Shown: positions 1 to 57,570 of the stretch, one piece after another
How the letters are laid out: each line of letters starts with the position of its first letter
Position numbering within the stretch: the stretch's first letter is position 1
From: Protofrankia coriariae
Lineage (GTDB): Bacteria > Actinomycetota > Actinomycetes > Frankiales > Frankiaceae
Assembly (NCBI RefSeq): GCF_001017755.1
Contig: NZ_JWIO01000004.1
Coordinates: 1,085-58,654 of the forward strand
Direction of reading: 5' to 3'
Length of the DNA: 57,570 nt
Notes under the pieces: model-generated
Told to the model about the DNA's origin: nothing
The model's input: the letters and a program-made list of their open reading frames with translations, nothing else
Databases searched by the model: none
Translations under genes and position numbers: made by a program

Positions 1-707
1 GGCGGGTGGTCCCGCAGGACGCGCATGCCCCGCGGGGGCGTAGCGCCGCGGTGCAGCAAGGGTCGCAGACCGGGCCCTCGGGCCAGCGGGCCGCGGGTGG
101 ACGGTGGGCGCCGCAGTGCGCGCGGCGGGGGGCGCACGACGTGCAGATCGGCGCGTCGGTGGCGGCGAAGGCGCAGGGACGGCGCCGCCCGCATACCGCG
201 CAGATCGCGGCCGGGAGCCGGAAGCAGTTCACGCAGGTGTCGGGCTGGCTGTCGCGGGCCTGCCGCGCGATCGCGCGGACGGCGCCGCAGACACCGCAGG
301 GACGTCGTGGCCGGTCCGCGCAGCGCGCGCAGAACGGCTGCCCCCGCGTGTCGCGGGTAGCGACCGGTTTGACCACCCCGCAGCGCGCGCAGGCGGTGGC
401 CAGCTGGCGGTGCCGGCAGCGGGGACACAACCCGGCCTGGCCGTCGCGGGTCAGCGGACGGTCGGCGCGGCCGCAGACCGAGCACGCCGGTGCCGGCAGG
501 GCCGAGCCGAGGGCGATCAGCTCGGTCACCAGCCGTCCCACCGCCGGCGGCGCGCCGGTCGACAGTGCGGCCGGACCCGCGGCAAGTGCCTCGGCCAGGC
601 TGCGCAGCGCCGCGCCGTTCATGGCCTGAACGGCGCCCTGAACCACGTCGGCGGGCAGCGACGGGTCGGCGGCGCGCGGCCGCGTCCATCCCCGCCACCG
701 CGCCCAT
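1..707 (-). CDS. Zinc-ribbon-rich protein of an integrase module, 3' end outside window, apparent N-terminal frameshift
   Basis: Reading the minus strand from about 670 down to base 1 gives one open frame with repeated CxxC pairs (for example CSVCG, CPRC, CARCG, CARC, CGVCG, CVNC, CAVCG, CTSC), that is, a string of zinc ribbons after an Ala/Leu-rich helical start. I know this type of protein as the third gene of integrase/HTH/zinc-ribbon modules in actinomycetes; its function is unknown, DNA binding being likely. The natural start is the ATG at 707, which overlaps the stop of the preceding HTH gene (TGATG), but that ATG is in a different frame; the frames join only if one base is gained or lost around 670-685. 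Either the gene is decayed or the sequence has an indel. The C-terminus lies beyond the window edge. Confidence 0.55.
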   Translation of the reverse strand, partial: MGAVAGMDAAARRRPVAARRRGSGRRSGHERRGAAQPGRGTCRGSGRTVDRRAAGGGTAGDRADRPRLGPAGTGVLGLRPRRPSADPRRPGRVVSPLPAPPAGHRLRALRGGQTGRYPRHAGAAVLRALRGPATTSLRCLRRRPRDRAAGPRQPARHLRELLPAPGRDLRGMRAAPSLRLRRHRRADLHVVRPPPRALRRPPSTRGPLARGPGLRPLLHRGATPPRGMRVLRDHP

Positions 708-1047
708 CACGTTCTCGGTGCGGGCGGGCCGGCGACCTGGGCCCGCCGTGGCCGGGGCGGCGTCGGGGAATCCGCCGTGGGCAGCGCCGCGGGCGCGCTC
801 GCGCGCCGGGTCTGTTGTCGGTAGGGCTCGACGAGATCCCCGGGCGCGCAGCCCAAGATGTCGCACAACGCGGCGAGCGTGGCCGGCGACAGGCGCTCCG
901 GGGTGCCGGTGACCAGCCGGTAGACCTGCTCGCGCGACAGCCGGACCCCCGCTCTGCCAGCAGCGGCACCAGCGCGGTCGTGGCGAACAGCCCGTGGTCG
1001 GCCATCAGCCGGCGCAGATGCCAGTGATAGCCGACCCGCGCGCTCAC
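707..1047 (-). pseudogene. Cro/C1-type helix-turn-helix regulator, frameshifted
   Basis: From a GTG at 1047 the frame reads HLRRLMADHGLFATTALV then LLAERG; after that the HTH continues only in the next frame as RLSREQVYRLVTG, then LSPATLAALCDILGCAPGDL. The two halves make a standard small XRE-family DNA-binding domain if one G is added to the G run (plus-strand C run at 946-950, five bases where six would keep the frame). The GTG overlaps the stop of the integrase fragment as GTGA, and the TGA at 709-707 overlaps the ATG of the zinc-ribbon gene, so the three were a translationally coupled set. A single homopolymer indel could be a sequencing error rather than decay. Confidence 0.6.
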
Positions 1048-1316
1048 CGGCCCGGCCCGCCCGCGCCGTCGAGCACCCGGGCCAACCACGCCTCCAGTTG
1101 GGCCGCTGTCCACGACCACGGCCAGCCACCGGTGGCCTCCTGGAACCGGCGCACCACCCGTTCCCGCCCGTCGATAATCGACGATCCCAGCCGGCGGCTG
1201 ACCTGCTGGCGACGCCAGCCCGCCAGCATCGCGTCGAACAACGCCGGCTCTGCCCGCGGCGGTGTCGCGCCGTCGACAAGCACCAGCGCCGCGCTCCCCG
1301 CAGTCCTCGACGCCAC
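1044..1316 (-). pseudogene. Tyrosine-recombinase (integrase) remnant lacking its catalytic domain
   Basis: The GTG at 1316 has AAGGAGG six bases upstream, so this start looks genuine. The product is only about 90 residues: an N-terminal core-binding (SAM-like) segment with FDAMLAGWRRQQVSRRL, then ERVVRRF and WSWTAAQLEAW, followed directly by a short tail LARVLDGAGG and a stop. A full integrase of this kind has roughly 300-400 residues with the R, HxxR and Y residues in the missing part. The simplest reading is an in-frame internal deletion joining the N-terminal domain to the C-terminal tail. It keeps its ribosome binding site and its GTGA coupling to the HTH gene. It cannot be an active recombinase. 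Confidence 0.6.
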
Positions 1317-1409
1317 CGGCGCCTCCTTGCCCGTTGCACCAGCCGCCACATTGCGGCACCGAACGCAAGGAAACCGGACACAACACTGTGTTGCCAAACG
1401 CATCCTTCA

Positions 1410-1434
1410 TGTCATATTGGCAGGTCAAATGACA
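1410..1434. repeat. Short inverted repeat upstream of the integrase remnant
   Basis: TGTCAT and ATGACA form 6-bp perfect arms separated by 13 bases. It sits about 95 bp upstream of the integrase start, in the otherwise featureless 1317-1631 gap, and could be an operator or part of a promoter. A TTGACC box lies in it on the minus strand but I see no convincing -10. Confidence 0.3.
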
Positions 1435-1631
1435 TGACGATCACGTGGTCATGGCGTGGCGAGAAGCCCAGCAGACACCGGAACTCCTGCCGCGCCGCGA
1501 TCACAGAACCTGCCGAATGATGCATCCACTGCAACTCCGCGCACTTACAACCGGATAGCGGGGTCGTGTCGTGGACAGCGCTGCTGGAGACGGCTGTGAT
1601 GTGGCGCCCGACGCACGAACACACGAAAGAT

Positions 1632-2864
1632 CTAGCGAGCCAGGCGGACGGGCAGGCTGATGGGCCCGCGCGCGAAGGCCGGGCGGTACGAGGGCGTGAA
1701 ATCGTCCTGGGACACCTCGAAGGTCGCCAGCTGAGAGATCGCCTTGATACTGGCCTTGATCTCTCGGCGCGCGAGATGGTTGCCGAGGCAGCGGTGAATG
1801 CCGGCACCGAAGGCCACGTGCGAAGAAACATTCTGGCGCTCGAAATCCAGAGCGTCCGGGTTCTTGAACTGCGCGGGGTCGCGGTTGGCCGCGGCCCAGT
1901 TGAGGAGGACGCGGTCGCTGCCATGCATGGGGCAGCCACTCATCTCAACATCCTCGGTGAGCGTCCGGCCCGCTGTCGGAACGGGTGATTCAAAGCGAAG
2001 GAACTCGTCGACAACGCGGCCGAGGCGCTTGTCGTCAGCGGTCGCGAGCTCGGCGCGCAGAGCCTGGTCGGTCGCGAGACGCACTGCAATGCTACCCAGA
2101 GCGCCCATCGTCGTCTCCATGCCGGCCATGATCATAAGGTTCAGCGTCTCGATGCGCTGCTTCTCACTCAGCTCCAGGCCGTCGTCGCTCCCCTCCAGCC
2201 CCATGTGCGCGATGACACCAGCGAGGTCGTCACGCCGGCCCTGCTCACGGCGCTTGACGAGCAGCTCTGCGCCCCAGCCCAGCAGCCGAGGAGCAACCTC
2301 CAGCGCCTTCTCGGGCTGGGTCAGGAGGGTGTTGAGAATCTCGAGCACCCAGCCGATCTCCGATTCCTGCTGCTCGAGATAGGTCTCGAAGAACACGAGA
2401 GGAGGCAGCGCCTGCGTGAACTCTGAGATGAAGTCGACCTCGCCCTTGGCGATGCAGCGGCCGAGCAGCGTGTCGACCTTCTCCTGGATACCCGCCTCAC
2501 CGGCCTGCTGAGCCTCTGCCGTGAAGAACGGGTTGAGTAGACGTCGGATACCGCGGTGCAGTGGAGGGTCGGTCTCCAGCGGGATCATGCGCAGGATGTC
2601 AAGGTCGAACTGCACGGGGGCCGCACCCTGGGCGTTGCTGAAGGCCCTCCAGTTCACGCCGGCCGCCATGACGTCGGCGTAGTCGTTGACCACCCAGAAT
2701 CCGGCGGCCTTGTCGCTCCAGGGCTGGTCGCTCCACACGACCGGGTAGCGGTCGCGTAAGTTGTTCATCCTCGGCCAGAAGTCGTCCGCCAGGGTCGGGT
2801 CCAACGGCGTGAAGTGGACGACTTCCTGAGGCTCGTTCTGCGAGGCCTCGGCGGAACTCGTCAT
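1632..2864 (-). CDS. Cytochrome P450 (class I, 410 aa)
   Basis: Heme-thiolate monooxygenase, soluble, needing ferredoxin and reductase, which are encoded divergently next door. Visible signatures: I-helix AGMETT (residues 247-252), ExxR as EFLR (287-290), and heme loop FGAGIHRCLG with Cys359. The start is the ATG at 2864, preceded by AGGAGG six bases upstream; a longer frame back to 2984 has no ribosome binding site and would run into the promoter. The acidic residue in AGxET replaces the commoner AGxDT. Substrate unknown; by context it hydroxylates the imported hydrophobic compound. A -35/-10 pair at 2984-2957 reads toward it. Assignment to the P450 family is certain, the subfamily is not. 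Confidence 0.95.
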   Translation of the reverse strand: MTSSAEASQNEPQEVVHFTPLDPTLADDFWPRMNNLRDRYPVVWSDQPWSDKAAGFWVVNDYADVMAAGVNWRAFSNAQGAAPVQFDLDILRMIPLETDPPLHRGIRRLLNPFFTAEAQQAGEAGIQEKVDTLLGRCIAKGEVDFISEFTQALPPLVFFETYLEQQESEIGWVLEILNTLLTQPEKALEVAPRLLGWGAELLVKRREQGRRDDLAGVIAHMGLEGSDDGLELSEKQRIETLNLMIMAGMETTMGALGSIAVRLATDQALRAELATADDKRLGRVVDEFLRFESPVPTAGRTLTEDVEMSGCPMHGSDRVLLNWAAANRDPAQFKNPDALDFERQNVSSHVAFGAGIHRCLGNHLARREIKASIKAISQLATFEVSQDDFTPSYRPAFARGPISLPVRLAR

Positions 2865-2956
2865 GATCATCCTCCTGTGGGTGGCCGGCATGGCAGAGTC
2901 CCTTGGCGGTCGCCGAGCCGCTTGCGACCCGCTCCGACCTCTGCCCGAGCATGTGT

Positions 2957-2984
2957 ATCGTACATCACATTCTAATCTCGTCAA
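2957..2984 (-). promoter_or_regulatory. Promoter of the P450 gene with overlapping ATTAGAAT word
   Basis: On the minus strand TTGACG (2984-2979) and TACGAT (2962-2957) are spaced by 16 bp. The spacer carries ATTAGAAT, a word repeated at other promoters of the cluster, and a second TAGAAT lies just upstream, giving two nearby copies, as expected for a repressor site. The start codon is about 90 bp downstream. Confidence 0.55.
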
Positions 2985-3020
2985 GATTCTACACAGAATT
3001 CGCTGGCTAGCTCAACACCA

Positions 3021-3049
3021 TGGACAAGACGCCAAATTACAATTAGAAT
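3021..3049 (+). promoter_or_regulatory. Promoter of the ferredoxin/reductase operon
   Basis: TGGACA (3021-3026), 17-bp spacer, TAGAAT (3044-3049). The -10 is embedded in AATTAGAATC, the same word found at the P450, amidohydrolase and Baeyer-Villiger promoters. The ferredoxin ATG is about 50 bp downstream. Confidence 0.55.
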
Positions 3050-3099
3050 CCGTTGAGCAGTACCATGTCGCCACGTCTACGCGGTGAGGAGACGACCCA

Positions 3100-3423
3100 G
3101 TGCCAAAGGTGACCTTCCTACGTCCCAACGGTGACGCGATCGCCGTTGATGTAGGTGATGGCACCAGCGTCATGCAGGCGGCTGTCGCGCATGGCGTCAC
3201 GGAAATCGTTGCCGAATGTGGGGGGACGCTCGCCTGCGCGACCTGCCACGTCTACGTCGCCGAGGAGCACATCGACCGGCTGCCGCCCGTCAGCGACGAC
3301 GAGCAGGAGATGCTCGACTTCACCGCCGCCCCGCGGGAAACCGGTAGCCGACTGTCGTGCCAACTGCCTCTGGGTCCCGACCTGGACGGCATCGTGGTCC
3401 GATGCCCGGAGACCCAGTACTGA
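3100..3423 (+). CDS. [2Fe-2S] ferredoxin, adrenodoxin/putidaredoxin type (107 aa)
   Basis: Small soluble electron carrier delivering electrons to the P450 enzymes. The cluster ligands are visible as CGGTLACATC (Cys40, Cys46, Cys49) and Cys87 in LSCQLP, the C-X5-C-X2-C...C arrangement of adrenodoxin-type ferredoxins. Length is normal for the family. The gene is transcribed divergently from the P450 and its stop TGA overlaps the ATG of the ferredoxin reductase by one base, so the pair is translationally coupled. Together with the reductase and either of the two P450s of this window it forms a class I three-component system. Confidence 0.95.
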   Translation: MPKVTFLRPNGDAIAVDVGDGTSVMQAAVAHGVTEIVAECGGTLACATCHVYVAEEHIDRLPPVSDDEQEMLDFTAAPRETGSRLSCQLPLGPDLDGIVVRCPETQY

Positions 3424-4670
3424 TGGGCTCTTCGACGGTCGTAGTGATCGGTGCCGGCCAGGCCGGCTGTCAGATTGCGTCGTCGCTGCGCGAGGAGGGC
3501 TTCACCGGCCGCATCGTCCTCGTCGGTGCGGAGGCCCACCTGCCCTACCAGCGACCTCCGCTGTCCAAGGGACACCTGACCGGCAAGGCCTCGCGTGACG
3601 CCCTGTGGCTGCGGCCGGCGTCGTGGTTCGAGGAACAGAGTATCGAGATGCGTACCAGTACACGCGTCACACATCTGGATACCGGTGATCGCAGGGTCCT
3701 GCTTCAGAACGGCGAAGCCCTGACCTACGATGATCTTGTGCTTGCGACCGGCGCAAGGAACCGGCGACTTCGGCTGGAGGGCGCCGATCTCGAGGGTGTG
3801 CTGTCCCTGCGCACCCTCGACGAAGCCGACGAGGTGAAAGCTCGCCTGGAACAGGCTGCGCGCGTGGTGGTCGTCGGAGGCGGCTTCATCGGGCTGGAAG
3901 TCGCCGCGACCGCGGTGCGGCTGGGGAAGCACGCGACGGTCGTCGAGGTCGCCGACCAGATCATGGGCCGTGTCCTGTCGGGCCACACCGCCGCCTTCCT
4001 TCTGCGGGCTCACCGGGCACGCGGTCTCGAGATCGAGCTGACGACCATGGTCAGCCGGATCGCAGGTGTGGCCGGCCGCGTGGCCGCTGTCGACACGACG
4101 GACGGTCGTCGTTTCCCCGCCGATCTCGTGCTGGTGGGGGTCGGTGCGAACCCCAACGTGGAGCTTGCCGAGCAGGCTGGTATCGAACTGGACGACGGTA
4201 TCGTGGTCGACGAACTGTTGCGCACCTCGGCGCCGCATGTCTACGCGGTCGGAGACTGCGCCTGCGCCCCGAACCCGTTCGCAGGTGGAAGGCGTATGCG
4301 GCTCGAGTCCGTCCAGAACGCGACTGCGCAGGGACGACGTCTGGCAGCCACGTTGGCTGGCCGTCCTGAACCCTTCAGCTCCGTCCCGTGGTTCTGGAGC
4401 GACCAGGCCGACATCAAGCTGCAGATCGCCGGACTCACTACGGGCCATACGGAAGTAGTCGTAAAGGGAGACGCCAATAGCGAGCGCTTCTCAGCGTACT
4501 GCTTCTCGCAGAAGCGCCTGCTGGGCGTCGAGTCGGTCAACCGCCCAGCTGACCACATGGCTGCCCGTCGGCTGCTCAGCGGGTCGACGTCGCTCTCCCC
4601 GCAGGACGTGCGACGAGACAACTTCGACATCAAGCGTGCGTCCACCGGTTCAGCGCCGGTTGCCCCCTGA
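3423..4670 (+). CDS. NAD(P)H-dependent ferredoxin reductase (FAD), 415 aa
   Basis: FAD- and NAD(P)H-binding oxidoreductase of the putidaredoxin/rhodocoxin reductase family. Motifs in order: FAD dinucleotide fold GAGQAG near the N-terminus, NAD(P)H fold GGGFIGLEVAA near residue 155-165, and the FAD-binding VGDCA motif near residue 275-280. The ATG at 3423 is inside the ferredoxin stop (TGATG), better than an in-frame upstream start at 3357 that would overlap the ferredoxin by 66 bases. It reduces the neighbouring ferredoxin. The gene ends at the base of a strong hairpin that separates it from the convergent ligase gene. Confidence 0.93.
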   Translation: MGSSTVVVIGAGQAGCQIASSLREEGFTGRIVLVGAEAHLPYQRPPLSKGHLTGKASRDALWLRPASWFEEQSIEMRTSTRVTHLDTGDRRVLLQNGEALTYDDLVLATGARNRRLRLEGADLEGVLSLRTLDEADEVKARLEQAARVVVVGGGFIGLEVAATAVRLGKHATVVEVADQIMGRVLSGHTAAFLLRAHRARGLEIELTTMVSRIAGVAGRVAAVDTTDGRRFPADLVLVGVGANPNVELAEQAGIELDDGIVVDELLRTSAPHVYAVGDCACAPNPFAGGRRMRLESVQNATAQGRRLAATLAGRPEPFSSVPWFWSDQADIKLQIAGLTTGHTEVVVKGDANSERFSAYCFSQKRLLGVESVNRPADHMAARRLLSGSTSLSPQDVRRDNFDIKRASTGSAPVAP

Positions 4671-4698
4671 TCCGCAGCTACAGGTCAGGGGGCAACCG
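4657..4698. terminator. Bidirectional hairpin terminator
   Basis: CGGTTGCCCCCTGA (4657-4670) and its exact complement TCAGGGGGCAACCG (4685-4698) make a perfect 14-bp stem with a 14-base loop, exactly between the convergent reductase and ligase genes; the left arm includes the reductase stop codon. There is no U tract, as is common in high-GC actinomycetes. Confidence 0.8.
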
Positions 4699-4715
4699 AT
4701 GGAGTCAGAACGGAC

Positions 4716-6374
4716 TCACATGGCCCGTCGCTCGCTTCTCGTGATGACTAGACCCAGCGCCTCGAAGTCGATTGTCTCCGCCGTGATGCCGCGCTCGCGA
4801 AGCTTGAATTTCTGCACGCGGCCGTTGACGTTTGCCGGCAGAGCATCAAGAAATTCCACGTAGCGGGGGACCGCATAGTACGGCAGCGTGGTCCTGAAGA
4901 AGGTGAAGAGCTCCTCGGGCTCGACTGACTCATTCGGCTTGAGAACGATGCACACCTTGATGTCGTCCTCGGACAACTCTGACGGCACCGCGTGGACCGC
5001 GACCGCCGAGAAAGCAGGGTGCTTCATCAACGCCGCTTCGAGCTCAAGCGAGGACACGTTCTCCCCGCGGCGCCGCAGCGAATCCTTCTTGCGATCGACA
5101 AACCAGAAATATCCGTCCTCATCGAGGCGACCGCTGTCTCCGGTATGGTGCCAGAGGTTACGGAATGCCTCGACGGTGGCCGCATCGTCGCCCCAGTAGC
5201 CGGAGAACAGGCGATAGGGTCTGTCCGCACGGACGACGATCTCACCGGGCTCTCCCGCGGGTACCTCGATGTCATCTTCATCGACTATCTTGACCTGCAG
5301 GCCGGGCGTCAGCTTGCCCATGCTGCCGGGCCTGCGTATGCCACGAGGGTCGCCCAGCAGCGCTGGCCAGCATTCGGACTGCCCAAAGACCTCGGCGAAG
5401 GGCTCGATGCCGAAACGCTCCGCGAACCGCTCGATGAGTGCCGGGGTCGACGGCATGAAGGTGATGTGGCGCAATTTGTGCTGTTTGTCCTCCGGGCTCG
5501 GCGGTGTAGCCATGATCGCCATACCCATGGCGCCCATGCCCATAGCCGTCGTCGCACCCGTCTCCCGAATGCGGGACATGTAACCGGATGCGCTGAAGGA
5601 GGGCTCGACGATGGCGGATCCTCTGACGGCCAGGGCGGCGGCCACGAGCCAGGTCTGGCCACTGAAGTGGAACAGGGGATTCGCACCGAAGACAACGTCG
5701 CCCTCGGCGTACCAGCCGAAATCGATGAAGACGTTGACGAGGTTGCAGTAGTACCCGTGCGTAATCGTACAGCCCTTCGACGGACCTGTGGTCCCCGACG
5801 TGTAGATGACGGCACACACATCCGCGGGCGAGAGGTCCACCGGGTCGAGGGGCCGGGCCGAGCCCTCAAGCGACGCGAACGGTGTGAGATCGGGCAGCGA
5901 CGTCGTCTCAGGGGCTTCCCCGACGACCACCAGGTGTTCGATGCTGTCGAACTCAGGCAGCACGGGCTCGAGTATCTGCAGAGCGGCGGCATCGCCGATG
6001 TAGACGCGCGGTGTGGTCTGTGCGAGTTGGTGCCGCAGGAAGTCGCCACGCAGGTAGGTGTTCAGCGGGACCTGGATCGCTCCGGTCTTGGCGATCGCGT
6101 AGATGAGAACGACGTACTCGATGCGGTTGGGAAGGTTGATCGCCACGCGGTCACCTTTACCGACGCCAAGACCCTGAAGGGCAGCCGCCACGGTGTCCGA
6201 GAGCCGGTCGAGTTCCCTGAGCGTCATCCAGGGGCTCGCGCACTGCACGAAATCCCGGTCGGGGTCGCGCACAGCCTCCTCCCGCAGCCAGTCGCCTAAA
6301 ACCTTGTAGCCGGAGCCCTGCTCCGCCGCCAGCGGCGCGGGCTGCTCAGGCAGCGCTTCGGTCATGGTGGTCAC
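4716..6374 (-). CDS. Acyl-CoA ligase (AMP-forming), CaiC/FadD-like, about 552 aa
   Basis: ANL-superfamily enzyme that activates a carboxylic acid via an acyl-adenylate to its CoA thioester. Motifs: phosphate loop YTSGTTGPSKG, the HTGD and DRKKD segments of the A5-A8 region, hinge RGENVSS, and the C-terminal NGRVQKFKLR lysine of A10. The preferred start is GTG at 6374 (VTTMTEAL) with GAGGAG six bases upstream; ATG 6365 is a close alternative. A promoter lies about 65 bp upstream, so it is transcribed separately from the acyl-CoA dehydrogenase that ends at 6486. It likely activates an acid produced by the oxygenases and the aldehyde dehydrogenase, but the exact substrate cannot be read from sequence. 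Confidence 0.9.
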   Translation of the reverse strand: MTTMTEALPEQPAPLAAEQGSGYKVLGDWLREEAVRDPDRDFVQCASPWMTLRELDRLSDTVAAALQGLGVGKGDRVAINLPNRIEYVVLIYAIAKTGAIQVPLNTYLRGDFLRHQLAQTTPRVYIGDAAALQILEPVLPEFDSIEHLVVVGEAPETTSLPDLTPFASLEGSARPLDPVDLSPADVCAVIYTSGTTGPSKGCTITHGYYCNLVNVFIDFGWYAEGDVVFGANPLFHFSGQTWLVAAALAVRGSAIVEPSFSASGYMSRIRETGATTAMGMGAMGMAIMATPPSPEDKQHKLRHITFMPSTPALIERFAERFGIEPFAEVFGQSECWPALLGDPRGIRRPGSMGKLTPGLQVKIVDEDDIEVPAGEPGEIVVRADRPYRLFSGYWGDDAATVEAFRNLWHHTGDSGRLDEDGYFWFVDRKKDSLRRRGENVSSLELEAALMKHPAFSAVAVHAVPSELSEDDIKVCIVLKPNESVEPEELFTFFRTTLPYYAVPRYVEFLDALPANVNGRVQKFKLRERGITAETIDFEALGLVITRSERRAM

Positions 6375-6439
6375 GTCTGCTCCTCGGCTCTCAGTGTCTA
6401 ACGGGACGCCGCTTTCGGCACGGCCGACGCCCCCGATTG

Positions 6440-6467
6440 AATTTATGTTGATTTCGAATCGGGTCAA
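6440..6467 (-). promoter_or_regulatory. Promoter of the acyl-CoA ligase gene
   Basis: TTGACC (6467-6462), 16-bp spacer containing GATTCGAAATC (an 11-base near-palindrome), then TAAATT (6445-6440) on the minus strand. It lies just after the stop of the acyl-CoA dehydrogenase gene, marking a separate transcription unit. Confidence 0.5.
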
Positions 6468-6485
6468 GGAGCGCACGCCCGTACT

Positions 6486-7652
6486 TCAGTAACTCTTGGG
6501 CAGACCGAGGACGTGCTGCGAAATGTAGGCGAGCACGAGCTCCTGCGGAAGCGGTGCGATCTTCATCAGTCTGGCCTCACGCCAGTAGCGGGCCACGTGG
6601 TACTCCTCGGCGTACCCGAAGCCGCCGTGCACCTGCATGGCGACGTCGGCGGCCTGGAAGCCGGCATCCGTGGCGAGAAACTTCGCCATGTTGGCCTCAG
6701 CGCCTGCCGGCAGGCGCTGATCGAGCAGCCAACCGGCCCGACGGGTGACCAATTCTGCGGCCTGCAGCCGCGAGTACGCTTCGGCGAGCGGGAAGGCGAT
6801 GCCCTGATTCTGCCCGATAGGCCGTCCGTAGACGACACGATCGCGCGCATAGCCGACCGCCCGGCGCAGCGCGGCACGCCCGATGCCGAGCGCCTCGCTG
6901 GCGATCAGGATGCGCTCGGCGTTGAGGCCGTCGAGCAGGTAGCGGAAGCCGGCCCCCTCTTCTCCGACCCTGTCGGACACGTGGACGAGCAGATCATCAT
7001 AGACCGTCTCGCACGAGGCGACAGCGTTGCGACCCGCTTTTGGGATGGGCCGGATCGTCACGGCTGGGTCCCGGAGGTCGGCCATGAGCAGAGTCAGTCC
7101 CTCTGTGCGGGTGCGCACCTGCTCGACCGGGGTCGTGCGGACCAGCAGCAGTACCTTCTCCGACTCGAGCGCCTTGGAGGTCCAGACTTTCTGCCCGCGT
7201 ACGCGGTAATGATCTCCCTCAAGCTTGGCCGACGTCCGGATGGCGAGCGTCTCGGTACCGGCGTCCGGCTCGGTCACACCGAAGGCGACATGCAGGTCAC
7301 CGTTCGCCACCCGCGGAAGGTACTTCCGCTTGAGCTCCTCACTGCCGTGCAGGGCGATCGGGTGCATCCCGAAGATGGACAGATGGATCGCGCTGCAGCC
7401 GTTCATCGCTGCTCCGGACGCAGCCACTTCCTCGAGGATCACCGACGCCTCAAGCAGCCCTCGCCCGCCGCCACCGTACTCCTCCGGGATGGCGATACCG
7501 ATCCAGCCACCCTCGGCGAGGGCGGTGTAGAAGTCCCAGGGGAACTCGTGCCTCGCGTCACGCTCGGCCCAGTACTCGTCGTCGAACTTGCCGCAGATGC
7601 TGCGAATCGCATCGCGGATCAGCCGAAGGTCCTCAGCCTCGGTGAAGTCCAC
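6486..7652 (-). CDS. Acyl-CoA dehydrogenase with LCAD/IVD-type catalytic Glu (388 aa)
   Basis: FAD enzyme that introduces the alpha,beta double bond in an acyl-CoA. The FAD/substrate segments FGVTEPDAG and KVWTSK and the C-terminal QVHGGFGYAEEYHVARYWREAR are typical. At the position of the medium-chain-type catalytic Glu (Y-E-G-T) this protein reads IAPLP, so that Glu is absent. An AER at residues 245-247 (Glu246) matches the alternative catalytic position of long-chain and isovaleryl-CoA dehydrogenases. It is the last gene of an operon with amidohydrolase, SDR and aldehyde dehydrogenase (gap to the latter 27 bp). By family knowledge this variant suggests a branched or bulky acyl substrate. 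Confidence 0.92.
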   Translation of the reverse strand: MDFTEAEDLRLIRDAIRSICGKFDDEYWAERDARHEFPWDFYTALAEGGWIGIAIPEEYGGGGRGLLEASVILEEVAASGAAMNGCSAIHLSIFGMHPIALHGSEELKRKYLPRVANGDLHVAFGVTEPDAGTETLAIRTSAKLEGDHYRVRGQKVWTSKALESEKVLLLVRTTPVEQVRTRTEGLTLLMADLRDPAVTIRPIPKAGRNAVASCETVYDDLLVHVSDRVGEEGAGFRYLLDGLNAERILIASEALGIGRAALRRAVGYARDRVVYGRPIGQNQGIAFPLAEAYSRLQAAELVTRRAGWLLDQRLPAGAEANMAKFLATDAGFQAADVAMQVHGGFGYAEEYHVARYWREARLMKIAPLPQELVLAYISQHVLGLPKSY

Positions 7653-7679
7653 TGTGGTCCTGCTCCTCTTCCTCGGCGG

Positions 7680-9104
7680 TCACGCGTACTGCAGCGACTT
7701 GAGCTCGTAGAATTCGAGCAGCCCATGTATCCCCAGCTCCCGGCCGATACCCGACTGTTTGAAACCCCCGAACGGGGCCTGAGCGTTGAAGAACGAGCCG
7801 TTGATGTCGATCTGTCCGGCGCGGATACGGCGCGCCACCCGCCCCGCGCGCTCGGTGTCCTGCGACCACACACCGCCCGCGAGCCCGTAGATGGTGGAGT
7901 TGGCGATCCGGATGGCGTCATCGTCATCATCGAATGGCATAATCGCCAGAACGGGGCCGAAGACCTCTTCCTGGGCGATGGTCATCCCTGGCGTGACGTC
8001 AGAGAAGACCGTGGGCTTGACGAAATAGCCGGCGGCGGTCTCCTCGGGCTGCTCCGGCCCCCCGGCGACCAGCCGGGCGCCTTCATCAAGGGCGCCGCGG
8101 ATGAAGCCACGGACCGCCTCCTGCTGCCTCTGGGAGACCAGCGGCCCCATGTTTGTCGCCGGGTCGAGAGGGTCGCCCAACCGGTAGCCAGCCACCCGCG
8201 CCTTCACCAGCTCCTCCACCTCGGCAAGCCGCCCGTGCGGCACAAGCATGCGCGTCCACGCGGTGCAGGTCTGCCCGCTGTTGGTGAAGCAGTTCGCGAC
8301 ACCGACCTTCACAGCCTGAGCAAGGTCGGCGTCGTCGAGGATCACGTTGGCGGACTTGCCGCCGAGCTCTAGGGCCAGCCGCTTTATCGTCCCTGCCGCG
8401 AGCGCTCCGATCCGACGGCCGGCCCGGGTACTACCCGTGACGTGGACCATGTCGACGTCCGGATGGACGACCAGCGGCTCCCCCACCGACTCCGCAGTAC
8501 CGGTGACCAGGTTGAAGACACCCGCGGGGAAGCCCGCCTCGTCGACGGCCTCCGCCACTGTGAATGCGCTGAGCGGTGCCACCTCCGACGGCTTCACGAC
8601 CGTCGTGCATCCCGTCGCCAGCGCGGCGCCGATCTTGCCAAGCAGCTGCTGCAGAGGGTAGTTCCATGCGGTGATGCACGCGACGACGCCGAGCGGTTCA
8701 CGGACGACGACCGACGAGCCGATCTTCTCCTCGAGCGAGAGCTCCGGAAGCAGGGCTCTGTAGTGCGCGAGGGATCGACATGGTGCCTCCGCCTGCAGGA
8801 GCCGGGACACCCGCACCGGAGTACCAACCTCGGTGGTGATGGTTCTAGCCAGTTCGTCGATACGGGCGGTCAGCGCCTCCTCGAGATGTCTGATCAGCTC
8901 CAGGCGTTCGTGTAATGGCGTCGTGGACCAGGCCGGGAACGCCTGCTTCGCCGCCTCGACGGCGTCGTCGACGTCGACAGCATCCGCATCGGGGATGATT
9001 CCGATCACGGCCCCATTCGCCGCTCCATGAACCAGGAGTTCATCCTGCCCATGTGGTCGCCGCCACCTACCTGCGACATACAGCTCGTCACGTACGACGA
9101 CCAT
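7680..9104 (-). CDS. NAD(P)+-dependent aldehyde dehydrogenase (474 aa)
   Basis: Oxidises an aldehyde to the acid. Catalytic residues are all present: Asn in AWNYPL (about 148), Glu in LELGG (about 246) and nucleophile Cys in SGQTC (about 280); the cofactor motif GSTRAG is near 225. The start is ATG 9104 with GGAGGA six bases upstream, rather than the GTG at 9110 that would touch the ribosome binding site. It is the third gene of the 11139-6486 operon, after the SDR (gap 26 bp). SDR plus aldehyde dehydrogenase suggests stepwise alcohol-to-aldehyde-to-acid oxidation ahead of CoA activation. Confidence 0.94.
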   Translation of the reverse strand: MVVVRDELYVAGRWRRPHGQDELLVHGAANGAVIGIIPDADAVDVDDAVEAAKQAFPAWSTTPLHERLELIRHLEEALTARIDELARTITTEVGTPVRVSRLLQAEAPCRSLAHYRALLPELSLEEKIGSSVVVREPLGVVACITAWNYPLQQLLGKIGAALATGCTTVVKPSEVAPLSAFTVAEAVDEAGFPAGVFNLVTGTAESVGEPLVVHPDVDMVHVTGSTRAGRRIGALAAGTIKRLALELGGKSANVILDDADLAQAVKVGVANCFTNSGQTCTAWTRMLVPHGRLAEVEELVKARVAGYRLGDPLDPATNMGPLVSQRQQEAVRGFIRGALDEGARLVAGGPEQPEETAAGYFVKPTVFSDVTPGMTIAQEEVFGPVLAIMPFDDDDDAIRIANSTIYGLAGGVWSQDTERAGRVARRIRAGQIDINGSFFNAQAPFGGFKQSGIGRELGIHGLLEFYELKSLQYA

Positions 9105-9130
9105 GGGCACTCCTCCGTGTCAGCACCATG

Positions 9131-9928
9131 TCAGCGCGGAGTCCTAGCGTGCAGACGCCGCATCTTCACAAGCCAGGCGTCGTGGTCGGCAGCCTTGCCC
9201 TGGAAATACCTCGAAACGTTCGGATGGGTGAGGATCAGGAATTCCTCCTTACGCACCCCATCGACGATCGACTGCGCGGCGTCCTCTGGCGTCACGGCAC
9301 CCGCGACAGCGAACCACTCGCCCTGGGCGCCGCGCAGCATGTCTGTCCGCACCCCCTCCGCCACGATGCAGGACACCTTGATACCGGCGTCCCCGTAGTG
9401 GATGGCGAGCCATTCCGTAAGACCCACCGCCGCATGCTTTACGGCCGTATACGGCGCGTTGCCGAGTGCGGTCAGCAGACCACCCGCGGACGCATTCTGG
9501 ACAAGGTAGCCCTCACCTCGCGCGAGCATCTGGGGCAGCACCGCGCGCGCGGCATAAACCTGCTGCATCACGTTGACGTCCCAGACCTCCTGCCAGGCGG
9601 CGTTGGACGCCCAGGGATTGCCACGCTCCTGCAGCGGCGTGGTGCCGTCCCAGGGCTCTCCCCACAGCACGCCTGCGTTGGACACGAAGACATCGACACG
9701 CCCGTGCTCGCGGGTCGCGGCGTCGACCAGGTCGATGACCTGGTCCTCCACCCGCACGTCGCAGGGGTGGCCGAGGCAGCCGAGCTCGTCGGCCACCCTC
9801 ATGGTCCCCAGCTGGTCGATATCGGACACCACGATGGTCGCCCCCTCTGTGGCGAAGCGGCGGCACATGGCCGCGCCCATCCCCCGCGCGCTGCCCGTGA
9901 CGACGACGACTTTACCCTTCAGCTCCAT
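9131..9928 (-). CDS. Short-chain dehydrogenase/reductase (265 aa)
   Basis: Classical SDR with an intact active site: cofactor loop TGSARGMG near residue 12, structural NAG in FVSNAG, catalytic Ser in NASAGG and YTAVK (Tyr-xxx-Lys). The fold begins at MELKGKVVVVTG, so I start it at ATG 9928, 17 bp after the amidohydrolase stop; the longer frame to 9994 would overlap that gene. It carries a slightly longer loop after the NAG motif (about residues 90-110) containing WDGTTPL and NPWASN. Probably an alcohol dehydrogenase acting on a hydroxylated intermediate. Confidence 0.92.
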   Translation of the reverse strand: MELKGKVVVVTGSARGMGAAMCRRFATEGATIVVSDIDQLGTMRVADELGCLGHPCDVRVEDQVIDLVDAATREHGRVDVFVSNAGVLWGEPWDGTTPLQERGNPWASNAAWQEVWDVNVMQQVYAARAVLPQMLARGEGYLVQNASAGGLLTALGNAPYTAVKHAAVGLTEWLAIHYGDAGIKVSCIVAEGVRTDMLRGAQGEWFAVAGAVTPEDAAQSIVDGVRKEEFLILTHPNVSRYFQGKAADHDAWLVKMRRLHARTPR

Positions 9929-9945
9929 GATCGAATCAGGGCTGC

Positions 9946-11139
9946 TCAGCCGATGCTGACAGACAAACCTGTCAGCATCGCGGTGTTGCTCCACAGGATC
10001 TTGCGTTCGGCAACCGGGTCGTTCAGCTCTGCGGTGATCTTTTCGTACTGCCTCGGCTCGGCAAGGCCCTCGGGATGCGGGTAGTCGGATCCGAAAAGCA
10101 CATGGTCGGGTCCGAGATGCCTGACGACCTCGAGCAGGTTGTCCTCCCAGAAGGGCGCGACCCAGACATGCTGCTTGAACTGCTCGACTGGATCCGAGGA
10201 GAAATATCCAGGCTGTTGGAAACCCGCGCGGTTGAGCCCCGCCAGCAGGAGCGGGAGAAACTCTGCGCCGTTCTCCACGGACGCCACACGGAGGCTGGGG
10301 AAGCGCTCGAACAACTTGTCGCAGACGAGGGCACCCAGGTAGTTGCCGATCGCCCGGTCGTGACCGACCGCAACTTCAAGCGGCGGGGCCACCCCACCAA
10401 TGATGTTGCCGTGGTGATCCACGTACTTGTCGAGGCCGACGCCCCCGACCTCGCCGACATGCGGGATGAGCGTGGCACCCGCTTCGGCGAGGCGGGCGAA
10501 GATGGGGTCGAACCGTTCGTTACCGGGACTGATCCACCCGTCTTCGGTGTACACGGCCTGCGGCCGGACGACGAAGATGCGCGCTCCGTTGTCGAGACCG
10601 TGCTCGACCTCCCCCACTGCGGCGTCGACGTCTCCGAAGGCCAGGTAGGGCGCGGTGAAGATACGGTCCTGGTAGTTGTAGCCCCAGTCGTCGAGGAGGA
10701 AGCGGTTGAACGCCTTGAAGGCGACGGCCGCCGCTGGCACGTCCTCCTGCAGGCTCTCCTCGATTCCCATGCCGAGGGACGGCAGCATCCAGACACGCTG
10801 GATCTCCTGCTCGTCCAGCTTGCGGATCCGGGCGTCCCGGTCGCGGTAGTAGGCCGGGAGCGGCTCGCGCTGCGCGAGGTACTCCGACAGCGGCTTGCCG
10901 GCCTTGTTGCCCCGGAAATAGTCGGCCATGACACCGGGCTTGACGATGGGGTCGAACGTCGGGTTCGTCACCGTCTTGTCGACCCTGCCGCCGACGATCA
11001 GTCGTTTACGCCCGTCGATCTCGGCTAGTTGCACCGTTCGCTCGGCCCATTCCCTGGGCCGGTGCCTCGTGAAGGCGTCGAGCGGCTCGTAGTAGTGCTG
11101 GTCGCAGTCGAAGACAGGCGCCCTGGCGTCATCGCTCAT
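9946..11139 (-). CDS. Amidohydrolase-2 family (ACMSD-like) metal-dependent hydrolase/decarboxylase (397 aa)
   Basis: TIM-barrel amidohydrolase of the family that includes ACMSD and many actinobacterial hydrolases or decarboxylases found in aromatic and steroid clusters. Metal-site features: DCDQHYYEP at the N-terminus, a central HVGEVGG histidine, and FGSDYPHPEG with the conserved Asp near the C-terminus. It is the first gene of the four-gene operon ending at 6486, with a well-formed promoter ending about 55 bp upstream. Whether it hydrolyses a ring-cleavage product, decarboxylates or hydrates is not visible in the sequence. Confidence 0.85.
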   Translation of the reverse strand: MSDDARAPVFDCDQHYYEPLDAFTRHRPREWAERTVQLAEIDGRKRLIVGGRVDKTVTNPTFDPIVKPGVMADYFRGNKAGKPLSEYLAQREPLPAYYRDRDARIRKLDEQEIQRVWMLPSLGMGIEESLQEDVPAAAVAFKAFNRFLLDDWGYNYQDRIFTAPYLAFGDVDAAVGEVEHGLDNGARIFVVRPQAVYTEDGWISPGNERFDPIFARLAEAGATLIPHVGEVGGVGLDKYVDHHGNIIGGVAPPLEVAVGHDRAIGNYLGALVCDKLFERFPSLRVASVENGAEFLPLLLAGLNRAGFQQPGYFSSDPVEQFKQHVWVAPFWEDNLLEVVRHLGPDHVLFGSDYPHPEGLAEPRQYEKITAELNDPVAERKILWSNTAMLTGLSVSIG

Positions 11140-11196
11140 GTGACTCTCCGAGGAATCATGACCGCACGTTGCGCGCGCTCATCGCATCGATTTCTA

Positions 11197-11224
11197 ATTC
11201 TAGACTGAATTTGAACAACGTCAA
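11197..11224 (-). promoter_or_regulatory. Promoter of the amidohydrolase operon
   Basis: TTGACG (11224-11219), 16-bp spacer, TAGAAT (11202-11197) on the minus strand, with a second TTAGAA directly downstream giving TAGAATTAGAA. The -35 overlaps the stop codon of the upstream ligase gene, so the operon has its own start of transcription. Confidence 0.6.
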
Positions 11225-13365
11225 CCAGAGATGTCAGGCACGAAGAGGGCGTCCACAACGACTCCGCCACCCCCACCGACGAGGGCAGGGTTGACCTCGA
11301 TCTCACGCAGCCGCGCGGTGTGGAGGAGGTCGGCCATCCGGTGCAGCGTGTGATGCACCCATCCCAGGTCCACGGGGTCTGACCCCCTGAAGCCGAAGAA
11401 CAGATCCGCCGTGCGCAGGCGACTCAGCGCACGGCGGAGGGTCTCCTCGTCACAGGGCAGGGGGACGGACTCGACGTCCCGTAGGACTTCGACGGCTGCC
11501 CCGCCGAGGCCGATACTCCCGAAGACGCCGAGACGGCCGGCGTTTCGGACGGTGAGGACGAGCTCGACACCGCCGGTGGCCATGGCCTGCAGCAGCCACT
11601 GCCGAGTGCCCTGAACCCCTTCCTTGCCGGCTCGCTCCCGCATCACGCCGAGCGCCGACACCACAGCGTCTTCGCTCCTGAGCCCGACGGCGACGAGCCC
11701 GAGCTCGGTGCGGTGCGCCACGTCCTCGTCGCCGATCTTCAGCACGACCGGGTAGCCGAGCTCGGCTGCGGCCTTGGCTACCGCCGCGGGATCGTCGCCG
11801 AGCACGCGCATGGCGACGACGTCGACGCCTTGCTCAGCCAACCGTTGCAGTGCGGCGGCTCCGCCTTTCGCCGATGGGGATCCGGCGGTGCGATGATCGG
11901 CAACGGCTGCCTCTCCTGCGGTCGTGCGCTCGGGTCCCAGCAGGGCGCGCACAAGCCTTCCGAGGTCGGACGGCTTCTCTGCGACCAGGACGCCTCGCGC
12001 GCGCAGCTGCTCGATGTACGGACGCAGCGCATAGCCGCCATACCACAGCACGACGAAGGGCTTGCCGCTCTCGTCCATCACCCTGAGCACGTCGTCGACG
12101 CTCTGCTGGTTCCAGCCCCGTGCGCCCATCGGGAAGGGGACGCATAATGCCTCGACGGCAGGATCCGCGGCCACGGCAGACAAGTAGCTGCGGAAGTCTC
12201 GCGGCATCGACCCGGGACCCACATCGAGGGGGTTGTGCGCCGCTACGAACTGCGGAGATCGCTCCTTGACCTTCTCGAACGTCTGCTGGGAGAGCGCCGG
12301 GAACACGACACCCGCCGACGCCAGCTGCTCGGTAGCAAGCACGGCCATCCCCCCGGAGTAGGCGACCATGCCCCAACGCCTGGGAAAAGATGTCGTCGTG
12401 GTGCGGACAGCACCGAGAACCCACAGGTCGTCCGGGTCGTCGACGACGGTGACACCGAGAGCGCGCAGGAGCCCGAGCTCGAGAGCGCCCCTGCCCACGA
12501 TCTTGCCGGTATGGCTCGCCGCAGCCTGCTCACCGGCGTCCGTACGGCCGCCGAGATAGGCCACGAGACGCTTGCCGGCGGCGTGGAGCCTCTCGACGGC
12601 CTGGGAGAACAGCGCGCCATCGCGGATGGACTCGACGTAGAGGGCCACGGTGGCAACATCGGGATGCTCGGCGAAGAACGCCACGAAGTCGGGGATGTCC
12701 ATGTCCCGCTGGTTGCCCGTACTCACGATGTGCGAGATGCCTACGCCTGCCAGCCGGGCCCGCTCGACAACGGTGCTGCCGATCGCACCGCTCTGCGCGA
12801 TCACCGCGAGGCCGCCAGGGACGATCGGCTCCCCCTCCGTCAGCACCGACGTCATACTCATCGCCAGCCCGCTGCGCACGGTGACCAGACCCGTGCTGTT
12901 CGGCCCGACCATGGCGATGCCGTGCTCGCTCGCGAAGTCGAGGAGGGACTGTTCCAGGGCCAGGCCGTCGGGTCCCATGTCCGCGAAGCCAGCCGTCAAC
13001 ACGAGAGTCTGCGTTACCCCGATGTCGGCGCACTCCTGCAGGACAGCCAGGACGTGCCGGGCCGGCACCGCGACCACGACCACATCGGGTACATGGCCGA
13101 TGTCGCGCAGCGATGGGACAGCGCGCCGGCCGTCGACTTCGGTCGCACTGGGATGGACCACAGTGACGTCACCCTGGTAGCCATAGACCCTGAGGTGGTC
13201 GAGCACCGCGCGGCCTCCTGCCTTGTAGGCCTGGGCCGAGCTGGTCGACACGCCGACGATGGCAACGGAGCGGGGTTCGAGGAACGTCCTGGCCACGTCC
13301 GGACGCAGCGTGTTCCGTCGTGCTGTTGTGGGAACTGCTTGGTCAACCGACATGGTCGCTGTCAT
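11221..13365 (-). CDS. NDP-forming acyl-CoA synthetase, fused alpha and beta parts (714 aa)
   Basis: Member of the ADP-forming acetyl/acyl-CoA synthetase superfamily (succinyl-CoA-synthetase-like). Domain order: CoA-binding Rossmann domain (about 25-130) with IVGVS, ligase domain with AQSGAIG (about 190-195) and SHTGK carrying the presumed phosphorylated His285, then an ATP-grasp domain (about 490-700) ending with EIEVNPALV. It interconverts an acyl-CoA and its acid with ATP; in catabolic clusters such enzymes often serve poorly defined acids. It follows the second P450 by about 19 bp. The GAGAAAAGG upstream supports ATG 13365; ATG 13353 is possible. This is a mechanistically different ligase from the two AMP-forming ones of the window. 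Confidence 0.9.
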   Translation of the reverse strand: MTATMSVDQAVPTTARRNTLRPDVARTFLEPRSVAIVGVSTSSAQAYKAGGRAVLDHLRVYGYQGDVTVVHPSATEVDGRRAVPSLRDIGHVPDVVVVAVPARHVLAVLQECADIGVTQTLVLTAGFADMGPDGLALEQSLLDFASEHGIAMVGPNSTGLVTVRSGLAMSMTSVLTEGEPIVPGGLAVIAQSGAIGSTVVERARLAGVGISHIVSTGNQRDMDIPDFVAFFAEHPDVATVALYVESIRDGALFSQAVERLHAAGKRLVAYLGGRTDAGEQAAASHTGKIVGRGALELGLLRALGVTVVDDPDDLWVLGAVRTTTTSFPRRWGMVAYSGGMAVLATEQLASAGVVFPALSQQTFEKVKERSPQFVAAHNPLDVGPGSMPRDFRSYLSAVAADPAVEALCVPFPMGARGWNQQSVDDVLRVMDESGKPFVVLWYGGYALRPYIEQLRARGVLVAEKPSDLGRLVRALLGPERTTAGEAAVADHRTAGSPSAKGGAAALQRLAEQGVDVVAMRVLGDDPAAVAKAAAELGYPVVLKIGDEDVAHRTELGLVAVGLRSEDAVVSALGVMRERAGKEGVQGTRQWLLQAMATGGVELVLTVRNAGRLGVFGSIGLGGAAVEVLRDVESVPLPCDEETLRRALSRLRTADLFFGFRGSDPVDLGWVHHTLHRMADLLHTARLREIEVNPALVGGGGGVVVDALFVPDISG

Positions 13366-13384
13366 GCCTTTTCTCGAGGGGCGG

Positions 13385-14650
13385 TCAGGCCGTGGTGGGG
13401 TCGCCGTCGCGCCAGGTGCGGAACGGCAGGTTCACGAGGCTGCGTGTCTGACCGCCGTAGGCGACCAGCTCGGCCTCCGGCGGCAAGGAGAACCGCGGGA
13501 TACGCGAGAAGATCTCCTCGAAGGCGATGCCCATCTCGAGCCGGGCCAGGTGGCTGCCCAGACAACGGTGACTGCCGGCGCCAAAGATCATGCTGTGCTC
13601 GGGCTTGCGGTCGAGCACGATTTCGTCGGCGTCGACGAAGACGTCCTCGTCACGGTGCGCCGAGGCCATTGGCACGACCACACGGTCGCCGGGCTTCAGC
13701 TCGGTTCCCCGGATCGTGTGCGGCTTCACCACGGTTCGGCTCATGTGGACGATCGACTCGTAGCGCAGCAACTCCTCTACGGCGCTCGGGATGAGGTTCG
13801 GATCCGCGGCGATCCTGTCCTGCAGGTCCGGGCGTCGTGCCAGGTGCATGAAGCTGAAGCCGAGCGCCGTCGTCACCGTGTCGAGGCCCGCCAACACGAG
13901 CACGTAGGCGAAGTTGAGGATCTCTCGGTACTCCAGGGTTCGGCCGCCGGGCATCTGGGCCTTGACGAGGACCGAGATGATGTCGTCGCCCGGCTTCTCG
14001 AGACGCTCGTCCAGCAGCCCCTTCAGGAAGTTGTGCAAGGCCTTCCCTGCGTCGATGCGCGCCTTGGTCTGCGCGTCCGTGTCCCCGTGCTGCACCCCTG
14101 CCGTCGTGGTGTGCAGAATAGTTCCTGCCCAGTCGCAGAGCTGGTCACGCTGCTCGACGGAGAAGTCAAGGCCTACCTGCCGCAGGAACACCGCGCTGGG
14201 CAACGGCTTGGCGAACTCCTCCATGAAGTCGAACTCGCGCTTGGCAACCATGCCATCGACGAGCTCACGGGCGAACTGCCTGACCGCAGGCGCCACGTCA
14301 GCGACGGCATGGGGGCGGAACAGGGGGTCCACCACCATCCGATAACGACGGTGGTCCGGCGCGTCCACTTCCAGCGGAATGAGCGCGCGGCTGTGCCCGG
14401 GCGTCGGCGGTGTGTCCGCTGGCCACGACGAGAAGGTGGCCGCGTCGTGGAGGACCTCTGAGATGTCCTCGAACTTCGAGAGAATATAGAAGCCGCCGTA
14501 GTTCTCCGTGTGTGCGACCGGGCACTTCTCACGCAGCACCGCGTAGCTGGGGTGTGGGTCAAGCGCAAAGACAGGGTCGTAGTGGTCGTAGTCGTGTCCG
14601 AGCACCGCCTGGGCGGTGCACCGACTCGTCTCCTGCACCTGCTCGCTCAT
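13385..14650 (-). CDS. Cytochrome P450 (421 aa)
   Basis: Second P450 of the cluster, with canonical signatures: AGLDT at 254-258, EELLR (ExxR 293-296) and heme loop FGAGSHRCLG with Cys363. Length and architecture are those of soluble actinobacterial class I P450s. Its ATG overlaps the stop of the preceding NTF2-fold gene (ATGA), and the NDP-forming ligase follows, so the three form an operon. No redox partner is encoded beside it, so it probably uses the ferredoxin and reductase at 3.1-4.7 kb. Sequence differs clearly from the first P450, suggesting a different oxidation step. Confidence 0.95.
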   Translation of the reverse strand: MSEQVQETSRCTAQAVLGHDYDHYDPVFALDPHPSYAVLREKCPVAHTENYGGFYILSKFEDISEVLHDAATFSSWPADTPPTPGHSRALIPLEVDAPDHRRYRMVVDPLFRPHAVADVAPAVRQFARELVDGMVAKREFDFMEEFAKPLPSAVFLRQVGLDFSVEQRDQLCDWAGTILHTTTAGVQHGDTDAQTKARIDAGKALHNFLKGLLDERLEKPGDDIISVLVKAQMPGGRTLEYREILNFAYVLVLAGLDTVTTALGFSFMHLARRPDLQDRIAADPNLIPSAVEELLRYESIVHMSRTVVKPHTIRGTELKPGDRVVVPMASAHRDEDVFVDADEIVLDRKPEHSMIFGAGSHRCLGSHLARLEMGIAFEEIFSRIPRFSLPPEAELVAYGGQTRSLVNLPFRTWRDGDPTTA

Positions 14651-15090
14651 GCCGGCACGCCCCCTGTCATCAGCTCTGTCCTCGCGGCCGCCGGCCCGTC
14701 GAGCAGTCCCGCGACCGCGGCCGTGTCCTTGTAGAAGACGTCCACCCTGCGAATCAGCCCGTCCCTCACGTCGTACAGGTCCACGACATCGAGAGGGATC
14801 ACGCGCCCCGTACTCCGCGCGGCGATGGTCCCACTGACCCGGACGAGCACACGATCTCCCGCAGCGCTCACCTGCGGAGCGTCGAGGCGTACCCGGTAGT
14901 CGCGCCCGACTGCGCGCAGCACTCCCACGAGCCCGTCCCTACCCTCCCAGTCACCGCCAAAGGGCAGACTCGACGCCTCGGAGAAGACCAGGTCGTCGGC
15001 CACGAGTGACAGGCAGGTCTCGATGTCCCCCACCGCCAGGCAGCTTGTGAAACGAGTGACGATCTCAACGTCGTCCGCGCCGGCTTCCAT
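14647..15090 (-). CDS. SnoaL-like / NTF2-fold protein (147 aa)
   Basis: Small polyketide-cyclase or epoxide-hydrolase-like fold (SnoaL, limonene-1,2-epoxide hydrolase, ketosteroid isomerase superfamily). The segments DDVEIVTRF, DLVFSEA, RVSGTI and LYDVRDGLIRRVDVF match the usual pattern of this fold. Start chosen at ATG 15090, eight bases from GGAGGA. First gene of the operon with the second P450 (4-bp overlap). Such proteins next to oxygenases often open an epoxide or shift a double bond. The exact chemistry is inference. Confidence 0.75.
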   Translation of the reverse strand: MEAGADDVEIVTRFTSCLAVGDIETCLSLVADDLVFSEASSLPFGGDWEGRDGLVGVLRAVGRDYRVRLDAPQVSAAGDRVLVRVSGTIAARSTGRVIPLDVVDLYDVRDGLIRRVDVFYKDTAAVAGLLDGPAAARTELMTGGVPA

Positions 15091-15176
15091 CGTCACGCTC
15101 CTCCAGACAGCGCTCCTCGGAGCGCCTTCGCTGGCCGTTGCGGCGTATACGGCAAGGCCGTATGTTTCAGGAACAC

Positions 15177-15205
15177 TTTCTACTATGAATTCGATTAGAC
15201 GTCAA
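15177..15205 (-). promoter_or_regulatory. Promoter of the NTF2-P450-ligase operon
   Basis: TTGACG (15205-15200), 17-bp spacer with TCTAATCGAATTC, then TAGAAA (15182-15177) on the minus strand, about 90 bp before the start codon. The rest of the gap up to 15476 (about 270 bp) is the leader of the plus-strand acyl-CoA dehydrogenase; I found no gene and no clear plus-strand promoter in it. Confidence 0.55.
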
Positions 15206-15476
15206 CGCGTCGCCGGAGGTCATCATGGAGGCCAGCACCCATGCCTTACGCGTTCGACTAACCGCCCTTGCGCTCCCGCCTGCCGCTGGCACAAGCTCCG
15301 ATGACGGTGACAGGCACCTGGCTCCGGCGTCCTGGTGCGGGACCAAGAGCGGCTATAGCGCAGCAGAGCCCCATTAGATCCCCGCACGCAGCTAAGGCCT
15401 GGTTCACCGGTCAGGACCGCAGCTTCTACATCGTCCGGCTCGCAGGAGCCACTCTCAGCGCCATCAGGGAGACACT

Positions 15477-16598
15477 ATGATCATTTTTACCGACGAGCAG
15501 GAGGAGCTTGCTCAGCTCGTGCGGCGCTTCGTCGTCGAACGCGCGCCGCTGTCGCATCTCCGGCAGTTCCTCGACGACGGCGGCCATGACACGACGATCT
15601 GGCAGCAAATGTCCAAAGAACTCGGACTCCCCGCGCTCGCCGTCCCCGAGGAGCATGGCGGTATGGGGTACGGGCCGGTAGAGCTCGCGGTGGTGCTGGA
15701 GCAGCTGGGTGCCGGTCTCTACAACGGCCCGTTCTTCTCGAGCGTCTGCCTCGCCACCGGCGCCCTGCTGCTGGCCAGGACACGGGACGAGCTGGACGAT
15801 GTCCTGCCCCAGCTGGCTAGTGGTGAGCAGACGGCAGCTCTTGCGCACGCTGAGCCGGATGGGAACTGGGACGGCGCCACAGCGACGACCACGTGGCGTC
15901 CCGACGGTGAACGCGCCCGGGTGAGCGGCACCAAGACGCTGGTCGTCGACGGCGCGACCGCGGATCTGATCGTGGTGACCGCGGCACGGCCCGATGACCC
16001 GTCTGCCCTGTCGCTGTTCGTCGTCAGCGCTGACGTCGACGAGGTCCAGCGTCGTCGGCTGCCCACTCTCGACGCGACACGCGCTCTGGCCAACATCGAG
16101 TTAAGGGACGCCCCTGGGCGCCTGGTCGGCGAGGAGGGCAAGGCCGGACCGGTGCTGCGCCGTGCGTTGCAACAGGCTGCCGTCCTGCTCGCCGCGGAAC
16201 AGCTTGGCGGTGCGCAACGGTGCCTCGACATGGCCGTCGCGTACGCCGGGACGCGAGAGCAGTTCGGGCGCGCCATCGGGAGCTTCCAGGCGGTGAAGCA
16301 CCGGCTCGCGGACACCCTCCTCGATGTCGAGACCGCCCGCTCCGCGGTGCTCCTGGCACTCACCTCATGGGTGGCCGGCGAGGATCTCGGTGAGGTCTCG
16401 AGCCTGGCTCGAGCGCACTGCTCCGAGGTTTTCGCCCGCGCCGCGTCGACCAACGTGCAGGTACACGGAGGCATCGGCTTCACCTGGGAGCACGATGCGC
16501 ACCTGTTCCTCAAGCGCGCCAAGGGGTCCGAAGCCCTTCTCGGAAGCCCGTCCGCACACCGCGAGCTGCTCGCGACGGCCCTCGGGTTGGGCACCTAA
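15477..16598 (+). CDS. Acyl-CoA dehydrogenase-like protein without a recognisable catalytic Glu (373 aa)
   Basis: Acyl-CoA dehydrogenase fold: N-terminal helices, PEEHGGMGYG, TREQFGRAIGSFQAVKHRLAD and QVHGGIGFTWEHDAHLFLKRA. These resemble actinobacterial FadE paralogues that act as heteromers. The medium-chain Glu position (Y-E-G-T) reads LLGSP and the alternative long-chain position reads AAEQLG without the L-x-x-E-R pattern. By family knowledge some FadE subunits are non-catalytic partners. AGGGAG lies a few bases before the ATG. It stands alone on the plus strand, divergent from the P450 operon; its possible partner is one of the three other dehydrogenases of the window. Confidence 0.88.
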   Translation: MIIFTDEQEELAQLVRRFVVERAPLSHLRQFLDDGGHDTTIWQQMSKELGLPALAVPEEHGGMGYGPVELAVVLEQLGAGLYNGPFFSSVCLATGALLLARTRDELDDVLPQLASGEQTAALAHAEPDGNWDGATATTTWRPDGERARVSGTKTLVVDGATADLIVVTAARPDDPSALSLFVVSADVDEVQRRRLPTLDATRALANIELRDAPGRLVGEEGKAGPVLRRALQQAAVLLAAEQLGGAQRCLDMAVAYAGTREQFGRAIGSFQAVKHRLADTLLDVETARSAVLLALTSWVAGEDLGEVSSLARAHCSEVFARAASTNVQVHGGIGFTWEHDAHLFLKRAKGSEALLGSPSAHRELLATALGLGT

Positions 16599-16665
16599 GC
16601 GCCGGTCAAGTAGTGCGGAGCCAGCTACGGCCACTCGCACAGCACATGATCCAAATGGCTTTGTT

Positions 16666-16701
16666 GGTGAGTATGCTCCCGGCCGGATCAGCGTACTCAC
16701 C
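16666..16701. terminator. Hairpin between convergent genes
   Basis: GGTGAGTATGCT (16666-16677) pairs with AGCGTACTCACC (16690-16701), 11 of 12 positions, loop of 12 bases. It lies between the plus-strand acyl-CoA dehydrogenase and the minus-strand ligase. The remaining parts of 16599-16991 hold no gene that I can support. Confidence 0.65.
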
Positions 16702-16991
16702 GGCAAGGTCACATCGATCTTCTCGATAGCTGACACTCGTCGGCGTATGCCACCGTTCGCCAAGCCACGCATGGTTACGTGACCAGCGCTCCGGTTGTCC
16801 CGTCTCGTAAGGCTGAGGGCACGGCTGGCGGCGGATGACCTCCGAGCGCGTGGACAGCGGTGGTGACTGAAGGTGTGCAGCCAGCCGGGCACTGCGGCAC
16901 GGCCGTTCGGTCTCGCTGGTGTGGATGCGGGCGTAGGCCCATTCCCCGAGCAGAAATCCGGCCGAACCTTCCCATAGCGGGATCAGCGGGA

Positions 16992-18572
16992 TCAGCGGGG
17001 CAGAATGATGCCCACCGCCTGACGATCCCACGTCGCCTCCGTGCTCGGCCTGTCACGCAGCTCGAACTTCCGCACCCGCAGCGTCTGGGTCTTCGGCAGC
17101 TCCGCGACCACCTCGACGAACCTTGGGATCATGAACCGCGGCAGCCGTGGAACGAGAAAGCCGATCAGCTCGGCCGGATCGACAACGCGACCTTCGACAG
17201 GGACAACGAAGACCTTGACCTCATGCTCGCCTAACTCCGCAGGCACACCGACACATGCGGCTTCAAGGACATTCGGGTGCGCCATCACCTCGGTCTCCAC
17301 CTGGAAGCTGGAGATATTCTCACCCCGCCGCCGCAGGGTGTCGCGCATGCGGTCGACGTAGAAGTAGTTGCCTTCCTGATCGCACCGGAACGCATCGCCG
17401 GTGTGGAACCAGCCGTTGCGCCAGGCCGCCACCGTGGCCTCGGGCCGCCGGAAGTATCCGACGTTCATCTCCCATGGCCGGTCCGTGCGAATCACCAGTT
17501 CACCTACCTCACCGGTGGCCACCGGAAGATCGTGTTCATCGACGATACGCAGCTCAACGCCGGGCCGTGGCCGCCCGACGCTGCCCGGCACGATCTCGGC
17601 TCCGGGCAGCACCAGGAGTGGTGCGCTGATCTCCGTCTGACCATAAACGGAGCACAGCTGTGCGACACCGAACCGTGCGCGGAACGCGACGGGGTCGGCG
17701 ACCATCGGGGCCAGCACGACTACCCGCAGTCGGTGCGCCCGCTCGGCCTCGCTCGACTCCCGAGACAGCAGGAAGGCCGCCATGGTGCCGACGAGCAACG
17801 CGTGGGTGCTCTCGGTCTCCGCGACGACATCCCAGTAGCGTGAACCGGCGAACTGCTTCCGCACGGCCATGCTCGCCCCTGCGGAAAGGCAGACCAGGGC
17901 GGTCATCTGTCCGCTCACGTGGAACAGCGGAGTGTCGACCAGCCAGCGATCGGCGGCGCTGAGACCACCAGCCTCGCCCATGGCGTTGACCCCGCCCATG
18001 TACGTGGCGAGATACGGGGTCAGGACGCCTTTCGCTGGACCGGTCGTGCCAGAGGTGAAGTTCACGGCGTGCACGTCCCAGGGTTCGAGGGGCGGGTCGA
18101 GCACGGGTTCCGTGGCCGTCCCGGTGCACAGCTCGGCAGGGGACACCATGACGAGGTCGAGCCCGAGCCCAGCCAGCCGCTCACCGAGGACGCTGTCGGT
18201 GACGATCACCGAAGCGCCCGACTCGGCACAGACGTGCCGGAGGCTCTCCCCGCGGTAGGCGACGTTCACGGTCACCATCACCGCGCCCAAAGCACTGACC
18301 CCCCACCAGGCGCGCAGCCAGTCGAGCCCGTTCGGAAGAAAGAGTAGAACGTGATCACCGCGGCCGACTCCACGTGCCGCCAGTGCCGTCGCCGACCGAT
18401 AGGCTTCGTCAAGAGCCTGCGCCCAGGTCCATCGCTCGCCATCAGGGCCGAGCACGCAGAGCGCATCAGGCCGTTCGGCAGCGTGTCGTTCCAGGACAGC
18501 TCGGGTTACCACGCGGTCGCGGGCGGGAAGCGTCTGTTCTGCCGACGCTGCCGGATGCAACGACGCCGTCAT
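16992..18572 (-). CDS. Acyl-CoA ligase (AMP-forming), last gene of the mce operon (526 aa)
   Basis: ANL-superfamily ligase. Motifs: NFTSGTTGPAKG phosphate loop, YGQTE, HTGDAFR, DRMRD, RRGENISS hinge and a C-terminal TLRVRKFELR lysine. It is related to, but clearly different from, the ligase at 4.7-6.4 kb. ATG 18572 lies 40 bp downstream of the DoxX gene stop; no strong ribosome binding site is visible, so the start is less sure. Position at the end of the Mce operon suggests that it traps the imported compound or its side chain as a CoA ester in the cytoplasm, as FadD proteins do with Mce-imported lipids. Confidence 0.9.
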   Translation of the reverse strand: MTASLHPAASAEQTLPARDRVVTRAVLERHAAERPDALCVLGPDGERWTWAQALDEAYRSATALAARGVGRGDHVLLFLPNGLDWLRAWWGVSALGAVMVTVNVAYRGESLRHVCAESGASVIVTDSVLGERLAGLGLDLVMVSPAELCTGTATEPVLDPPLEPWDVHAVNFTSGTTGPAKGVLTPYLATYMGGVNAMGEAGGLSAADRWLVDTPLFHVSGQMTALVCLSAGASMAVRKQFAGSRYWDVVAETESTHALLVGTMAAFLLSRESSEAERAHRLRVVVLAPMVADPVAFRARFGVAQLCSVYGQTEISAPLLVLPGAEIVPGSVGRPRPGVELRIVDEHDLPVATGEVGELVIRTDRPWEMNVGYFRRPEATVAAWRNGWFHTGDAFRCDQEGNYFYVDRMRDTLRRRGENISSFQVETEVMAHPNVLEAACVGVPAELGEHEVKVFVVPVEGRVVDPAELIGFLVPRLPRFMIPRFVEVVAELPKTQTLRVRKFELRDRPSTEATWDRQAVGIILPR

Positions 18573-18612
18573 GCCGTCTGACCGCGCCGTCTGTTCATCG
18601 CGACACCACCCC

Positions 18613-19098
18613 TCACGCCGGACGGCGCCAGAACGCGGCCAACTGGACGGCGGCAGCACCCAACCCGATCCCCGCGGTCAACAGCCCGCGACGCACGCTC
18701 GGGTGGTCGTCAGCATGCTTGAACAGACGGTCCACACTGAACCGGCCCGGGCCGAGTGTGCTCAGGGCCACGGCGGCGGCGGCCAGGTTGAGCACGTACT
18801 CGTAGCCCTCCGCGGTAATAAAGAAGCCGTTGCGGACGTGCACGGAACGGGCGGCCACCCCCATGGTCCCAACAACCGCCGAGGCGGCCAGGGGTGTGCC
18901 GGCCCCCACCAGCAGTGCGCCGCCGGCGCCAACCTCCACCACGGCGGACAGTCGTGCCTGCAGCTCCGGCTCGCGGAACCCGATCATCTGGAACCAGTCC
19001 GCGGTTCCCTGGATCGTCCTGCCATGCTTGACTCCGTGCGCGATCATTGTCGTACCGACTGCCGCACGCAGGATCAAGCTCGTCATCCCTATACCCAC
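18613..19098 (-). CDS. DoxX-family integral membrane protein (161 aa)
   Basis: Four hydrophobic segments (starting at MTSLILRAAVGTTMIAHG, then around GGALLVGAGT, VVGTMGVAARS and LNLAAAAVALSTLGPG) with the DoxX pattern of a first helix followed by HG and an aromatic-rich loop (ADWFQMIGF). GTG 19098 has AGAGG seven bases upstream; the longer frame reaching 19188 would overlap the ATPase gene. DoxX proteins are membrane partners of oxidoreductases in several pathways; the role here is unknown. It is inside the mce operon, 32 bp after the ATPase gene, which is not part of the standard mce set. Confidence 0.75.
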   Translation of the reverse strand: MGIGMTSLILRAAVGTTMIAHGVKHGRTIQGTADWFQMIGFREPELQARLSAVVEVGAGGALLVGAGTPLAASAVVGTMGVAARSVHVRNGFFITAEGYEYVLNLAAAAVALSTLGPGRFSVDRLFKHADDHPSVRRGLLTAGIGLGAAAVQLAAFWRRPA

Positions 19099-19130
19099 CG
19101 ATGTGCCTCTTTCGGAGGTCGGACGGCCAT

Positions 19131-20189
19131 TCACTGGATCGGAAACGGCCTGTGCACGTTGATGACTTCGGTGGAACCTGGATCCCACGGGATCTCGTAA
19201 CGAACGAGATCATCCTCCGTCAAGGACTCGCGAATAGCCTGCTGCGCCTTCAGCGGCAGGGTATGCAGCATTTCCATGACCCGGTCCTTGCGCCGCTGAA
19301 CGGCGCGCCGCTCGGGTAGGCCGGCACTTGGTTCGTACTGCGGGTCGACGAACGTGATGTCGTCCCGTGCCGCAGCTCCCTGCTCGCGCAGCTGCGCCAT
19401 CTCAGCTTGCATCTGCGCCGAGTCCTTCTCCTCCGACATCCCGATGGGCCCGGCTCGGCGGCCCTGCAGGAACTGTTGGACCACGGGTTCCTCCGAAGTC
19501 AGCAACACCTCGCGGGGACCAAACATTACGAGATTACGGCGGAACAGCATCCCGATGTTGTCCGGCAGCTGCCGCGCCGTACCCAGGTGATGCGTGACGA
19601 TCAGGAACGTCGAATCCATCTGAGCGTTCAGGTCGACCATGAGCTGGTTGAGATAGGCCGTACGAACCGGGTCGAGTCCCGAGTCCGGCTCGTCGACGAG
19701 CACGATCTCCGGATCGAGCACGAGCGCTCTGGCCAGACCGGCGCGCTTGCGCATACCGCCGGAGATCTCTCCGGGGAGCTTGTTCTCCGCGCCCGTGAGC
19801 CCGACCAGCTCGAGCTTCTCCATCACAATCCTGCGGATTTCGGTCTCGGACTTACGAGTATGCTCCCGTAACGGAAACGCGGTGTTGTCGTAGACGTCCA
19901 TGGAACCGAACAGCGCGCCGTCCTGGAACAACACACCGAAAAGCTTACGCAGCTCATAAAGCCGATTCTCGGAGCATCGGATCAAGTCGGTGCCATGGAT
20001 GATGATACTACCTTGTTCGGGTTTCAGCAGACCAATGATGGACTTGAGCAACACCGATTTTCCAGTGCCCGACGGCCCGAGCAGCACACTGATCTCGCCC
20101 GGGGGCAGGGTCAGCGTGACGTCGCTCCAGATGTTCGCCTTGCCGAACGACTTGCTTAGATTTTTGATCTCGACTTCAACACCGGTCAT
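19131..20189 (-). CDS. mceG: MceG/Mkl-type ABC transporter ATPase (352 aa)
   Basis: ATPase that powers Mce lipid import through the YrbE permeases. Walker A GPSGTGKS near residue 38, Q-loop FQDGALF, signature SGGMRKR, Walker B IVLVDEPDSGLD, and H-loop VTHH. The C-terminal extension of about 100 residues, typical of MceG/Mkl and absent from plain MlaF, is present. ATG 20189 has a GGGGGA box four bases upstream. In mycobacteria the ATPase gene is unlinked and shared by several mce operons, whereas here it lies within the operon after the two Mce-associated genes, so this system may be self-sufficient. Confidence 0.93.
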   Translation of the reverse strand: MTGVEVEIKNLSKSFGKANIWSDVTLTLPPGEISVLLGPSGTGKSVLLKSIIGLLKPEQGSIIIHGTDLIRCSENRLYELRKLFGVLFQDGALFGSMDVYDNTAFPLREHTRKSETEIRRIVMEKLELVGLTGAENKLPGEISGGMRKRAGLARALVLDPEIVLVDEPDSGLDPVRTAYLNQLMVDLNAQMDSTFLIVTHHLGTARQLPDNIGMLFRRNLVMFGPREVLLTSEEPVVQQFLQGRRAGPIGMSEEKDSAQMQAEMAQLREQGAAARDDITFVDPQYEPSAGLPERRAVQRRKDRVMEMLHTLPLKAQQAIRESLTEDDLVRYEIPWDPGSTEVINVHRPFPIQ

Positions 20190-20230
20190 CGATCCCCCTA
20201 TACGTGGCACTACACAATGAGCGTCGGCGT

Positions 20231-20776
20231 TCATACCGGGGTGAGCTCGGCGACCAGCCACTGCCCACTGACTCGTTGGAGGGTCATCCGGACCCGGCTA
20301 CCGTTGAGCACGGGATCCTTGCTCGCCGCCGATTGCGTGGTCTGGTTGAGGAAGAACAGCAGGGTCACCTTGTCGGGACTGTCAGCGGAGATGACCGAGG
20401 ACGCCGCGACGCTCGTCTGGGTCGTCACCTGTTGTTTGACCGCTGCTGGCATGACAGTGTCCCGCATGAGCACGGAATACTCGTCCTTGAAGTGCCCGGT
20501 CAGCAGATCGTCACGTTTTCCAAGATCGGACACTGGAGAACGGTAATCGTAGGACAGCAGGGTCACAGCCATCTTCTCGCCGGCCGTCCTGCCATCCGCC
20601 CTGGCCTGCTCGACCGTGTTGTGCCGATCGGTCGCCAGCACCAGGATGCCCAGCCCAACGGCGAGTACGACCGTGAGCGACCCGAGCCCGATGAGAACCG
20701 TTCGCGGATACCGATGCGCGGTTCGCCAGATCGCCCGGGGGTCTCCAATCGCCACCATTTTCCGTAAGGCCCTCAC
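20231..20776 (-). CDS. Mce-associated membrane protein (181 aa)
   Basis: One transmembrane helix (about residues 25-48, VLIGLGSLTVVLAVGLGILVL) followed by an extracytoplasmic domain with alternating strands typical of Mce-associated (Mas) proteins, ending in GQWLVAELTPV. The GTG at 20776 overlaps the stop of the preceding Mas gene (GTGA). Mas proteins are linked to stability or assembly of Mce complexes in mycobacteria; their fold resembles VirB8/NTF2. It is the second of two such proteins here. Confidence 0.85.
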   Translation of the reverse strand: MRALRKMVAIGDPRAIWRTAHRYPRTVLIGLGSLTVVLAVGLGILVLATDRHNTVEQARADGRTAGEKMAVTLLSYDYRSPVSDLGKRDDLLTGHFKDEYSVLMRDTVMPAAVKQQVTTQTSVAASSVISADSPDKVTLLFFLNQTTQSAASKDPVLNGSRVRMTLQRVSGQWLVAELTPV

Positions 20777-21564
20777 GGCACGAAATCCACTCGTGAGACC
20801 AGCCAGGATCCGTCGCCGTGACGTTCCATCTGTAGCGCCATTCGGTAGGTTCTGACCTCGCCGTTCGACACCGCCGTGTTCCGCACGGTGGACTGCACGG
20901 CCAGAATGATGTGTGCGATGTTCGCATTGATGTCCTGCACGCCGGCCTCGGTGACCTGGCCGGTCGTGACGACCTGGTTCTGCTTGACAATATCAACGTA
21001 GGAATCGAGGTTCTGGGTGAACAGATTGCGGAAGTCGCCGGTCGCGCCTGAGATGAGCCTGTTGACGTCCGCGTCCGCGGTGTTGAAGTTGATCGACGTC
21101 AGATTCAGCGCCACCTGACGGGCGGCGGCCACAGCATCGTTGCGGCGGGCATCGGCGGCGTGGCCGTTCTGCCAGCGCAGACTGAACACAACCGTGGTGG
21201 CCACAAGCACGACAACAAGCACCGACAATGCCACCAACGCTATCCGGAACGCCCGCCCCCGCCTGAGCGGACGCGATCCTTCGGCCGCGGATGCCGGCGT
21301 CACCGAGGCCGGATCGTCGCTGACCGGACCGTCCGGATTCGGGAGCTCGCCGCCGCCCTCATTGTCCACGAATGCCTCGTCCGGCTGTTCTTCGGCGAGT
21401 GTCCGGACCTCCTCTCCGGTCTTCGCGTCCCTGGTCGTGGACCTGGGATTGCTTTCCCTCGTATCTTCGGCGGGTTCCTCGGTATCGTGTTTCGGCAGGG
21501 CCTCCGGCACGTCGTGGGTCAACAACGTCACCGCTCGGCCGGAGCGATCAGTAGTCCTTGCCAT
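20773..21564 (-). CDS. Mce-associated membrane protein with acidic cytoplasmic N-terminus (263 aa)
   Basis: About 100 N-terminal residues are charged, Pro/Glu/Asp-rich and probably disordered (for example TEEPAEDTRESN and GGGELPNPDGPV), then a transmembrane helix (IALVALSVLVVVLVATTVVF) and an extracytoplasmic Mas domain ending with DGSWLVSRVDFVP. ATG 21564 has GAGGGAG five bases upstream and overlaps the end of mceF by 37 bp; the longer frame to 21762 is overlap with mceF. The domain is homologous to the next gene product, pointing to an old duplication. Confidence 0.85.
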   Translation of the reverse strand: MARTTDRSGRAVTLLTHDVPEALPKHDTEEPAEDTRESNPRSTTRDAKTGEEVRTLAEEQPDEAFVDNEGGGELPNPDGPVSDDPASVTPASAAEGSRPLRRGRAFRIALVALSVLVVVLVATTVVFSLRWQNGHAADARRNDAVAAARQVALNLTSINFNTADADVNRLISGATGDFRNLFTQNLDSYVDIVKQNQVVTTGQVTEAGVQDINANIAHIILAVQSTVRNTAVSNGEVRTYRMALQMERHGDGSWLVSRVDFVP

Positions 21565-22874
21565 GTCAACTCCCTCTGCTGAGGCGGTGGTGATCCGACG
21601 GCTCCGAGCACCGTAAGGGGACCCTCGAGGATAGTGATCCCGCCGAGACCGGTCTCGCCGGGAACGAACACGCCCTTCCCTGTAATCGGCTTTTCGCCAT
21701 CGCCCCGGCACGCCTGGATCGTCCCTGCCCGCCGTCCAGGTGGAGAGCCCGGCTCGAAGCACTGCAGGTTACGCGCTCCCCGCGTCACTCGCGGGTCGTT
21801 CTGGGGCAGCTTGCAGTACGAGTTCGCAGGCAACTCTTCATCGCTGAGGACGTTCGAGGGACGCGGACCGCCCGGCTGACCCTCCGGTACCCATCCGTCC
21901 ATACACGACGGCGGGTTGACGTCAGTCTCGAGGTTGAACTTGAAGACCCCGGGCGAGAGGTACTCGGGGGCCGTCGTGAGGTTCTCGACTGTCAGCAGCG
22001 GATACACGACGAGGATCTGCTCGATGGGAGCGTTGTAGGCTTTCGCCAGCTTGGCCAGCACGTCGGTGCTGCCGAGCAGGGTTGGCGTGGTCAGGCTCAG
22101 CTGCTGGAGAAGGTCGCCTGCCCGCCCAGCCGCTGGGGGCACATTCGCCAGCATCGCCCGGATCTGCGGGTCGTCCTTCGCGAGCGTGCCGGTGAATGAC
22201 GACAGGTCATCCGCCCATTGCCGGATGGACGGGTCGCTCTGCCGGATGGCGTCCAGCAGAGCCGGGGCGTTCTGGATCAGCTGCCGGGTCGGCTCGTAGT
22301 TGGCGTCCGCGGCGTCCAGCAGTGCCCTGGTGTTGTCGGCCAGCCGCCCGAGATCCGGACCAAGTCCGTCAAAGGCCGCGGCGGCCTCGTCGAGCACGGT
22401 GGTGAGGCTGCGCGGATTCAGCGACGTGACGAGGTCGTCCACACTGTCGAGCACGGACGCGATCGGGGGCGGAGTGCTGGTCTGCTGCATGTCGATCCGA
22501 TCTCCGTGCCGGATCGGAGGGCCGGGGTTCGCGGTCGGGACGAAGTCGACATACTGCTCGCCGATCGCCGAGACGCTGTGCACCTCGGCCCGGCTGTCGC
22601 GCGGCGGGGCCTTGCCCTTGTCGATGGACAGCGTTGCTCGGACTCCCGTCGGGATGAGGTCGATCTTCTTGACCTTGCCGACGGTATAGCCGCGGTAAGT
22701 AACGTTCGCGTTGGGGTAGAGGCCCCCGGTCGACGGGAAGTCGGCCGTCACCTGGATCTGACCGACGCCCAGGAGCGTCGGAACCCGGAGGTACACCAAT
22801 ATGATCATGAGTGTCGCGGCCAGGGTGAGAATCGCGAACGCCACAAGCTGGAAACGCACGAATCTGGTGATCAT
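21528..22874 (-). CDS. mceF: MceF, Mce-family substrate-binding/tunnel subunit (448 aa)
   Basis: N-terminal membrane anchor (LVAFAILTLAATLMIILVYL), one MCE domain (about 38-115, with YRGYTVGKVKKIDL), a long helical region with repeated hydrophobic heptads (about 140-300), and a Pro-rich C-terminal tail. It is the last of six MCE proteins, which together form the periplasm-spanning hetero-hexameric lipid tunnel by family knowledge. Its ATG overlaps the mceE stop (ATGA). The C-terminal region (about 310-440) carries several cysteines (SCMDGW, SYCKLP, LQCFEP, QACRGD), probably disulfide-bonded outside the membrane. Confidence 0.92.
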   Translation of the reverse strand: MITRFVRFQLVAFAILTLAATLMIILVYLRVPTLLGVGQIQVTADFPSTGGLYPNANVTYRGYTVGKVKKIDLIPTGVRATLSIDKGKAPPRDSRAEVHSVSAIGEQYVDFVPTANPGPPIRHGDRIDMQQTSTPPPIASVLDSVDDLVTSLNPRSLTTVLDEAAAAFDGLGPDLGRLADNTRALLDAADANYEPTRQLIQNAPALLDAIRQSDPSIRQWADDLSSFTGTLAKDDPQIRAMLANVPPAAGRAGDLLQQLSLTTPTLLGSTDVLAKLAKAYNAPIEQILVVYPLLTVENLTTAPEYLSPGVFKFNLETDVNPPSCMDGWVPEGQPGGPRPSNVLSDEELPANSYCKLPQNDPRVTRGARNLQCFEPGSPPGRRAGTIQACRGDGEKPITGKGVFVPGETGLGGITILEGPLTVLGAVGSPPPQQRELTWQGLLIAPAER

Positions 22875-24160
22875 CGGCCTGTTCCCCCGCCCAGGAGCCC
22901 ATTGAGGAGGTCTCCGAGACCGCTGTTCGGTTGCTGTGTCGGGGACGGCGTCGGCGAAGGCTGGGCTGGCGGCCTGGCCGGTTCCACCCCGCGTTGATCC
23001 GCTGGTACCGGCTTGGTGCCGCCTTCGAGTGCCGGTCCGGTGACGCCGGGGACGCCGTTCGGCAGGACCGGTGCCGTCAGCGGGTTCACCGCCTGGCCGG
23101 CCAGCCCCATCCCGGCCGCGAGCAATTTCTCTATGTTGCCCAGCTGGCCCGCGAACGGTGTGCCGGTCAGGAAGTTGCGGTCGAGTGTGCCGAGGGTGAG
23201 GTCGAGGGTCATGTAGAAGTTGATGAAGTCGCCCTTGATGACGTCGCCGAACGTCTTGAGTGGGAACAGGGCGGTCCCGATCATGTCCAGGGAATTGGTC
23301 AGGGACTGGCCCGCGTCGGCGAGCCCTTTCAACGAAGGCCCCAGGTTGTCGATGTTCTGGGCCAGTGCGTCACCGCCCCGGCTGACCACGTCGTGTGCGG
23401 CGTCGCCGAAGTTCGACAGCGACTGCAGGGTGTTGACCAGATTGATCCGCTCCCGGTTCAGCACGTCGAGTGCGGGGGGCAGGTTGTCGAGCGCGGACTG
23501 GATCTGCCCGTTGTAGGATGCCAGATTGCCGGCCATCCGGTCGAGCCCGTCGATCGCGCGGACGATGTCGCCCTTTTGCTTGTCGAGCCCGGTGACAAAC
23601 GTGTTCAGCTGGGTGAGCAGATCACGGAACTGTGGTTCCCGTCCCCCGAGTGCCCGGTTCAACTCCGTGGTGATCGTCTTGAGGTTCGCAAGCCCGCCAC
23701 CGTTGAGCAGCAACGCGACCGAGGCCAGGAGGTCCTCGGTGCCGGTGTACTTCCCGGTCTGTGCGAGCCCGAGCGTCGAACCCGGCGCGAGCCTGCCGGT
23801 CTCACCCTCCGCGGGACGGTCGAGCTCGATGTACTTCGCGCCCAGCAGGCTGGCCTGACCCACCCGAGCCGTCGCGTTCGCCGGCAGCACCACGTCGGGG
23901 TTGAGCCTGATCGTGACGAGGGCGTGCCATCCGTCGAGCTGGATGGACTTGATCGTCCCCACGTTGATGTCGTTCAGCCGGACCGGGTTGTTGGGCACCA
24001 GATCACCGACATCGGCCATCTCGAGCTTCACCTCGTAGGAGCCCGGCCGCGAGCCTTCCGAACCGGGCAGGGTGAAGTCGTTGAGCCCCTGATAATTACA
24101 ACCAGTAAGCACCAGGCCCACGGTCATGGCAAGGATGGGCCAGCACAGCAGCCGCCTCAT
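22871..24160 (-). CDS. mceE: MceE lipoprotein (429 aa)
   Basis: Signal peptide with lipobox LVLTGC around residue 20, so it is lipid-anchored, as MceE/LprK proteins are. MCE domain about 40-115 (VRLNDINVGTIKSIQLDG), then a long amphipathic helical region, and a Pro/Ser/Thr-rich tail (QPSPTPSPTQQPNSG) before a hydrophobic Gly/Leu-rich end. The ATG at 24160 overlaps the mceD stop (TGATG) and has GGAGG six bases upstream; the frame open to 24430 inside mceD is not used. Member of the tunnel hexamer. Confidence 0.92.
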   Translation of the reverse strand: MRRLLCWPILAMTVGLVLTGCNYQGLNDFTLPGSEGSRPGSYEVKLEMADVGDLVPNNPVRLNDINVGTIKSIQLDGWHALVTIRLNPDVVLPANATARVGQASLLGAKYIELDRPAEGETGRLAPGSTLGLAQTGKYTGTEDLLASVALLLNGGGLANLKTITTELNRALGGREPQFRDLLTQLNTFVTGLDKQKGDIVRAIDGLDRMAGNLASYNGQIQSALDNLPPALDVLNRERINLVNTLQSLSNFGDAAHDVVSRGGDALAQNIDNLGPSLKGLADAGQSLTNSLDMIGTALFPLKTFGDVIKGDFINFYMTLDLTLGTLDRNFLTGTPFAGQLGNIEKLLAAGMGLAGQAVNPLTAPVLPNGVPGVTGPALEGGTKPVPADQRGVEPARPPAQPSPTPSPTQQPNSGLGDLLNGLLGGGTGR

Positions 24161-25416
24161 CATCTGCCTCCAGACGGCGGGACGAGCAGACCACCCAGGC
24201 CGGGCAGGCCCAGGTCGGGCAACAGCCCCTGGTTGTTCGCGGTGGCGTTCGGCGGTGGGTCGACGCCCGGCCGTTCGGCGGGGCCACCGCCGCCGGGCAC
24301 TACGAGCGGGTTGACGCCGATGGGCGGCTGCTGGACGCGCAGGACCTGCAGCAGCGGGGCCAGGTAGTTGGCACAGGCCGCCGCGGCGTCGCCCGGGTTC
24401 TGGGTGAGGTTGGCCGCGTAGGCCGAGCACACCAGGTCGGCGGGGTTGTTGAGGTTGTCCACCACGAGGGCGCCGGTGTAGGCACCGCTACGTGGCGAGA
24501 AGATCTGCCAGAGGTTGGTCAGCGTGTTCGGCCCGACGTGCAGCACCTGGGCGATGTCATCACGAATGCCGGCCAGGCTCCGGGTCAGCTGACCCAGCTG
24601 ATCGACCGAGGTCTCCAGGGGTTGGGCGTTCTCCGCGAGGAACTGGTCCACCTGTACCGCGGCGTCGTTGACCCCGGCGATCGCCTGAGTGAGCGCGTCC
24701 TTGTTCTCGTCCAGCACCCCGGCCACCGAGCCCAGCTGGTCGTTGAACTCGACGATCTGCTGATCGACCGCACCGAGGGCCGTGACGAAGGTTTGCAGGT
24801 TCCGCACGGTCGCGAACAGGTCGTCGCTGCCGGAGGCCAGAGTTTGCGCCGCCGCCGACGCTTCCCTGATCATTGCGTTGAACTTCGCGCCCTGACCATC
24901 TTGTGCGTTCTTGGCCATCGTGTCGAGAAATCGGCCCAATACGCCCTGGCTGCCGTCAGGAGCAGGCCCGAAGGCCGCCGATACCTTCTCCAATTCGGAC
25001 TTGAGGTCGTCGAACTCCAGCGGTGACGCGGTCCGCTCCAGGGAAATGGTGCCCCCGTCGGGGAACCTGGGCCCGCCGTTATAGGCCGGGGTCAGCTGCA
25101 GGAACCGGGTCGCGACCAGTGTCGGTGAGACGACCGCGGCCTGCACGTCCGCCGGGAGCGTGTACTTGCTGTCGTAGCTGAAATCCACCCGGACCCGGCC
25201 GGGCTCGGGACTGATCGCGGTGATCTCGCCGACGTCGACGCCAAGGATCCGTACCCGGTCCTTCGGGTAGATGTTCTTCACGTTCGCGAAGTAGGCAGTA
25301 CCGGATTTGTGCCCGCCGAGGACGAAAAAGGAGAGGACACCGGCGGCGATGGCGAGCACCGCCAGGATCGTGACGATCTTGCGCGCACCCTGGGTGGCGC
25401 CCATGAAGCGTCGCAT
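24160..25416 (-). CDS. mceD: MceD (418 aa)
   Basis: N-terminal membrane helix (IVTILAVLAIAAGVLSFFVL), MCE domain about 35-115 with VRILGVDVGEITAI, coiled-coil-like helical region about 125-310, and a Gly/Pro-rich C-terminus (VPGGGGPAERPGVDPPP). A CSAYAAN...ACANYLAP cysteine pair precedes the tail. Starts two bases after mceC stops. Structural subunit of the Mce tunnel. Confidence 0.92.
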   Translation of the reverse strand: MRRFMGATQGARKIVTILAVLAIAAGVLSFFVLGGHKSGTAYFANVKNIYPKDRVRILGVDVGEITAISPEPGRVRVDFSYDSKYTLPADVQAAVVSPTLVATRFLQLTPAYNGGPRFPDGGTISLERTASPLEFDDLKSELEKVSAAFGPAPDGSQGVLGRFLDTMAKNAQDGQGAKFNAMIREASAAAQTLASGSDDLFATVRNLQTFVTALGAVDQQIVEFNDQLGSVAGVLDENKDALTQAIAGVNDAAVQVDQFLAENAQPLETSVDQLGQLTRSLAGIRDDIAQVLHVGPNTLTNLWQIFSPRSGAYTGALVVDNLNNPADLVCSAYAANLTQNPGDAAAACANYLAPLLQVLRVQQPPIGVNPLVVPGGGGPAERPGVDPPPNATANNQGLLPDLGLPGLGGLLVPPSGGR

Positions 25417-25418
25417 GA

Positions 25419-26483
25419 TCAGTTCACTCCTTGACCGATGATCTGACCGAGCGGCGGAACGGGCAGGGATGGCGCCGGCTGCTGAGGGAACGGCGACGGG
25501 ATAGCCAGCCCCGGGATGAACTGTGCCGTCGGGAAGACCCCCAGTCCGCCCACATCGGCGACACCGGTGAAGAACGGTCCCGCGGCGATGCCTTCGCCGA
25601 GACCCGTGATGAAGGTCGAGACCCGCTGGATCGCGGAGATGATGTTACCCTCGTTGCTCCGCAGAATCCCGATGGTGTGGTTGAGCTTGTCGAGCGCCGG
25701 CTTCAGCTTGTCGCGCTGCTCGCCGGTGAAGCCCACGATTTCGTTGGTGAGCTGGGCAGTCCGGTTGAGCAGTTGCTGGATGGTGTTCCGCCGGGCGTTG
25801 AGCTCGGCCAGCAGGAGGTTACCGTCCTGTACGAGCGATGTGAGCTGCTTTGACGTGCCCGCCAGTACTCCGGTGACCTGCTGCGCGTGCTGGAGCAGCT
25901 CCCGCAGCGCCTGGTCTCGGGAGGCCACCGTACGGGACAGCCGCGTGATCCCCTCCATGGCCGGGCCGATGTCGCCGGAGGTCTGCGCGAAGGCCTGGCT
26001 GAGCGTGTCGAGTGCCTGACCGGCGTCATCGACATTGATCTCGCCTGTATGCCGGGTCAGATCCTCGAGGCCCTGCGTGAGGCTGTATGGCGCCTGTGTA
26101 CGCGAGGACGGGATCGCATCGCCCGGAGACATCTTCCGGGTGCCGGTGGAGACGATTCCGAGTCGCCGCTCGCCGAGCAGGGTCTCGGTCTTGATCTGGG
26201 CGGTCGACTGGTCACGCAGTATCACGCCTTTCGCGGTGAACGTGACCTTGACCTGATTGCCCTTCAGTTCGACATCGGTGACCTTGCCGATCTTCGTGCC
26301 CGCCATCGTCACCGTGTCGCCGGCTCGGAGCCCGCCGGCCTCGGTGAACATCGCCGAGTAGCTGTCGCCGGCGATGATCGGCAACGCTGCCAACTGGAAC
26401 GACCCGTACAGCAGACCAACCAGCGCCGCGATGCCGACCACCGCGATCGTTACCGGGTTGCGCTCCCGAAATTTGATCATCAT
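25419..26483 (-). CDS. mceC: MceC (354 aa)
   Basis: Membrane anchor (VTIAVVGIAALVGLLYGSF), MCE domain about 38-115 with VTMAGTKIGKVTDVEL, and a helical region to about 300, ending in a short Pro-rich tail. The ATGATG start overlaps mceB by 4 bp, and a VN stop precedes mceD by two bases, showing tight translational coupling. Slightly shorter than its neighbours, as usual for MceC. Confidence 0.92.
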   Translation of the reverse strand: MMIKFRERNPVTIAVVGIAALVGLLYGSFQLAALPIIAGDSYSAMFTEAGGLRAGDTVTMAGTKIGKVTDVELKGNQVKVTFTAKGVILRDQSTAQIKTETLLGERRLGIVSTGTRKMSPGDAIPSSRTQAPYSLTQGLEDLTRHTGEINVDDAGQALDTLSQAFAQTSGDIGPAMEGITRLSRTVASRDQALRELLQHAQQVTGVLAGTSKQLTSLVQDGNLLLAELNARRNTIQQLLNRTAQLTNEIVGFTGEQRDKLKPALDKLNHTIGILRSNEGNIISAIQRVSTFITGLGEGIAAGPFFTGVADVGGLGVFPTAQFIPGLAIPSPFPQQPAPSLPVPPLGQIIGQGVN

Positions 26484-27595
26484 CGCGCATCACCGCTCAG
26501 CTTCTGCTTCTGTTCACGCTGTGCCGGGGTTTCCAGTGGAGCGGTCCCGAACTTGCAGCGGTCCGCGTTGGGGGCCGGACCGATGTAGGGGGTGTAGAAC
26601 GGTTGGCCGTTGGGACCGGTCAGTTTCAGTCGCAGCGAACACACGTAGAGGCCGTAAGTGCTGCCCCGCGCGCCGACCCGGCCGATGCGCAGGTAGGCCC
26701 CGGGCAGCATGCTCAGGGCCGCGTTGATGTCGGCTTCGCCCGCGTTCGCCTGCGATGCGGCCCGGTCGAGCTGGGTGACGGTGTCGCGCAGCGGCCCGCG
26801 GACCTTCACCAGCAGATCGCTGAGGGAGGTCACGAGCTGGTTCGAGCCGGCGAGCGAGTCACCGAGCCGGCCGCGATCGTTCGCCAGGCCGCTGACCAGC
26901 GTCTGGAGCCGGTCGATAGTGCCCTTCAGCTGCGGCCCGTGCTGGTCGAGCGTGCCGAGCACGGTGTTGAGATTGTCCACCAGCTGCCCGATCACCACGT
27001 CACGGTCCGCGAGGGTGTTCGTCAGCGACGCCGCTCGCTTCAGCAATGAGTCGATCGTCCCGCCCTGCCCCTGGAACACCGACACGATCTCGGTGGACAG
27101 GCTGTTGATCTGGTCGGGAGCAAGGCCTTCGAACAGTGGGTTGAATCCGGCCAGCAGCACATCGAGGTCCAGTGCGGGAGCGGTCTGCCCGATCGGGATC
27201 ATGCCGTTCTTGGCTAGTGGCGCGGATGGCCCGTCCCCCTCCCGGATCTCGAGAAACCGGTCACCGGTGAGGTTGAGGTAGCGGATTGCCAGACGCGCGT
27301 TCCGCGGGATCTGCCGACTGGCGTCGACATCGAAGGTCACCACCGAGCGTGCGCTGTCCTGGACCTTGACGTCGTGCACCGTGCCGACCTTCACCCCGGC
27401 GATGCGGACCGTCTGGCCGGGCCGGAGGCCGGAGGAGTCGCTGAAGACTCCGGAGTAGCGGCGGGTGTCGTCGAGTCCGAAGCGCTGGCCGAGCTCGATC
27501 GAGATGAACCCAAGGACCAACAGGGTCGTGACGAGGAAGATAGCGCTCTTGATCAGCGGCCCGGTGATGGCCAGTGCGGATTTGCGCCCGGTCAC
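26480..27595 (-). CDS. mceB: MceB (371 aa)
   Basis: Membrane anchor (SAIFLVTTLLVLGFISI), MCE domain about 42-125 with VRIAGVKVGTVHDV, helical region to about 300 and a Cys-containing C-terminus (YVCSLRLKL, DRCKFG). It overlaps mceA and mceC by 4 bp each. Structural subunit of the tunnel. Confidence 0.92.
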   Translation of the reverse strand: MTGRKSALAITGPLIKSAIFLVTTLLVLGFISIELGQRFGLDDTRRYSGVFSDSSGLRPGQTVRIAGVKVGTVHDVKVQDSARSVVTFDVDASRQIPRNARLAIRYLNLTGDRFLEIREGDGPSAPLAKNGMIPIGQTAPALDLDVLLAGFNPLFEGLAPDQINSLSTEIVSVFQGQGGTIDSLLKRAASLTNTLADRDVVIGQLVDNLNTVLGTLDQHGPQLKGTIDRLQTLVSGLANDRGRLGDSLAGSNQLVTSLSDLLVKVRGPLRDTVTQLDRAASQANAGEADINAALSMLPGAYLRIGRVGARGSTYGLYVCSLRLKLTGPNGQPFYTPYIGPAPNADRCKFGTAPLETPAQREQKQKLSGDAR

Positions 27596-28824
27596 CGCGT
27601 GCCTCCCTGCAGCTGCGCCGTCTCTTGGTCCGTCAATGGCGCGCCTGCCAGCGGACCGAACAGCTGCACAACCAGCGGCGGATCCCCTACACGCAGCCGG
27701 TTGTCACCGGGGTACGGATTCGCCTCGCCGCCCTTGTCGAAGTCCTTCGTGGCCTCCGTCGGCACCACGCGCCCGTCGTAATGCGGCAGCCCATAACACT
27801 TCGGACCGATGTCGGCGGACATGTTCGGGAGGTTCTGCGGGTTCTTGTACATGACATCTCCCGGCTCGAACTGGACGAGACCGGTGATGCCGGGGACCTT
27901 ATCCTGCGTGGCGAGCATCTGTTTGTCCGCCTTGTCGATGCCTTGCAACAGGCAGGCGAACTCCGGCGAGTACCGCTTCAACAAAGCCGTCGTGGGTAAC
28001 GCGTTCTGCACGACACTCACCAGGGCATCAGCGTTCTGCCCGAAGAAGACACCGCCCTGGTTTCCGGTCTTGCTCACCTGGAACAGGAAGGAGTCGAGCT
28101 GAGCCTGCTGCTCGACCAGCGTCCGGCTCGTCACCGTTACGCTCTCGAGGATGTGTGACAGGTCCGGAGCGATGTCAGCATAGAGGTTGGCGACATCAGC
28201 CGTCCTGGAAAAGTCACTTTGCAGCTGCGGCAAGTTCTCGTTGAACTTGTTCAGATAGGCGGCGAGGTCGGCGCCGGTCTGCCCGAGCTCGTCACCGCGC
28301 CCCTGCAGCGCGCCGGCCAGGTTTCCCAACACCGCGCTGACCTTCGCCGGCGAGGCGGTGTCCAGGATGCGCTGGAGATGATCGAACAGTGTGTTGACCT
28401 CGACGGCCACCCGGTCCCCGCCGACCTGGTCACCAGCCTGGAGAGTGCGTGTGGTGGGATGCTCGGGATAGGTCAGCTCGACCGACTTCGCGCCGAACGC
28501 CGTGAGCTGGTTGAGCTGGACTCCAACGTTAGCCGGGATGTCCTTCATCTTGTCGGGATCCATCTTGAGCGTGATCAGCACACTTCGGCCGTCCTCGGTG
28601 CGTGTCATCGACCCGACATGACCCACGTCGACACCGCGCAGCTGCACCCGATTACCTCGATACATCTGCAGTCCGGTGCGGTCGGCGCGCAGCGTGACAT
28701 CCACAGTGCTGATGAATGCTTGCTGGTATGCGGCGATGCACAGCGCACCAAAGCCGCTCACGACCGCGATGAGTATCAACGCATAAAGCCGTAGCCGCAC
28801 CCGGCCGAACATCGATGTCTGCAC
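27592..28824 (-). CDS. mceA: MceA (410 aa)
   Basis: First MCE protein of the operon: membrane anchor (LYALILIAVVSGFGALCIAAY), MCE domain about 38-120 with VQLRGVDVGHVGSM, long helical segment about 140-260, and a C-terminal domain with Cys in FACLLQG and PKCYGLP. GTG 28824 (VQTSMFGR) with GGGG seven bases upstream is favoured, ATG 28812 is the alternative; both lie just after the yrbEB stop. The C-terminal VPTEATKDFDKGG and QLFGPLAG segments resemble cholesterol-type Mce4A and other MceA proteins, but I cannot assign the substrate from that. Confidence 0.92.
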   Translation of the reverse strand: MQTSMFGRVRLRLYALILIAVVSGFGALCIAAYQQAFISTVDVTLRADRTGLQMYRGNRVQLRGVDVGHVGSMTRTEDGRSVLITLKMDPDKMKDIPANVGVQLNQLTAFGAKSVELTYPEHPTTRTLQAGDQVGGDRVAVEVNTLFDHLQRILDTASPAKVSAVLGNLAGALQGRGDELGQTGADLAAYLNKFNENLPQLQSDFSRTADVANLYADIAPDLSHILESVTVTSRTLVEQQAQLDSFLFQVSKTGNQGGVFFGQNADALVSVVQNALPTTALLKRYSPEFACLLQGIDKADKQMLATQDKVPGITGLVQFEPGDVMYKNPQNLPNMSADIGPKCYGLPHYDGRVVPTEATKDFDKGGEANPYPGDNRLRVGDPPLVVQLFGPLAGAPLTDQETAQLQGGTR

Positions 28825-28828
28825 AGCG

Positions 28829-29671
28829 CTACCCCGAGATCCGAAACGCGTCGGAGTTCGCGTACAACGCCATCGCGATGCACAGCTCAATCGTCATGAC
28901 CGCGATGAGCGAGGTCCGCACCGCGCGCCCGACCGCCTGGCCGACACCAGCCGGGCCGCCGGAGGCAGTGTAGCCATAGTAGGTGTGGATCAGAATGATG
29001 ACTATCGCTATACCCACGGCCTGCGCGAACGCGAACATGACATCCTGCCACTGCATAAACGTGTTCATATAGTGGTTGAAGGTACCCTCGGAAAGCCCGA
29101 AGAAGTTGACCTGGGTCACCTTCCAACCGATCCATCCACCGACCATGGCCATCGCGAAAATCGGAATGATAGTGATCATTCCGGCAACCAGTCGGGTCGT
29201 GACCAGATAGGGCAGCGAACGCACAGCCATCACTTCGAGAGCGTCGATCTCCTCGGCGACTCGCATTGCACCGAGCTGCGCCGTGAAACCACTGCCAACC
29301 GTCGCGGCAAGCGCGGCACCGGCAACGATCGGAGTCAGCAGCCGCGGGGTGATGATGGCAGAGGCGAATCCACCGAGCGCCTCGAGCTGGAGGTTCTTCA
29401 ACGCATCGAAGGTCTGCACCCCGCCGGTAACACCGGCGAATAGTGTAATGAAAAGGGTTATGATCGACGAACCACCGATCACCGCGAGGGCGCCAGTGCT
29501 CATCCCCACCTCGGCGATCAGTCTGACCTGCTCGGTCTTGTAATCCTTGACCGCCTTTGGTGTCCAGGCCAGTGCCTGGCCGTAAAATGAGGCTTGGCGG
29601 CCCAGGTCGTCCAGCAGCCGCAGTGGCACACCAAAGACGTGGACCAGACCACGCCGAAATCCTCCAGCCAT
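28829..29671 (-). CDS. yrbEB: YrbEB/MlaE-type permease of the Mce system (280 aa)
   Basis: Inner-membrane permease with five to six hydrophobic segments. Carries the diagnostic MlaE/YrbE motif VAEEIDALEVMAVRSLPYLV after GSGFTAQLGAMR, which contacts the ATPase. An amphipathic N-terminus (residues 1-50) precedes the first membrane helix. Starts at the stop of yrbEA (one-base overlap). Works as a heterodimer with YrbEA and MceG. Confidence 0.94.
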   Translation of the reverse strand: MAGGFRRGLVHVFGVPLRLLDDLGRQASFYGQALAWTPKAVKDYKTEQVRLIAEVGMSTGALAVIGGSSIITLFITLFAGVTGGVQTFDALKNLQLEALGGFASAIITPRLLTPIVAGAALAATVGSGFTAQLGAMRVAEEIDALEVMAVRSLPYLVTTRLVAGMITIIPIFAMAMVGGWIGWKVTQVNFFGLSEGTFNHYMNTFMQWQDVMFAFAQAVGIAIVIILIHTYYGYTASGGPAGVGQAVGRAVRTSLIAVMTIELCIAMALYANSDAFRISG

Positions 29672-30450
29672 CAGTGGTTCCCTCCAACGATCCCCAATGA
29701 GTACGGCACCTGGGTCAACAGGATGTTGAGCGGGAACAGCGCCAGGAAAGTGTAGACCACGGTCTCGTTCACCGCGTTGCCCACACCGCGTGGGCCGCCG
29801 GCACAGGTCATGCCGCGATAGCAGCCGACGAGGGCACCGACCACACCGAAGGCGACAGCCCGGAGCTCACCGTGCACCAGGTCTGCGAACCCGACCAGAA
29901 GCTTCATCGAGTCCACGTACTGCCCTGGACTGGCTTCCTGGAGGAAGACCGCGAAAAAGAACCCACCAGTCAGGCCGATCAGGATCATCACGCCGTTGAG
30001 CAGAAACGCGCACAGGGCGGTCGCGAGCATCCGGGGCACGACCAGCCGCTGTATGGGATCGATGCCCAGGACCATCATCGCGTCAAGTTCTTCACGGATC
30101 CGGCGGGCGCCTATGTCCGCGCAGATGGCCGTCGAACTGGCTCCGGCGATGATGAACGTCGTCGCAACCGGGCCGATCTGGGTGATCGTGGCGAGGCCCG
30201 AGCCGGAACCGCTCAGGTCGATCGCGCCAAGCTCCGACAGGATCAGGTTGAACTGGAAGGTGACCAGCGCGACGAACGGGATACCCAGCAGAATGGCCGG
30301 ACCGAGTGAGACACTGGCGACGAACCAGGTCTGCTGGATGAACTCGCGCCATTGGAACGGCCGCCGGAAAACGGCGACGAACGTGTCGAGCGTGAACGCG
30401 AAGAAGTTGCCGATCGGTGTGGCGATTCTGGTAAGCGAGATCATGGCCAT
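29671..30450 (-). CDS. yrbEA: YrbEA/MlaE-type permease of the Mce system (259 aa)
   Basis: First gene of the mce operon. Polytopic MlaE-type permease with the motif RREELDAMMVLGIDPIQRLVVPR after ASSTAICADIGA. Start uncertain among GTG 30459, ATG 30450 and ATG 30444; I take 30450, about ten bases from AGGTGG. Preceded by an unusually long untranslated region of about 390 bp if the promoter at 30.85 kb is the one used. Confidence 0.92.
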   Translation of the reverse strand: MAMISLTRIATPIGNFFAFTLDTFVAVFRRPFQWREFIQQTWFVASVSLGPAILLGIPFVALVTFQFNLILSELGAIDLSGSGSGLATITQIGPVATTFIIAGASSTAICADIGARRIREELDAMMVLGIDPIQRLVVPRMLATALCAFLLNGVMILIGLTGGFFFAVFLQEASPGQYVDSMKLLVGFADLVHGELRAVAFGVVGALVGCYRGMTCAGGPRGVGNAVNETVVYTFLALFPLNILLTQVPYSLGIVGGNH

Positions 30451-30845
30451 AAAGGGCACACCACCTGGGGCGCAACGCCGGCACAGAAACGATCACCAAC
30501 CGGAACGCGCCTGCCGGAAGCCGAAGCGGCCGGCAGCGCGCATCGACGGTCCGTGGATCGGCTCAAGCAGGTCGGCACAGTTGCTCTCAGCACTGAGAAT
30601 TTCCCTTCAGCTACAGCCCCGGTGGTCGCGAAGAGCGAGATCAGCGGACCGGTGGACCCTGACATCAGGCGTTGTTCGTCTTGCTGGGGATCGACCAGTC
30701 GGGATGCGGGTCGTGGATCCGCGACTAGGGCGTCCGACAGTATGAGCACTCGGGACCAGGGATGACATCCGCCGATCGCCTGTACGCCTCACAGGGCTAG
30801 CCGATGATCAACAAGAATCTAATGAAATTTTGATGGTTTCGATGC

Positions 30846-30873
30846 AGCATAGCGTGATTCGCGCCACTGTCAA
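30846..30873 (-). promoter_or_regulatory. Candidate promoter of the mce operon with long leader
   Basis: TTGACA (30873-30868), 16-bp spacer, TATGCT (30851-30846) on the minus strand, close to the sigma-70 consensus. About 15-30 bp downstream lies AAAATTTCATTAGATTCTTG, which contains the ATTAGA word of the other promoters, a good position for a repressor site. The leader from about 30838 to 30451 contains no gene that I can support. Confidence 0.55.
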
Positions 30874-31072
30874 ACACCCGGACCACTCAATCGTGCGCAC
30901 GTCCAGGCCTTCTAAATAGATCTTGAAACCGTTTTCAACATCAATAGTCCCCTGGAGGCAGAATATTGATTTTTTGTAGTTAATTTTATGTTCCGTAGAT
31001 AAATGCCGTGCCGCAGCCCCGACACAGCGATCTGCTGACTGGCAACTACGACTGCTGGACAACACCCATCTG

Positions 31073-31360
31073 ATGTGGATGGCCGGGGCGGTTCTCTCAC
31101 CGGATACGCACCTGGGCCCCAGCCACCACGTCCCGGCCATCGACATCGCCGCACTCCCGGCCCTGCGGGACCAGGTCATCGGCCCCATCCGCGCCAGTGT
31201 CCGCAGCCCGCGGATCGACGCTGGACCCGTGTCGACCGCAACTACGAGGTCCCGCACGCCGGCAGGCAGGCTCTCGCCCCCGACTTCGGCATCGTCCACT
31301 CGCGTCAACACGGCACAGACGACATTTTGCCAACCAGCACACCCCAAACGCCCGGGCTGA
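31073..31360 (+). pseudogene. Remnant of an insertion-sequence transposase C-terminus
   Basis: One frame reads LGPSHHVPAIDIAALPALRD then QVIGPIRASVRSPR, and the next frame continues with RWTRVDRNYEV...LAPDFGI. Together these resemble the C-terminal end of actinobacterial IS transposases that I remember with ALRDQVIAPILAGVRSPR and WTRIDRDYE patterns; I am not sure of the IS family. It is frameshifted and lacks everything upstream, where the DNA turns AT-rich (30.9-31.0 kb). It lies in the 31.0-31.39 kb gap between the mce promoter and the end of the 31390-38648 operon. Confidence 0.4.
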
Positions 31361-31389
31361 TCCGTCTCGCCCTAAATCTGAGTCGAATA

Positions 31390-32136
31390 TTATGTGGAGT
31401 ACCCACCGTCGACGTTGAGCGTCTGTCCGGTCACGTACGACGAGCGGGGCGAGGCAAGGAACGCCACCACCTCGGCGACCTCGTCCGCCGCACCGAACCG
31501 GCGGAGCGCGATCGCTCGCTGGGCGGCCTTCAGTGCGCGCTCGTCGTAGTCGCCCGTGCTCAGCAGGTCCTCCCAGATCCCGGCCTCGATCGTGCCGACC
31601 CCGACGCAGTTCGCGCGCACACCGTTCTTGCCCTCCTCGGCCGCGATGGCGCGGGCGATCTGCTCGACGGCGCCCTTCGGCGCCGCCGAGAGCAGGTCCC
31701 GGGCAGCCCACCGACGGAGGACCGTCGTGACGAGGCAGACCACGGATCCTCTCGTTGCGCGCAGCGGCACGATCGCGGGCCGCAGCAGGTTGAAGCAGGC
31801 CGCGGCGTCGCGCAACAGCTGCTCAGCGAACAGCGCCTGGTCGATGCTCCCGACATAACGCATGGGAATCTGCGGGCCTGCGGCGTACACGACGGTGTCC
31901 AGCCGAGCGAACGAGCCCACGAGCGCCCCGACGTCCGCTGCCTCGGTGAGGTCCGCAGGGTGCACCGTGGCGTTGCGGCCCAGCGCCCGCACAGCCTTGG
32001 CCGCCCTCTCAGCCGCGTCCGCATTGCTGCGATAGGTCAGCGCGACGTCGAAGCCCTCGCGCGCGAGAGCTTTGCAGGCAGCGGCGCCGATACCGCCGCT
32101 GCCTCCCGCGACGAGCGCCTGTGGCTGATCGCTCAT
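31390..32136 (-). CDS. SDR-like protein with degenerate catalytic motif (248 aa)
   Basis: Rossmann-fold short-chain dehydrogenase-like protein: AGGSGGIGAA cofactor loop at the N-terminus, ADLTEAADV, VYAAG in place of NAG, and a C-terminal ASPRSSYVTGQTLNVDGGYS typical of FabG-like SDRs. The catalytic region reads VTTVLRRWAARDLLSAAPKG: the Ser is replaced by Thr and there is no Tyr four residues before the Lys, so the classical YxxxK motif is missing. Starts at ATG 32136 overlapping the MaoC stop (ATGA). Last gene of the eight-gene operon. It may be a binding protein or use another mechanism. Confidence 0.82.
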   Translation of the reverse strand: MSDQPQALVAGGSGGIGAAACKALAREGFDVALTYRSNADAAERAAKAVRALGRNATVHPADLTEAADVGALVGSFARLDTVVYAAGPQIPMRYVGSIDQALFAEQLLRDAAACFNLLRPAIVPLRATRGSVVCLVTTVLRRWAARDLLSAAPKGAVEQIARAIAAEEGKNGVRANCVGVGTIEAGIWEDLLSTGDYDERALKAAQRAIALRRFGAADEVAEVVAFLASPRSSYVTGQTLNVDGGYST

Positions 32137-32564
32137 CGGTCTTCCACAGCCCATGCCTCACGCAGCCGCGCGTACCCGCTCACGACCTCCACACCGTCCT
32201 GGTTGGTGGTCGAGAACGCGAGCTCAGCCTCCGGACCGTGGGGGCCCTTCGTCACTGACGTCACCGTGGCTGAGACCGTCAGGGTGTCTCCCGGCCAGAC
32301 CTGGTTCTTGAAGCGGACCCCGAAGGCGCTGAGATCGGCTTCGTCAACCCAGCCGGTCACCACCTTGGCGGTCAGCCCCATGGTGAGCTGGCCGTGCGCT
32401 ATGACCTTGTCGTATCCGGCGACCTGGGTGGCGTAGACCTCGTCTGTGTGCAGCGGGTTGAAGTCACCGGATGCGCCGGCATACATGACGAGCTGGGTGC
32501 GCGTCAGATCGTGCACGACCACCTGGGAGTGGCTGTCGCCCTCCGTGAGTTGTTCGAGTCTCAC
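32133..32564 (-). CDS. MaoC-like hot-dog dehydratase subunit (143 aa)
   Basis: Single hot-dog domain of the R-hydratase/MaoC type with the catalytic signature DFNPLHTDEVYA (Asp and His) at about residues 35-46, followed by AHGQLTMGL. GTG 32564 is about eight bases downstream of GGAAGG and five bases after the stop of the preceding hot-dog gene. With that partner it probably forms a two-subunit enoyl-CoA hydratase, as in mycobacterial HadAB or ChsH1/ChsH2. The open frame reaching 32981 is an overlap with that neighbour. Confidence 0.88.
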   Translation of the reverse strand: MRLEQLTEGDSHSQVVVHDLTRTQLVMYAGASGDFNPLHTDEVYATQVAGYDKVIAHGQLTMGLTAKVVTGWVDEADLSAFGVRFKNQVWPGDTLTVSATVTSVTKGPHGPEAELAFSTTNQDGVEVVSGYARLREAWAVEDR

Positions 32565-32568
32565 CTTG

Positions 32569-33045
32569 TCACCCTTCCACCGGTCGCTCGGTGACCACCC
32601 GCACGCGGATTGCTGTGACGACGAGCTCACCGCGCTGGTTGGTGAACCGGGTGATCTCCTCTTCGAAGCGAAGCGTCCCGGCGCGTGCGCTCTGCTTCTC
32701 CCAGCGTTTGCCGGGTTCCCGGTCCACCGTGAGCACATCCCCGGGCCGGATCGGGCGATGGTACTCGTAGTGCTGCTCCGCATGAAGGCTGGTGCCGCTG
32801 CCGCTGGCCGGCGGCGGGAAGCCCGGGCCGCGACCGGACCCGTGCCAGGGCGTGCCAGGGCGCGGACGGTACGGCCAGTCGGGGTCGAAGTGCGCCGCGC
32901 TCGCCACGAAGGTGGGTGGGGCCAGCACGCCGCCGTGCGCCTGTGCGGCAGGGGACTCCTCGTCGTACCAACGGGGGTCAAGGTCCCCCAGAGCGCGGGC
33001 GAACATGAGCACCGCGCCTGCTTCGACCGGGAACGAGAAGCTCAC
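32569..33045 (-). CDS. FAS1-type MaoC N-terminal domain protein (158 aa)
   Basis: Hot-dog domain of the MaoC-dehydratase N-terminal type: ALGDLDPRWYDEESPAA near the N-terminus, then APPTFVASAAHFD and the central helix region, and LHAEQHYEYHRPIRPGD, which is diagnostic. It lacks the D...H catalytic pair and would supply the substrate-binding half to the following MaoC protein. A 4-bp overlap couples it to the preceding acyl-CoA dehydrogenase. The segment RPRPGTPWHGSGRGPGFPPP is a Gly/Pro-rich insertion. Confidence 0.82.
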   Translation of the reverse strand: MSFSFPVEAGAVLMFARALGDLDPRWYDEESPAAQAHGGVLAPPTFVASAAHFDPDWPYRPRPGTPWHGSGRGPGFPPPASGSGTSLHAEQHYEYHRPIRPGDVLTVDREPGKRWEKQSARAGTLRFEEEITRFTNQRGELVVTAIRVRVVTERPVEG

Positions 33046-34316
33046 CGGGCACCTGCCGGCCTGGGCTCGCGAGGCAGCCTCAGGACACCCTCACCGAGGA
33101 TGTTGCGCTGTACCTCGCTGGTCCCGGCGTAGACGGTGCCAGAGTGGGCCACGAGGAAGGCGTCCTGCCAGGGGTCGACCGGGTGGCCGGGTCCTTCTGG
33201 ACGGAGTAGCGCGCCGGTTCCCGCGATATCCAGCGCCAAGGCCCCGAGTTTGAGGTGGTACTCGCTCCAGAACAGCTTCCATGTGGACAGCTGCGGACCC
33301 GGTTCCCGTCCAGCGGCAACCTCGGAGACGGTGCGCTCCCACGATGCGCGCAGCAGCCGAACCTGGGTATGTGCCCAGGCCAACTGCTGGCGCACTACCG
33401 GGTCGCGATCCCGGCCCCTGGCGCGCGCGAGCTCGACGAGCGCGGCCAGCTCTCGTTCACGAGACTGCACCAGCATGGTCGTTGCGCGCCCTGCGGCAGC
33501 TCGCTCGAAAGCCAGCGTCGACTGCACGACCCGCCAGCCCTCGCCCAGGCCCCCGATGACGTTGTCCAGCCGTGCGCGCGTCCCGTCGAAGAAGACCTCG
33601 GCAAACTCCTCCGCACCGGTCATCTGACGGATGGGGCGGGCGTCGATGCCATTCTCTCCCGGTGTGAAGGGGACGATGACGTAGGAGAGGCCCCTGTGCT
33701 TGGGCGCGTCGGTGTCGGTCCGGCAGAGAACAAAAATCATATTTGCCGTGGCGAAGCGGCTGGTCCAGACCTTCTGGCCGGTGATGACGACCTCATCCCC
33801 CTCGATCACACCGCGGGTCCGTGCCGAGGCCAGGTCAGACCCTGCACCGGGCTCGGAGAAACCCTGACAGTAACGGTGCTCACCCGACAGGATCGAAGGC
33901 AGCAGACGCCGTTTCTGGTCGTCGGTGCCGTGCAGGATGATCGACGGTCCGACCATCGACTCGCCTTGCACTCGGTCGACGCGCGGCAGGCCAGCGCGGA
34001 AGAACTCCTCGTCGAGCACCGTCATCTCCGGCGCCTCCCAGCCCCGGCCACCGTACTCCTCCGGCCAGGCTGGGCAGACCAGACGCGCCTGGAGGCAGCG
34101 TTCTTCCCACTCGCGGAAGAGCGGGTGCTGCTGAGCCTGAGCGTGCTGCTCCTCGCTGACAGCCCGCATCACCGAGCCCGGCAGGTCGACGCGGGCCCGC
34201 CAGTCCAGGATGTCGGAGAGCCCCTGGGGCGCGTTGGCCGTAATCCAACCGCGCAGCAGCTCACGCAGCTGCGCAGGCTGCGTACCCGGCGGTATCTGGA
34301 GATCTGCTGTGCTCAT
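33042..34316 (-). CDS. Acyl-CoA dehydrogenase, catalytic Glu at the LCAD/IVD position (424 aa)
   Basis: FadE-type dehydrogenase: PEEYGGRGWEAPE, GFSEPGAGSDLAS, GQKVWTSRF and C-terminal SGTVYAGTSEVQRNILGE. The medium-chain catalytic Glu is replaced by Ala (VYAGT), but AFER at residues 269-272 (Glu271) offers the alternative base. ATG 34316 overlaps the stop of the HMG-CoA-lyase-like gene (ATGA); the frame open to 34781 belongs to that neighbour's antisense of coding and is not used. A longer N-terminus with LLRGWITANAPQ places it near FadE proteins of steroid and terpenoid clusters. Confidence 0.92.
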   Translation of the reverse strand: MSTADLQIPPGTQPAQLRELLRGWITANAPQGLSDILDWRARVDLPGSVMRAVSEEQHAQAQQHPLFREWEERCLQARLVCPAWPEEYGGRGWEAPEMTVLDEEFFRAGLPRVDRVQGESMVGPSIILHGTDDQKRRLLPSILSGEHRYCQGFSEPGAGSDLASARTRGVIEGDEVVITGQKVWTSRFATANMIFVLCRTDTDAPKHRGLSYVIVPFTPGENGIDARPIRQMTGAEEFAEVFFDGTRARLDNVIGGLGEGWRVVQSTLAFERAAAGRATTMLVQSRERELAALVELARARGRDRDPVVRQQLAWAHTQVRLLRASWERTVSEVAAGREPGPQLSTWKLFWSEYHLKLGALALDIAGTGALLRPEGPGHPVDPWQDAFLVAHSGTVYAGTSEVQRNILGEGVLRLPREPRPAGAR

Positions 34317-35260
34317 GCTGCCCCGACACTGGCTGCGAGGGCCTGTACAGTGCGCGACGGGCTCGGCCGGCCCAGTTCCTCCGCCATCCAGAGGCTGGTG
34401 CGCACGAGCGCGTGCAGGTCGACGCCGGTCTCGATGCCGAGCCCGTGCAGCTGCCAGAGCAGGTCCTCGGTGGCGAGGTTGCCCGTCGCGCTCTCGGCGT
34501 AGGGACAGCCACCCAGACCGCCCGCGGAGCTGTCGACCGTCGTGACGCCCTCCTGGAGCGCCGCCAGGACGTTGGCAAGCGCCTGTCCGTAGGTGTCGTG
34601 GAAATGCACACCGAGCTGGTCCCGTTCGATCCCCGCGGCGATGAGGGCGCGCACGAGGGCGCGCACGTGGCCGGGGGTCCCCACCCCGATCGTGTCGCCA
34701 AGGCAGAGTTCCGTACAGCCCAGCGCCACAAGGCGCGTCGCCACGTCGACGACCTGCGTCACAGGCACCTTCCCTTCCCACGGGTCGCCACAGACCATGG
34801 ACACATATGCGCGCACCCCGACTCCAGCTGCGCGTGCCTGCTCCACAACCGGCGTGAACATCTCAATCGACTCAGCGACGCTGCGGTTGAGATTGCGCCG
34901 TGAGAACGTCTCGGTGACCGAAGCAAAGATCGCGATATCTCGCACACCTCGGTCGAGGGCCCGCTGCAGGCCCTTGGCGTTCGGCACGAGGACCACATAG
35001 CGCACCCCGTCCACCGGCTGTAGGCGGTCGATGAGGTCCTCAGCATCTGCCAGCTGTGGCACCCACTTCGGGTGCACGAAGCTCGTCGCTTCCACGGTCC
35101 GCAGGCCGGCAGCCACGAGCCGCTCGACGAACTCGGCCTTCACCACCGTGGAGATGACCTGTTTCTCGTTCTGAAGACCGTCACGCGCGCCCACCTCATA
35201 GATACGGACACGCTGCGGAAGGTTGTCGCGTGCGACAACCTGCGGCGCGATCATGACCAC
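34313..35260 (-). CDS. HMG-CoA lyase-like aldolase (315 aa)
   Basis: DRE-TIM metallolyase family member. Signature EVGARDGLQNE at 22-32 with Arg26 and Asp27, metal ligands HFHDTYG (about 219-223) and GLGGCPYAESATGN with Cys252 of the active-site loop. It would cleave a 3-hydroxy-3-methylacyl-CoA into acetyl-CoA or propionyl-CoA and a ketone product, for example HMG-CoA to acetoacetate and acetyl-CoA. In this operon it sits between two acyl-CoA dehydrogenases, which suggests cleavage of a tertiary 3-hydroxyacyl-CoA from a methyl-branched compound. ScoAB further along could use the resulting keto acid. Confidence 0.92.
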   Translation of the reverse strand: MVMIAPQVVARDNLPQRVRIYEVGARDGLQNEKQVISTVVKAEFVERLVAAGLRTVEATSFVHPKWVPQLADAEDLIDRLQPVDGVRYVVLVPNAKGLQRALDRGVRDIAIFASVTETFSRRNLNRSVAESIEMFTPVVEQARAAGVGVRAYVSMVCGDPWEGKVPVTQVVDVATRLVALGCTELCLGDTIGVGTPGHVRALVRALIAAGIERDQLGVHFHDTYGQALANVLAALQEGVTTVDSSAGGLGGCPYAESATGNLATEDLLWQLHGLGIETGVDLHALVRTSLWMAEELGRPSPSRTVQALAASVGAA

Positions 35261-35270
35261 AGCGTGCTCC

Positions 35271-36419
35271 TTACAGCCCGAGAGAGCGGCCGATGATTTC
35301 CTTCATGATCTCGTTGGTACCACCGTAGATCTTCTGGACACGTGCGTCGACAAACGCTCGCGCAATGGGGTATTCGGTCATATAGCCGTAGCCACCGTGC
35401 AGCTGGAGGCAGTGGTCGACGACACGGTTCTGCATCTCGGAGCACCACCACTTCGCCATGGCAGCCTCCTCGGCCGTGAGCTCACCAGCGATGTGTGCCT
35501 CGAGACACCGATCGACGTAGGCCTGCGCCACACTCACCTCGGTCGCCGCTTCGGCGAGGGTGAAGCGGCTGTGCTGGAAGGAGCCGATGGGCTGCCCGAA
35601 AGCCGAGCGCTGGCGCGCGTACTCGAGTGTCCATCTGAGCGCCGCCTGTGCCGCGGCCACGCTGATCACGGCAATGGCCAGGCGTTCCTGAGGGAGATTC
35701 CTGCTGAGGTAGCCGAAGCCCTTTCCCTCTTGGCCAAGCAGGTTCGCGACAGGGACGCGCGCCTCGGCGAAGAACAGCTCTGCGGTGTCCTGTGCGTGCA
35801 TGCCTATCTTGTCCAGGTTCTTCCCGCGCGCGAAGCCCGGGGTGTCGCGCTCCACCACCAGCAGGCTCAGGCCGCGCGCGCCAGCGGTGACATCGGTCTT
35901 CACGACGACAATGACGAGGTCGGCGTTGATGCCGTTGGTGACGAACGTCTTCGAGCCGTTGACGACGTAGTCGTCACCGTCTCGCACGGCCGACGTGCGC
36001 ACCGCGCCCAGGTCCGAGCCGGTTCCTGGCTCCGTCATGGCGATAGCAGTGATCAACTCGCCCGTGACCAGCCTCGGAAACCAGCGCTCGGCCTGCTCGT
36101 CGTTGGCCAGCTGAAGTAGGTAAGGCACAGCTGTGTCGTTGTGCAGGGAGAGCCCCAGCCCTGACGCGTTGACGCCCGCGGCCTGCACCTCCTCGTGCAT
36201 GACGACGTTGTAGCGGAAGTCCGTCACCCCTCCCCCGCCGAAACGCTCAGGGACATCAAGACCGAGGAAGCCGTTCGCCCCTGCGGCCAGGAAGAGTTCG
36301 CGTGGCACGATGCCGGCGTGCTCCCACTCCAGGTGGTGAGGCACAACCTCCTTTTCGAGGAAGCGCCGAAAGCTGTCGCGGAACAGATTGTGCTCCGTCT
36401 GGAAGACATTCCGCTTCAT
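35271..36419 (-). CDS. Acyl-CoA dehydrogenase, LCAD/IVD-type Glu (382 aa)
   Basis: FadE-type dehydrogenase with IAMTEPGTGSDLGAV, GSKTFVTNG and QLHGGYGYMTEYPIAR. The Glu of IYEGT is replaced by Gly (IYGGTNEI), while NLPQERLAIA provides Glu245 at the long-chain/isovaleryl position. The start is the ATG 36419 that begins MKRNVFQTEHNLFRDSFRR, 13 bp after the CoA-transferase stop. HMG-CoA-lyase gene follows after ten bases. Probably acts on a branched or ring-derived acyl-CoA. Confidence 0.93.
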   Translation of the reverse strand: MKRNVFQTEHNLFRDSFRRFLEKEVVPHHLEWEHAGIVPRELFLAAGANGFLGLDVPERFGGGGVTDFRYNVVMHEEVQAAGVNASGLGLSLHNDTAVPYLLQLANDEQAERWFPRLVTGELITAIAMTEPGTGSDLGAVRTSAVRDGDDYVVNGSKTFVTNGINADLVIVVVKTDVTAGARGLSLLVVERDTPGFARGKNLDKIGMHAQDTAELFFAEARVPVANLLGQEGKGFGYLSRNLPQERLAIAVISVAAAQAALRWTLEYARQRSAFGQPIGSFQHSRFTLAEAATEVSVAQAYVDRCLEAHIAGELTAEEAAMAKWWCSEMQNRVVDHCLQLHGGYGYMTEYPIARAFVDARVQKIYGGTNEIMKEIIGRSLGL

Positions 36420-36432
36420 GTCGGGATACTCC

Positions 36433-37671
36433 TCAAACCACGCGTCGTTCGCGCAGGCGTGCGATCCGCTCGGCCGTGAGACCCAACTCGGCCAGGACCT
36501 CGTCGGTCTGCTCACCCAACGCTGGGGCATGACGGGCCACATCGAACGGCTGCCCCGAGACCGGAGCCGGCCATCCCGTGCCCGTGTAGGGGCCCGCGAC
36601 CGGATGCGTCGTCTCGTGCACGATCTCGCGGGCACGCAGGTGCGGGTCGTCGAGCGTGTCCTGCTTGGAGTTCGCCGGGCACAGGGGGATGTCGTGTGCG
36701 CGCGCGATGTCCATCCACTCGGCGAGCGTGCGCTCCTTGAACACGGGGACAAGCTCGTCCAGCAGATCAGCCTTGCCGCCGTCGGCAAAGTCGACGGCGA
36801 ACGACGTGTTCTTGATGTCGAGCAGATCTTCCCGGCCGACGGCTCTGCAGAAATTGTCCCAGAACTTGTGCTCGATGGCGGCGAGGAGCACGATCCGGTC
36901 ATCTTTGGTCGCGTACCAGGTGTACTTGGGTCGCTTGTGCGGGTCCATGCCTACCGGCGGAGGCGGGTTGCGTCGATCCGTGATGCGCGTCGAGTTCCAC
37001 GCCATCACAGCGTCCAGAGCCTGGTTGGCCAGCACCGCGTCCGCGCCCGCCGCGTCGATGTGGGCACCTTCGCCTGTCTGGTCTCGGCGCCGCAACGCCG
37101 CGATCGTCGTGAGGGCGGCGTACAGTGCGGTGGACAGCGGCCCGTCGATCGATCCGGAGAAGTACAGCCCCTCGGGGTTGAGGACTTGGTGCACCACGCC
37201 CCGCTCGTCGAGCTTGTACTGCTCCTGGCCGGCCACTGCTCCCATCATGTAGCCGTGCACAGGGATCTGGCTGTATGCTCCGCGGGCCCCGAAGCCGCTT
37301 GCCTGGCAGTACACGATGTCCGGCTTGGCCGCGCGCTGCGCCTCGTAGCCGATTCCGAGAGCCTCACACGCATCGCCGGCGAAGCCATCCACAAAGACGT
37401 CCGCTGTCTTCAGCAGGCTGAAGAACAGGTCGCGCCCCTCGTCCTGCCGCAGATCGATCGTGACGCTGCGCTTATTGCGGTTACAGAGCAGATGGAACAC
37501 GCTGTTCTGCGGCGTGATCCGATCACCAAGCTCGCGCAGGTAGTCACCGTAACCCGGGCGCTCTACCTTGATCACATCGGCCCCGAGATCCCCGAGCAGG
37601 CGACTGGTCTGGTCACCGGTCGGCAGCATCGCGCACTCGATGACGCGCACGCCCTGCAGCAGCTCGATCAT
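36433..37671 (-). CDS. CaiB/BaiF family III CoA transferase (412 aa)
   Basis: Family III CoA transferase that moves CoA between acids without ATP. Features: LGDLGADVIKVE near the N-terminus, NRNKRSVTIDLR, GYEAQRAAKPDIVY, and FSGSIDGPLSTALYAALTTI in the central domain; the family's catalytic Asp is probably the one in the GSIDG neighbourhood or the ERGVVH region, which I cannot settle by eye. ATG 37671 overlaps the stop of the CrtC-like gene (ATGA). Likely activates an intermediate of the pathway, for example the side chain acid. GMDPHKRPKYTWYATKDD is a good family segment. Confidence 0.9.
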   Translation of the reverse strand: MIELLQGVRVIECAMLPTGDQTSRLLGDLGADVIKVERPGYGDYLRELGDRITPQNSVFHLLCNRNKRSVTIDLRQDEGRDLFFSLLKTADVFVDGFAGDACEALGIGYEAQRAAKPDIVYCQASGFGARGAYSQIPVHGYMMGAVAGQEQYKLDERGVVHQVLNPEGLYFSGSIDGPLSTALYAALTTIAALRRRDQTGEGAHIDAAGADAVLANQALDAVMAWNSTRITDRRNPPPPVGMDPHKRPKYTWYATKDDRIVLLAAIEHKFWDNFCRAVGREDLLDIKNTSFAVDFADGGKADLLDELVPVFKERTLAEWMDIARAHDIPLCPANSKQDTLDDPHLRAREIVHETTHPVAGPYTGTGWPAPVSGQPFDVARHAPALGEQTDEVLAELGLTAERIARLRERRVV

Positions 37672-38648
37672 GACTGGCCCAACCCCCGCAGGAAGCGACG
37701 CGCCTGGATTCCGGGGAACCACTCGATCGCCTCGCCGTACTGCTTGCTCCCGTCGTCGAGTGTCCACTCGCAGAGCGACCAGTACTGCAGATAGCGGGCC
37801 CAGGGCACCCACTTGAGGACGTTCTTGCACTCACCCTCCGCATGGACGGTGCGCCCTATGTCGTCGGTGCCCTCGATGGCCAACTTCCACGGCACTCCGT
37901 CGGGGCGACGTTCGAGGACCTGCCGGGTGCCGGAGACGACATGGCTGATCTTGTCGTCCTTCTGGATCCATCCGGTGATCGCTGGCTCGATCGTGCCCTC
38001 GATCGGATCTGTCGCCAGCGGCTCGGTGCCTATGTTGTACATCTGGAAGGCGAAGCCCTTCCCGTCGTTAAACCACGGAAAGTCACCACGCGGATTGTCC
38101 TTGTAAAGGCGGGGACCCCAGCTATGGTCGCGGTTGGACCCGCAGTCGACGTCGATCTCCTCGCCGTTGATCCATACCTTCCCGCTGACCCGGCCGCCCT
38201 GCTCGTAGTGGTGCGGCCCCCACTCCTGTGAGCCGTCCGGGAAGCCCGAGTTGGCCACACCCATGGTGGCGTCGAAGCGTAGGTCGAGCTGGCAGCCGTC
38301 GCGGTCGTACCGCATCAGAAAGGTCTTCTGGGGTTCGACGCACTTCAGCGTGAGCCCGTTCGGCGTACTGTAGTCGAACATCTCCACCTCGTCCTTGCGG
38401 ACGTCGAGCGGGGCAAGCTCCAGCCAGTCGTGGTACAGGCAGTCGTACATCTGCTCGCCCGACGGGTCCCAGAGAGCCACGCCCGTCATGGAGAAGTTCA
38501 TGTTCGGCCGATGGTTCATGTAGACGAAGCCCGAGAGGTCCCGCTCTGCGACGTAGAACGGGAACCAAGCACTCTCGTTCCAGAAGGGGCTGTCCGTCAT
38601 CGAGTCCTTGTGGAAGTAGTCGTCCTCGGGACGCACGAAGTCGACCAT
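37668..38648 (-). CDS. CrtC/lipocalin-like (DUF7064/7065-type) protein (326 aa)
   Basis: Beta-rich protein of the type found in terpenoid and steroid clusters and often annotated as hydroxyneurosporene synthase-like. Visible blocks include ESAWFPFYVAERDLSGFVYM, DWLELAPLD, and GSNRDHSWGPR with a conserved His/Trp pair, which is the recognisable signature of the CrtC-like fold (RDHSWG). Start ATG 38648 with AGGAGG four bases upstream. First gene of the eight-gene operon. It might hydrate a double bond like CrtC, or bind the lipid; the function is unproven. Confidence 0.75.
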   Translation of the reverse strand: MVDFVRPEDDYFHKDSMTDSPFWNESAWFPFYVAERDLSGFVYMNHRPNMNFSMTGVALWDPSGEQMYDCLYHDWLELAPLDVRKDEVEMFDYSTPNGLTLKCVEPQKTFLMRYDRDGCQLDLRFDATMGVANSGFPDGSQEWGPHHYEQGGRVSGKVWINGEEIDVDCGSNRDHSWGPRLYKDNPRGDFPWFNDGKGFAFQMYNIGTEPLATDPIEGTIEPAITGWIQKDDKISHVVSGTRQVLERRPDGVPWKLAIEGTDDIGRTVHAEGECKNVLKWVPWARYLQYWSLCEWTLDDGSKQYGEAIEWFPGIQARRFLRGLGQS

Positions 38649-38847
38649 GGATCCTCCTGGCTGTCGTCGACGCCTCGGCCCGGTGCCGTTGCTGTCTAAA
38701 TGAACGCAGATTTTGTATAGGAGTGCAAGCACCAACCGCCTGGCAGACCTACGACAGACGGTGTCACCGCGAGCCAGCCGCCGAGGAGGCGGCCACTGCC
38801 TCTCACATCACGTTTAGAATCGGAGGGTCAACCAGAGAGGAACGGCG
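38649..38847. promoter_or_regulatory. Divergent control region between the eight-gene operon and the tandem TetR gene
   Basis: Holds GTCTAAATGAAC (38696-38707) and GATTTTGTATAGG close to the operon start, and GTTTAGAATC (38813-38822) with a TAGAAT -10-like box at 38815-38820 just before the TetR ribosome binding site GAGAGG. These AT-rich words match the TTCTAA/TTAGAA core of other promoters of the cluster and suggest autoregulation. No good -35 is visible for either direction. Confidence 0.4.
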
Positions 38848-40155
38848 ATGACAACGGTGCGCACCCACCCGGGCAAGAAGGCCACGGCGACACGACAGCG
38901 CATCCTCGACGCCGCAGCCAAGATCTTCCGTCAGAACGGCTACACCGGCACCCGCCTCACGGACATCGCTGCGGCGGCACAGATGCAGGCTGGCAGCCTC
39001 TACTACCACTTCGCCTCGCGGGAAGACCTGGTCCAGGAAGTCCTGCGCGTCGGCCAGCAGCGCACGAACGACTTCGTCATAGGCAAGGTCTCCGCCGCGC
39101 CTCCCACCACGAGCAGCCTCGACCGGCTCCGCATCGCCGTACATGCCCATCTCGAGGCCGTCCTTGAGATCGGTGACTACACCGCGGCCACCCTGCGCAT
39201 CTTGGGACAGGTCCCTGAAGAGATCCGCGCTCAGGCCCTCACGCTGCAGCGGGAGTACGGCCAGTGGTGGCGGGAACTGTTCGAGAACGCGCAGCGTGAG
39301 GGTGAGCTGCGTCAGGACCTCGACATCTCCGCGTGCCGCATGCTCGTCCTGGGAGCCATGAACGCATCCCCCGACTGGTTCCACCCCGACCAGCCGAAGG
39401 GACTCACGCTCAGTGGTCTCGAGGAGCAGTTCGCTGCGCTGTTCCTCGACGGGCTCGGGACCTCCAAGGGAAAGCGGCGCCGGTCACACAAGATCATATT
39501 TACCCTCACATCCGATACGCACGAGGAGCCCGCAGCAGAGACACGTGGCGCCGCGACGACCGCTCGGATCCTCGACGCGGCCGCGAAGATCTTTCGCGAG
39601 AACGGCTATGCCGGAGCCCGGCTTGTGGACGTCGCGACCGAGGCCGACATGCAGACCGGCAGCCTCTACTATCACTTCGCCTCGCGCGAGGACCTGGTGG
39701 TGCACCTGCTGCACAATGCCTGGGAACGCACCGACAGCGCGGTGAGGCGCAGCATCAGCGATCTACTCACACGCACCGCGCCTATCAACAAACTGGCGAT
39801 GGCCATGACCGCGCACCTGCTGTCCGTCCTGGCCTGGGGCGACTACACCTCGGCCATGCTGCGAATCCTCGGACAGGTGCCGGACGACGTCCGAGCCGCC
39901 ATCCTTCCATTGCAGCGGACCTACCTCGACCTGTGGCGGGGCTTGCTCAACGACGCTGCCGACGCTGGGGACATCCGCTCCGACCTCGACCTGTCAGTGG
40001 TCCTGATGATGCTGGCGGGTGCCCTGAACTGGACGGTCGAGTGGTACCACGCCGATCACCATCTGGCTCCGGAGCAGCTGGCGGAGCAGTTCTGCGTCCT
40101 TACCCTCGAGGGCATGTCGACACGACGCCGGAGTACGCGTCGACGGAGCACGTGA
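38848..40155 (+). CDS. Tandem TetR-family regulator, two complete TetR units in one chain (435 aa)
   Basis: Two full TetR repressors fused head to tail. Unit 1 (about 16-205) and unit 2 (about 237-425) each carry an HTH with ILDAAAKIF and GSLYYHFASREDLV, plus a ligand-binding domain with DYT(A/S)A.LRILGQVP. The linker (206-236) is basic at KGKRRRSHK, then acidic. A normal TetR has about 200 residues and works as a dimer; here one chain could fold as a pseudo-dimer or make a four-HTH complex. DNA around 38992-39031 and 39658-39697 is almost identical between units, so the duplication is fairly young or kept homogenised. It lies between the two main catabolic operons and is the likely local repressor, induced by a CoA ester in similar FadR/KstR2-like proteins. 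Confidence 0.93.
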   Translation: MTTVRTHPGKKATATRQRILDAAAKIFRQNGYTGTRLTDIAAAAQMQAGSLYYHFASREDLVQEVLRVGQQRTNDFVIGKVSAAPPTTSSLDRLRIAVHAHLEAVLEIGDYTAATLRILGQVPEEIRAQALTLQREYGQWWRELFENAQREGELRQDLDISACRMLVLGAMNASPDWFHPDQPKGLTLSGLEEQFAALFLDGLGTSKGKRRRSHKIIFTLTSDTHEEPAAETRGAATTARILDAAAKIFRENGYAGARLVDVATEADMQTGSLYYHFASREDLVVHLLHNAWERTDSAVRRSISDLLTRTAPINKLAMAMTAHLLSVLAWGDYTSAMLRILGQVPDDVRAAILPLQRTYLDLWRGLLNDAADAGDIRSDLDLSVVLMMLAGALNWTVEWYHADHHLAPEQLAEQFCVLTLEGMSTRRRSTRRRST

Positions 40156-40162
40156 CGTACAC

Positions 40163-40192
40163 TGGACTCAAACCTAAATTAGAAAGTAGGCT
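40163..40192 (+). promoter_or_regulatory. Promoter with AAACCTAAATTAGAA operator candidate
   Basis: TGGACT (40163-40168), 18-bp spacer, TAGGCT (40187-40192). The spacer contains CTAAATTAG (40174-40182), a near-palindrome identical on the coding strand to the one at the Baeyer-Villiger promoter. The start codon of the HMG-CoA-synthase-like gene is about 30 bp downstream. Confidence 0.5.
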
Positions 40193-40221
40193 GTCAACGG
40201 CTCCCCCACGGAAGGACGTCC

Positions 40222-41646
40222 ATGACCGGCCTGCTGTCCTACGGCTCCTACATTCCATACCACCGGCTTCGTCGGAGCGACATGCAGGCGGCTCTCGGCG
40301 CTTCGGGGGGGAGAGGCTCACGCGCCGTGGCCTCGTACGACGAGGATGTCGTCTCCATGGGGGTGGAGGCTGGCTCGGCTGCCCTACAGGGACAGCGTGG
40401 TCTGCCTGAGAGGCTCTATTTCGCCACCTCCTTTCCCCCCTACTTGGACAAGACCAATGCGGCTGTGCTGCACGCCGCGCTCGGACTTGATCGGGCGGCG
40501 CTGGCGGTCGACATGGCTGGCTCACCGCGGTCGGCCATCGGCGCACTGCTGGCCGCGAGCGAGGCGCGAGTCCCGGCTCTCGCCGTAGTCGCCGACATAC
40601 GCACCGGGCTACCCGGGAGCAGCGACGAGCGAGAGGGTGGCGACGCGGCCGCAGCGTTCTTGTTCGGACGCGGCACATCGGAGACACCCGAGCTCGCGAC
40701 CGTACTGGCGTTCGCCTCGACCACGGAGGAGTTCCTGGAGCGGTGGCGGACACCCGGCGAAAAGGCTTCCCATACCTGGGAAGAGCGCTTCGCCGAACAT
40801 GTCTACCGACCGCTGGCTGAGGATGCGTTCACCACCTCGCTGAAAGCAGCCGATCTCGCACCTGGCCAGATCGACCACCTTGTCGTGAGCGGTCTGGCCA
40901 CCCGCGCGGTGCGGCAGTTCGCGCAGGCCAGTGGCGTGCGTCCCGAAGCGGTGGTCGACAACCTGGCAGACCGCATCGGCAACCCCGGTGCGGCTCAGCC
41001 CGGGATACTGCTCGCCGCAGCTCTGGACCGCGCTGGCGCTGGCGAAAACGTCGCGCTGGTCCACCTCGCCGACGGTGCGAGCGCTATGCTGATGCGAACC
41101 ACGGAGCACCTGTTGTCCCGGCGTTCCTCGACAGGCGTTTCGGGGCAGGCGGATGGCCCACACGGTGAGCTCAGCTACATTACTTTCCTCACCTGGCGGG
41201 GAATGCTCGACCGCGAGCCACCCCGGCGACCGGAGCCGGACCCGCCCGCGGCACCGCCAACTCGCCGGTCCGCCGGTTACAAGCTCGCCTTTCAGGCGGC
41301 TCGGTGCGACGCGTGCGGAGCGGTCAATGTGCCACCGGGAAAGGTGTGCTTTGCATGTTCCGCGGTCGACCAGATGTCGCGGCTATCGCTGCGTGACACG
41401 CCTGCGACGGTGGCGACGTTCACTGTTGACCGCCTTGCGTTCACACCGAGTCCACCAATGGTGGCCGTCGTCGTCGACTTCGACGGGGGCGGTCGGTTTC
41501 GATGCGAACTCGCCGACGCGGCCCCGGCAGACGCACATATCGGTCTGCGTGTCGGCCTCACATTCCGACGCCTGCTGACGGCCGACGGCGTGCACAACTA
41601 CTTCTGGAAGGCACGACCTCTTCGCACGGATGAGACGAGGCTCTGA
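40222..41646 (+). CDS. HMG-CoA-synthase-like protein fused to a DUF35 zinc-ribbon/OB domain (474 aa)
   Basis: N-terminal thiolase-fold domain (about 1-330) of the HMG-CoA synthase/KAS III type: SYGSYIPYHRL start, GDAAAAFLFG, NLADRIGNPGAAQ. At the site where HMG-CoA synthases have the nucleophile Cys this protein reads DMAGSPRSA (97-105), so no Cys is present. After a Pro/Arg linker (331-350) comes a DUF35 zinc ribbon with Cys362, Cys365, Cys376 and Cys379 and an OB fold (385-470). Archaeal HMG-CoA synthase and SCP2 thiolases are known to associate with separate DUF35 proteins; here it is fused and is translationally coupled to the thiolase gene. Probably a scaffold or an altered-mechanism subunit. 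Confidence 0.85.
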   Translation: MTGLLSYGSYIPYHRLRRSDMQAALGASGGRGSRAVASYDEDVVSMGVEAGSAALQGQRGLPERLYFATSFPPYLDKTNAAVLHAALGLDRAALAVDMAGSPRSAIGALLAASEARVPALAVVADIRTGLPGSSDEREGGDAAAAFLFGRGTSETPELATVLAFASTTEEFLERWRTPGEKASHTWEERFAEHVYRPLAEDAFTTSLKAADLAPGQIDHLVVSGLATRAVRQFAQASGVRPEAVVDNLADRIGNPGAAQPGILLAAALDRAGAGENVALVHLADGASAMLMRTTEHLLSRRSSTGVSGQADGPHGELSYITFLTWRGMLDREPPRRPEPDPPAAPPTRRSAGYKLAFQAARCDACGAVNVPPGKVCFACSAVDQMSRLSLRDTPATVATFTVDRLAFTPSPPMVAVVVDFDGGGRFRCELADAAPADAHIGLRVGLTFRRLLTADGVHNYFWKARPLRTDETRL

Positions 41647-42848
41647 TGGCATCACGAGGTATCTGTGATCGGGTCGCAATCGTTGGCATGGGCTGTACGG
41701 TGTTCGGCGAGCACTGGGACCGCGGCACGGATGACCTTCTCGTCGAGGCGGTGGGGGCAGCCACGCAGAGTACATCTATCGCGATCGACGACATCGACGC
41801 TTTCTGGCTCGGCACCTACATGTCAGGCGTCTCAGGTCTGACGCTGAGCCGTCCGCTCCGGATCCGCGACAAACCCGTCAGTCGCGTCGAGAACATGTGC
41901 GTGACAGGATCCGAAGCGTTGCGTGGCGCCGCGTACGCCGTCGCCAGCGGCGCCTACGACATGGCCATGGCCGTCGGCGTCGAAAAATTGAAGGACTCCG
42001 GCTACTCCGGTCTGACTCGTCAGTCGATTCCGGGCGACGGGACGGGCGGCACGCTTGGCACCACAACGGCACCAGCCAACTTCAGCCTGCTGGCACCGGC
42101 CTACAGCCGGAAATACGGCGTGGACGAAGACCAGTTGAAAGAGGTCTTCACTCGGATCGCCTGGAAAAACCACAAGAACGGTTCCCGGAACCCACGGGCC
42201 CAGTTCCGAAAAGAAGTGGCCAGGACAACCATCGCCCGTTCCCCTCTGGTCGCCGGAAACCTCGGCGTATTCGACTGCTCCGGGGTATCGGATGGGGCAG
42301 CGGCAGCGATCGTAGTACGGGCCGAGGACGCGTACCGCTACACCAAGCGCCCCCTGTTCGTGAAGGCGTTGTCCTTCGTGTCCGGTGCGGCAGACGGTAA
42401 CATCGACCCAAACTACGACTTCACGACCTTCCCGGAGGTCGAGGCATCCGCAAAGGAAGCCTACCGCCAGGCGGGCGTGTCCGATCCTCGGGCTCAGATC
42501 GCGATGGCCGAGGTGCACGACTGCTTCACCGTCACCGAACTCGTCCTCATGGAGGATCTCGGCTTCGCCCCCCGCGGAACCGCATGGAAGGACGTTCTGG
42601 CTGGGGCGTTCGACCTGGACGGCACACTACCGGTCAACCCCGACGGCGGACTGAAGGCATTCGGTCATCCTGTGGGGGCGTCAGGGCTTCGCATGCTCTA
42701 TGAGTGCTGGCTGCAGCTTCGTGGTGAAGCTCCGGAGGAGCGGAGCATTCCCAGCACGGGAAAAACTATGGGCTTGACCCACAATCTCGGCGGAGGCCCC
42801 GGCGAGTGTGTATCGTTCGTATCCATCGTCGGGACGGAACGCCCATGA
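41646..42848 (+). CDS. SCP2-type thiolase / lipid-transfer-like acyltransferase (400 aa)
   Basis: Thiolase of the SCPx/Ltp branch. Nucleophile Cys85 in ENMCVTGSE; HDCFTV at 291-296 and GHPVGASG at 341-348 give the His residues; the C-terminal Cys of classical thiolases is replaced (NLGGGPGE), as expected in SCP2 thiolases and in Ltp2-type aldolases. The ATG overlaps the stop of the HMG-CoA-synthase/DUF35 gene by one base. It may cleave a 3-ketoacyl-CoA or carry out a retro-aldol step with the DUF35 domain, as Ltp2 does with ChsH2. Ends 120 bp before the convergent Baeyer-Villiger gene. Confidence 0.92.
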   Translation: MASRGICDRVAIVGMGCTVFGEHWDRGTDDLLVEAVGAATQSTSIAIDDIDAFWLGTYMSGVSGLTLSRPLRIRDKPVSRVENMCVTGSEALRGAAYAVASGAYDMAMAVGVEKLKDSGYSGLTRQSIPGDGTGGTLGTTTAPANFSLLAPAYSRKYGVDEDQLKEVFTRIAWKNHKNGSRNPRAQFRKEVARTTIARSPLVAGNLGVFDCSGVSDGAAAAIVVRAEDAYRYTKRPLFVKALSFVSGAADGNIDPNYDFTTFPEVEASAKEAYRQAGVSDPRAQIAMAEVHDCFTVTELVLMEDLGFAPRGTAWKDVLAGAFDLDGTLPVNPDGGLKAFGHPVGASGLRMLYECWLQLRGEAPEERSIPSTGKTMGLTHNLGGGPGECVSFVSIVGTERP

Positions 42849-42930
42849 GCACCGTCTATACGACCATGCTCCAAGTCACGCCGAACAGAGCAGCAGACAG
42901 GCGCTAACACCGGATCTCCTATGACAGCGC

Positions 42931-42961
42931 GTGCCGCGACAGCCGAGGGCGGTCGCGGCAC
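42931..42961. terminator. Hairpin terminator between thiolase and Baeyer-Villiger genes
   Basis: GTGCCGCGAC (42931-42940) and GTCGCGGCAC (42952-42961) form a perfect 10-bp stem with an 11-base loop, in the gap between the convergent genes. No U tract. Confidence 0.75.
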
Positions 42962-42969
42962 ACCGCCAG

Positions 42970-44931
42970 TTACTCGTGTTCAGGTGGGTGTCTGGCCGAT
43001 TTTAGTCGTTTGATAATCCGACCATTCTCACGCAGCATATAGTCGTCCAGGTTAACTGAGCGCGTCATCGTCCAGTAGTCGACAACACGCCAGGGCATTG
43101 CGGTCACCACGCGGCCTTTGGAGTTGCGGTACCACGTGTCCATACCCTGGTGCGTCCACACCATCCGCTCATGCGCCTCGTCAAGTTCCTGGTTGTACCG
43201 GTCACTGACCTCCTGCCTGCACTCAAGGGAGCTGATGCCCTCGCAGAGCATGTGTTGCAGGGCATCGATGATGTAGTTGATCTGGCTTTCCGCCAAGTAG
43301 ATGAAGCTGCCGCCGTGGCCGAGGTTGGTGTTCGGCCCGTACATGAAGAACAGGTTCGGGAAACCTGGCGTTGTGATGCCCAGATACGCGCGAGCATCGT
43401 CTGCTCCCCACAGATCCTGAAGCACTTGTCCATTCACGCCGGTGGCCTGGTAGCGGATGGGGTTGTGGGCCTCGAAACCCGTGGCGAGGACCACGATGTC
43501 CGCGGGCCGCTTCTCCCCATGGACCGTGACAACTTCCGTCTCCGTCAGCGCCGCGACCCCAGCCGTGATGAGCTCGACCTGAGGCTTCTTCAGTGCGGCG
43601 AACCATCCGTTGTCCAGCAGCATCCGCTTTCCGAATGGCGGATAGTCCGGCAATGCCTTCTCCACAAGGTCGGGCCTACCTTCGAGCTCCCTCATCAGGT
43701 ATGCCGTGAAGAACTTGCGGTGTGAGTCATTGACGGCGTTCAGGGACCGTTCCGGATGCGGCCACGTAGGGTCCTTCTGCAGTGACGCGTGGATCCGGTC
43801 GTTGTAGGCCCAGGCGAGCTTGGAGCGATACCAGGAGCGGTAAAACGGCACATTGTCCATGAGCCAGTGCATCCGCTCATCGACCGATCGGAAGTAGTTG
43901 CTGTTCGGCGACACCCACTGCGGCGAGCGCTGGTAGACGTCGAGAGCTCCCACCGTGTCGGCAATGGCGGGGATGATCTGCATGGCGCTCGCGCCAGTCC
44001 CGATGACGGCGACACGTTTGCCAGTCAGGTCCAGACCCTCAGGCCAGCGCGCCGAGTGAAACACCGGTCCCTTGAACCGCTTCGCCCCCTCGAGCTGTGG
44101 GATTTTCGGAATGTTCAGCTGACCGACAGCCGAGATGAGGACGTTTGCGGTCAGCTCCTCTTTCGTGCCAGCCGCGTCCTGGACGATGACTGTCCACAGT
44201 TCCGCGTCATCGTCCCAGGACGCTGCCACCACCATGGTCTCGAAGCGGATCTTCTTATGAAGATCGAAATGCGTGGCGAGTCCGTCCAGATATTCCTCAA
44301 GCTCCGAGCGCTTGCCGAAGTGCATACTCCACGCGCGCGGGAAAAACGAGAGAGAATAGAGGTAGCTCGGGGTGTCGACTCCGCAACCCGGGTAGCGGTT
44401 CTCGATCCACGTGCCGCCCACGTTGGCGTTCTTCTCGATAACCGTGTAGGCGATCCCGGTGTCCTGGAGATGCTTGGCGGCGGTCATGCCCGAGATGCCA
44501 GCACCGACGACGATCACGCGGAATTCGTTGCTGGCGACGAATGGCACCGGCGCAGGCCTGGGTCGGAATCCCATCTGCTCGGCTGTCATCGCCTCGAACT
44601 CCTCGGGAACCTCCTCGGCGACACACAGCTCGAGTAATTCCAGTAACTGCCGACCAGTGGGAGCGGGTATCGCGACCGGTGCTCCCGCAGCCCAGTCCAG
44701 CACTGCCCGTTCGACCTCTGAGCGGATTTCCTGTTGCACCGCGGGGGGAAGGCCGCCGTCATCGTGGTCGTCCGTACCACGGGCACGAGTCGGCCGGTAG
44801 GGTGGGCGTGTCCACTTGCGGTCGCCGGTGAGCTGCACCAGCAGCGGTACCAGCGTCGGAATGTTGGCCACGCCCAAAGCCTCGTGCAGCGCCACAGGAT
44901 CGATGTGGGTGCGGGCCCCAGCGACCGACAT
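42970..44931 (-). CDS. Baeyer-Villiger monooxygenase, HAPMO-like with N-terminal extension (653 aa)
   Basis: Type I flavin monooxygenase that converts a ketone to an ester or lactone with NADPH and O2. FAD motif GAGISG at 143-148, the BVMO fingerprint FKGPVFHSARW (Phe286, Gly288, His292, Trp296), then NADPH motif VIGTGASA near 315, and ATGF in the C-terminal half. About 130 residues precede the first Rossmann motif, as in 4-hydroxyacetophenone monooxygenase-type BVMOs; this extension is helical and may help dimerisation. ATG 44931 has AGGAG five bases upstream. It probably opens a ring ketone or inserts O next to a side chain ketone made by the P450 and SDR enzymes. Confidence 0.95.
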   Translation of the reverse strand: MSVAGARTHIDPVALHEALGVANIPTLVPLLVQLTGDRKWTRPPYRPTRARGTDDHDDGGLPPAVQQEIRSEVERAVLDWAAGAPVAIPAPTGRQLLELLELCVAEEVPEEFEAMTAEQMGFRPRPAPVPFVASNEFRVIVVGAGISGMTAAKHLQDTGIAYTVIEKNANVGGTWIENRYPGCGVDTPSYLYSLSFFPRAWSMHFGKRSELEEYLDGLATHFDLHKKIRFETMVVAASWDDDAELWTVIVQDAAGTKEELTANVLISAVGQLNIPKIPQLEGAKRFKGPVFHSARWPEGLDLTGKRVAVIGTGASAMQIIPAIADTVGALDVYQRSPQWVSPNSNYFRSVDERMHWLMDNVPFYRSWYRSKLAWAYNDRIHASLQKDPTWPHPERSLNAVNDSHRKFFTAYLMRELEGRPDLVEKALPDYPPFGKRMLLDNGWFAALKKPQVELITAGVAALTETEVVTVHGEKRPADIVVLATGFEAHNPIRYQATGVNGQVLQDLWGADDARAYLGITTPGFPNLFFMYGPNTNLGHGGSFIYLAESQINYIIDALQHMLCEGISSLECRQEVSDRYNQELDEAHERMVWTHQGMDTWYRNSKGRVVTAMPWRVVDYWTMTRSVNLDDYMLRENGRIIKRLKSARHPPEHE

Positions 44932-44994
44932 CATCTCTCCTTCCATGGCAGCAGGCCACCTGCCGCCAGCGACGGTCCATGCGGGACTTCGTCT

Positions 44995-45023
44995 GTTCTA
45001 ATTTAGTTTAGATACTATCTCAA
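44995..45023 (-). promoter_or_regulatory. Promoter of the Baeyer-Villiger gene with AAACTAAATTAGAA word
   Basis: TTGAGA (45023-45018), 17-bp spacer, TAGAAC (45000-44995) on the minus strand. The spacer end and -10 form AAACTAAATTAGAAC, shared with the promoter at 40.17 kb (AAACCTAAATTAGAAAG). A repressor bound here would block the -10. Confidence 0.6.
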
Positions 45024-45187
45024 GGCAAGCAACTCACACCCGGTCGTCAGATCGACCCCATCGGCAACCATGAGCAACCTTGCGGCAGGGCTTCAGCGCT
45101 GCCGCTCCCCTTCGAACACACCGTCTATTGATCTTTAGCCGGCGCACTTGGCCAGGCCGTGCTCTCGCAGGCCAGGACCCAGACGTT

Positions 45188-45415
45188 CTAGGCGCCCGCT
45201 ACCGGCGCATCCGCGCCAACCGGGGGTCCCAGAAAGTCATCGTCGCGGTGTCCCGCTCGATCCTGATCACCATCTGGCACCTGGTCAACGACTCGGACTC
45301 CCGATATCACGACCTCGGCGCCGACCACCACGAGCGGCACAAGGACACCCGCAAGCAGATCGCCAGCCACATCCGGCGCCTCGAGCGCCTCGGCCTCCGA
45401 GTCACCCTCATCCCC
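45188..45415 (+). pseudogene. C-terminal remnant of an IS110/IS116-family transposase
   Basis: The frame reads LGARYRRIRANRG, then KVIVAVSRSILITIWHLVND and YHDLGADHHERHKDTRKQ followed by HIRRLERLGLRVTL. This is the end of the IS116/IS110/IS902 transposase domain (usually YRRL..RRG....VAVAHSIL...WH.L....Y.DLG.DYY). The first three quarters are missing. It is in the 44.95-45.9 kb gap between the Baeyer-Villiger and scoA genes. Confidence 0.6.
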
Positions 45416-45529
45416 AGGATGCGGCGACCACGGCCTGACACACCGTCCCGACCAACCGGACACCCCGCCCAACCCACGACGCCAGGCCACGGGTCAGGTC
45501 CGTCTGCCCAGCCTCACGTTGATTTTCGT

Positions 45530-45715
45530 TCTAGGACTGGCACACCGCGTTACCCCGGATCCACGCCGAGATCACCGAACGACTCAACCCGCCCCTGCCC
45601 CGCCCTCGCCCCTGCAAGATCAAATATGGCCGACGCAACGACTACAGAAGTCCGGCCAGCCCGCCCCCACCACCCCGGACCTGCCACCATCCACCACTAC
45701 CCCGTGACAGCAGAA
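45530..45715 (+). pseudogene. Short second transposase-like fragment (doubtful)
   Basis: One frame gives RIHAEITERLNPPLPRPRPC then KIKYGRRNDYRSPA, which reminds me of the basic C-terminal tails of actinobacterial IS4-type transposases. It is too short to be certain and could be chance. AT-rich DNA follows to about 45.86 kb. Confidence 0.25.
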
Positions 45716-45849
45716 TGATCAAAATAAGCCGAGCGACATCAGTCTATGAACCACTACCCTCAGTAGATGTTGATCTACGATATCTTCCATTTATTCTATT
45801 TTCGTTTTGATCCAATGATCCCGATACCCCTTCGCACCACAAGACACGC

Positions 45850-45880
45850 TTGCAAGGCGCTATTTTCTAACTAGAGTTAG
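45850..45880 (+). promoter_or_regulatory. Promoter and palindromic operator candidate of scoAB
   Basis: TTGCAA (45850-45855), 16-bp spacer, TAGAGT (45872-45877). Over the -10 lies CTAACTAGAGTTAG (45867-45880), a perfect inverted repeat with 6-bp arms and a 2-base centre, 18 bp from the scoA start. It begins with TTCTAA like the other promoter words of the cluster. Confidence 0.5.
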
Positions 45881-45897
45881 GGGTCGAAGGGGGAGCA

Positions 45898-46644
45898 GTG
45901 GACAAGATCGTCAATAGCGCTGCCGAAGCAGTGGCAGATATCGTCAGGGGATCATCGCTGGCCGTCGGCGGGTTCGGGCTCTGTGGTATCCCACAGGCCC
46001 TCATCGAGGCACTGTTGGAGACCGGGGTCGACGACCTCAAGACGGTCTCCAACAACTGTGGCGTTGATGAGTGGGGACTGGGCTCGCTTCTGCGAGCCAA
46101 ACGGATCAGCCGCACCACGGGCTCCTACGTCGGAGAGAACAAGGAGTTCGAGCGGCAGTTCCTGTCCGGCGAGCTCGAGGTCGAACTGGTCCCGCAGGGC
46201 ACGCTCGCCGAGCGACTCCGCGCCGGTGGCGCGGGCATCCCCGCTTTCTTCACTCCCAGTGGCGTCGGGACACAGGTTGCACTCGGAGGGCTTCCTCTCC
46301 GCTACGACGGGTCGGGTGCTACGGCGAAGGCGTCGGAGCCCAAGGAAGTCCGCACCTTCGACGGCGTGGAGTACGCGCTGGAGCACGCGATTGTCTGCGA
46401 CTACGCTCTCGTGCACGCTCGCTACGGCGATCGGCACGGCAACCTCGTCTATGAGAAGTCAGCGCAGAACTTCAACCCACTCTGCGCCGCTGCGGGTCGC
46501 GTGACGATCGCGGAGGTCGAGGAGATCGTGAAGCCCGGCGACCTAGACCCGGCCCTGGTGCACACTCCGGGGATCTTCGTGCAGCGCGTGGTACAGGTGT
46601 CTGTGGAGAAGCGGATCGAGCGGAGGACCGTCCGTGTTGTCTAG
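45898..46644 (+). CDS. scoA: 3-oxoacid CoA-transferase subunit A (248 aa)
   Basis: Alpha subunit of a succinyl-CoA:3-ketoacid-type (class I) CoA transferase. Motifs: [17 protein letters not shown] (glycine-rich CoA-binding loop), [12 protein letters not shown], and [16 protein letters not shown], all typical of ScoA. GTG 45898 follows GAAGGGGGA at good spacing. Overlaps subunit B by 11 bp. It transfers CoA to a 3-keto acid such as acetoacetate, which fits an HMG-CoA-lyase product, or to another keto acid of the pathway. Confidence 0.95.
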
Positions 46645-47269
46645 GAATGAGCTGGCAGCACGGGTCGCTCTCGAGCTCACGGATGGGCAGTATGTCAACC
46701 TCGGGATCGGTCTGCCTACCCTGGTACCCAATTACGTGCCGGACGGCATACACGTCGTGCTGCAGTCCGAGAACGGCATACTCGGCGTCGGGCCATATCC
46801 GACCGAGGACACCGTCGACCCCGACCTCATCAACGCCGGTAAGGAGACCGTCACCCTCAACAAAGGCGGCTCGTACTTCGACAGCGCGACGTCGTTCGGA
46901 ATGATCCGCGGTGGTCACATCGACGTCGCCATCCTCGGCGCCATGCAGGTGTCGGAGAAGGGCGACCTGGCCAATTGGATGATCCCCGGAAAGATGGTCA
47001 AGGGGATGGGCGGCGCGATGGATCTTGTGCACGGGGCCAAGCGCTCGATCGTGATGATGGAGCATACCGCCAAAGACGGCTCACCCAAGATCGTATACGA
47101 GTGTTCGCTGCCCTACACAGGACGCGCGTGCATCCAGCGCGTCATCACCGACCTCGCCGTATTCGATATCGAGCCCTCAGGACTCGTCCTGCGCGAGCTC
47201 GCGCCAAGCGTGACCGTCGACGACGTCCGTGCCGCCACCGAACCCGACTTCGCCGTCGCGCTCTATTAG
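46634..47269 (+). CDS. scoB: 3-oxoacid CoA-transferase subunit B (211 aa)
   Basis: Beta subunit with catalytic Glu in LQSENGILG (about residue 47), [13 protein letters not shown] near the N-terminus, and [19 protein letters not shown], all standard. The GTG at 46634, six bases after GGAGGA, overlaps the end of scoA, so the two are coupled. Together they make the heterodimeric transferase. The gene is followed by mobile-element remnants. Confidence 0.95.
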
Positions 47270-47341
47270 GACTGAGCTCAACGTCTGGACCGGCGCCTGC
47301 CACACCTGCCACCACCCCTACAACCCGTTACCAGAACGAAA

Positions 47342-47377
47342 GATTCACGCACCTTCAGTCACCTAACAAAGCCCTAC
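47342..47377. repeat. Left copy of a 36-bp inverted repeat
   Basis: GATTCACGCACCTTCAGTCA then CCTAACAAAGCCCTAC; the reverse complement at 50499-50534 matches at 34 of 36 positions. The inner end, reading GTAGGGCTTTGTTAGGTGA on the minus strand, resembles IS5/IS903-type terminal repeats that begin GGCTTTGTT. Confidence 0.75.
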
Positions 47378-48027
47378 ATGTGCCGTGCCCACGAGTGTGA
47401 GGTCGAAGACCTCACGAAGGCCGATCATGTACGAATGGGGTGAGTCTCCCTCGGACACCAAAACGGTCACGTTTGAACCCCGGTCCCGGTTGGGTCCGGG
47501 GTTCGTCGGATCGGCGGGAAGTGGGCCGTTCGGGCGCTGTATGACGTCCCTGGGCCGCACCAGTTTCAGGTCAGCGCTCTGCGCGCCGGATGATCGTCTC
47601 CGGCCCCTACCGAGGCGGGGACGGATTTCGATCTTCGCGTCTTCGTCGTTCTTCGCCTCCGTCAGCCGTGCGGCAAGATCAGGGGCGAGGAGGTGAACGA
47701 AGCCTTCGGTGAGATCCGCGCCCTGCACCTGGTCATCCATGATCCAGAGGCGGGCGAAGACGGCTTGGTTGAGCTGTCGGCGTACGTCAGGCGGAGCGCT
47801 GAGGTACAGCCGATGCGCGTTGGCGCAGAGCAGCAGTCGAGTTTGGTCCGGTTGCTGTGCTGCCGCTTCACCGGCTCGGCCATGGCCTGTTCGCGGATGG
47901 CCGCGATGCGAGTTTCGGTGAGCTGGATGCGGGACCAGTAGTCCGCGACGGCCACCTCGACGTCAGCGATCAAGACTGTCGACTGTGTACAGTTCTCCTT
48001 CTTGGCCCGGCCGAGGCAGTAGAAGTA
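47363..48027 (-). pseudogene. C-terminal remnant of a large serine recombinase
   Basis: Reading the minus strand: YFYCLGRAKKENCTQSTVLI (zinc ribbon region), ADVEVAVADYWSRIQLT, RIAAIREQAMAEPVKRQ, then after a frame change LNQAVFARLWIMDDQVQ and GADLTEGFVHLLAPDLAARL. This order is that of the recombinase zinc-ribbon and coiled-coil C-terminus of phage-type serine recombinases. The catalytic N-terminal domain is missing, the coiled coil is shortened and the frame is broken around 47.83 kb. It is a dead gene. Confidence 0.6.
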
Positions 48028-48040
48028 CGGGATTGACCGA

Positions 48041-48175
48041 TTATCGTTCGAGATGTCGGCTTCCGTTCTGCTCCGGAGAGTTCCTTTGGTACCGCCTCTC
48101 GGAACCGAAGAGAGCGAGAAGGAACAATGCCAGCACGAGGACAACGGCTGCGGCTGTTATCAGTCCAGACATCAT
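48041..48175 (-). CDS. Small single-span membrane protein (44 aa)
   Basis: Starting at ATG 48175 or 48172 (GGAG four to seven bases upstream), the product is a hydrophobic helix LITAAAVVLVLALFLLALFG followed by a charged tail SERRYQRNSPEQNGSRH. It lies 69 bp after phoU and before the recombinase remnant. Too short to name; KdpF-like and other small membrane proteins have this look. I cannot exclude chance. Confidence 0.4.
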   Translation of the reverse strand: MMSGLITAAAVVLVLALFLLALFGSERRYQRNSPEQNGSRHLER

Positions 48176-48243
48176 GGCGCTCCGCTTGATGACGACACCG
48201 GCTGTGTGGGCTCGGGCCTCGTGACTGGCCGACCGACCGGAAC

Positions 48244-48960
48244 CTACGCCGATCTCTGGACGGTGTGCGCGGACACCCGGTTGTCCGGCAGCGGTAGCAC
48301 CCAGTGGGCGCGGGCGAGGGATTGGGCGGCATTGACGACTTGATCGGCGTACCGCTCGTAGTAGCGGGACAGCAGGGTGAGATCCACGGCCCTGTGCATG
48401 CCGTGGGACCAACCCGAGTCGGTCACCGTGGCCATCAGCTCCCGGTGGATCCGGTCGATGGGATCGTCGCCTGCGGTGAGCTGGCGGACAGCCGTGGCCG
48501 TGTCGTCGGCGTGAATCGCAGTGGCGAGGCCGCAGGCCTGTTCGGAGCATAGCCGGCCCATCCGGGTAAGGCTGGGACACAGGTCGGCGGGGAGCACCTG
48601 GGCGGGGGCCCGACGGTCGGCGGTGGTGGCAATGTGGTCGGCGAGTTCGGCCATCCGTTGCACGGCCAGGGTGATCCGCTGTCCGGCTATGACCAGCTGC
48701 AGGTCCCCGGCGACCGGGGCTTGGCGGGCCAACAGCGTGACCAGGTCGTTGTTCGCCTCCTGGCAGGTGCCGCGCAGACGGGCCACGGAGAGGTGCACGC
48801 AGACGGTGTCGGCCTGTTCGGTCACCGCGGCGGTCGCGCCAAGGATGATCTCGCAGGCCTGTGTGGCGAGCGAGCTCAGCATGAATCGGAGCCGGTGCAG
48901 TTCTGCGGTGTACTCCCACCGGCGCGGTCCGGGAACGTCCATGCCGGCATCGTCCACCAT
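48244..48960 (-). CDS. PhoU-like protein (238 aa)
   Basis: Two helical bundles of the PhoU type: the first about 20-120 (LHRLRFMLSSLATQACEIIL) and the second about 125-220, with the characteristic DLTLLSRYYERYADQVVNAA near residue 190-210. PhoU represses the phosphate regulon and controls Pst transport. No pst or phoR genes are adjacent, so the role here is open; it lies inside the 36-bp inverted repeat pair. ATG 48960 is the frame's first start; ATG 48942 is possible. Confidence 0.8.
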   Translation of the reverse strand: MVDDAGMDVPGPRRWEYTAELHRLRFMLSSLATQACEIILGATAAVTEQADTVCVHLSVARLRGTCQEANNDLVTLLARQAPVAGDLQLVIAGQRITLAVQRMAELADHIATTADRRAPAQVLPADLCPSLTRMGRLCSEQACGLATAIHADDTATAVRQLTAGDDPIDRIHRELMATVTDSGWSHGMHRAVDLTLLSRYYERYADQVVNAAQSLARAHWVLPLPDNRVSAHTVQRSA

Positions 48961-49490
48961 CCACCCGTCAATATTCCATGTAAAACTCGTTAATATGTCG
49001 TGTAAAATTTACCGGCACACCGTACGAGGCCGTGCGAGATGGACGACGGTCGGACCCTGGAGCCGGCCGTCGCTGCAGGTCCGGTAAGAAATAATCCCTG
49101 AGAACCACTTCAGAAATAGCCCCGCCCGGTATGGCAGCTCCCAAGCTGGACCGTCGACACGCCGAGTGCTGAAACCCGTGTTCGTCCAACATCAGAACAA
49201 GATCCAAAATGGGTTCCGCTGGCCGCCCCACCCAGAGGCGGGCTGACGGCTCTTCAGGATTCCCGAGAACTACTCTTCTCAGCCGGTCTTCTTGCGAGAA
49301 CAGCGAAGACGGGGAGGTGTGGTCAACTGCAGCTTCGCATGACGTCATAGCGTCCGACAAAGTTTCCCGGCGACAGGCTTGGGAGGTCTCCACGGGACGT
49401 GGACACGAGATCCGTCCACCGCTGTGAACCAGCCAGCAGGGCGAGACACCCTGCCGCTGATCGCAAGCTGATTGCATGTAAATTTCGAGT
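48961..49490. other. Gap without a supportable gene
   Basis: Lower-GC and AT-richer than the surrounding genes. A minus-strand frame with LGNPEEPSARLWVGRPAEPIL could be a short peptide or remnant, but codon usage is not biased and I see no ribosome binding site. The phoU and hydrolase promoters are presumably here; none is clear. Confidence 0.3.
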
Positions 49491-50426
49491 ATGCAGACAA
49501 CCCGTGTCCGTGTGGCGCGGCGCACGGCAGGCTTCCTCCGACCGGCCCGCGCATCGCGCTCACACATACAGGGGTGGCGTCCCGAGCTGCCGCCCGGTCG
49601 TATGTTGCAAGTCCCCGGCCGCGGGGAGGTTTTCGTGCGGCAGACCCGGGCCGACCGGGACGGTGTACTGCCGGTGTTGCTGCTGCACGGGTGGACCTGG
49701 TCGCTGGACGTCAATTTCTTCGGGTTGATGCCACCGCTGTCCCAGCGGCATCCGATTGTCGGCCTGGACCAGCGTGGCCACGGACGCGGACTGCCGATCG
49801 CCGGGGAGTTCTCCATCGCCGACTGCGCCGAAGACGTCATAGCGGTGCTCGACGTCCTGAATATCGACCGTGTGATCGTGTGCGGATTCTCCCTCGGCGG
49901 CTTGGTGGGAACGCATATGGCGTTGGCTCATCCGCAGCGGGTCGCGGGCCTGGTCCTGGCAGCTTGCGCGCTGAACTACCGGCAGAACCGCCGCGACCGC
50001 CTGTTGTGGACCGCTCTTGCGACGGCAGCCCCGCTGGCTCGCCTCAACCGGGGAAACTCGCTGCCCGCGCGCTACTTCGGAGCCAATCGGCGCAGCGGGA
50101 CTGATGTGGTCAACCGATGGCCGTGGCTGCACGCCGAACTAACCCGTACCCCACTGGCCGCCGTCCTGGCCATAGGCCGTGCCGTGCAACGCCACGATCT
50201 GCGCGGACGTGTTCAACCGCTCCGAAACGTGCCGTCAGTCGTGCTGCTGACCGACAACGACACGCTGTGCCGCCCCGCCTTGCAACGGCAACTGGCCGAC
50301 CAGCTCGGGGCACATGTCATCCCGGTAGCAGCCGATCATGATTTTCCGGTGGTCCATCCCGACCTGTTCGCCGCCGCCGTGCTGGACGCAGTTGCCAGGG
50401 TGAACGCCCGCGTGAGCGGGGCGTAG
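49491..50426 (+). CDS. Alpha/beta hydrolase (311 aa)
   Basis: Serine hydrolase fold: oxyanion HGWTWS at about 66-71, nucleophile elbow GFSLGG, acid in LLTDNDTLCR and His in ADHDFP near the C-terminus. The N-terminal WRPELPPGRMLQVPGRGEVFV fits actinobacterial members of this hydrolase group, supporting the ATG at 49491 in spite of its weak ribosome binding site. Substrate unknown; it might open esters made by the Baeyer-Villiger enzyme, but it is separated from that gene by mobile debris. Confidence 0.88.
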   Translation: MQTTRVRVARRTAGFLRPARASRSHIQGWRPELPPGRMLQVPGRGEVFVRQTRADRDGVLPVLLLHGWTWSLDVNFFGLMPPLSQRHPIVGLDQRGHGRGLPIAGEFSIADCAEDVIAVLDVLNIDRVIVCGFSLGGLVGTHMALAHPQRVAGLVLAACALNYRQNRRDRLLWTALATAAPLARLNRGNSLPARYFGANRRSGTDVVNRWPWLHAELTRTPLAAVLAIGRAVQRHDLRGRVQPLRNVPSVVLLTDNDTLCRPALQRQLADQLGAHVIPVAADHDFPVVHPDLFAAAVLDAVARVNARVSGA

Positions 50427-50498
50427 CGCTGCTCGGTCGCGCTCATTTCCGCGCCGTGCCTTCCCCAGGACCTCGGCATGATGACTGATCCACAACTA

Positions 50499-50534
50499 GT
50501 AGGGCTTTGTTAGGTGACCAAAGGTGCGTGAATC
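50499..50534. repeat. Right copy of the 36-bp inverted repeat
   Basis: GTAGGGCTTTGTTAGGTGAC then CAAAGGTGCGTGAATC, reverse complement of 47342-47377 with two mismatches. It lies between the convergent hydrolase and LLM genes. Confidence 0.75.
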
Positions 50535-50591
50535 CCTCGGCCCCGTGTCGGACCGGATCTGAGCGGCCGAATGACCTTCCTTCCGTTGGGC

Positions 50592-51449
50592 CTACCTGAC
50601 CGCGTCGGCCAGAAGGTCGACCTGGCCGGGTTCCGGGTTGCACGGGAGCAGCACCAACTCGTCGCACCCCGCATCGGCGAAGGCGGCGACAGCGTCGCGG
50701 ACCGCCCTGCCGTCGGTCAGCGCACCCGCCACCACCTGTTCGGCGTACGCTCCGGCGAACGCGTAATAGTGCCGGAGGTAGCTCTCAGCATGTGCGCGTG
50801 CCTCCGGCCCCAGGGAGAAGTAACCGAGTGCCGCCAGCCGTGGCCGGTCCTTGCGGCCGCGGGCTTCCCACGCAGCCTTCGCCTGCGCGGCGGCCGGCCC
50901 GAACGCCTCCGGCGGCGCCCCACCCGCGATCCATCCGTCCGCGTGCTCGGCGGCCCGCTGGAAGGACCTCGGTGACTGGCCTCCGATCAGCAACCCGGGA
51001 CGAGCCGGTGGGGTGGGCCCGATCGCCCCCGCGTCGCCGCGCGGCTCACCGGACCAGATTTCAAGCGTGTCCACCAGCATCTTTTCGAATCGTCGTCCCC
51101 GGCCAGTAAAAGGAACGCCGCCGGCCTGGTAGTCGTCCTCCCGACCGCCCAGGCCGAGACCCAGCACCAACCGGTTGCCGGAAAGATGCTGGATACTTGC
51201 GGCCTGCTTGGCGAACAACGCCGCATTGACCCGGTACGGAAGAATCGCGATGGCGGTCAGGAGTTTGATCCGCTCAGTCACCGCCGCTGCGGCCGCAAGC
51301 GTGATCAGAGGCTCGTCATTGGGGTAGACGAGACGGTCGATGACGCCGAGTGACAAGAATACGGAGCGGTCCGCCCGTTTGGCCCACTCGAGGATCTGAC
51401 TGCCTTCGACGCCGGGAATGGTGGAGGGCAACCCGATCGAGACGTCCAT
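50592..51449 (-). CDS. Luciferase-like (LLM, F420/FMN) monooxygenase (285 aa)
   Basis: Bacterial-luciferase TIM-barrel family. Segments MDVSIGLPSTIPGV, TERIKLLTAIAILPYR, LSGNRLVLGLGLGGREDDY and GGQSPRSFQRAAEHADGW are typical of actinobacterial F420-dependent members. ATG 51449 with a GGGAA-type ribosome binding site is preferred over the frame's start at 51518. Probably a stand-alone oxidoreductase; no partner flavin reductase nearby. Confidence 0.88.
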   Translation of the reverse strand: MDVSIGLPSTIPGVEGSQILEWAKRADRSVFLSLGVIDRLVYPNDEPLITLAAAAAVTERIKLLTAIAILPYRVNAALFAKQAASIQHLSGNRLVLGLGLGGREDDYQAGGVPFTGRGRRFEKMLVDTLEIWSGEPRGDAGAIGPTPPARPGLLIGGQSPRSFQRAAEHADGWIAGGAPPEAFGPAAAQAKAAWEARGRKDRPRLAALGYFSLGPEARAHAESYLRHYYAFAGAYAEQVVAGALTDGRAVRDAVAAFADAGCDELVLLPCNPEPGQVDLLADAVR

Positions 51450-51964
51450 TTCCCGTGCTCCCACTCTGGCGATTTCGGGTACTTTCCGGCACCGGACATT
51501 TTGTGCGCGACCGGGCAATCATCCGTCATCCACAATATCCGTGGGGACGCTGGCGCCAGCGTAGCTGGCGGTGACCGCATGCACAACCGGTCTCCAGGTT
51601 CAACTCAGCAAGCAGCAAAAGGGGGGACTGGTGCATTCGCGTGCACCGGTAGATCTTGACTGCAAGTCTTCCGGCGCCGAGGCGTCCCCGACGCGGCTCC
51701 GGGCGGCTGGTAACCCATTGATCGGGGCGCATGGGCGCGTCCGGCGGGAAGATCTACGGTGCAGATCGGCTGTGATCGGCGAATGCAACAGTCAGTCCCC
51801 GCCGTGGCCACCACGAACTCGGCGTCGGCACCAGACTGCGACTGCTGGTATCGGCTGCCTTCACCGAGCTCATCCTGACGGTCTGAGCAACATTCAGACA
51901 GGGTCCGCCATGTCTTGCTTTCCCGCGACGTAACAGGCCACCGTGGGATACGGAGAAACGCTTG
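51450..51964. other. Gap without a supportable gene
   Basis: A plus-strand frame from about 51571 to 51933 has no recognisable domain and an odd composition (many Cys, Arg, His, Thr), so I do not annotate it. It may hold the promoters of the LLM gene. Confidence 0.3.
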
Positions 51965-52396
51965 TCAGCTGGGGTTGTGGACGAAGCCGAGCGTGTGCTG
52001 AACGGCTCTTTCGATCGCGATCACGAAGCAGATACGGTCGGGGCCGCGGCTGGGGAAGGATAGATTGGTGTATTTGACGCTGATCGGATCCATGTACCGG
52101 CAGTCTTTGTCACGGCGTTTCTCGACGACCCGTCCCTTGAGCGTGGCCATACGATATGGGTCCGCCATGTCCACGACGGACAGGCCCACCCGAGGGTCGC
52201 GGCGCATATCCTTTGCCTTCCATGACCAGTCGGCGGTGCACACGAGCACGTGATCGCCTTCAAGCCCGACCCACACGACTTGGTTACGGGGGGAACCGTC
52301 TGCCCGCAGGGTGGAAAGGTGCACGTAGTTGGGCGCGTCCAGGAGCGCCCGGATGTCCGTGGGAATCGGGATCGTGGGGTGGTCGGTGGATGTCAT
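51965..52396 (-). CDS. Pyridoxamine-5'-phosphate-oxidase-like (PPOX/FDOR) protein (143 aa)
   Basis: Split-barrel flavin/F420-binding fold: LDAPNYVHLSTLRADGSPRN, VWVGLEGDHVLVCTAD, KAKDMRRDPRVGLSVVD and ATLKGRVV are characteristic. Enzymes of this group reduce or oxidise small molecules with F420 or FMN, or bind heme. The product is likely cytoplasmic. Upstream gene is the peroxiredoxin; the 36-bp gap suggests a two-gene unit. Confidence 0.88.
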   Translation of the reverse strand: MTSTDHPTIPIPTDIRALLDAPNYVHLSTLRADGSPRNQVVWVGLEGDHVLVCTADWSWKAKDMRRDPRVGLSVVDMADPYRMATLKGRVVEKRRDKDCRYMDPISVKYTNLSFPSRGPDRICFVIAIERAVQHTLGFVHNPS

Positions 52397-52431
52397 AGGA
52401 TTCCCGGCTGTGCCTGGATGGCGGAGGATGG

Positions 52432-53100
52432 CTATCTCGTCTCACGCAGGACGGTGAGGACCTCGTCGGGTCCGACGCGCCACCGGTAGTCGCTGGAGAC
52501 CGCGGCGAAACGGACGGTCCCCTCGGTGTCGATCACGAACGTGGAGGCTGCCGGCAGTTCGTGGCTGTCGTCGCCGTTGACCTGTTCGAGGTCGATGCCG
52601 AGCTGTTTCTGCATCGCGGTCGGGGCGTCGGCCTGCCGGAAGACCAGGCCGTAGGCCCGGGCCACCGTGTTGTGGACGTCGCTGAGGACGGTGAAGCGCA
52701 GCTGCTGCTGTTCGGTGAACGTCAGTGAACTGTCGGGTGTCTGCGGGGAGATGGCCACGAGCGTCGCGCCGGCGGCCTCGATGTCGTCCAGCGCCGTCTG
52801 GAAGGCGTTGAGCTGCAGGTTGCAGTAGGGGCACCAGGCGCCGCGGTAGAACACGACCACGATCGGGCCCCTGGCCAGCAGGGTGCTCAGCGTGACGTCC
52901 GCGCCGTGGACGTCGGGCAGGGTGAAGTCGGGCGCGGGTGCGCCGACGGCGGGTGCGCCGGCAGCGATGCTACGGGTAGCCAGCATGTCGGCTTCCGCGT
53001 CGAACGGGTCGAGCGCGTCACCGAACTGGTCGCGAAGCTGGGCGCGTAGCCGCACGGCCGCATCGGTCAAGGACGTGGCGGGGGTGGAGGTGGTCGACAT
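52432..53100 (-). CDS. Peroxiredoxin (AhpC/TSA-like) (222 aa)
   Basis: Thioredoxin-fold peroxide reductase. Motif FYRGAWCPYCNLQLN carries a CxxC pair (WCPYC), the first Cys being the peroxidatic residue; PQTPDSS and TFVIDTEG are typical of the family. ATG 53100 (MSTTSTP) is preferred to the GTG at 53109. Divergent from the AraC-type regulator, which probably controls it. Confidence 0.9.
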   Translation of the reverse strand: MSTTSTPATSLTDAAVRLRAQLRDQFGDALDPFDAEADMLATRSIAAGAPAVGAPAPDFTLPDVHGADVTLSTLLARGPIVVVFYRGAWCPYCNLQLNAFQTALDDIEAAGATLVAISPQTPDSSLTFTEQQQLRFTVLSDVHNTVARAYGLVFRQADAPTAMQKQLGIDLEQVNGDDSHELPAASTFVIDTEGTVRFAAVSSDYRWRVGPDEVLTVLRETR

Positions 53101-53185
53101 GCCTGTCACGCTAGACCGAGCGGATAAGCGGATGAATGCCCGATGGTGGCGGTTTCTTGTCCGATAGGCTCACGGTGTTCGCGCT

Positions 53186-54205
53186 ATGGTTGATGTCGTG
53201 GACCCGCTGACCGACGTCCTCGATCTTGCGCGTGTCTCGGGTGCCGTGCTTGCCCAGCTCCTCGCCCATGCGCCGTGGGGGGTGGCGGTCGATCCGCAGC
53301 CCGGTGCCACTTTCCATAGCGTCCTGGCGGGATCGTGCTGGCTGCGCACCGCCGACACGCCGCCTCGGCAGCTGCTGCCCGGCGACGTGGTGCTGCTGCC
53401 GACCAACCTCCCGCACACGCTTTCCAGCGGCCCGGACACACCGGCGATATCACTGGAGCAGGTCACCAGGGCGGGGCCGCGCACACCCGAGGGGATGATC
53501 GAGCTGTCCGGTGACGGGGCTGCCACGCATATCCTGTGCGCCGCCTACGATTATGATCACGAGGTCGCCCAGCCGCTGTTGTCGCTGTTGCCCGGTGTCC
53601 TGCACCTGTCCACCGCCCTTCCCGGTGATGACGGGGCGGTCGCCGCGACGCTGCACCTGCTGCGCTTCGAGCTGGGCGGCAATCCACCCGGATCGCGTGC
53701 CGCCGTCGGCCGGCTGATCGATGTCCTGCTCGTGCATGTCGTGCGCGCCTGGCTGCGTACACAGCCCGACGGTGAGGCGTCGTGGTTGCGCGCACTGCGT
53801 GACCCCGTCGTCGCGCGGGTGCTCGCGTTGCTGCACGACCAGCCGCAGCGGCCGTGGAACCTCGAGGCGCTGGCCGCCGCGGTGCACGTCTCCCGCGCGA
53901 CGCTGACCCGGCGTTTCGGTGAGCTTGTCGGCGAACCGCCGCTGACCTACCTGACCCGGTGGCGTATGGACCTGGCCGCGCAACGTCTGCGGGAAACCGA
54001 CGACCCGATCGCCGCGATCGCCGCCGACATCGGATACACCAGCGAGTATGCGTTCTCCCGGGCTTTCAGCCGTGCCCGCGGCCAGCCGCCCGGGCGCTAC
54101 CGGGCGAGGACCCGCGCGACGACGGCCCGGGCTCCCTCAGGGCGGCGGCTTCCCCTACAGGACCAGCATCCCGACCGTCACCAGGCCGTTCCCGCCGCCC
54201 TCTGA
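53186..54205 (+). CDS. AraC-family regulator with cupin N-terminus (339 aa)
   Basis: N-terminal cupin-6-type sensor (about 15-190; LLPGDVVLLPTNLPHTLS) and C-terminal AraC double HTH (about 215-315) with RRFGELVGEPPLTYLTRWRM and ADIGYTSEYAFSRAFSRARG. Regulators of this type control neighbouring oxidoreductases. It begins 77 bp upstream of the divergent peroxiredoxin-PPOX unit. A weak GC hairpin (54217-54234) follows its stop. Confidence 0.9.
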   Translation: MVDVVDPLTDVLDLARVSGAVLAQLLAHAPWGVAVDPQPGATFHSVLAGSCWLRTADTPPRQLLPGDVVLLPTNLPHTLSSGPDTPAISLEQVTRAGPRTPEGMIELSGDGAATHILCAAYDYDHEVAQPLLSLLPGVLHLSTALPGDDGAVAATLHLLRFELGGNPPGSRAAVGRLIDVLLVHVVRAWLRTQPDGEASWLRALRDPVVARVLALLHDQPQRPWNLEALAAAVHVSRATLTRRFGELVGEPPLTYLTRWRMDLAAQRLRETDDPIAAIAADIGYTSEYAFSRAFSRARGQPPGRYRARTRATTARAPSGRRLPLQDQHPDRHQAVPAAL

Positions 54206-54514
54206 CCGTCGTTGACCGGGGCGGACAGGCCCCGCCGCCGGCGCGCTCGTCCTGCTGTTCGGCCTGCCGGTCAGCCGCATCCTCGCCCCGACATCACCGA
54301 ACGCACGGCCATCACCACCACGACAAGCCCCGCCGGCCGCACCATCACCCTTGTGCAGGCCTGATGCGGGGCGGGGCCACCTTCACCCTGAGGCCATTTT
54401 CGACTCAGGAACCGGGGTTCCGATCTCGGGCGGCAGGGCTACGGCGCTGGACGCCGGTAACCGGATTCGTCGCTCTTCCGGTAGCTACCTGACACTGTGG
54501 GTGGAGCCCCGAGT
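54206..54514. other. Gap without a supportable gene
   Basis: Besides the hairpin CGGGGC...GCCCCG at 54217-54234 (possible terminator of the AraC gene) I recognise nothing here; a few short frames look like coincidence. Confidence 0.3.
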
Positions 54515-54822
54515 ATGAGTACCATGAGCCCCTCCGCTGATGATCAGAATCAGGCGCGCCGCGCCGGTGGGGGTGGCAGTGGCCGCCCCCACGTACGGGT
54601 CCCCAATGAACGGGTCCTCTTCGCGCGGATGCGCACGTCGCAGGACCGCGCGGCCGATGCGATCACGTCGTTTGCGGGTTCCTTATCGGTACGGCTCTTG
54701 GTCTCGGCCCCGAGGAGATCGAGCGGCACGCTCAGGAGATCATCGCGCAGGCCAGGGCGGACATCGTTCAGCCGTCCGCACCCCCGCAGTTCTCGGCGAT
54801 CACGAACGAGACCCGTCCCTGA
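54515..54822 (+). pseudogene. DUF1003-like membrane protein gene with internal deletion
   Basis: ATG 54515 gives MSTMSPSADDQ, then RVPNERVLFARMRTSQDRAA and DAITSFAGSL, which is the usual lead-in of DUF1003 proteins before their membrane helices. The helices are absent; another frame directly continues with LIGTALGLGPEEIERHAQEI ending in IAQARADIV, which looks like the C-terminal tail of the same family. The gene thus seems to have lost its middle. The rest to 55074 has no supportable gene. Confidence 0.4.
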
Positions 54823-55074
54823 AACGACCGTCGCAGGGACGACCACGTGAGTCAGGATGTCGACGAGGCCGCCTTCCTGGAGAGCAGTCTGATCCAGAGC
54901 GTCGTCCTCGGAAACTCCTGGTGATCAGCTAGGCGGTCGGCCGGTCCGGGATCGGCGGCGCGTACGACATCGTGTGACACGTCAGGTCCATCAGGTTGCC
55001 CCTTGTGGTCACCCTTCGAGGGGATCCGGGCGGCCGGGCAGCGTGAACGTCTCCGGTCCGGACCCGGTCCCGCG

Positions 55075-55644
55075 TCACGGGGACAGCGCGGTGACGAGAC
55101 AGTAGATCCCGGCGGCGGCCCACATCCCGGCCCAGACGAACCGTCCCACATCGCGTCCGGTCGATCCGACGGAGAACACCGTCGGGTCGGCCTCGTGGTG
55201 GACGAGTACCCGCCGCCCTACCCGGTAGTTGCGTTCCGTCGCCGACCGGGCCCAACCGACGTGGCGGGTGCCGTCGCGGGTGACGTACTCCACCTTCGGC
55301 CGGTAGAAGGTCACGTCGTCACCGTGTTCCTTCCTGTCGACGTCGACGACGACGCCCTGGGCCACACGGCCGGTCAGCCGGCTCACGAGCCGGCGTTGCA
55401 GGCGCCAGAGCTGCTCGACGGCCCAGGCCAAGAGCAGAACACCCCCGATGCCCAACCCCCAGCGGCTCTCCGTCCCGCCTTCGGTGCCGCCGGCCAGCGA
55501 CACGTGCGGCTCGGCGAGGCCGGTGACGGCCCATGCGGCCGACAGGAGCTCCACGCGATCGCCCGCCCCTCCACATCGCCTGTCCGGACCCGGCGTGAGC
55601 CGGTGTTTTTCCCCGCGGCTACGGAACGGCGCAAACACCCCCAT
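55075..55644 (-). CDS. DUF3592-type membrane-associated protein (about 189 aa, start uncertain)
   Basis: Hydrophobic segments (VELLSAAWAVTGLAEPHVSL and LGIGGVLLLAWAVEQLW) flank a soluble domain with GVVVDVDRKEHGDDVTFYRP and KVEYVTRDGTRHVGWARS, which is DUF3592-like, and a last helix (VWAGMWAAAGIYCLVTAL). Start may be ATG 55644 or GTG 55556 (VELLSAAW). Longer frames back to 56490 overlap the TetR gene. Function unknown. Confidence 0.7.
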   Translation of the reverse strand: MGVFAPFRSRGEKHRLTPGPDRRCGGAGDRVELLSAAWAVTGLAEPHVSLAGGTEGGTESRWGLGIGGVLLLAWAVEQLWRLQRRLVSRLTGRVAQGVVVDVDRKEHGDDVTFYRPKVEYVTRDGTRHVGWARSATERNYRVGRRVLVHHEADPTVFSVGSTGRDVGRFVWAGMWAAAGIYCLVTALSP

Positions 55645-55826
55645 GCAAGGTAACTGATCCGTTGCGGGTATGCCTTCCGTGGCGCTGCCGTGGGTGGTCT
55701 CGATGGTGCGGCGTGAGACGGGGAGCGGATCGCCCGGTCCGGTGAAGCTGTCGCGGCGGGGCCATGGCCGGGGTGTCACCGTCTCCCATGAGCGGACCCA
55801 CGATGGCAGGTGTCCTCGCGCCCGGA

Positions 55827-56390
55827 TTACGCTCGCGGTCGTCGCAGCAGTTCCTCGACGGTCGACGCGACACGGCGGCTCATCTCGTCGGGGGTCGTGC
55901 CGAGAGTGGTGCAGCGGGCCTCGACGGGGCCGTCGAGCCACAGCGTCACATAGCCGACCGCCAGCGACCAGAACATCTGCAGCACGGGCTCCGGGTCGCC
56001 GGGAGGAACAGCGCCTTCGTCCTGCGCGGCCAGGACGGTCGACCGTAGCAGCTCGATCGGACGTGCTCCTGCCGCCGTCACCTCCGGGTGCGCGGCTGGC
56101 TCGGCGAGTTCGGGGCGCAGCATCACGCGCATGTGCGCGGAATGGTCGGCGGCGAAGCCGGCGTAGGCCACGAGCAGGTCGCGTAACGCGGCGACGGCGT
56201 CGGAACCGCCGGCCCGAGCGGCGTCGAGCCGGGTGAACAGCAGGTCGTGTCCGTCGACGACAATCGCCGCGAACAGCGCCGCACGGTCGGTGAAGTGGTG
56301 GTACGGCGCGCCCGAGCTGACTCCGAGCTCCCGCGACGTGCCGACCACCATCATCGAAACCGCCGAGTCCCTCACCACGACCGGCGCCAT
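55827..56390 (-). CDS. TetR-family regulator, probably N-terminally shortened (187 aa)
   Basis: The C-terminal part of the HTH (TSRELGVSSGAPYHHFTDRA) and a TetR ligand-binding domain are clear, with LLVAYAGFAADHSAHMRVML. Usual members have about 15-25 more N-terminal residues (helix 1) than this frame gives: MAPVVVRDSAVSMMVVGTSR stands where helices 1 and 2 should be. Either the real start is elsewhere upstream or the gene has lost its 5' end. Confidence 0.7.
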   Translation of the reverse strand: MAPVVVRDSAVSMMVVGTSRELGVSSGAPYHHFTDRAALFAAIVVDGHDLLFTRLDAARAGGSDAVAALRDLLVAYAGFAADHSAHMRVMLRPELAEPAAHPEVTAAGARPIELLRSTVLAAQDEGAVPPGDPEPVLQMFWSLAVGYVTLWLDGPVEARCTTLGTTPDEMSRRVASTVEELLRRPRA

Positions 56391-56530
56391 CCCCGGCCAC
56401 TGAACGCACCGGCAGCCGATCGAGCCGGCACGGCCAGCCGAGAGCAGCGACGACGCTCAGCCCTCCGAACCGAGGACTTAATGGGCGCATGTGACAGCAG
56501 GGGTCCCAATATCCTCGTCGGGTCTCTCGG

Positions 56531-56818
56531 TCAGCGTGAGCGGTACGCGTCGGACCGATGTTCGACGGCGGTTACGGTAACGGTACGGTTCTCCTCATCG
56601 ATCTCGTACAACACCCGGTAGCTGCCGCGCCGGGCGGACCAGGTGCCCTCGTACGGTGGGAGCAGGAGGCGTTTGCCGAGCCGGTGGGGGTTGTTCAGGA
56701 GCGTGGTCGTGATGAACTCGTGGACGGCCGCCGCGATCTTCTCGGGCGGTCTGCCGGCGAGAGCGCGTGCCGCGGGGCCGGTGATCAGAAGTTTGAACGG
56801 CTCGCCGGTCTCACTCAT
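56531..56818 (-). CDS. RelE/ParE-family toxin (95 aa)
   Basis: Type II toxin of the RelE superfamily: MSETGEPFKLLITGPAARAL, then GKRLLLPPYEGTWSARRGSY and RVLYEIDEENRTVTVTAVEH, the standard RelE fold (an mRNA interferase in the family). It overlaps its antitoxin by 4 bp (ATGA). Confidence 0.9.
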   Translation of the reverse strand: MSETGEPFKLLITGPAARALAGRPPEKIAAAVHEFITTTLLNNPHRLGKRLLLPPYEGTWSARRGSYRVLYEIDEENRTVTVTAVEHRSDAYRSR

Positions 56819-57114
56819 GTCGCGCGAGGCCGCTCGGCGCTCCGCGCCCGTTTCACCATGAGCGCGGTGAGCTCCTCGGCATCGAGCACGTCGCCGGCTT
56901 CGACCGCGTCTCGGGACTCCGCGAGCTGCCGCATCGCCTCCCGGCTCGCCAGCACATCCAGTGTCTCCTCCAGCGCCGCGAGGTCATCGGGGGAGATGAG
57001 GACCGCCACGGCGTGCCCATGACGGGTGATCTCCACCCGCTCATGGGTCCGCTCCACCTCGTCGATGAGCTCCGACAGGCGGTTGCGCGCATCGGTGAAC
57101 GGCATGACGGTCAT
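56815..57114 (-). CDS. Phd/YefM-type antitoxin (99 aa)
   Basis: Antitoxin upstream of the toxin, as usual: MPFTDARNRLSELIDEVERTHERVEITRHG with the Phd/YefM HAVAVLISPDDLAALEETL motif. The N-terminal part binds DNA and autoregulates the operon, the C-terminal part neutralises the toxin. Frame start ATG 57114; ATG 57105 possible. Confidence 0.9.
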   Translation of the reverse strand: MTVMPFTDARNRLSELIDEVERTHERVEITRHGHAVAVLISPDDLAALEETLDVLASREAMRQLAESRDAVEAGDVLDAEELTALMVKRARSAERPRAT

Positions 57115-57310
57115 AGCGTCGAGCGTACCAGGAACTGGCGCGAACTAAAGGCAGATTGCTGGCACGGCGTGCGTGTGGACCGCGCTCTCGCGCCTGTCCG
57201 CGAGCTCGTCGGCGTGCGGGTAGTCGAGGCGGCGGTCGTCACAGTCGAGGCCGGGGAATCTGGCGAAGCGGCCGGACCGGGCGTCGTCGCTTCGGGTGGG
57301 TACGGGCAGG

Positions 57311-57570
57311 ATGGTTGCCGTGACCGAGGATGTCTGGGCTGGCCTGACGGACCGGTTCGTCGAGGGCGCGTACGCGACGGTGAAGGGCCGGGTGCGCACG
57401 TATGTCCTGCACCGCCACCTGATGGATCACCTGCCGCCGCCGCCGGCGGCCGTGCTCGACGTGGGCGGGGGCGCCGGGCACCAGTCGTTTCCGCTGGCCC
57501 GGCTGGGCTATGAGGTTGTCCTGCTCGACGCGTCCGAGGCGATGCTTGCCGCCGCGGAGCGGCGGCTGGC
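57311..57570 (+). CDS. SAM-dependent methyltransferase, 3' end outside window
   Basis: Begins MVAVTEDVWAGLTDRFVEGA, then VLDVGGGAGHQSFPLARLGY with the SAM-binding glycine motif and VVLLDASEAMLAAAERRL, the acidic ribose-binding residue. Start ATG 57311 or GTG 57320. Runs off the window. Probably a class I methyltransferase of unknown substrate. Confidence 0.8.
   Translation, partial: MVAVTEDVWAGLTDRFVEGAYATVKGRVRTYVLHRHLMDHLPPPPAAVLDVGGGAGHQSFPLARLGYEVVLLDASEAMLAAAERRL

Follow-up and report, generated by a model that had tools for sequence, protein, structure and literature searches.

The window analysed here, a stretch of 57,570 nucleotides from the 5.8-Mb genome of a nitrogen-fixing, Frankia-type bacterium, contains a gene in which two TetR repressors are read end to end as one protein, raising the question of whether the two units work together within a single chain and how such a protein came about. 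A second question follows from the literature, in which a double TetR repressor, Mce3R, is already known, namely whether the window protein is another copy of Mce3R or something separate.

Two TetR units in one open reading frame

The first-pass annotation had read the gene as two complete TetR units in one 435-residue chain, and the Pfam searches bear this out. TetR_N and TetR_C_24 each match twice, the two TetR_C_24 matches scoring 68.9 and 70.9 bits against a cut-off of 26.4 and both TetR_N matches exceeding the curated cut-off, so that both halves belong to the TetR family by domain content. The gene, which is intact in relatives, is laid out as follows:

38848..40155, plus strand: double TetR repressor, 435 aa, a single ORF with its ATG at 38848 and a stop ending at 40155 (Pfam TetR_N twice, TetR_C_24 twice)
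38902..39042, plus strand: DNA-binding domain of the N unit, TetR_N, residues 19-65 (Pfam PF00440)
39112..39456, plus strand: ligand/dimerisation domain of the N unit, TetR_C_24, residues 89-203 (Pfam PF17932; helices in the model)
39457..39555, plus strand: variable linker without an in-frame start codon, about residues 204-236 (alignments, codon scan, pLDDT below 50 over most of 207-231)
39568..39702, plus strand: DNA-binding domain of the C unit, TetR_N, residues about 241-285 (Pfam PF00440 on the C half)
39778..40116, plus strand: ligand/dimerisation domain of the C unit, TetR_C_24, residues 311-423 (Pfam PF17932; helices in the model)

When aligned with each other, the N and C halves are identical at 96 of 193 positions (50%) with 2 gaps (E=5e-64). 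The HTH regions share 38 of 54 residues and have QxGSLYYHF in common, the ligand domains share 59 of 139 (42%), and the C half of the window protein retains the GDYT, QVP and DLD motifs. The DNA encoding the two HTHs (38992-39031 and 39658-39697) had also been noted as nearly identical, which holds at 37 of 40 bases. Over 54 codons, HTH identity at codon positions 1, 2 and 3 is 74, 89 and 54%, where chance would give 37% at position 3, so the likeness of the HTH DNA reflects mainly protein constraint; a recent DNA-level copy of the HTH finds no support in these values.

The closest named relatives of the double TetR are found in Frankia. A protein of Candidatus Frankia californiensis is 99% identical but masked over a large part of its N half; an intact fusion with the same layout, 94% identical, occurs in Frankia sp. 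CiP1. The fusion is likewise intact as one open frame in F. gtarii and Frankia QA3 (58% identity) and on the megaplasmids of Rhodococcus DK180, DK17 and R. oxybenzonivorans (54% identity). The proteins from the Rhodococcus plasmids pDK3 and pRB98 (WP_157180130.1 and WP_230990348.1) are the same fusion, at 54% identity and with the same flanking genes as in the window, and are annotated only as "TetR family transcriptional regulator". Linker sequences differ among these relatives and the frame is open throughout, while a codon scan of residues 191-250 in the window copy found no in-frame stop and no ATG, GTG or TTG. Given this variation under an uninterrupted frame, and the lack of a start codon in the window linker, both a sequencing error and separate translation of the C unit are unlikely.

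By sequence searches, the Frankia/Rhodococcus type of double TetR is rare. Among 396 genomes sampled across the phylum, with few candidates scored per genome, no full-length match besides the window was found at E 1e-50, and none was found among 201 genomes from one sampled family of the same class, again with few candidates scored per genome. An earlier prediction, as cited by PMC11667970, puts the number of double TetR proteins in Actinomycetes at 204. Our literature search for natural double or single-chain TetR proteins found Mce3R alone. The first-pass annotation had proposed looking for other TetR-TetR fusions, and had named two findings that would refute its reading, a sequencing error joining two genes or a fusion that turns out to be common and well studied. 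The search returned the intact fusions in Frankia and on Rhodococcus plasmids, which exclude the error, together with Mce3R, of separate descent; the second concern applies in part, in that one member has been studied in depth and the type is rare. Another unusual TetR fusion lies elsewhere in the same genome (L005, contig C73, 1399-3033), where a 544-residue ORF joins TetR_N and TetR_C_24 to Abhydrolase_3, an alpha/beta hydrolase domain.

Fold and descent in relation to Mce3R

The double-TetR architecture is already described in Mce3R (Rv1963c, PDB 9b7y) of M. tuberculosis and its subfamily, and the original claim to novelty shrinks to that extent. Like the window protein, Mce3R is a single chain of some 400 residues built from two TetR units, regulates lipid genes (a role that is predicted for the window protein) and has an mce operon near its gene. 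Its cryo-EM structure is an asymmetric, single-chain Omega with a four-helix bundle built from its two units, M1 and M2; one chain corresponds to a TetR unit, paired chains hold two DNA duplexes, and the operator is nonpalindromic (PMC11667970).

Structure prediction as a monomer, which the first-pass annotation had suggested, returned Mce3R as the best full-length match twice. AlphaFold2 was run without templates, the release of 9b7y dating from November 2024, and gave models of moderate confidence built on 4 sequences, both for the window protein (pLDDT 70.6, pTM 0.72) and for its Frankia QA3 relative (pLDDT 64.5, pTM 0.62). For both models the first Foldseek match was 9b7y, over 425 columns with TM 0.64/0.72 for the window protein and over about 425 columns with TM 0.61/0.67 for QA3. 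The coverage of the query by single TetR chains peaked at about 0.36 in the search with the window model, and because no single-domain match exceeds this, the two units appear to be arranged relative to each other much as in Mce3R. The models thus support a single-chain pseudo-dimer, with the qualification that a single chain as input may favour intramolecular packing. The first-pass annotation had offered this pseudo-dimer alongside a second possibility, two chains whose four HTHs would bridge a pair of sites; the two models back the former, and the latter stands as an alternative that need not exclude it, because Mce3R chains also pair, holding two duplexes.

Among the closest single-domain structural matches, by their PDB titles, were KstR2, AibR and FadR. 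These are single TetR repressors of the TetR_C_24 class with which each window half shares sequence and fold class as well as a context of acyl-CoA catabolism; they are homodimers of about 200 residues, whereas the window protein holds both units in one chain, and the likeness to KstR2 is one of fold and class only. All three are regulators that respond to acyl-CoAs, the ligand of KstR2 being given in PMC11667970.

Despite the shared architecture, Mce3R and the window protein are only about 16% identical. We built a tree from the N and C halves of the window type, the halves of six Mce3R-type proteins found by sequence, and single TetR relatives. In it, both halves of the window protein branch among single TetR proteins of the KstR2/FadR type and are separated from M1 and M2 (support 99/98), and AU tests rejected grouping the N half with M1 (p=0.026) and the C half with M2 (p=0.0016). 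The HTHs of M1 and M2 differ from each other in the Mce3R-type proteins, against the 38/54 identity between those of the window protein. The best reading of these sequence comparisons is that the window fusion arose independently of Mce3R.

The C halves of Frankia and Rhodococcus form one clade (100/99) and the N halves another, weakly supported (55/84). Because each half forms a clade over both genera, the fusion would be older than the Frankia/Rhodococcus split or would have passed between them whole. In a tree without long-branched rows the N and C halves are sisters with 100/100 support; with the long-branched singles included this relation is lost, and holding N and C together is not rejected (p-AU 0.2-0.3). 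For this reason, origin by internal duplication is likely on the sequence comparisons, though not proven.

A conserved catabolic cluster with a conserved motif at predicted operators

The double TetR gene sits in a cluster whose main genes in the window are:

1632-2984, minus strand: P450-like ORF (Pfam p450)
13385-14650, minus strand: P450 gene
15477, plus strand: acyl-CoA dehydrogenase gene
21528..30459, minus strand: mce uptake operon with two YrbE/MlaE permeases and six Mce proteins (Pfam MlaE, MlaD, Mce4_CUP1)
31390..38735, minus strand: divergent catabolic operon with DUF7065, CaiB CoA-transferase, acyl-CoA dehydrogenases, an HMG-CoA-lyase-like protein, MaoC and SDR (Pfam, synteny)
40222..42848, plus strand: gene for an HMG-CoA-synthase-like (HMGS)/OB-fold protein and thiolase gene (Pfam, NCBIfam)
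42970-44946, minus strand: FMO-like monooxygenase gene, right of the double TetR
from 45898: CoA-transferase genes, right of the double TetR

P450, aldehyde dehydrogenase, amidohydrolase and ligase genes occupy the left end of the window. On the left side, ABC ATPase and AMP ligase genes accompany the complete mce operon on the minus strand, the mce set plus the ABC ATPase spanning 19131-30459. Because the complete mce operon and the ABC ATPase belong to the catabolic region, the cluster probably imports a substrate that, judged by gene content, is lipid-like.

A syntenic counterpart of the cluster core (P450, ligase, SDR, MaoC, dehydrogenases, lyase, CaiB, TetR-TetR, HMGS and thiolase), 53-79% identical, is present on Rhodococcus pDK3, and most of the core is also conserved in Frankia QA3 and F. 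gtarii. The gap between the double TetR and HMGS genes measures about 4.7 kb on pDK3 (L019, 16324-21055) versus 1.3 kb on pRB98 (L020, 9324-10598), the extra DNA on pDK3 probably being an insertion. The related loci that we call mycobacterial come from the family to which the genomes of the recovered Mce3R carriers belong. There, the TetR genes close to HMGS/thiolase are ordinary single ones, and two of the loci (L044 and L045) have mce genes too. In one mycobacterial relative, L049, two separate TetR genes follow each other on the same strand next to HMGS/thiolase (9256-9894 and 10007-10687); although this arrangement mirrors the fusion in unfused form, the pair was rejected as a direct ancestor of it, both members grouping with other mycobacterial singles and not with the two halves.

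We compared seven promoter regions of the window, QA3 and Rhodococcus clusters and found a CTAA/TTAG dyad at spacings of 1, 6, 8 and 11, most other spacings being empty. When up to 1 mismatch is allowed, CTAA-N6-TTAG occurs 8 times in these regions against 0.23 expected, its usual form being CTAAnCTAAnTTAGnTTAG. The TAGAAT word that the first-pass annotation had pointed to as shared between promoters is hardly enriched (7 seen, 3.2 expected), and the CTAA-N6-TTAG dyad replaces it as the predicted operator signal.

A PWM trained only on the QA3 and Rhodococcus sites was then scanned on the window, where six peaks reach at least 16 bits (44993, 15180, 2972, 38696, 45791 and 40169), all of them intergenic or at a gene start. 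In 60 Markov simulations of the window the mean maximum was 11.1 bits and 95% of maxima were at or below 15.1 bits, and among 300 column-shuffled symmetric decoys none equalled the mean score of the window's six best peaks. The predicted sites are:

2972..2990: possible operator at the start (5' end) of the P450-like ORF (PWM 20.5)
15180..15198: predicted operator between the P450 and acyl-CoA dehydrogenase genes (PWM 25.4)
38696..38714: operator predicted in the space separating the TetR gene from the left operon, CTAAATGAACGCAGATTTT, weakly palindromic (2/10 pairs; PWM 18.0 bits)
40169..40187: predicted operator before the HMGS/OB-fold and thiolase genes (PWM 16.3; dyad with 1 mismatch)
44993..45011: predicted operator before the monooxygenase gene, with exact CTAATTTAGTTTAG at 44998 (PWM 27.6, the window's best)
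45791: separate PWM peak near the CoA-transferase dyad (16.7)
45867..45880: exact dyad CTAACTAGAGTTAG before the CoA-transferase genes

Among the sites that the first-pass annotation had named for binding assays, those at 38.7, 40.17 and 45.0 kb carry the motif and the one at 30.8 kb does so weakly; matches in the promoter region of the mce operon are weak (12 bits). Exact CTAAN6TTAG occurs 4 times in the whole genome, 2 of these being the window sites at 44998 and 45867. The remaining two are at 3755 and 18455 of L059 (contig C74), one just before an apparent SDR start (MGTLDGRVAI) and the other a perfect palindrome, CTAATTCGAATTAG; they are possible trans targets. The host genome encodes further TetR proteins of this class, which could bind the motif as well.

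With N6 spacing the half-site centres lie 10 bp apart, one helical turn or about 34 A, which fits the HTH-HTH distance of 32-38 A in DNA-bound TetR proteins (PMC11667970). From this motif we infer that the double TetR binds the CTAA-N6-TTAG sites. The predicted sites in the window are mostly dyads (38696 excepted) and would face two nearly equal HTHs, whereas Mce3R has unlike halves, unlike HTHs and a nonpalindromic operator. The single-TetR mycobacterial loci beside HMGS/thiolase mostly have matching sites above every simulation; in the PWM scan, two of them (L048 and L021) had none above the simulations. The apparent use of a similar site by single-TetR relatives is most simply explained if the palindrome was already there, served by a homodimer, and the fusion took that homodimer's place.

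A proposed single-chain repressor and its alternatives

Taken together, we consider it fairly probable that the protein is a one-chain pseudo-dimer which places its HTHs on CTAA-N6-TTAG and represses the catabolic cluster until an acyl-CoA binds. The N and C units would pack via their last helices into one Omega-shaped pseudo-dimer, each of the two nearly identical HTHs taking one CTAA half-site. Because several operators hold two dyads offset by 5 bp (7 of 8 dyad pairs), two chains may sit on opposite faces of one operator. The double TetR would thereby repress the surrounding lipid/isoprenoid-type cluster, probably its own gene and perhaps the mce uptake operon, and an acyl-CoA intermediate of the pathway would bind and release it, a ligand suggested by the presence of KstR2, AibR and FadR among the nearest single-domain structural matches.

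The same components could be assembled otherwise. Each half retains a full TetR fold and its own dimerisation helices, the palindromic sites suit N-N or C-C dimers, and the dyads at 38.7, 40.2, 45.0 and 45.9 kb lie at distances suited to looping, so that two chains might pair unit by unit as two tethered classical TetR dimers whose four HTHs bridge two operators and loop the promoters. We regard this as unlikely, given that both AlphaFold2 models match the intramolecular arrangement of Mce3R, for which pairing of N with N and C with C was excluded by experiment (PMC11667970). The chance is smaller still that one unit has lost the binding of DNA or of ligand and acts as a built-in partner only; the stem branch leading to the C halves is indeed longer (1.37), and the Rhodococcus C half is without the GDYT motif kept elsewhere, but both HTHs are conserved, with QxGSLYYHF in each, and the window C half keeps GDYT, QVP and DLD.

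That the window protein is an Mce3R orthologue, both going back to one ancient fusion, is suggested by the same architecture, similar length, lipid regulon and nearby mce operon, yet we consider it very improbable: the tree and AU tests part its halves from M1 and M2, and those halves are 50% alike with nearly equal HTHs. As for the fusion being an artefact of sequencing or assembly that merges two genes, we found no support for this beyond the existence of separate neighbouring TetR genes in L049, and the open fusion with differing linkers in independently sequenced Frankia and Rhodococcus records leaves it practically no room.

Returning to the proposed single-chain pseudo-dimer, what is new here is its apparently separate origin, its nearly equal HTHs and its predicted dyad operators. 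A bolder and rather doubtful extension is that TetR pseudo-dimers arose independently at least twice in actinobacterial mce-bearing lipid clusters, and that the two pockets, 42% identical, sense different CoA intermediates, making the protein a two-input switch on a palindrome inherited from single-TetR ancestors. The regulon prediction outlines a lipid/isoprenoid-type pathway together with an mce uptake system in Frankia. The window protein would be a second, apparently independent natural single-chain TetR besides Mce3R, with likely dyad operators and with single-TetR relatives in comparable clusters, which allows one to ask what the fusing of a homodimeric repressor brings, whether stability, half-site asymmetry or two-ligand sensing.

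Follow-up and report, generated by a model that had tools for sequence, protein, structure and literature searches.

The gene pair at 40222-42848 of the window, as we call the whole 57,570-nt stretch of Protofrankia coriariae DNA analysed here, quite probably encodes one heteromeric degradative thiolase similar to PhlABC and to the archaeal complex, in which an HMG-CoA-synthase-like/DUF35 fusion acts as a pseudoenzyme subunit and is clamped through DUF35 to the thiolase of the next gene. The synthase residues of the fusion are lost, those of the thiolase are intact, the two genes are strictly paired, the synthase half has a predicted thiolase-type fold and the cluster around the pair is conserved. 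From these observations we infer that the two proteins would form a physical complex through DUF35, that the fusion would have a role in the cavity, that the reaction would run in the thiolytic direction and that the substrates would belong to a bulky class.

The fusion gene (40222-41646, + strand) runs from an ATG at 40222 to a TGA stop at 41644-41646 and encodes 474 aa. We have assigned its aa 1-330 (40222..41211, + strand) as a catalytically empty HMG-CoA-synthase/KASIII-like domain, based on NCBIfam PRK04262 and on superposition with 6esq_I. Over aa 2-329 the fusion scores 108.9 bits against PRK04262, below the cut-off of 244, and with both HMG-CoA synthase profiles, PRK04262 and TIGR00748, it stays under the curated cut-offs (108.9 vs 244 and 53.5 vs 353). 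A proline-rich linker (aa 331-349, 41212..41268, + strand; sequence PPRRPEPDPPAAPPTRR), mostly of low confidence in the AlphaFold model (pLDDT <50 at aa 339-347), joins this domain to the DUF35 half. The latter comprises a zinc ribbon (PF12172, 41296..41367, + strand) with a CxxC-x10-CxxC pattern, and an OB fold (PF01796, aa 395-449, 41404..41568, + strand), followed by the conserved tail HNYFWKA. As the preliminary description had stated, both elements are intact: the zinc ribbon keeps its four cysteines (C362, C365, C376 and C379) and is borderline by score, with 22.8 bits against a cut-off of 23.2 in one scan and a rating above the cut-off in another, and the OB fold reaches 38.6 bits, above the Pfam cut-off of 27.1. 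Besides these four, the only cysteine of the fusion is at 428. The one-base overlap with the thiolase gene was also described correctly, since the fusion stop and the thiolase ATG (41646-41648; sequence CTCTGATGGCA) share a base in the sequence TGATG (41644..41648, + strand); this overlap is a translational coupling of the two genes. The window comes from a genome of 5.8 Mb, and its nearest relatives are Frankia, with a fusion 94% identical in Frankia sp. CiP1.

To locate the former synthase active site, we placed its columns by alignment with 6esq_I, PhlA, MucA and a FabH, using 6esq_I and the H. influenzae FabH as reference proteins for the synthase residues. In the alignment with the archaeal 6esq_I, whose nucleophile lies in DLEFACKAG, the fusion reads DMAGSPRSA (aa 97-105): Cys114 is replaced by Pro102 (40525..40527), with Arg103 next to it, the catalytic Glu82 by Ser70 (40429..40431), and the catalytic His of FHQPNG by Ser223 (40888..40890), all on the + strand. 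The earlier reading of this position as lacking a Cys is thus borne out by the alignment of the 90-110 region to HMGCS and KASIII, in which the Cys114 column corresponds to Pro102 and no Cys is found elsewhere in the active site. A search for a displaced catalytic Cys in the fusion of the window gave none anywhere in aa 1-361.

The loss extends to 92 aligned relatives of the fusion, 28-94% identical and coming from actinobacteria, Rokubacteria, proteobacteria and haloarchaea, in a sample skewed to close relatives (the best 80 of 583 from the scan). The Cys position holds V in 51 of them, P in 16, A in 11, L and Q in 4 each, T and S in 2 each, and G and R in 1 each, and never Cys (0/92). The Glu position carries A, T, S, P or V (Glu 0/92), and His is kept at its position in 1/92, with the residues at all three positions varying freely. 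No nucleophile Cys was found in 11 further fusion loci either. Regarding displaced cysteines, the synthase half of 18 of the 92 relatives has no Cys at all, and the scattered ones found in the others occur in at most 13/92 in any alignment column. According to these alignments, the loss of the Cys characterizes the entire family as sampled and is not an accident of this genome; its absence in 92/92 relatives and in 11 more loci, together with the conservation of the gene pair, argues against chance or an assembly error.

Other residues around the old site are strongly conserved. The residue after the Cys position, a Lys in HMG-CoA synthase, is Arg (Arg103) in 90/92 relatives, and in the WEER segment Trp186 is kept in 89/92 and Arg189 in 90/92; neither Arg103 nor the WEER residues were found in the reference proteins. 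The former synthase site may therefore have acquired a separate function, as these residues leave room for a repurposed pocket. We had considered three unfused actinobacterial HMG-CoA-synthase-like genes (loci L119-L121) as live controls. They were dropped because the Cys region, covered by the alignment in L119, reads DLAGHPG, again with no Cys, and also because their thiolase neighbours carry YNSF.

The AlphaFold2 model of the fusion, built with 28 sequences, has a pLDDT of 86.9 and a pTM of 0.90. Its synthase half, the only part covered by the matches of the fold search, superposes on 6esq_I with a Z of 43.4 and an rmsd of 2.0 over 327 residues and so has the thiolase-type fold of HMG-CoA synthase. 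Phl chains came next with Z 41.6-40.6, then MucA with Z 37.9, while free-standing HMG-CoA synthases (Z 36.3 or less) and FabH ranked lower. Hence, the top matches are the synthase-like chains of three multi-component thiolase-type complexes: archaeal thiolase/HMG-CoA synthase, PhlABC and MucABC. MucABC is presumably bridged by DUF35. For the archaeal complex and PhlABC, such a bridge is documented (PMC12329534, PMC6392133).

The downstream gene (41646..42848, + strand) encodes an SCP2-type thiolase of 400 aa that matches NCBIfam PRK06157 'acetyl-CoA acetyltransferase' with 587.8 bits, above the curated cut-off of 403, and its nearest solved structures are 6esq_A and 7yvy_A. The nucleophile Cys85 (41898..41900), the HDCF motif of SCP2 thiolases (His291-Asp-Cys293-Phe, aa 291-294, 42516..42527), the catalytic His341 of the GHP motif (42666..42668), all on the + strand, and Asn380-x-Gly-Gly are invariant in 97/97 relatives. 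Profile matches ranged from an E of 3e-97 for archaeal acetoacetyl-CoA thiolase to 3e-65 for BbsB, about 1e-49 for PhlC and 9e-30 for the Muc thiolase-like chain. HDCF is the motif given for SCP-2 thiolases; the corresponding motif is YDHF in Ltp2 and YDCY in Sal, which also has a Gly at the nucleophile (PMC12329534). As a same-genome control, we read the thiolase-fold sequences adjoining other DUF35 genes (Ltp2/Sal-like), which carry YDS or YDG and, where the Cys85 position is covered, Asp or Gly in it, with the exception of one of two in L002, which keeps Cys85 and reads HDA. Judging from its residues, the partner is most probably a genuine SCP2-type thiolase rather than an aldolase like Ltp2 or Sal, since Cys85, HDCF and His341 are kept in 97/97 relatives.

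Wherever the flanking DNA was long enough, a thiolase gene adjoins the fusion, almost always as the next gene downstream and in the same orientation, and overlaps of 1 or 4 bases are common. In the two haloarchaeal loci that we read, the thiolase lies directly upstream; larger apparent gaps occur in L038, L075, L081 and L089, and a few loci have partial matches. The thiolase, DUF35 and HMG-CoA-synthase-like modules are thus encoded together, as in the DUF35-bridged complexes of the PhlABC/archaeal type. Mean identity to the proteins of the window was 71% for the thiolase, 56% for the DUF35 half and 50% for the synthase half, with the thiolase more conserved than the synthase half in 80/81 loci, so that the synthase half is the fastest-evolving of the three modules. 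Distances of thiolase and synthase half correlate (0.89 and 0.94), although these values include shared ancestry and are weak evidence. About 31 of the 198 genomes sampled from the phylum carry a full-length fusion, and such fusions also occur on proteobacterial and haloarchaeal plasmids.

The zinc-ribbon cysteines are either all kept (55 of the 92 relatives) or all lost (37), with no partial cases. Cys-less ribbons mostly read D..S...S..G, and the relatives that carry them fall mostly in one large clade; in a quick tree with the DUF35 half left out, the loss needs at least two changes, in the acidimicrobial-type group and in Sphingopyxis (L104). According to PMC2954200, all DUF35 homologues share the two-domain architecture. 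As the four cysteines are lost only as a set, zinc would be a dispensable, all-or-none structural element, which agrees with the fusion being a scaffold.

Directly upstream of the pair, two TetR repressors are fused in tandem in one gene (38848..40155, + strand; two TetR_N and two TetR_C_24 stretches). This gene and the pair face a divergent set on the - strand: a CaiB/BaiF-type (family III) CoA transferase (36433..37677; PF02515, 289.5 bits), acyl-CoA dehydrogenase 1 (35271..36428), an HMG-CoA-lyase-like enzyme (34331..35260), acyl-CoA dehydrogenase 2 (33042..34330, start approximate) and two MaoC-type hydratase subunits, one of the N-terminal type (32623..33039) and one of the C-terminal type (32253..32561). 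The neighbours are thus enzymes of the beta-oxidation type. The same gene set is present on Rhodococcus plasmid pDK3 (L015), and most of it in Streptomyces sp. GQFP (L022), Mycobacterium sp. AZCC_0083 (L025) and Frankia gtarii (L029), all four of which have homologues of the double-TetR gene. The CoA transferase is 79-80% identical in pDK3, GQFP and F. gtarii; the lyase-like enzyme shows 69% identity over 310 aa to the pDK3 protein annotated as hydroxymethylglutaryl-CoA lyase, and the N- and C-terminal-type hydratase subunits are 70% and 65% identical to the MaoC of pDK3. Among distant pairs, L016 and L017 adjoin ring-hydroxylating dioxygenases and enoyl-CoA hydratases, and L104 and L106 adjoin MaoC and CoA ester lyase genes. 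Clusters that contain a fusion often resemble pathways for the breakdown of large hydrocarbons and steroids.

A plasmid of Novosphingobium sp. ES2-1 (L019) carries a pair 33%/43% identical to that of the window, with the Cys absent, in a cluster whose gene order mirrors the published estrogen (edc) cluster of Novosphingobium tardaugens. Close to this pair and separate from it, the ES2-1 cluster has a lipid-transfer-protein/OB-fold pair. Through the ES2-1 gene order, we can liken the window pair to edc genes EGO55_13550/EGO55_13555, where a thiolase and an 'HMG-CoA synthase' likewise stand side by side within a catabolic cluster. The edc 'HMG-CoA synthase' is one of two genes left without a role, and the authors suggested that it might itself be a thiolase (PMC7793797).

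In the mechanism that we propose, the synthase half would keep its fold and perform no Claisen condensation, and the DUF35 half would clamp the fusion to the thiolase of the next, translationally coupled gene. The chemistry would take place in the thiolase only: Cys85 would attack a 3-oxoacyl-CoA at its 3-oxo group, and Cys293/His291 together with His341 would take care of the oxyanion and of proton transfer; acetyl- or propionyl-CoA would then depart, and CoA would thiolyse the acyl-enzyme. The dead half would most likely stabilise the complex and enlarge or shape a CoA/substrate cavity common to both proteins, to suit bulky or branched intermediates of catabolism. In the corresponding route, dehydrogenation and hydration would give a 3-hydroxy-3-methyl acyl-CoA, from which the lyase would produce a 3-oxo acid, to be reactivated by the CoA transferase and cut by the thiolase pair. 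More tentatively, the former synthase site (Arg103, WEER) could be a second ligand pocket opening onto the thiolase site and selecting bulky or carboxylated 3-oxoacyl-CoA; such pairs would then be widespread catabolic thiolases tuned by a pseudoenzyme, one clade of them even zinc-less.

One could argue that the conserved Arg103, Trp186 and Arg189, being specific to the family and grouped around the old site, mark a synthase site rebuilt with residues other than Cys, Glu and His, which would make the fusion itself an enzyme. We find this unlikely, as the synthase half changes faster than the other two modules, the old catalytic positions vary freely, no Cys, His or new acid/base pair is conserved beyond the residues common to HMG-CoA synthases, and PhlA provides a known case in which such a subunit is dead. 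An HMG-CoA synthase that still works through displaced catalytic residues, and to which acetoacetyl-CoA is channelled as in archaea, would explain the fold and the best profile match, that of archaeal HMG-CoA synthase, but it is extremely improbable given the Cys-free aa 1-361, the lost Glu and His positions and a score far below the family cut-offs. The archaeal-style channelling to HMG-CoA synthase evoked in the preliminary description is excluded, since not one of the catalytic residues is left in the synthase half. Moreover, with an HMG-CoA-lyase-like gene in the same cluster, an HMG-CoA synthase would be futile.

The other two alternatives concern the chemistry of the pair. A retro-aldol step of the Ltp2/ChsH2 kind had also been put forward, and the pair could indeed cut 3-hydroxyacyl-CoA like ChsH2-Ltp2 or Shy-Sal, considering its DUF35 partner and its co-occurrence with steroid-type clusters. 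Yet the thiolase keeps Cys85, HDCF and His341 in place of the Ltp2 and Sal motifs; this, the same-genome control and the separate lipid-transfer-protein/OB-fold pair in the ES2-1 cluster make a retro-aldolase highly improbable. Acyl transfer to a non-CoA acceptor, as in PhlABC (Friedel-Crafts) or MucABC, is suggested by the same three modules with the same dead KS-like half and by the presence of PhlA and MucA among the nearest structures. This too appears quite improbable, since the thiolase is nearest to archaeal acetoacetyl-CoA thiolase and not to PhlC or the Muc chain, HDCF is kept, and the pair sits in a catabolic neighbourhood of genes for dehydrogenases, hydratases and CoA transferases. 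Between the scaffold and the new C-C bond-breaking enzyme formerly offered as options, the scaffold is favoured by the DUF35-bridged nearest structures and the PhlA precedent, while the new lyase is opposed by thiolase residues invariant in 97/97 relatives.

To contextualize the reading of the pair as a degradative thiolase with a pseudoenzyme subunit, we compared it with known systems. PhlABC, the Pseudomonas 2,4-diacetylphloroglucinol acyltransferase (PDB 5M3K/5MG5/9SKH), likewise combines a thiolase-type catalytic subunit, a DUF35 protein and an HMG-CoA-synthase-like part without Cys and Glu; the window pair differs in the fusion of the two accessory parts, the HDCF of CoA thiolases and the catabolic setting. 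The archaeal thiolase/HMG-CoA synthase complex provides the nearest fold and the nearest thiolase, but its synthase is active (Cys114, Glu82, His), while the window fusion has all three residues replaced and DUF35 fused. The steroid aldolases Ltp2-ChsH2(DUF35) and Sal-Shy(DUF35) share a DUF35 domain bound to a thiolase-fold enzyme and differ in the lack of an HMG-CoA-synthase part, in YDHF/YDCY, in the Sal Gly at the nucleophile and in the retro-aldol chemistry. Benzoylsuccinyl-CoA thiolase BbsAB (PDB 7PXP), likewise degradative and built with a zinc-finger DUF35-type subunit as an integral part, has no pseudo-synthase domain, and its BbsB is a weaker match than the archaeal thiolase (3e-65 vs 3e-97). 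BbsA is listed among DUF35 partners in PMC12329534. In PhlABC, PhlA lacks Cys and Glu and catalysis relies on PhlC residues only, all three genes must be co-expressed for activity, and all three subunits line a large cavity (PMC6392133). PhlA has been called an inactive member of the thiolase superfamily, and DUF35 fusions to members of this superfamily have been noted in general terms (PMC2954200). Our literature search for a prior account of the fusion as a thiolase partner returned only PMC7793797, which gives it no role, and the general mention of DUF35 fusions in PMC2954200.

Fusions of this family go under the annotations HMG-CoA synthase, 3-oxoacyl-ACP synthase III or OB-fold protein, and these names misdirect the reconstruction of pathways. 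If the two genes make one thiolase, the gap left by the synthase-like gene of the edc cluster becomes testable, and the pair would offer a model for how a pseudoenzyme partner may tune the specificity of a thiolase.

Among the 92 aligned relatives of the fusion protein, the DUF35 half lacks the whole set of four zinc-ribbon cysteines in 37 (L044-L046, L049, L052, L055-L058, L061, L063, L065, L066, L068, L070-L073, L076, L078-L080, L082-L090, L092, L096-L099 and the Sphingopyxis locus L104), and none shows a partial loss. On a quick tree built without the DUF35 half, the set was lost independently at least twice. Regarding the relatives themselves, the fusion proteins of L057 and L099, on contigs labelled Bifidobacterium breve, cluster with acidimicrobial fusions, and these labels look wrong. 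In one same-genus genome (contig G024:C9, L013/L014), the fusion gene is split over two frames near residues 160-178, which is a frameshift or an assembly error.

We also found unfused synthase-like genes at three actinobacterial loci (L119, L120 and L121), with a DUF35-type match close by in two of the three genomes. The thiolase beside them carries YNSF in place of HDCF, and the L119 synthase-like protein lacks the catalytic Cys. These gene sets are possibly a third kind of complex. In the same genome as the fusion, further DUF35 genes (L001, L002 and L003) adjoin Ltp2/Sal-like thiolase-fold sequences with YDS/YDG motifs.

Around the pair, one ORF (38848-40155) encodes a head-to-tail fusion of two full TetR regulators, an arrangement also found upstream of the pair in Rhodococcus plasmid pDK3 and other relatives. 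The HMG-CoA-lyase-like gene (34331-35260) shares a cluster with the HMG-CoA-synthase-like pseudoenzyme, and this clustering is kept in Rhodococcus, Mycobacterium and Streptomyces. A putative Mce/YrbE transporter operon (18613-30749) was recognized by eye, as were genes of P450, ferredoxin and BVMO-like type in other parts of the window, and the region looks like one for terpenoid or steroid uptake and degradation.
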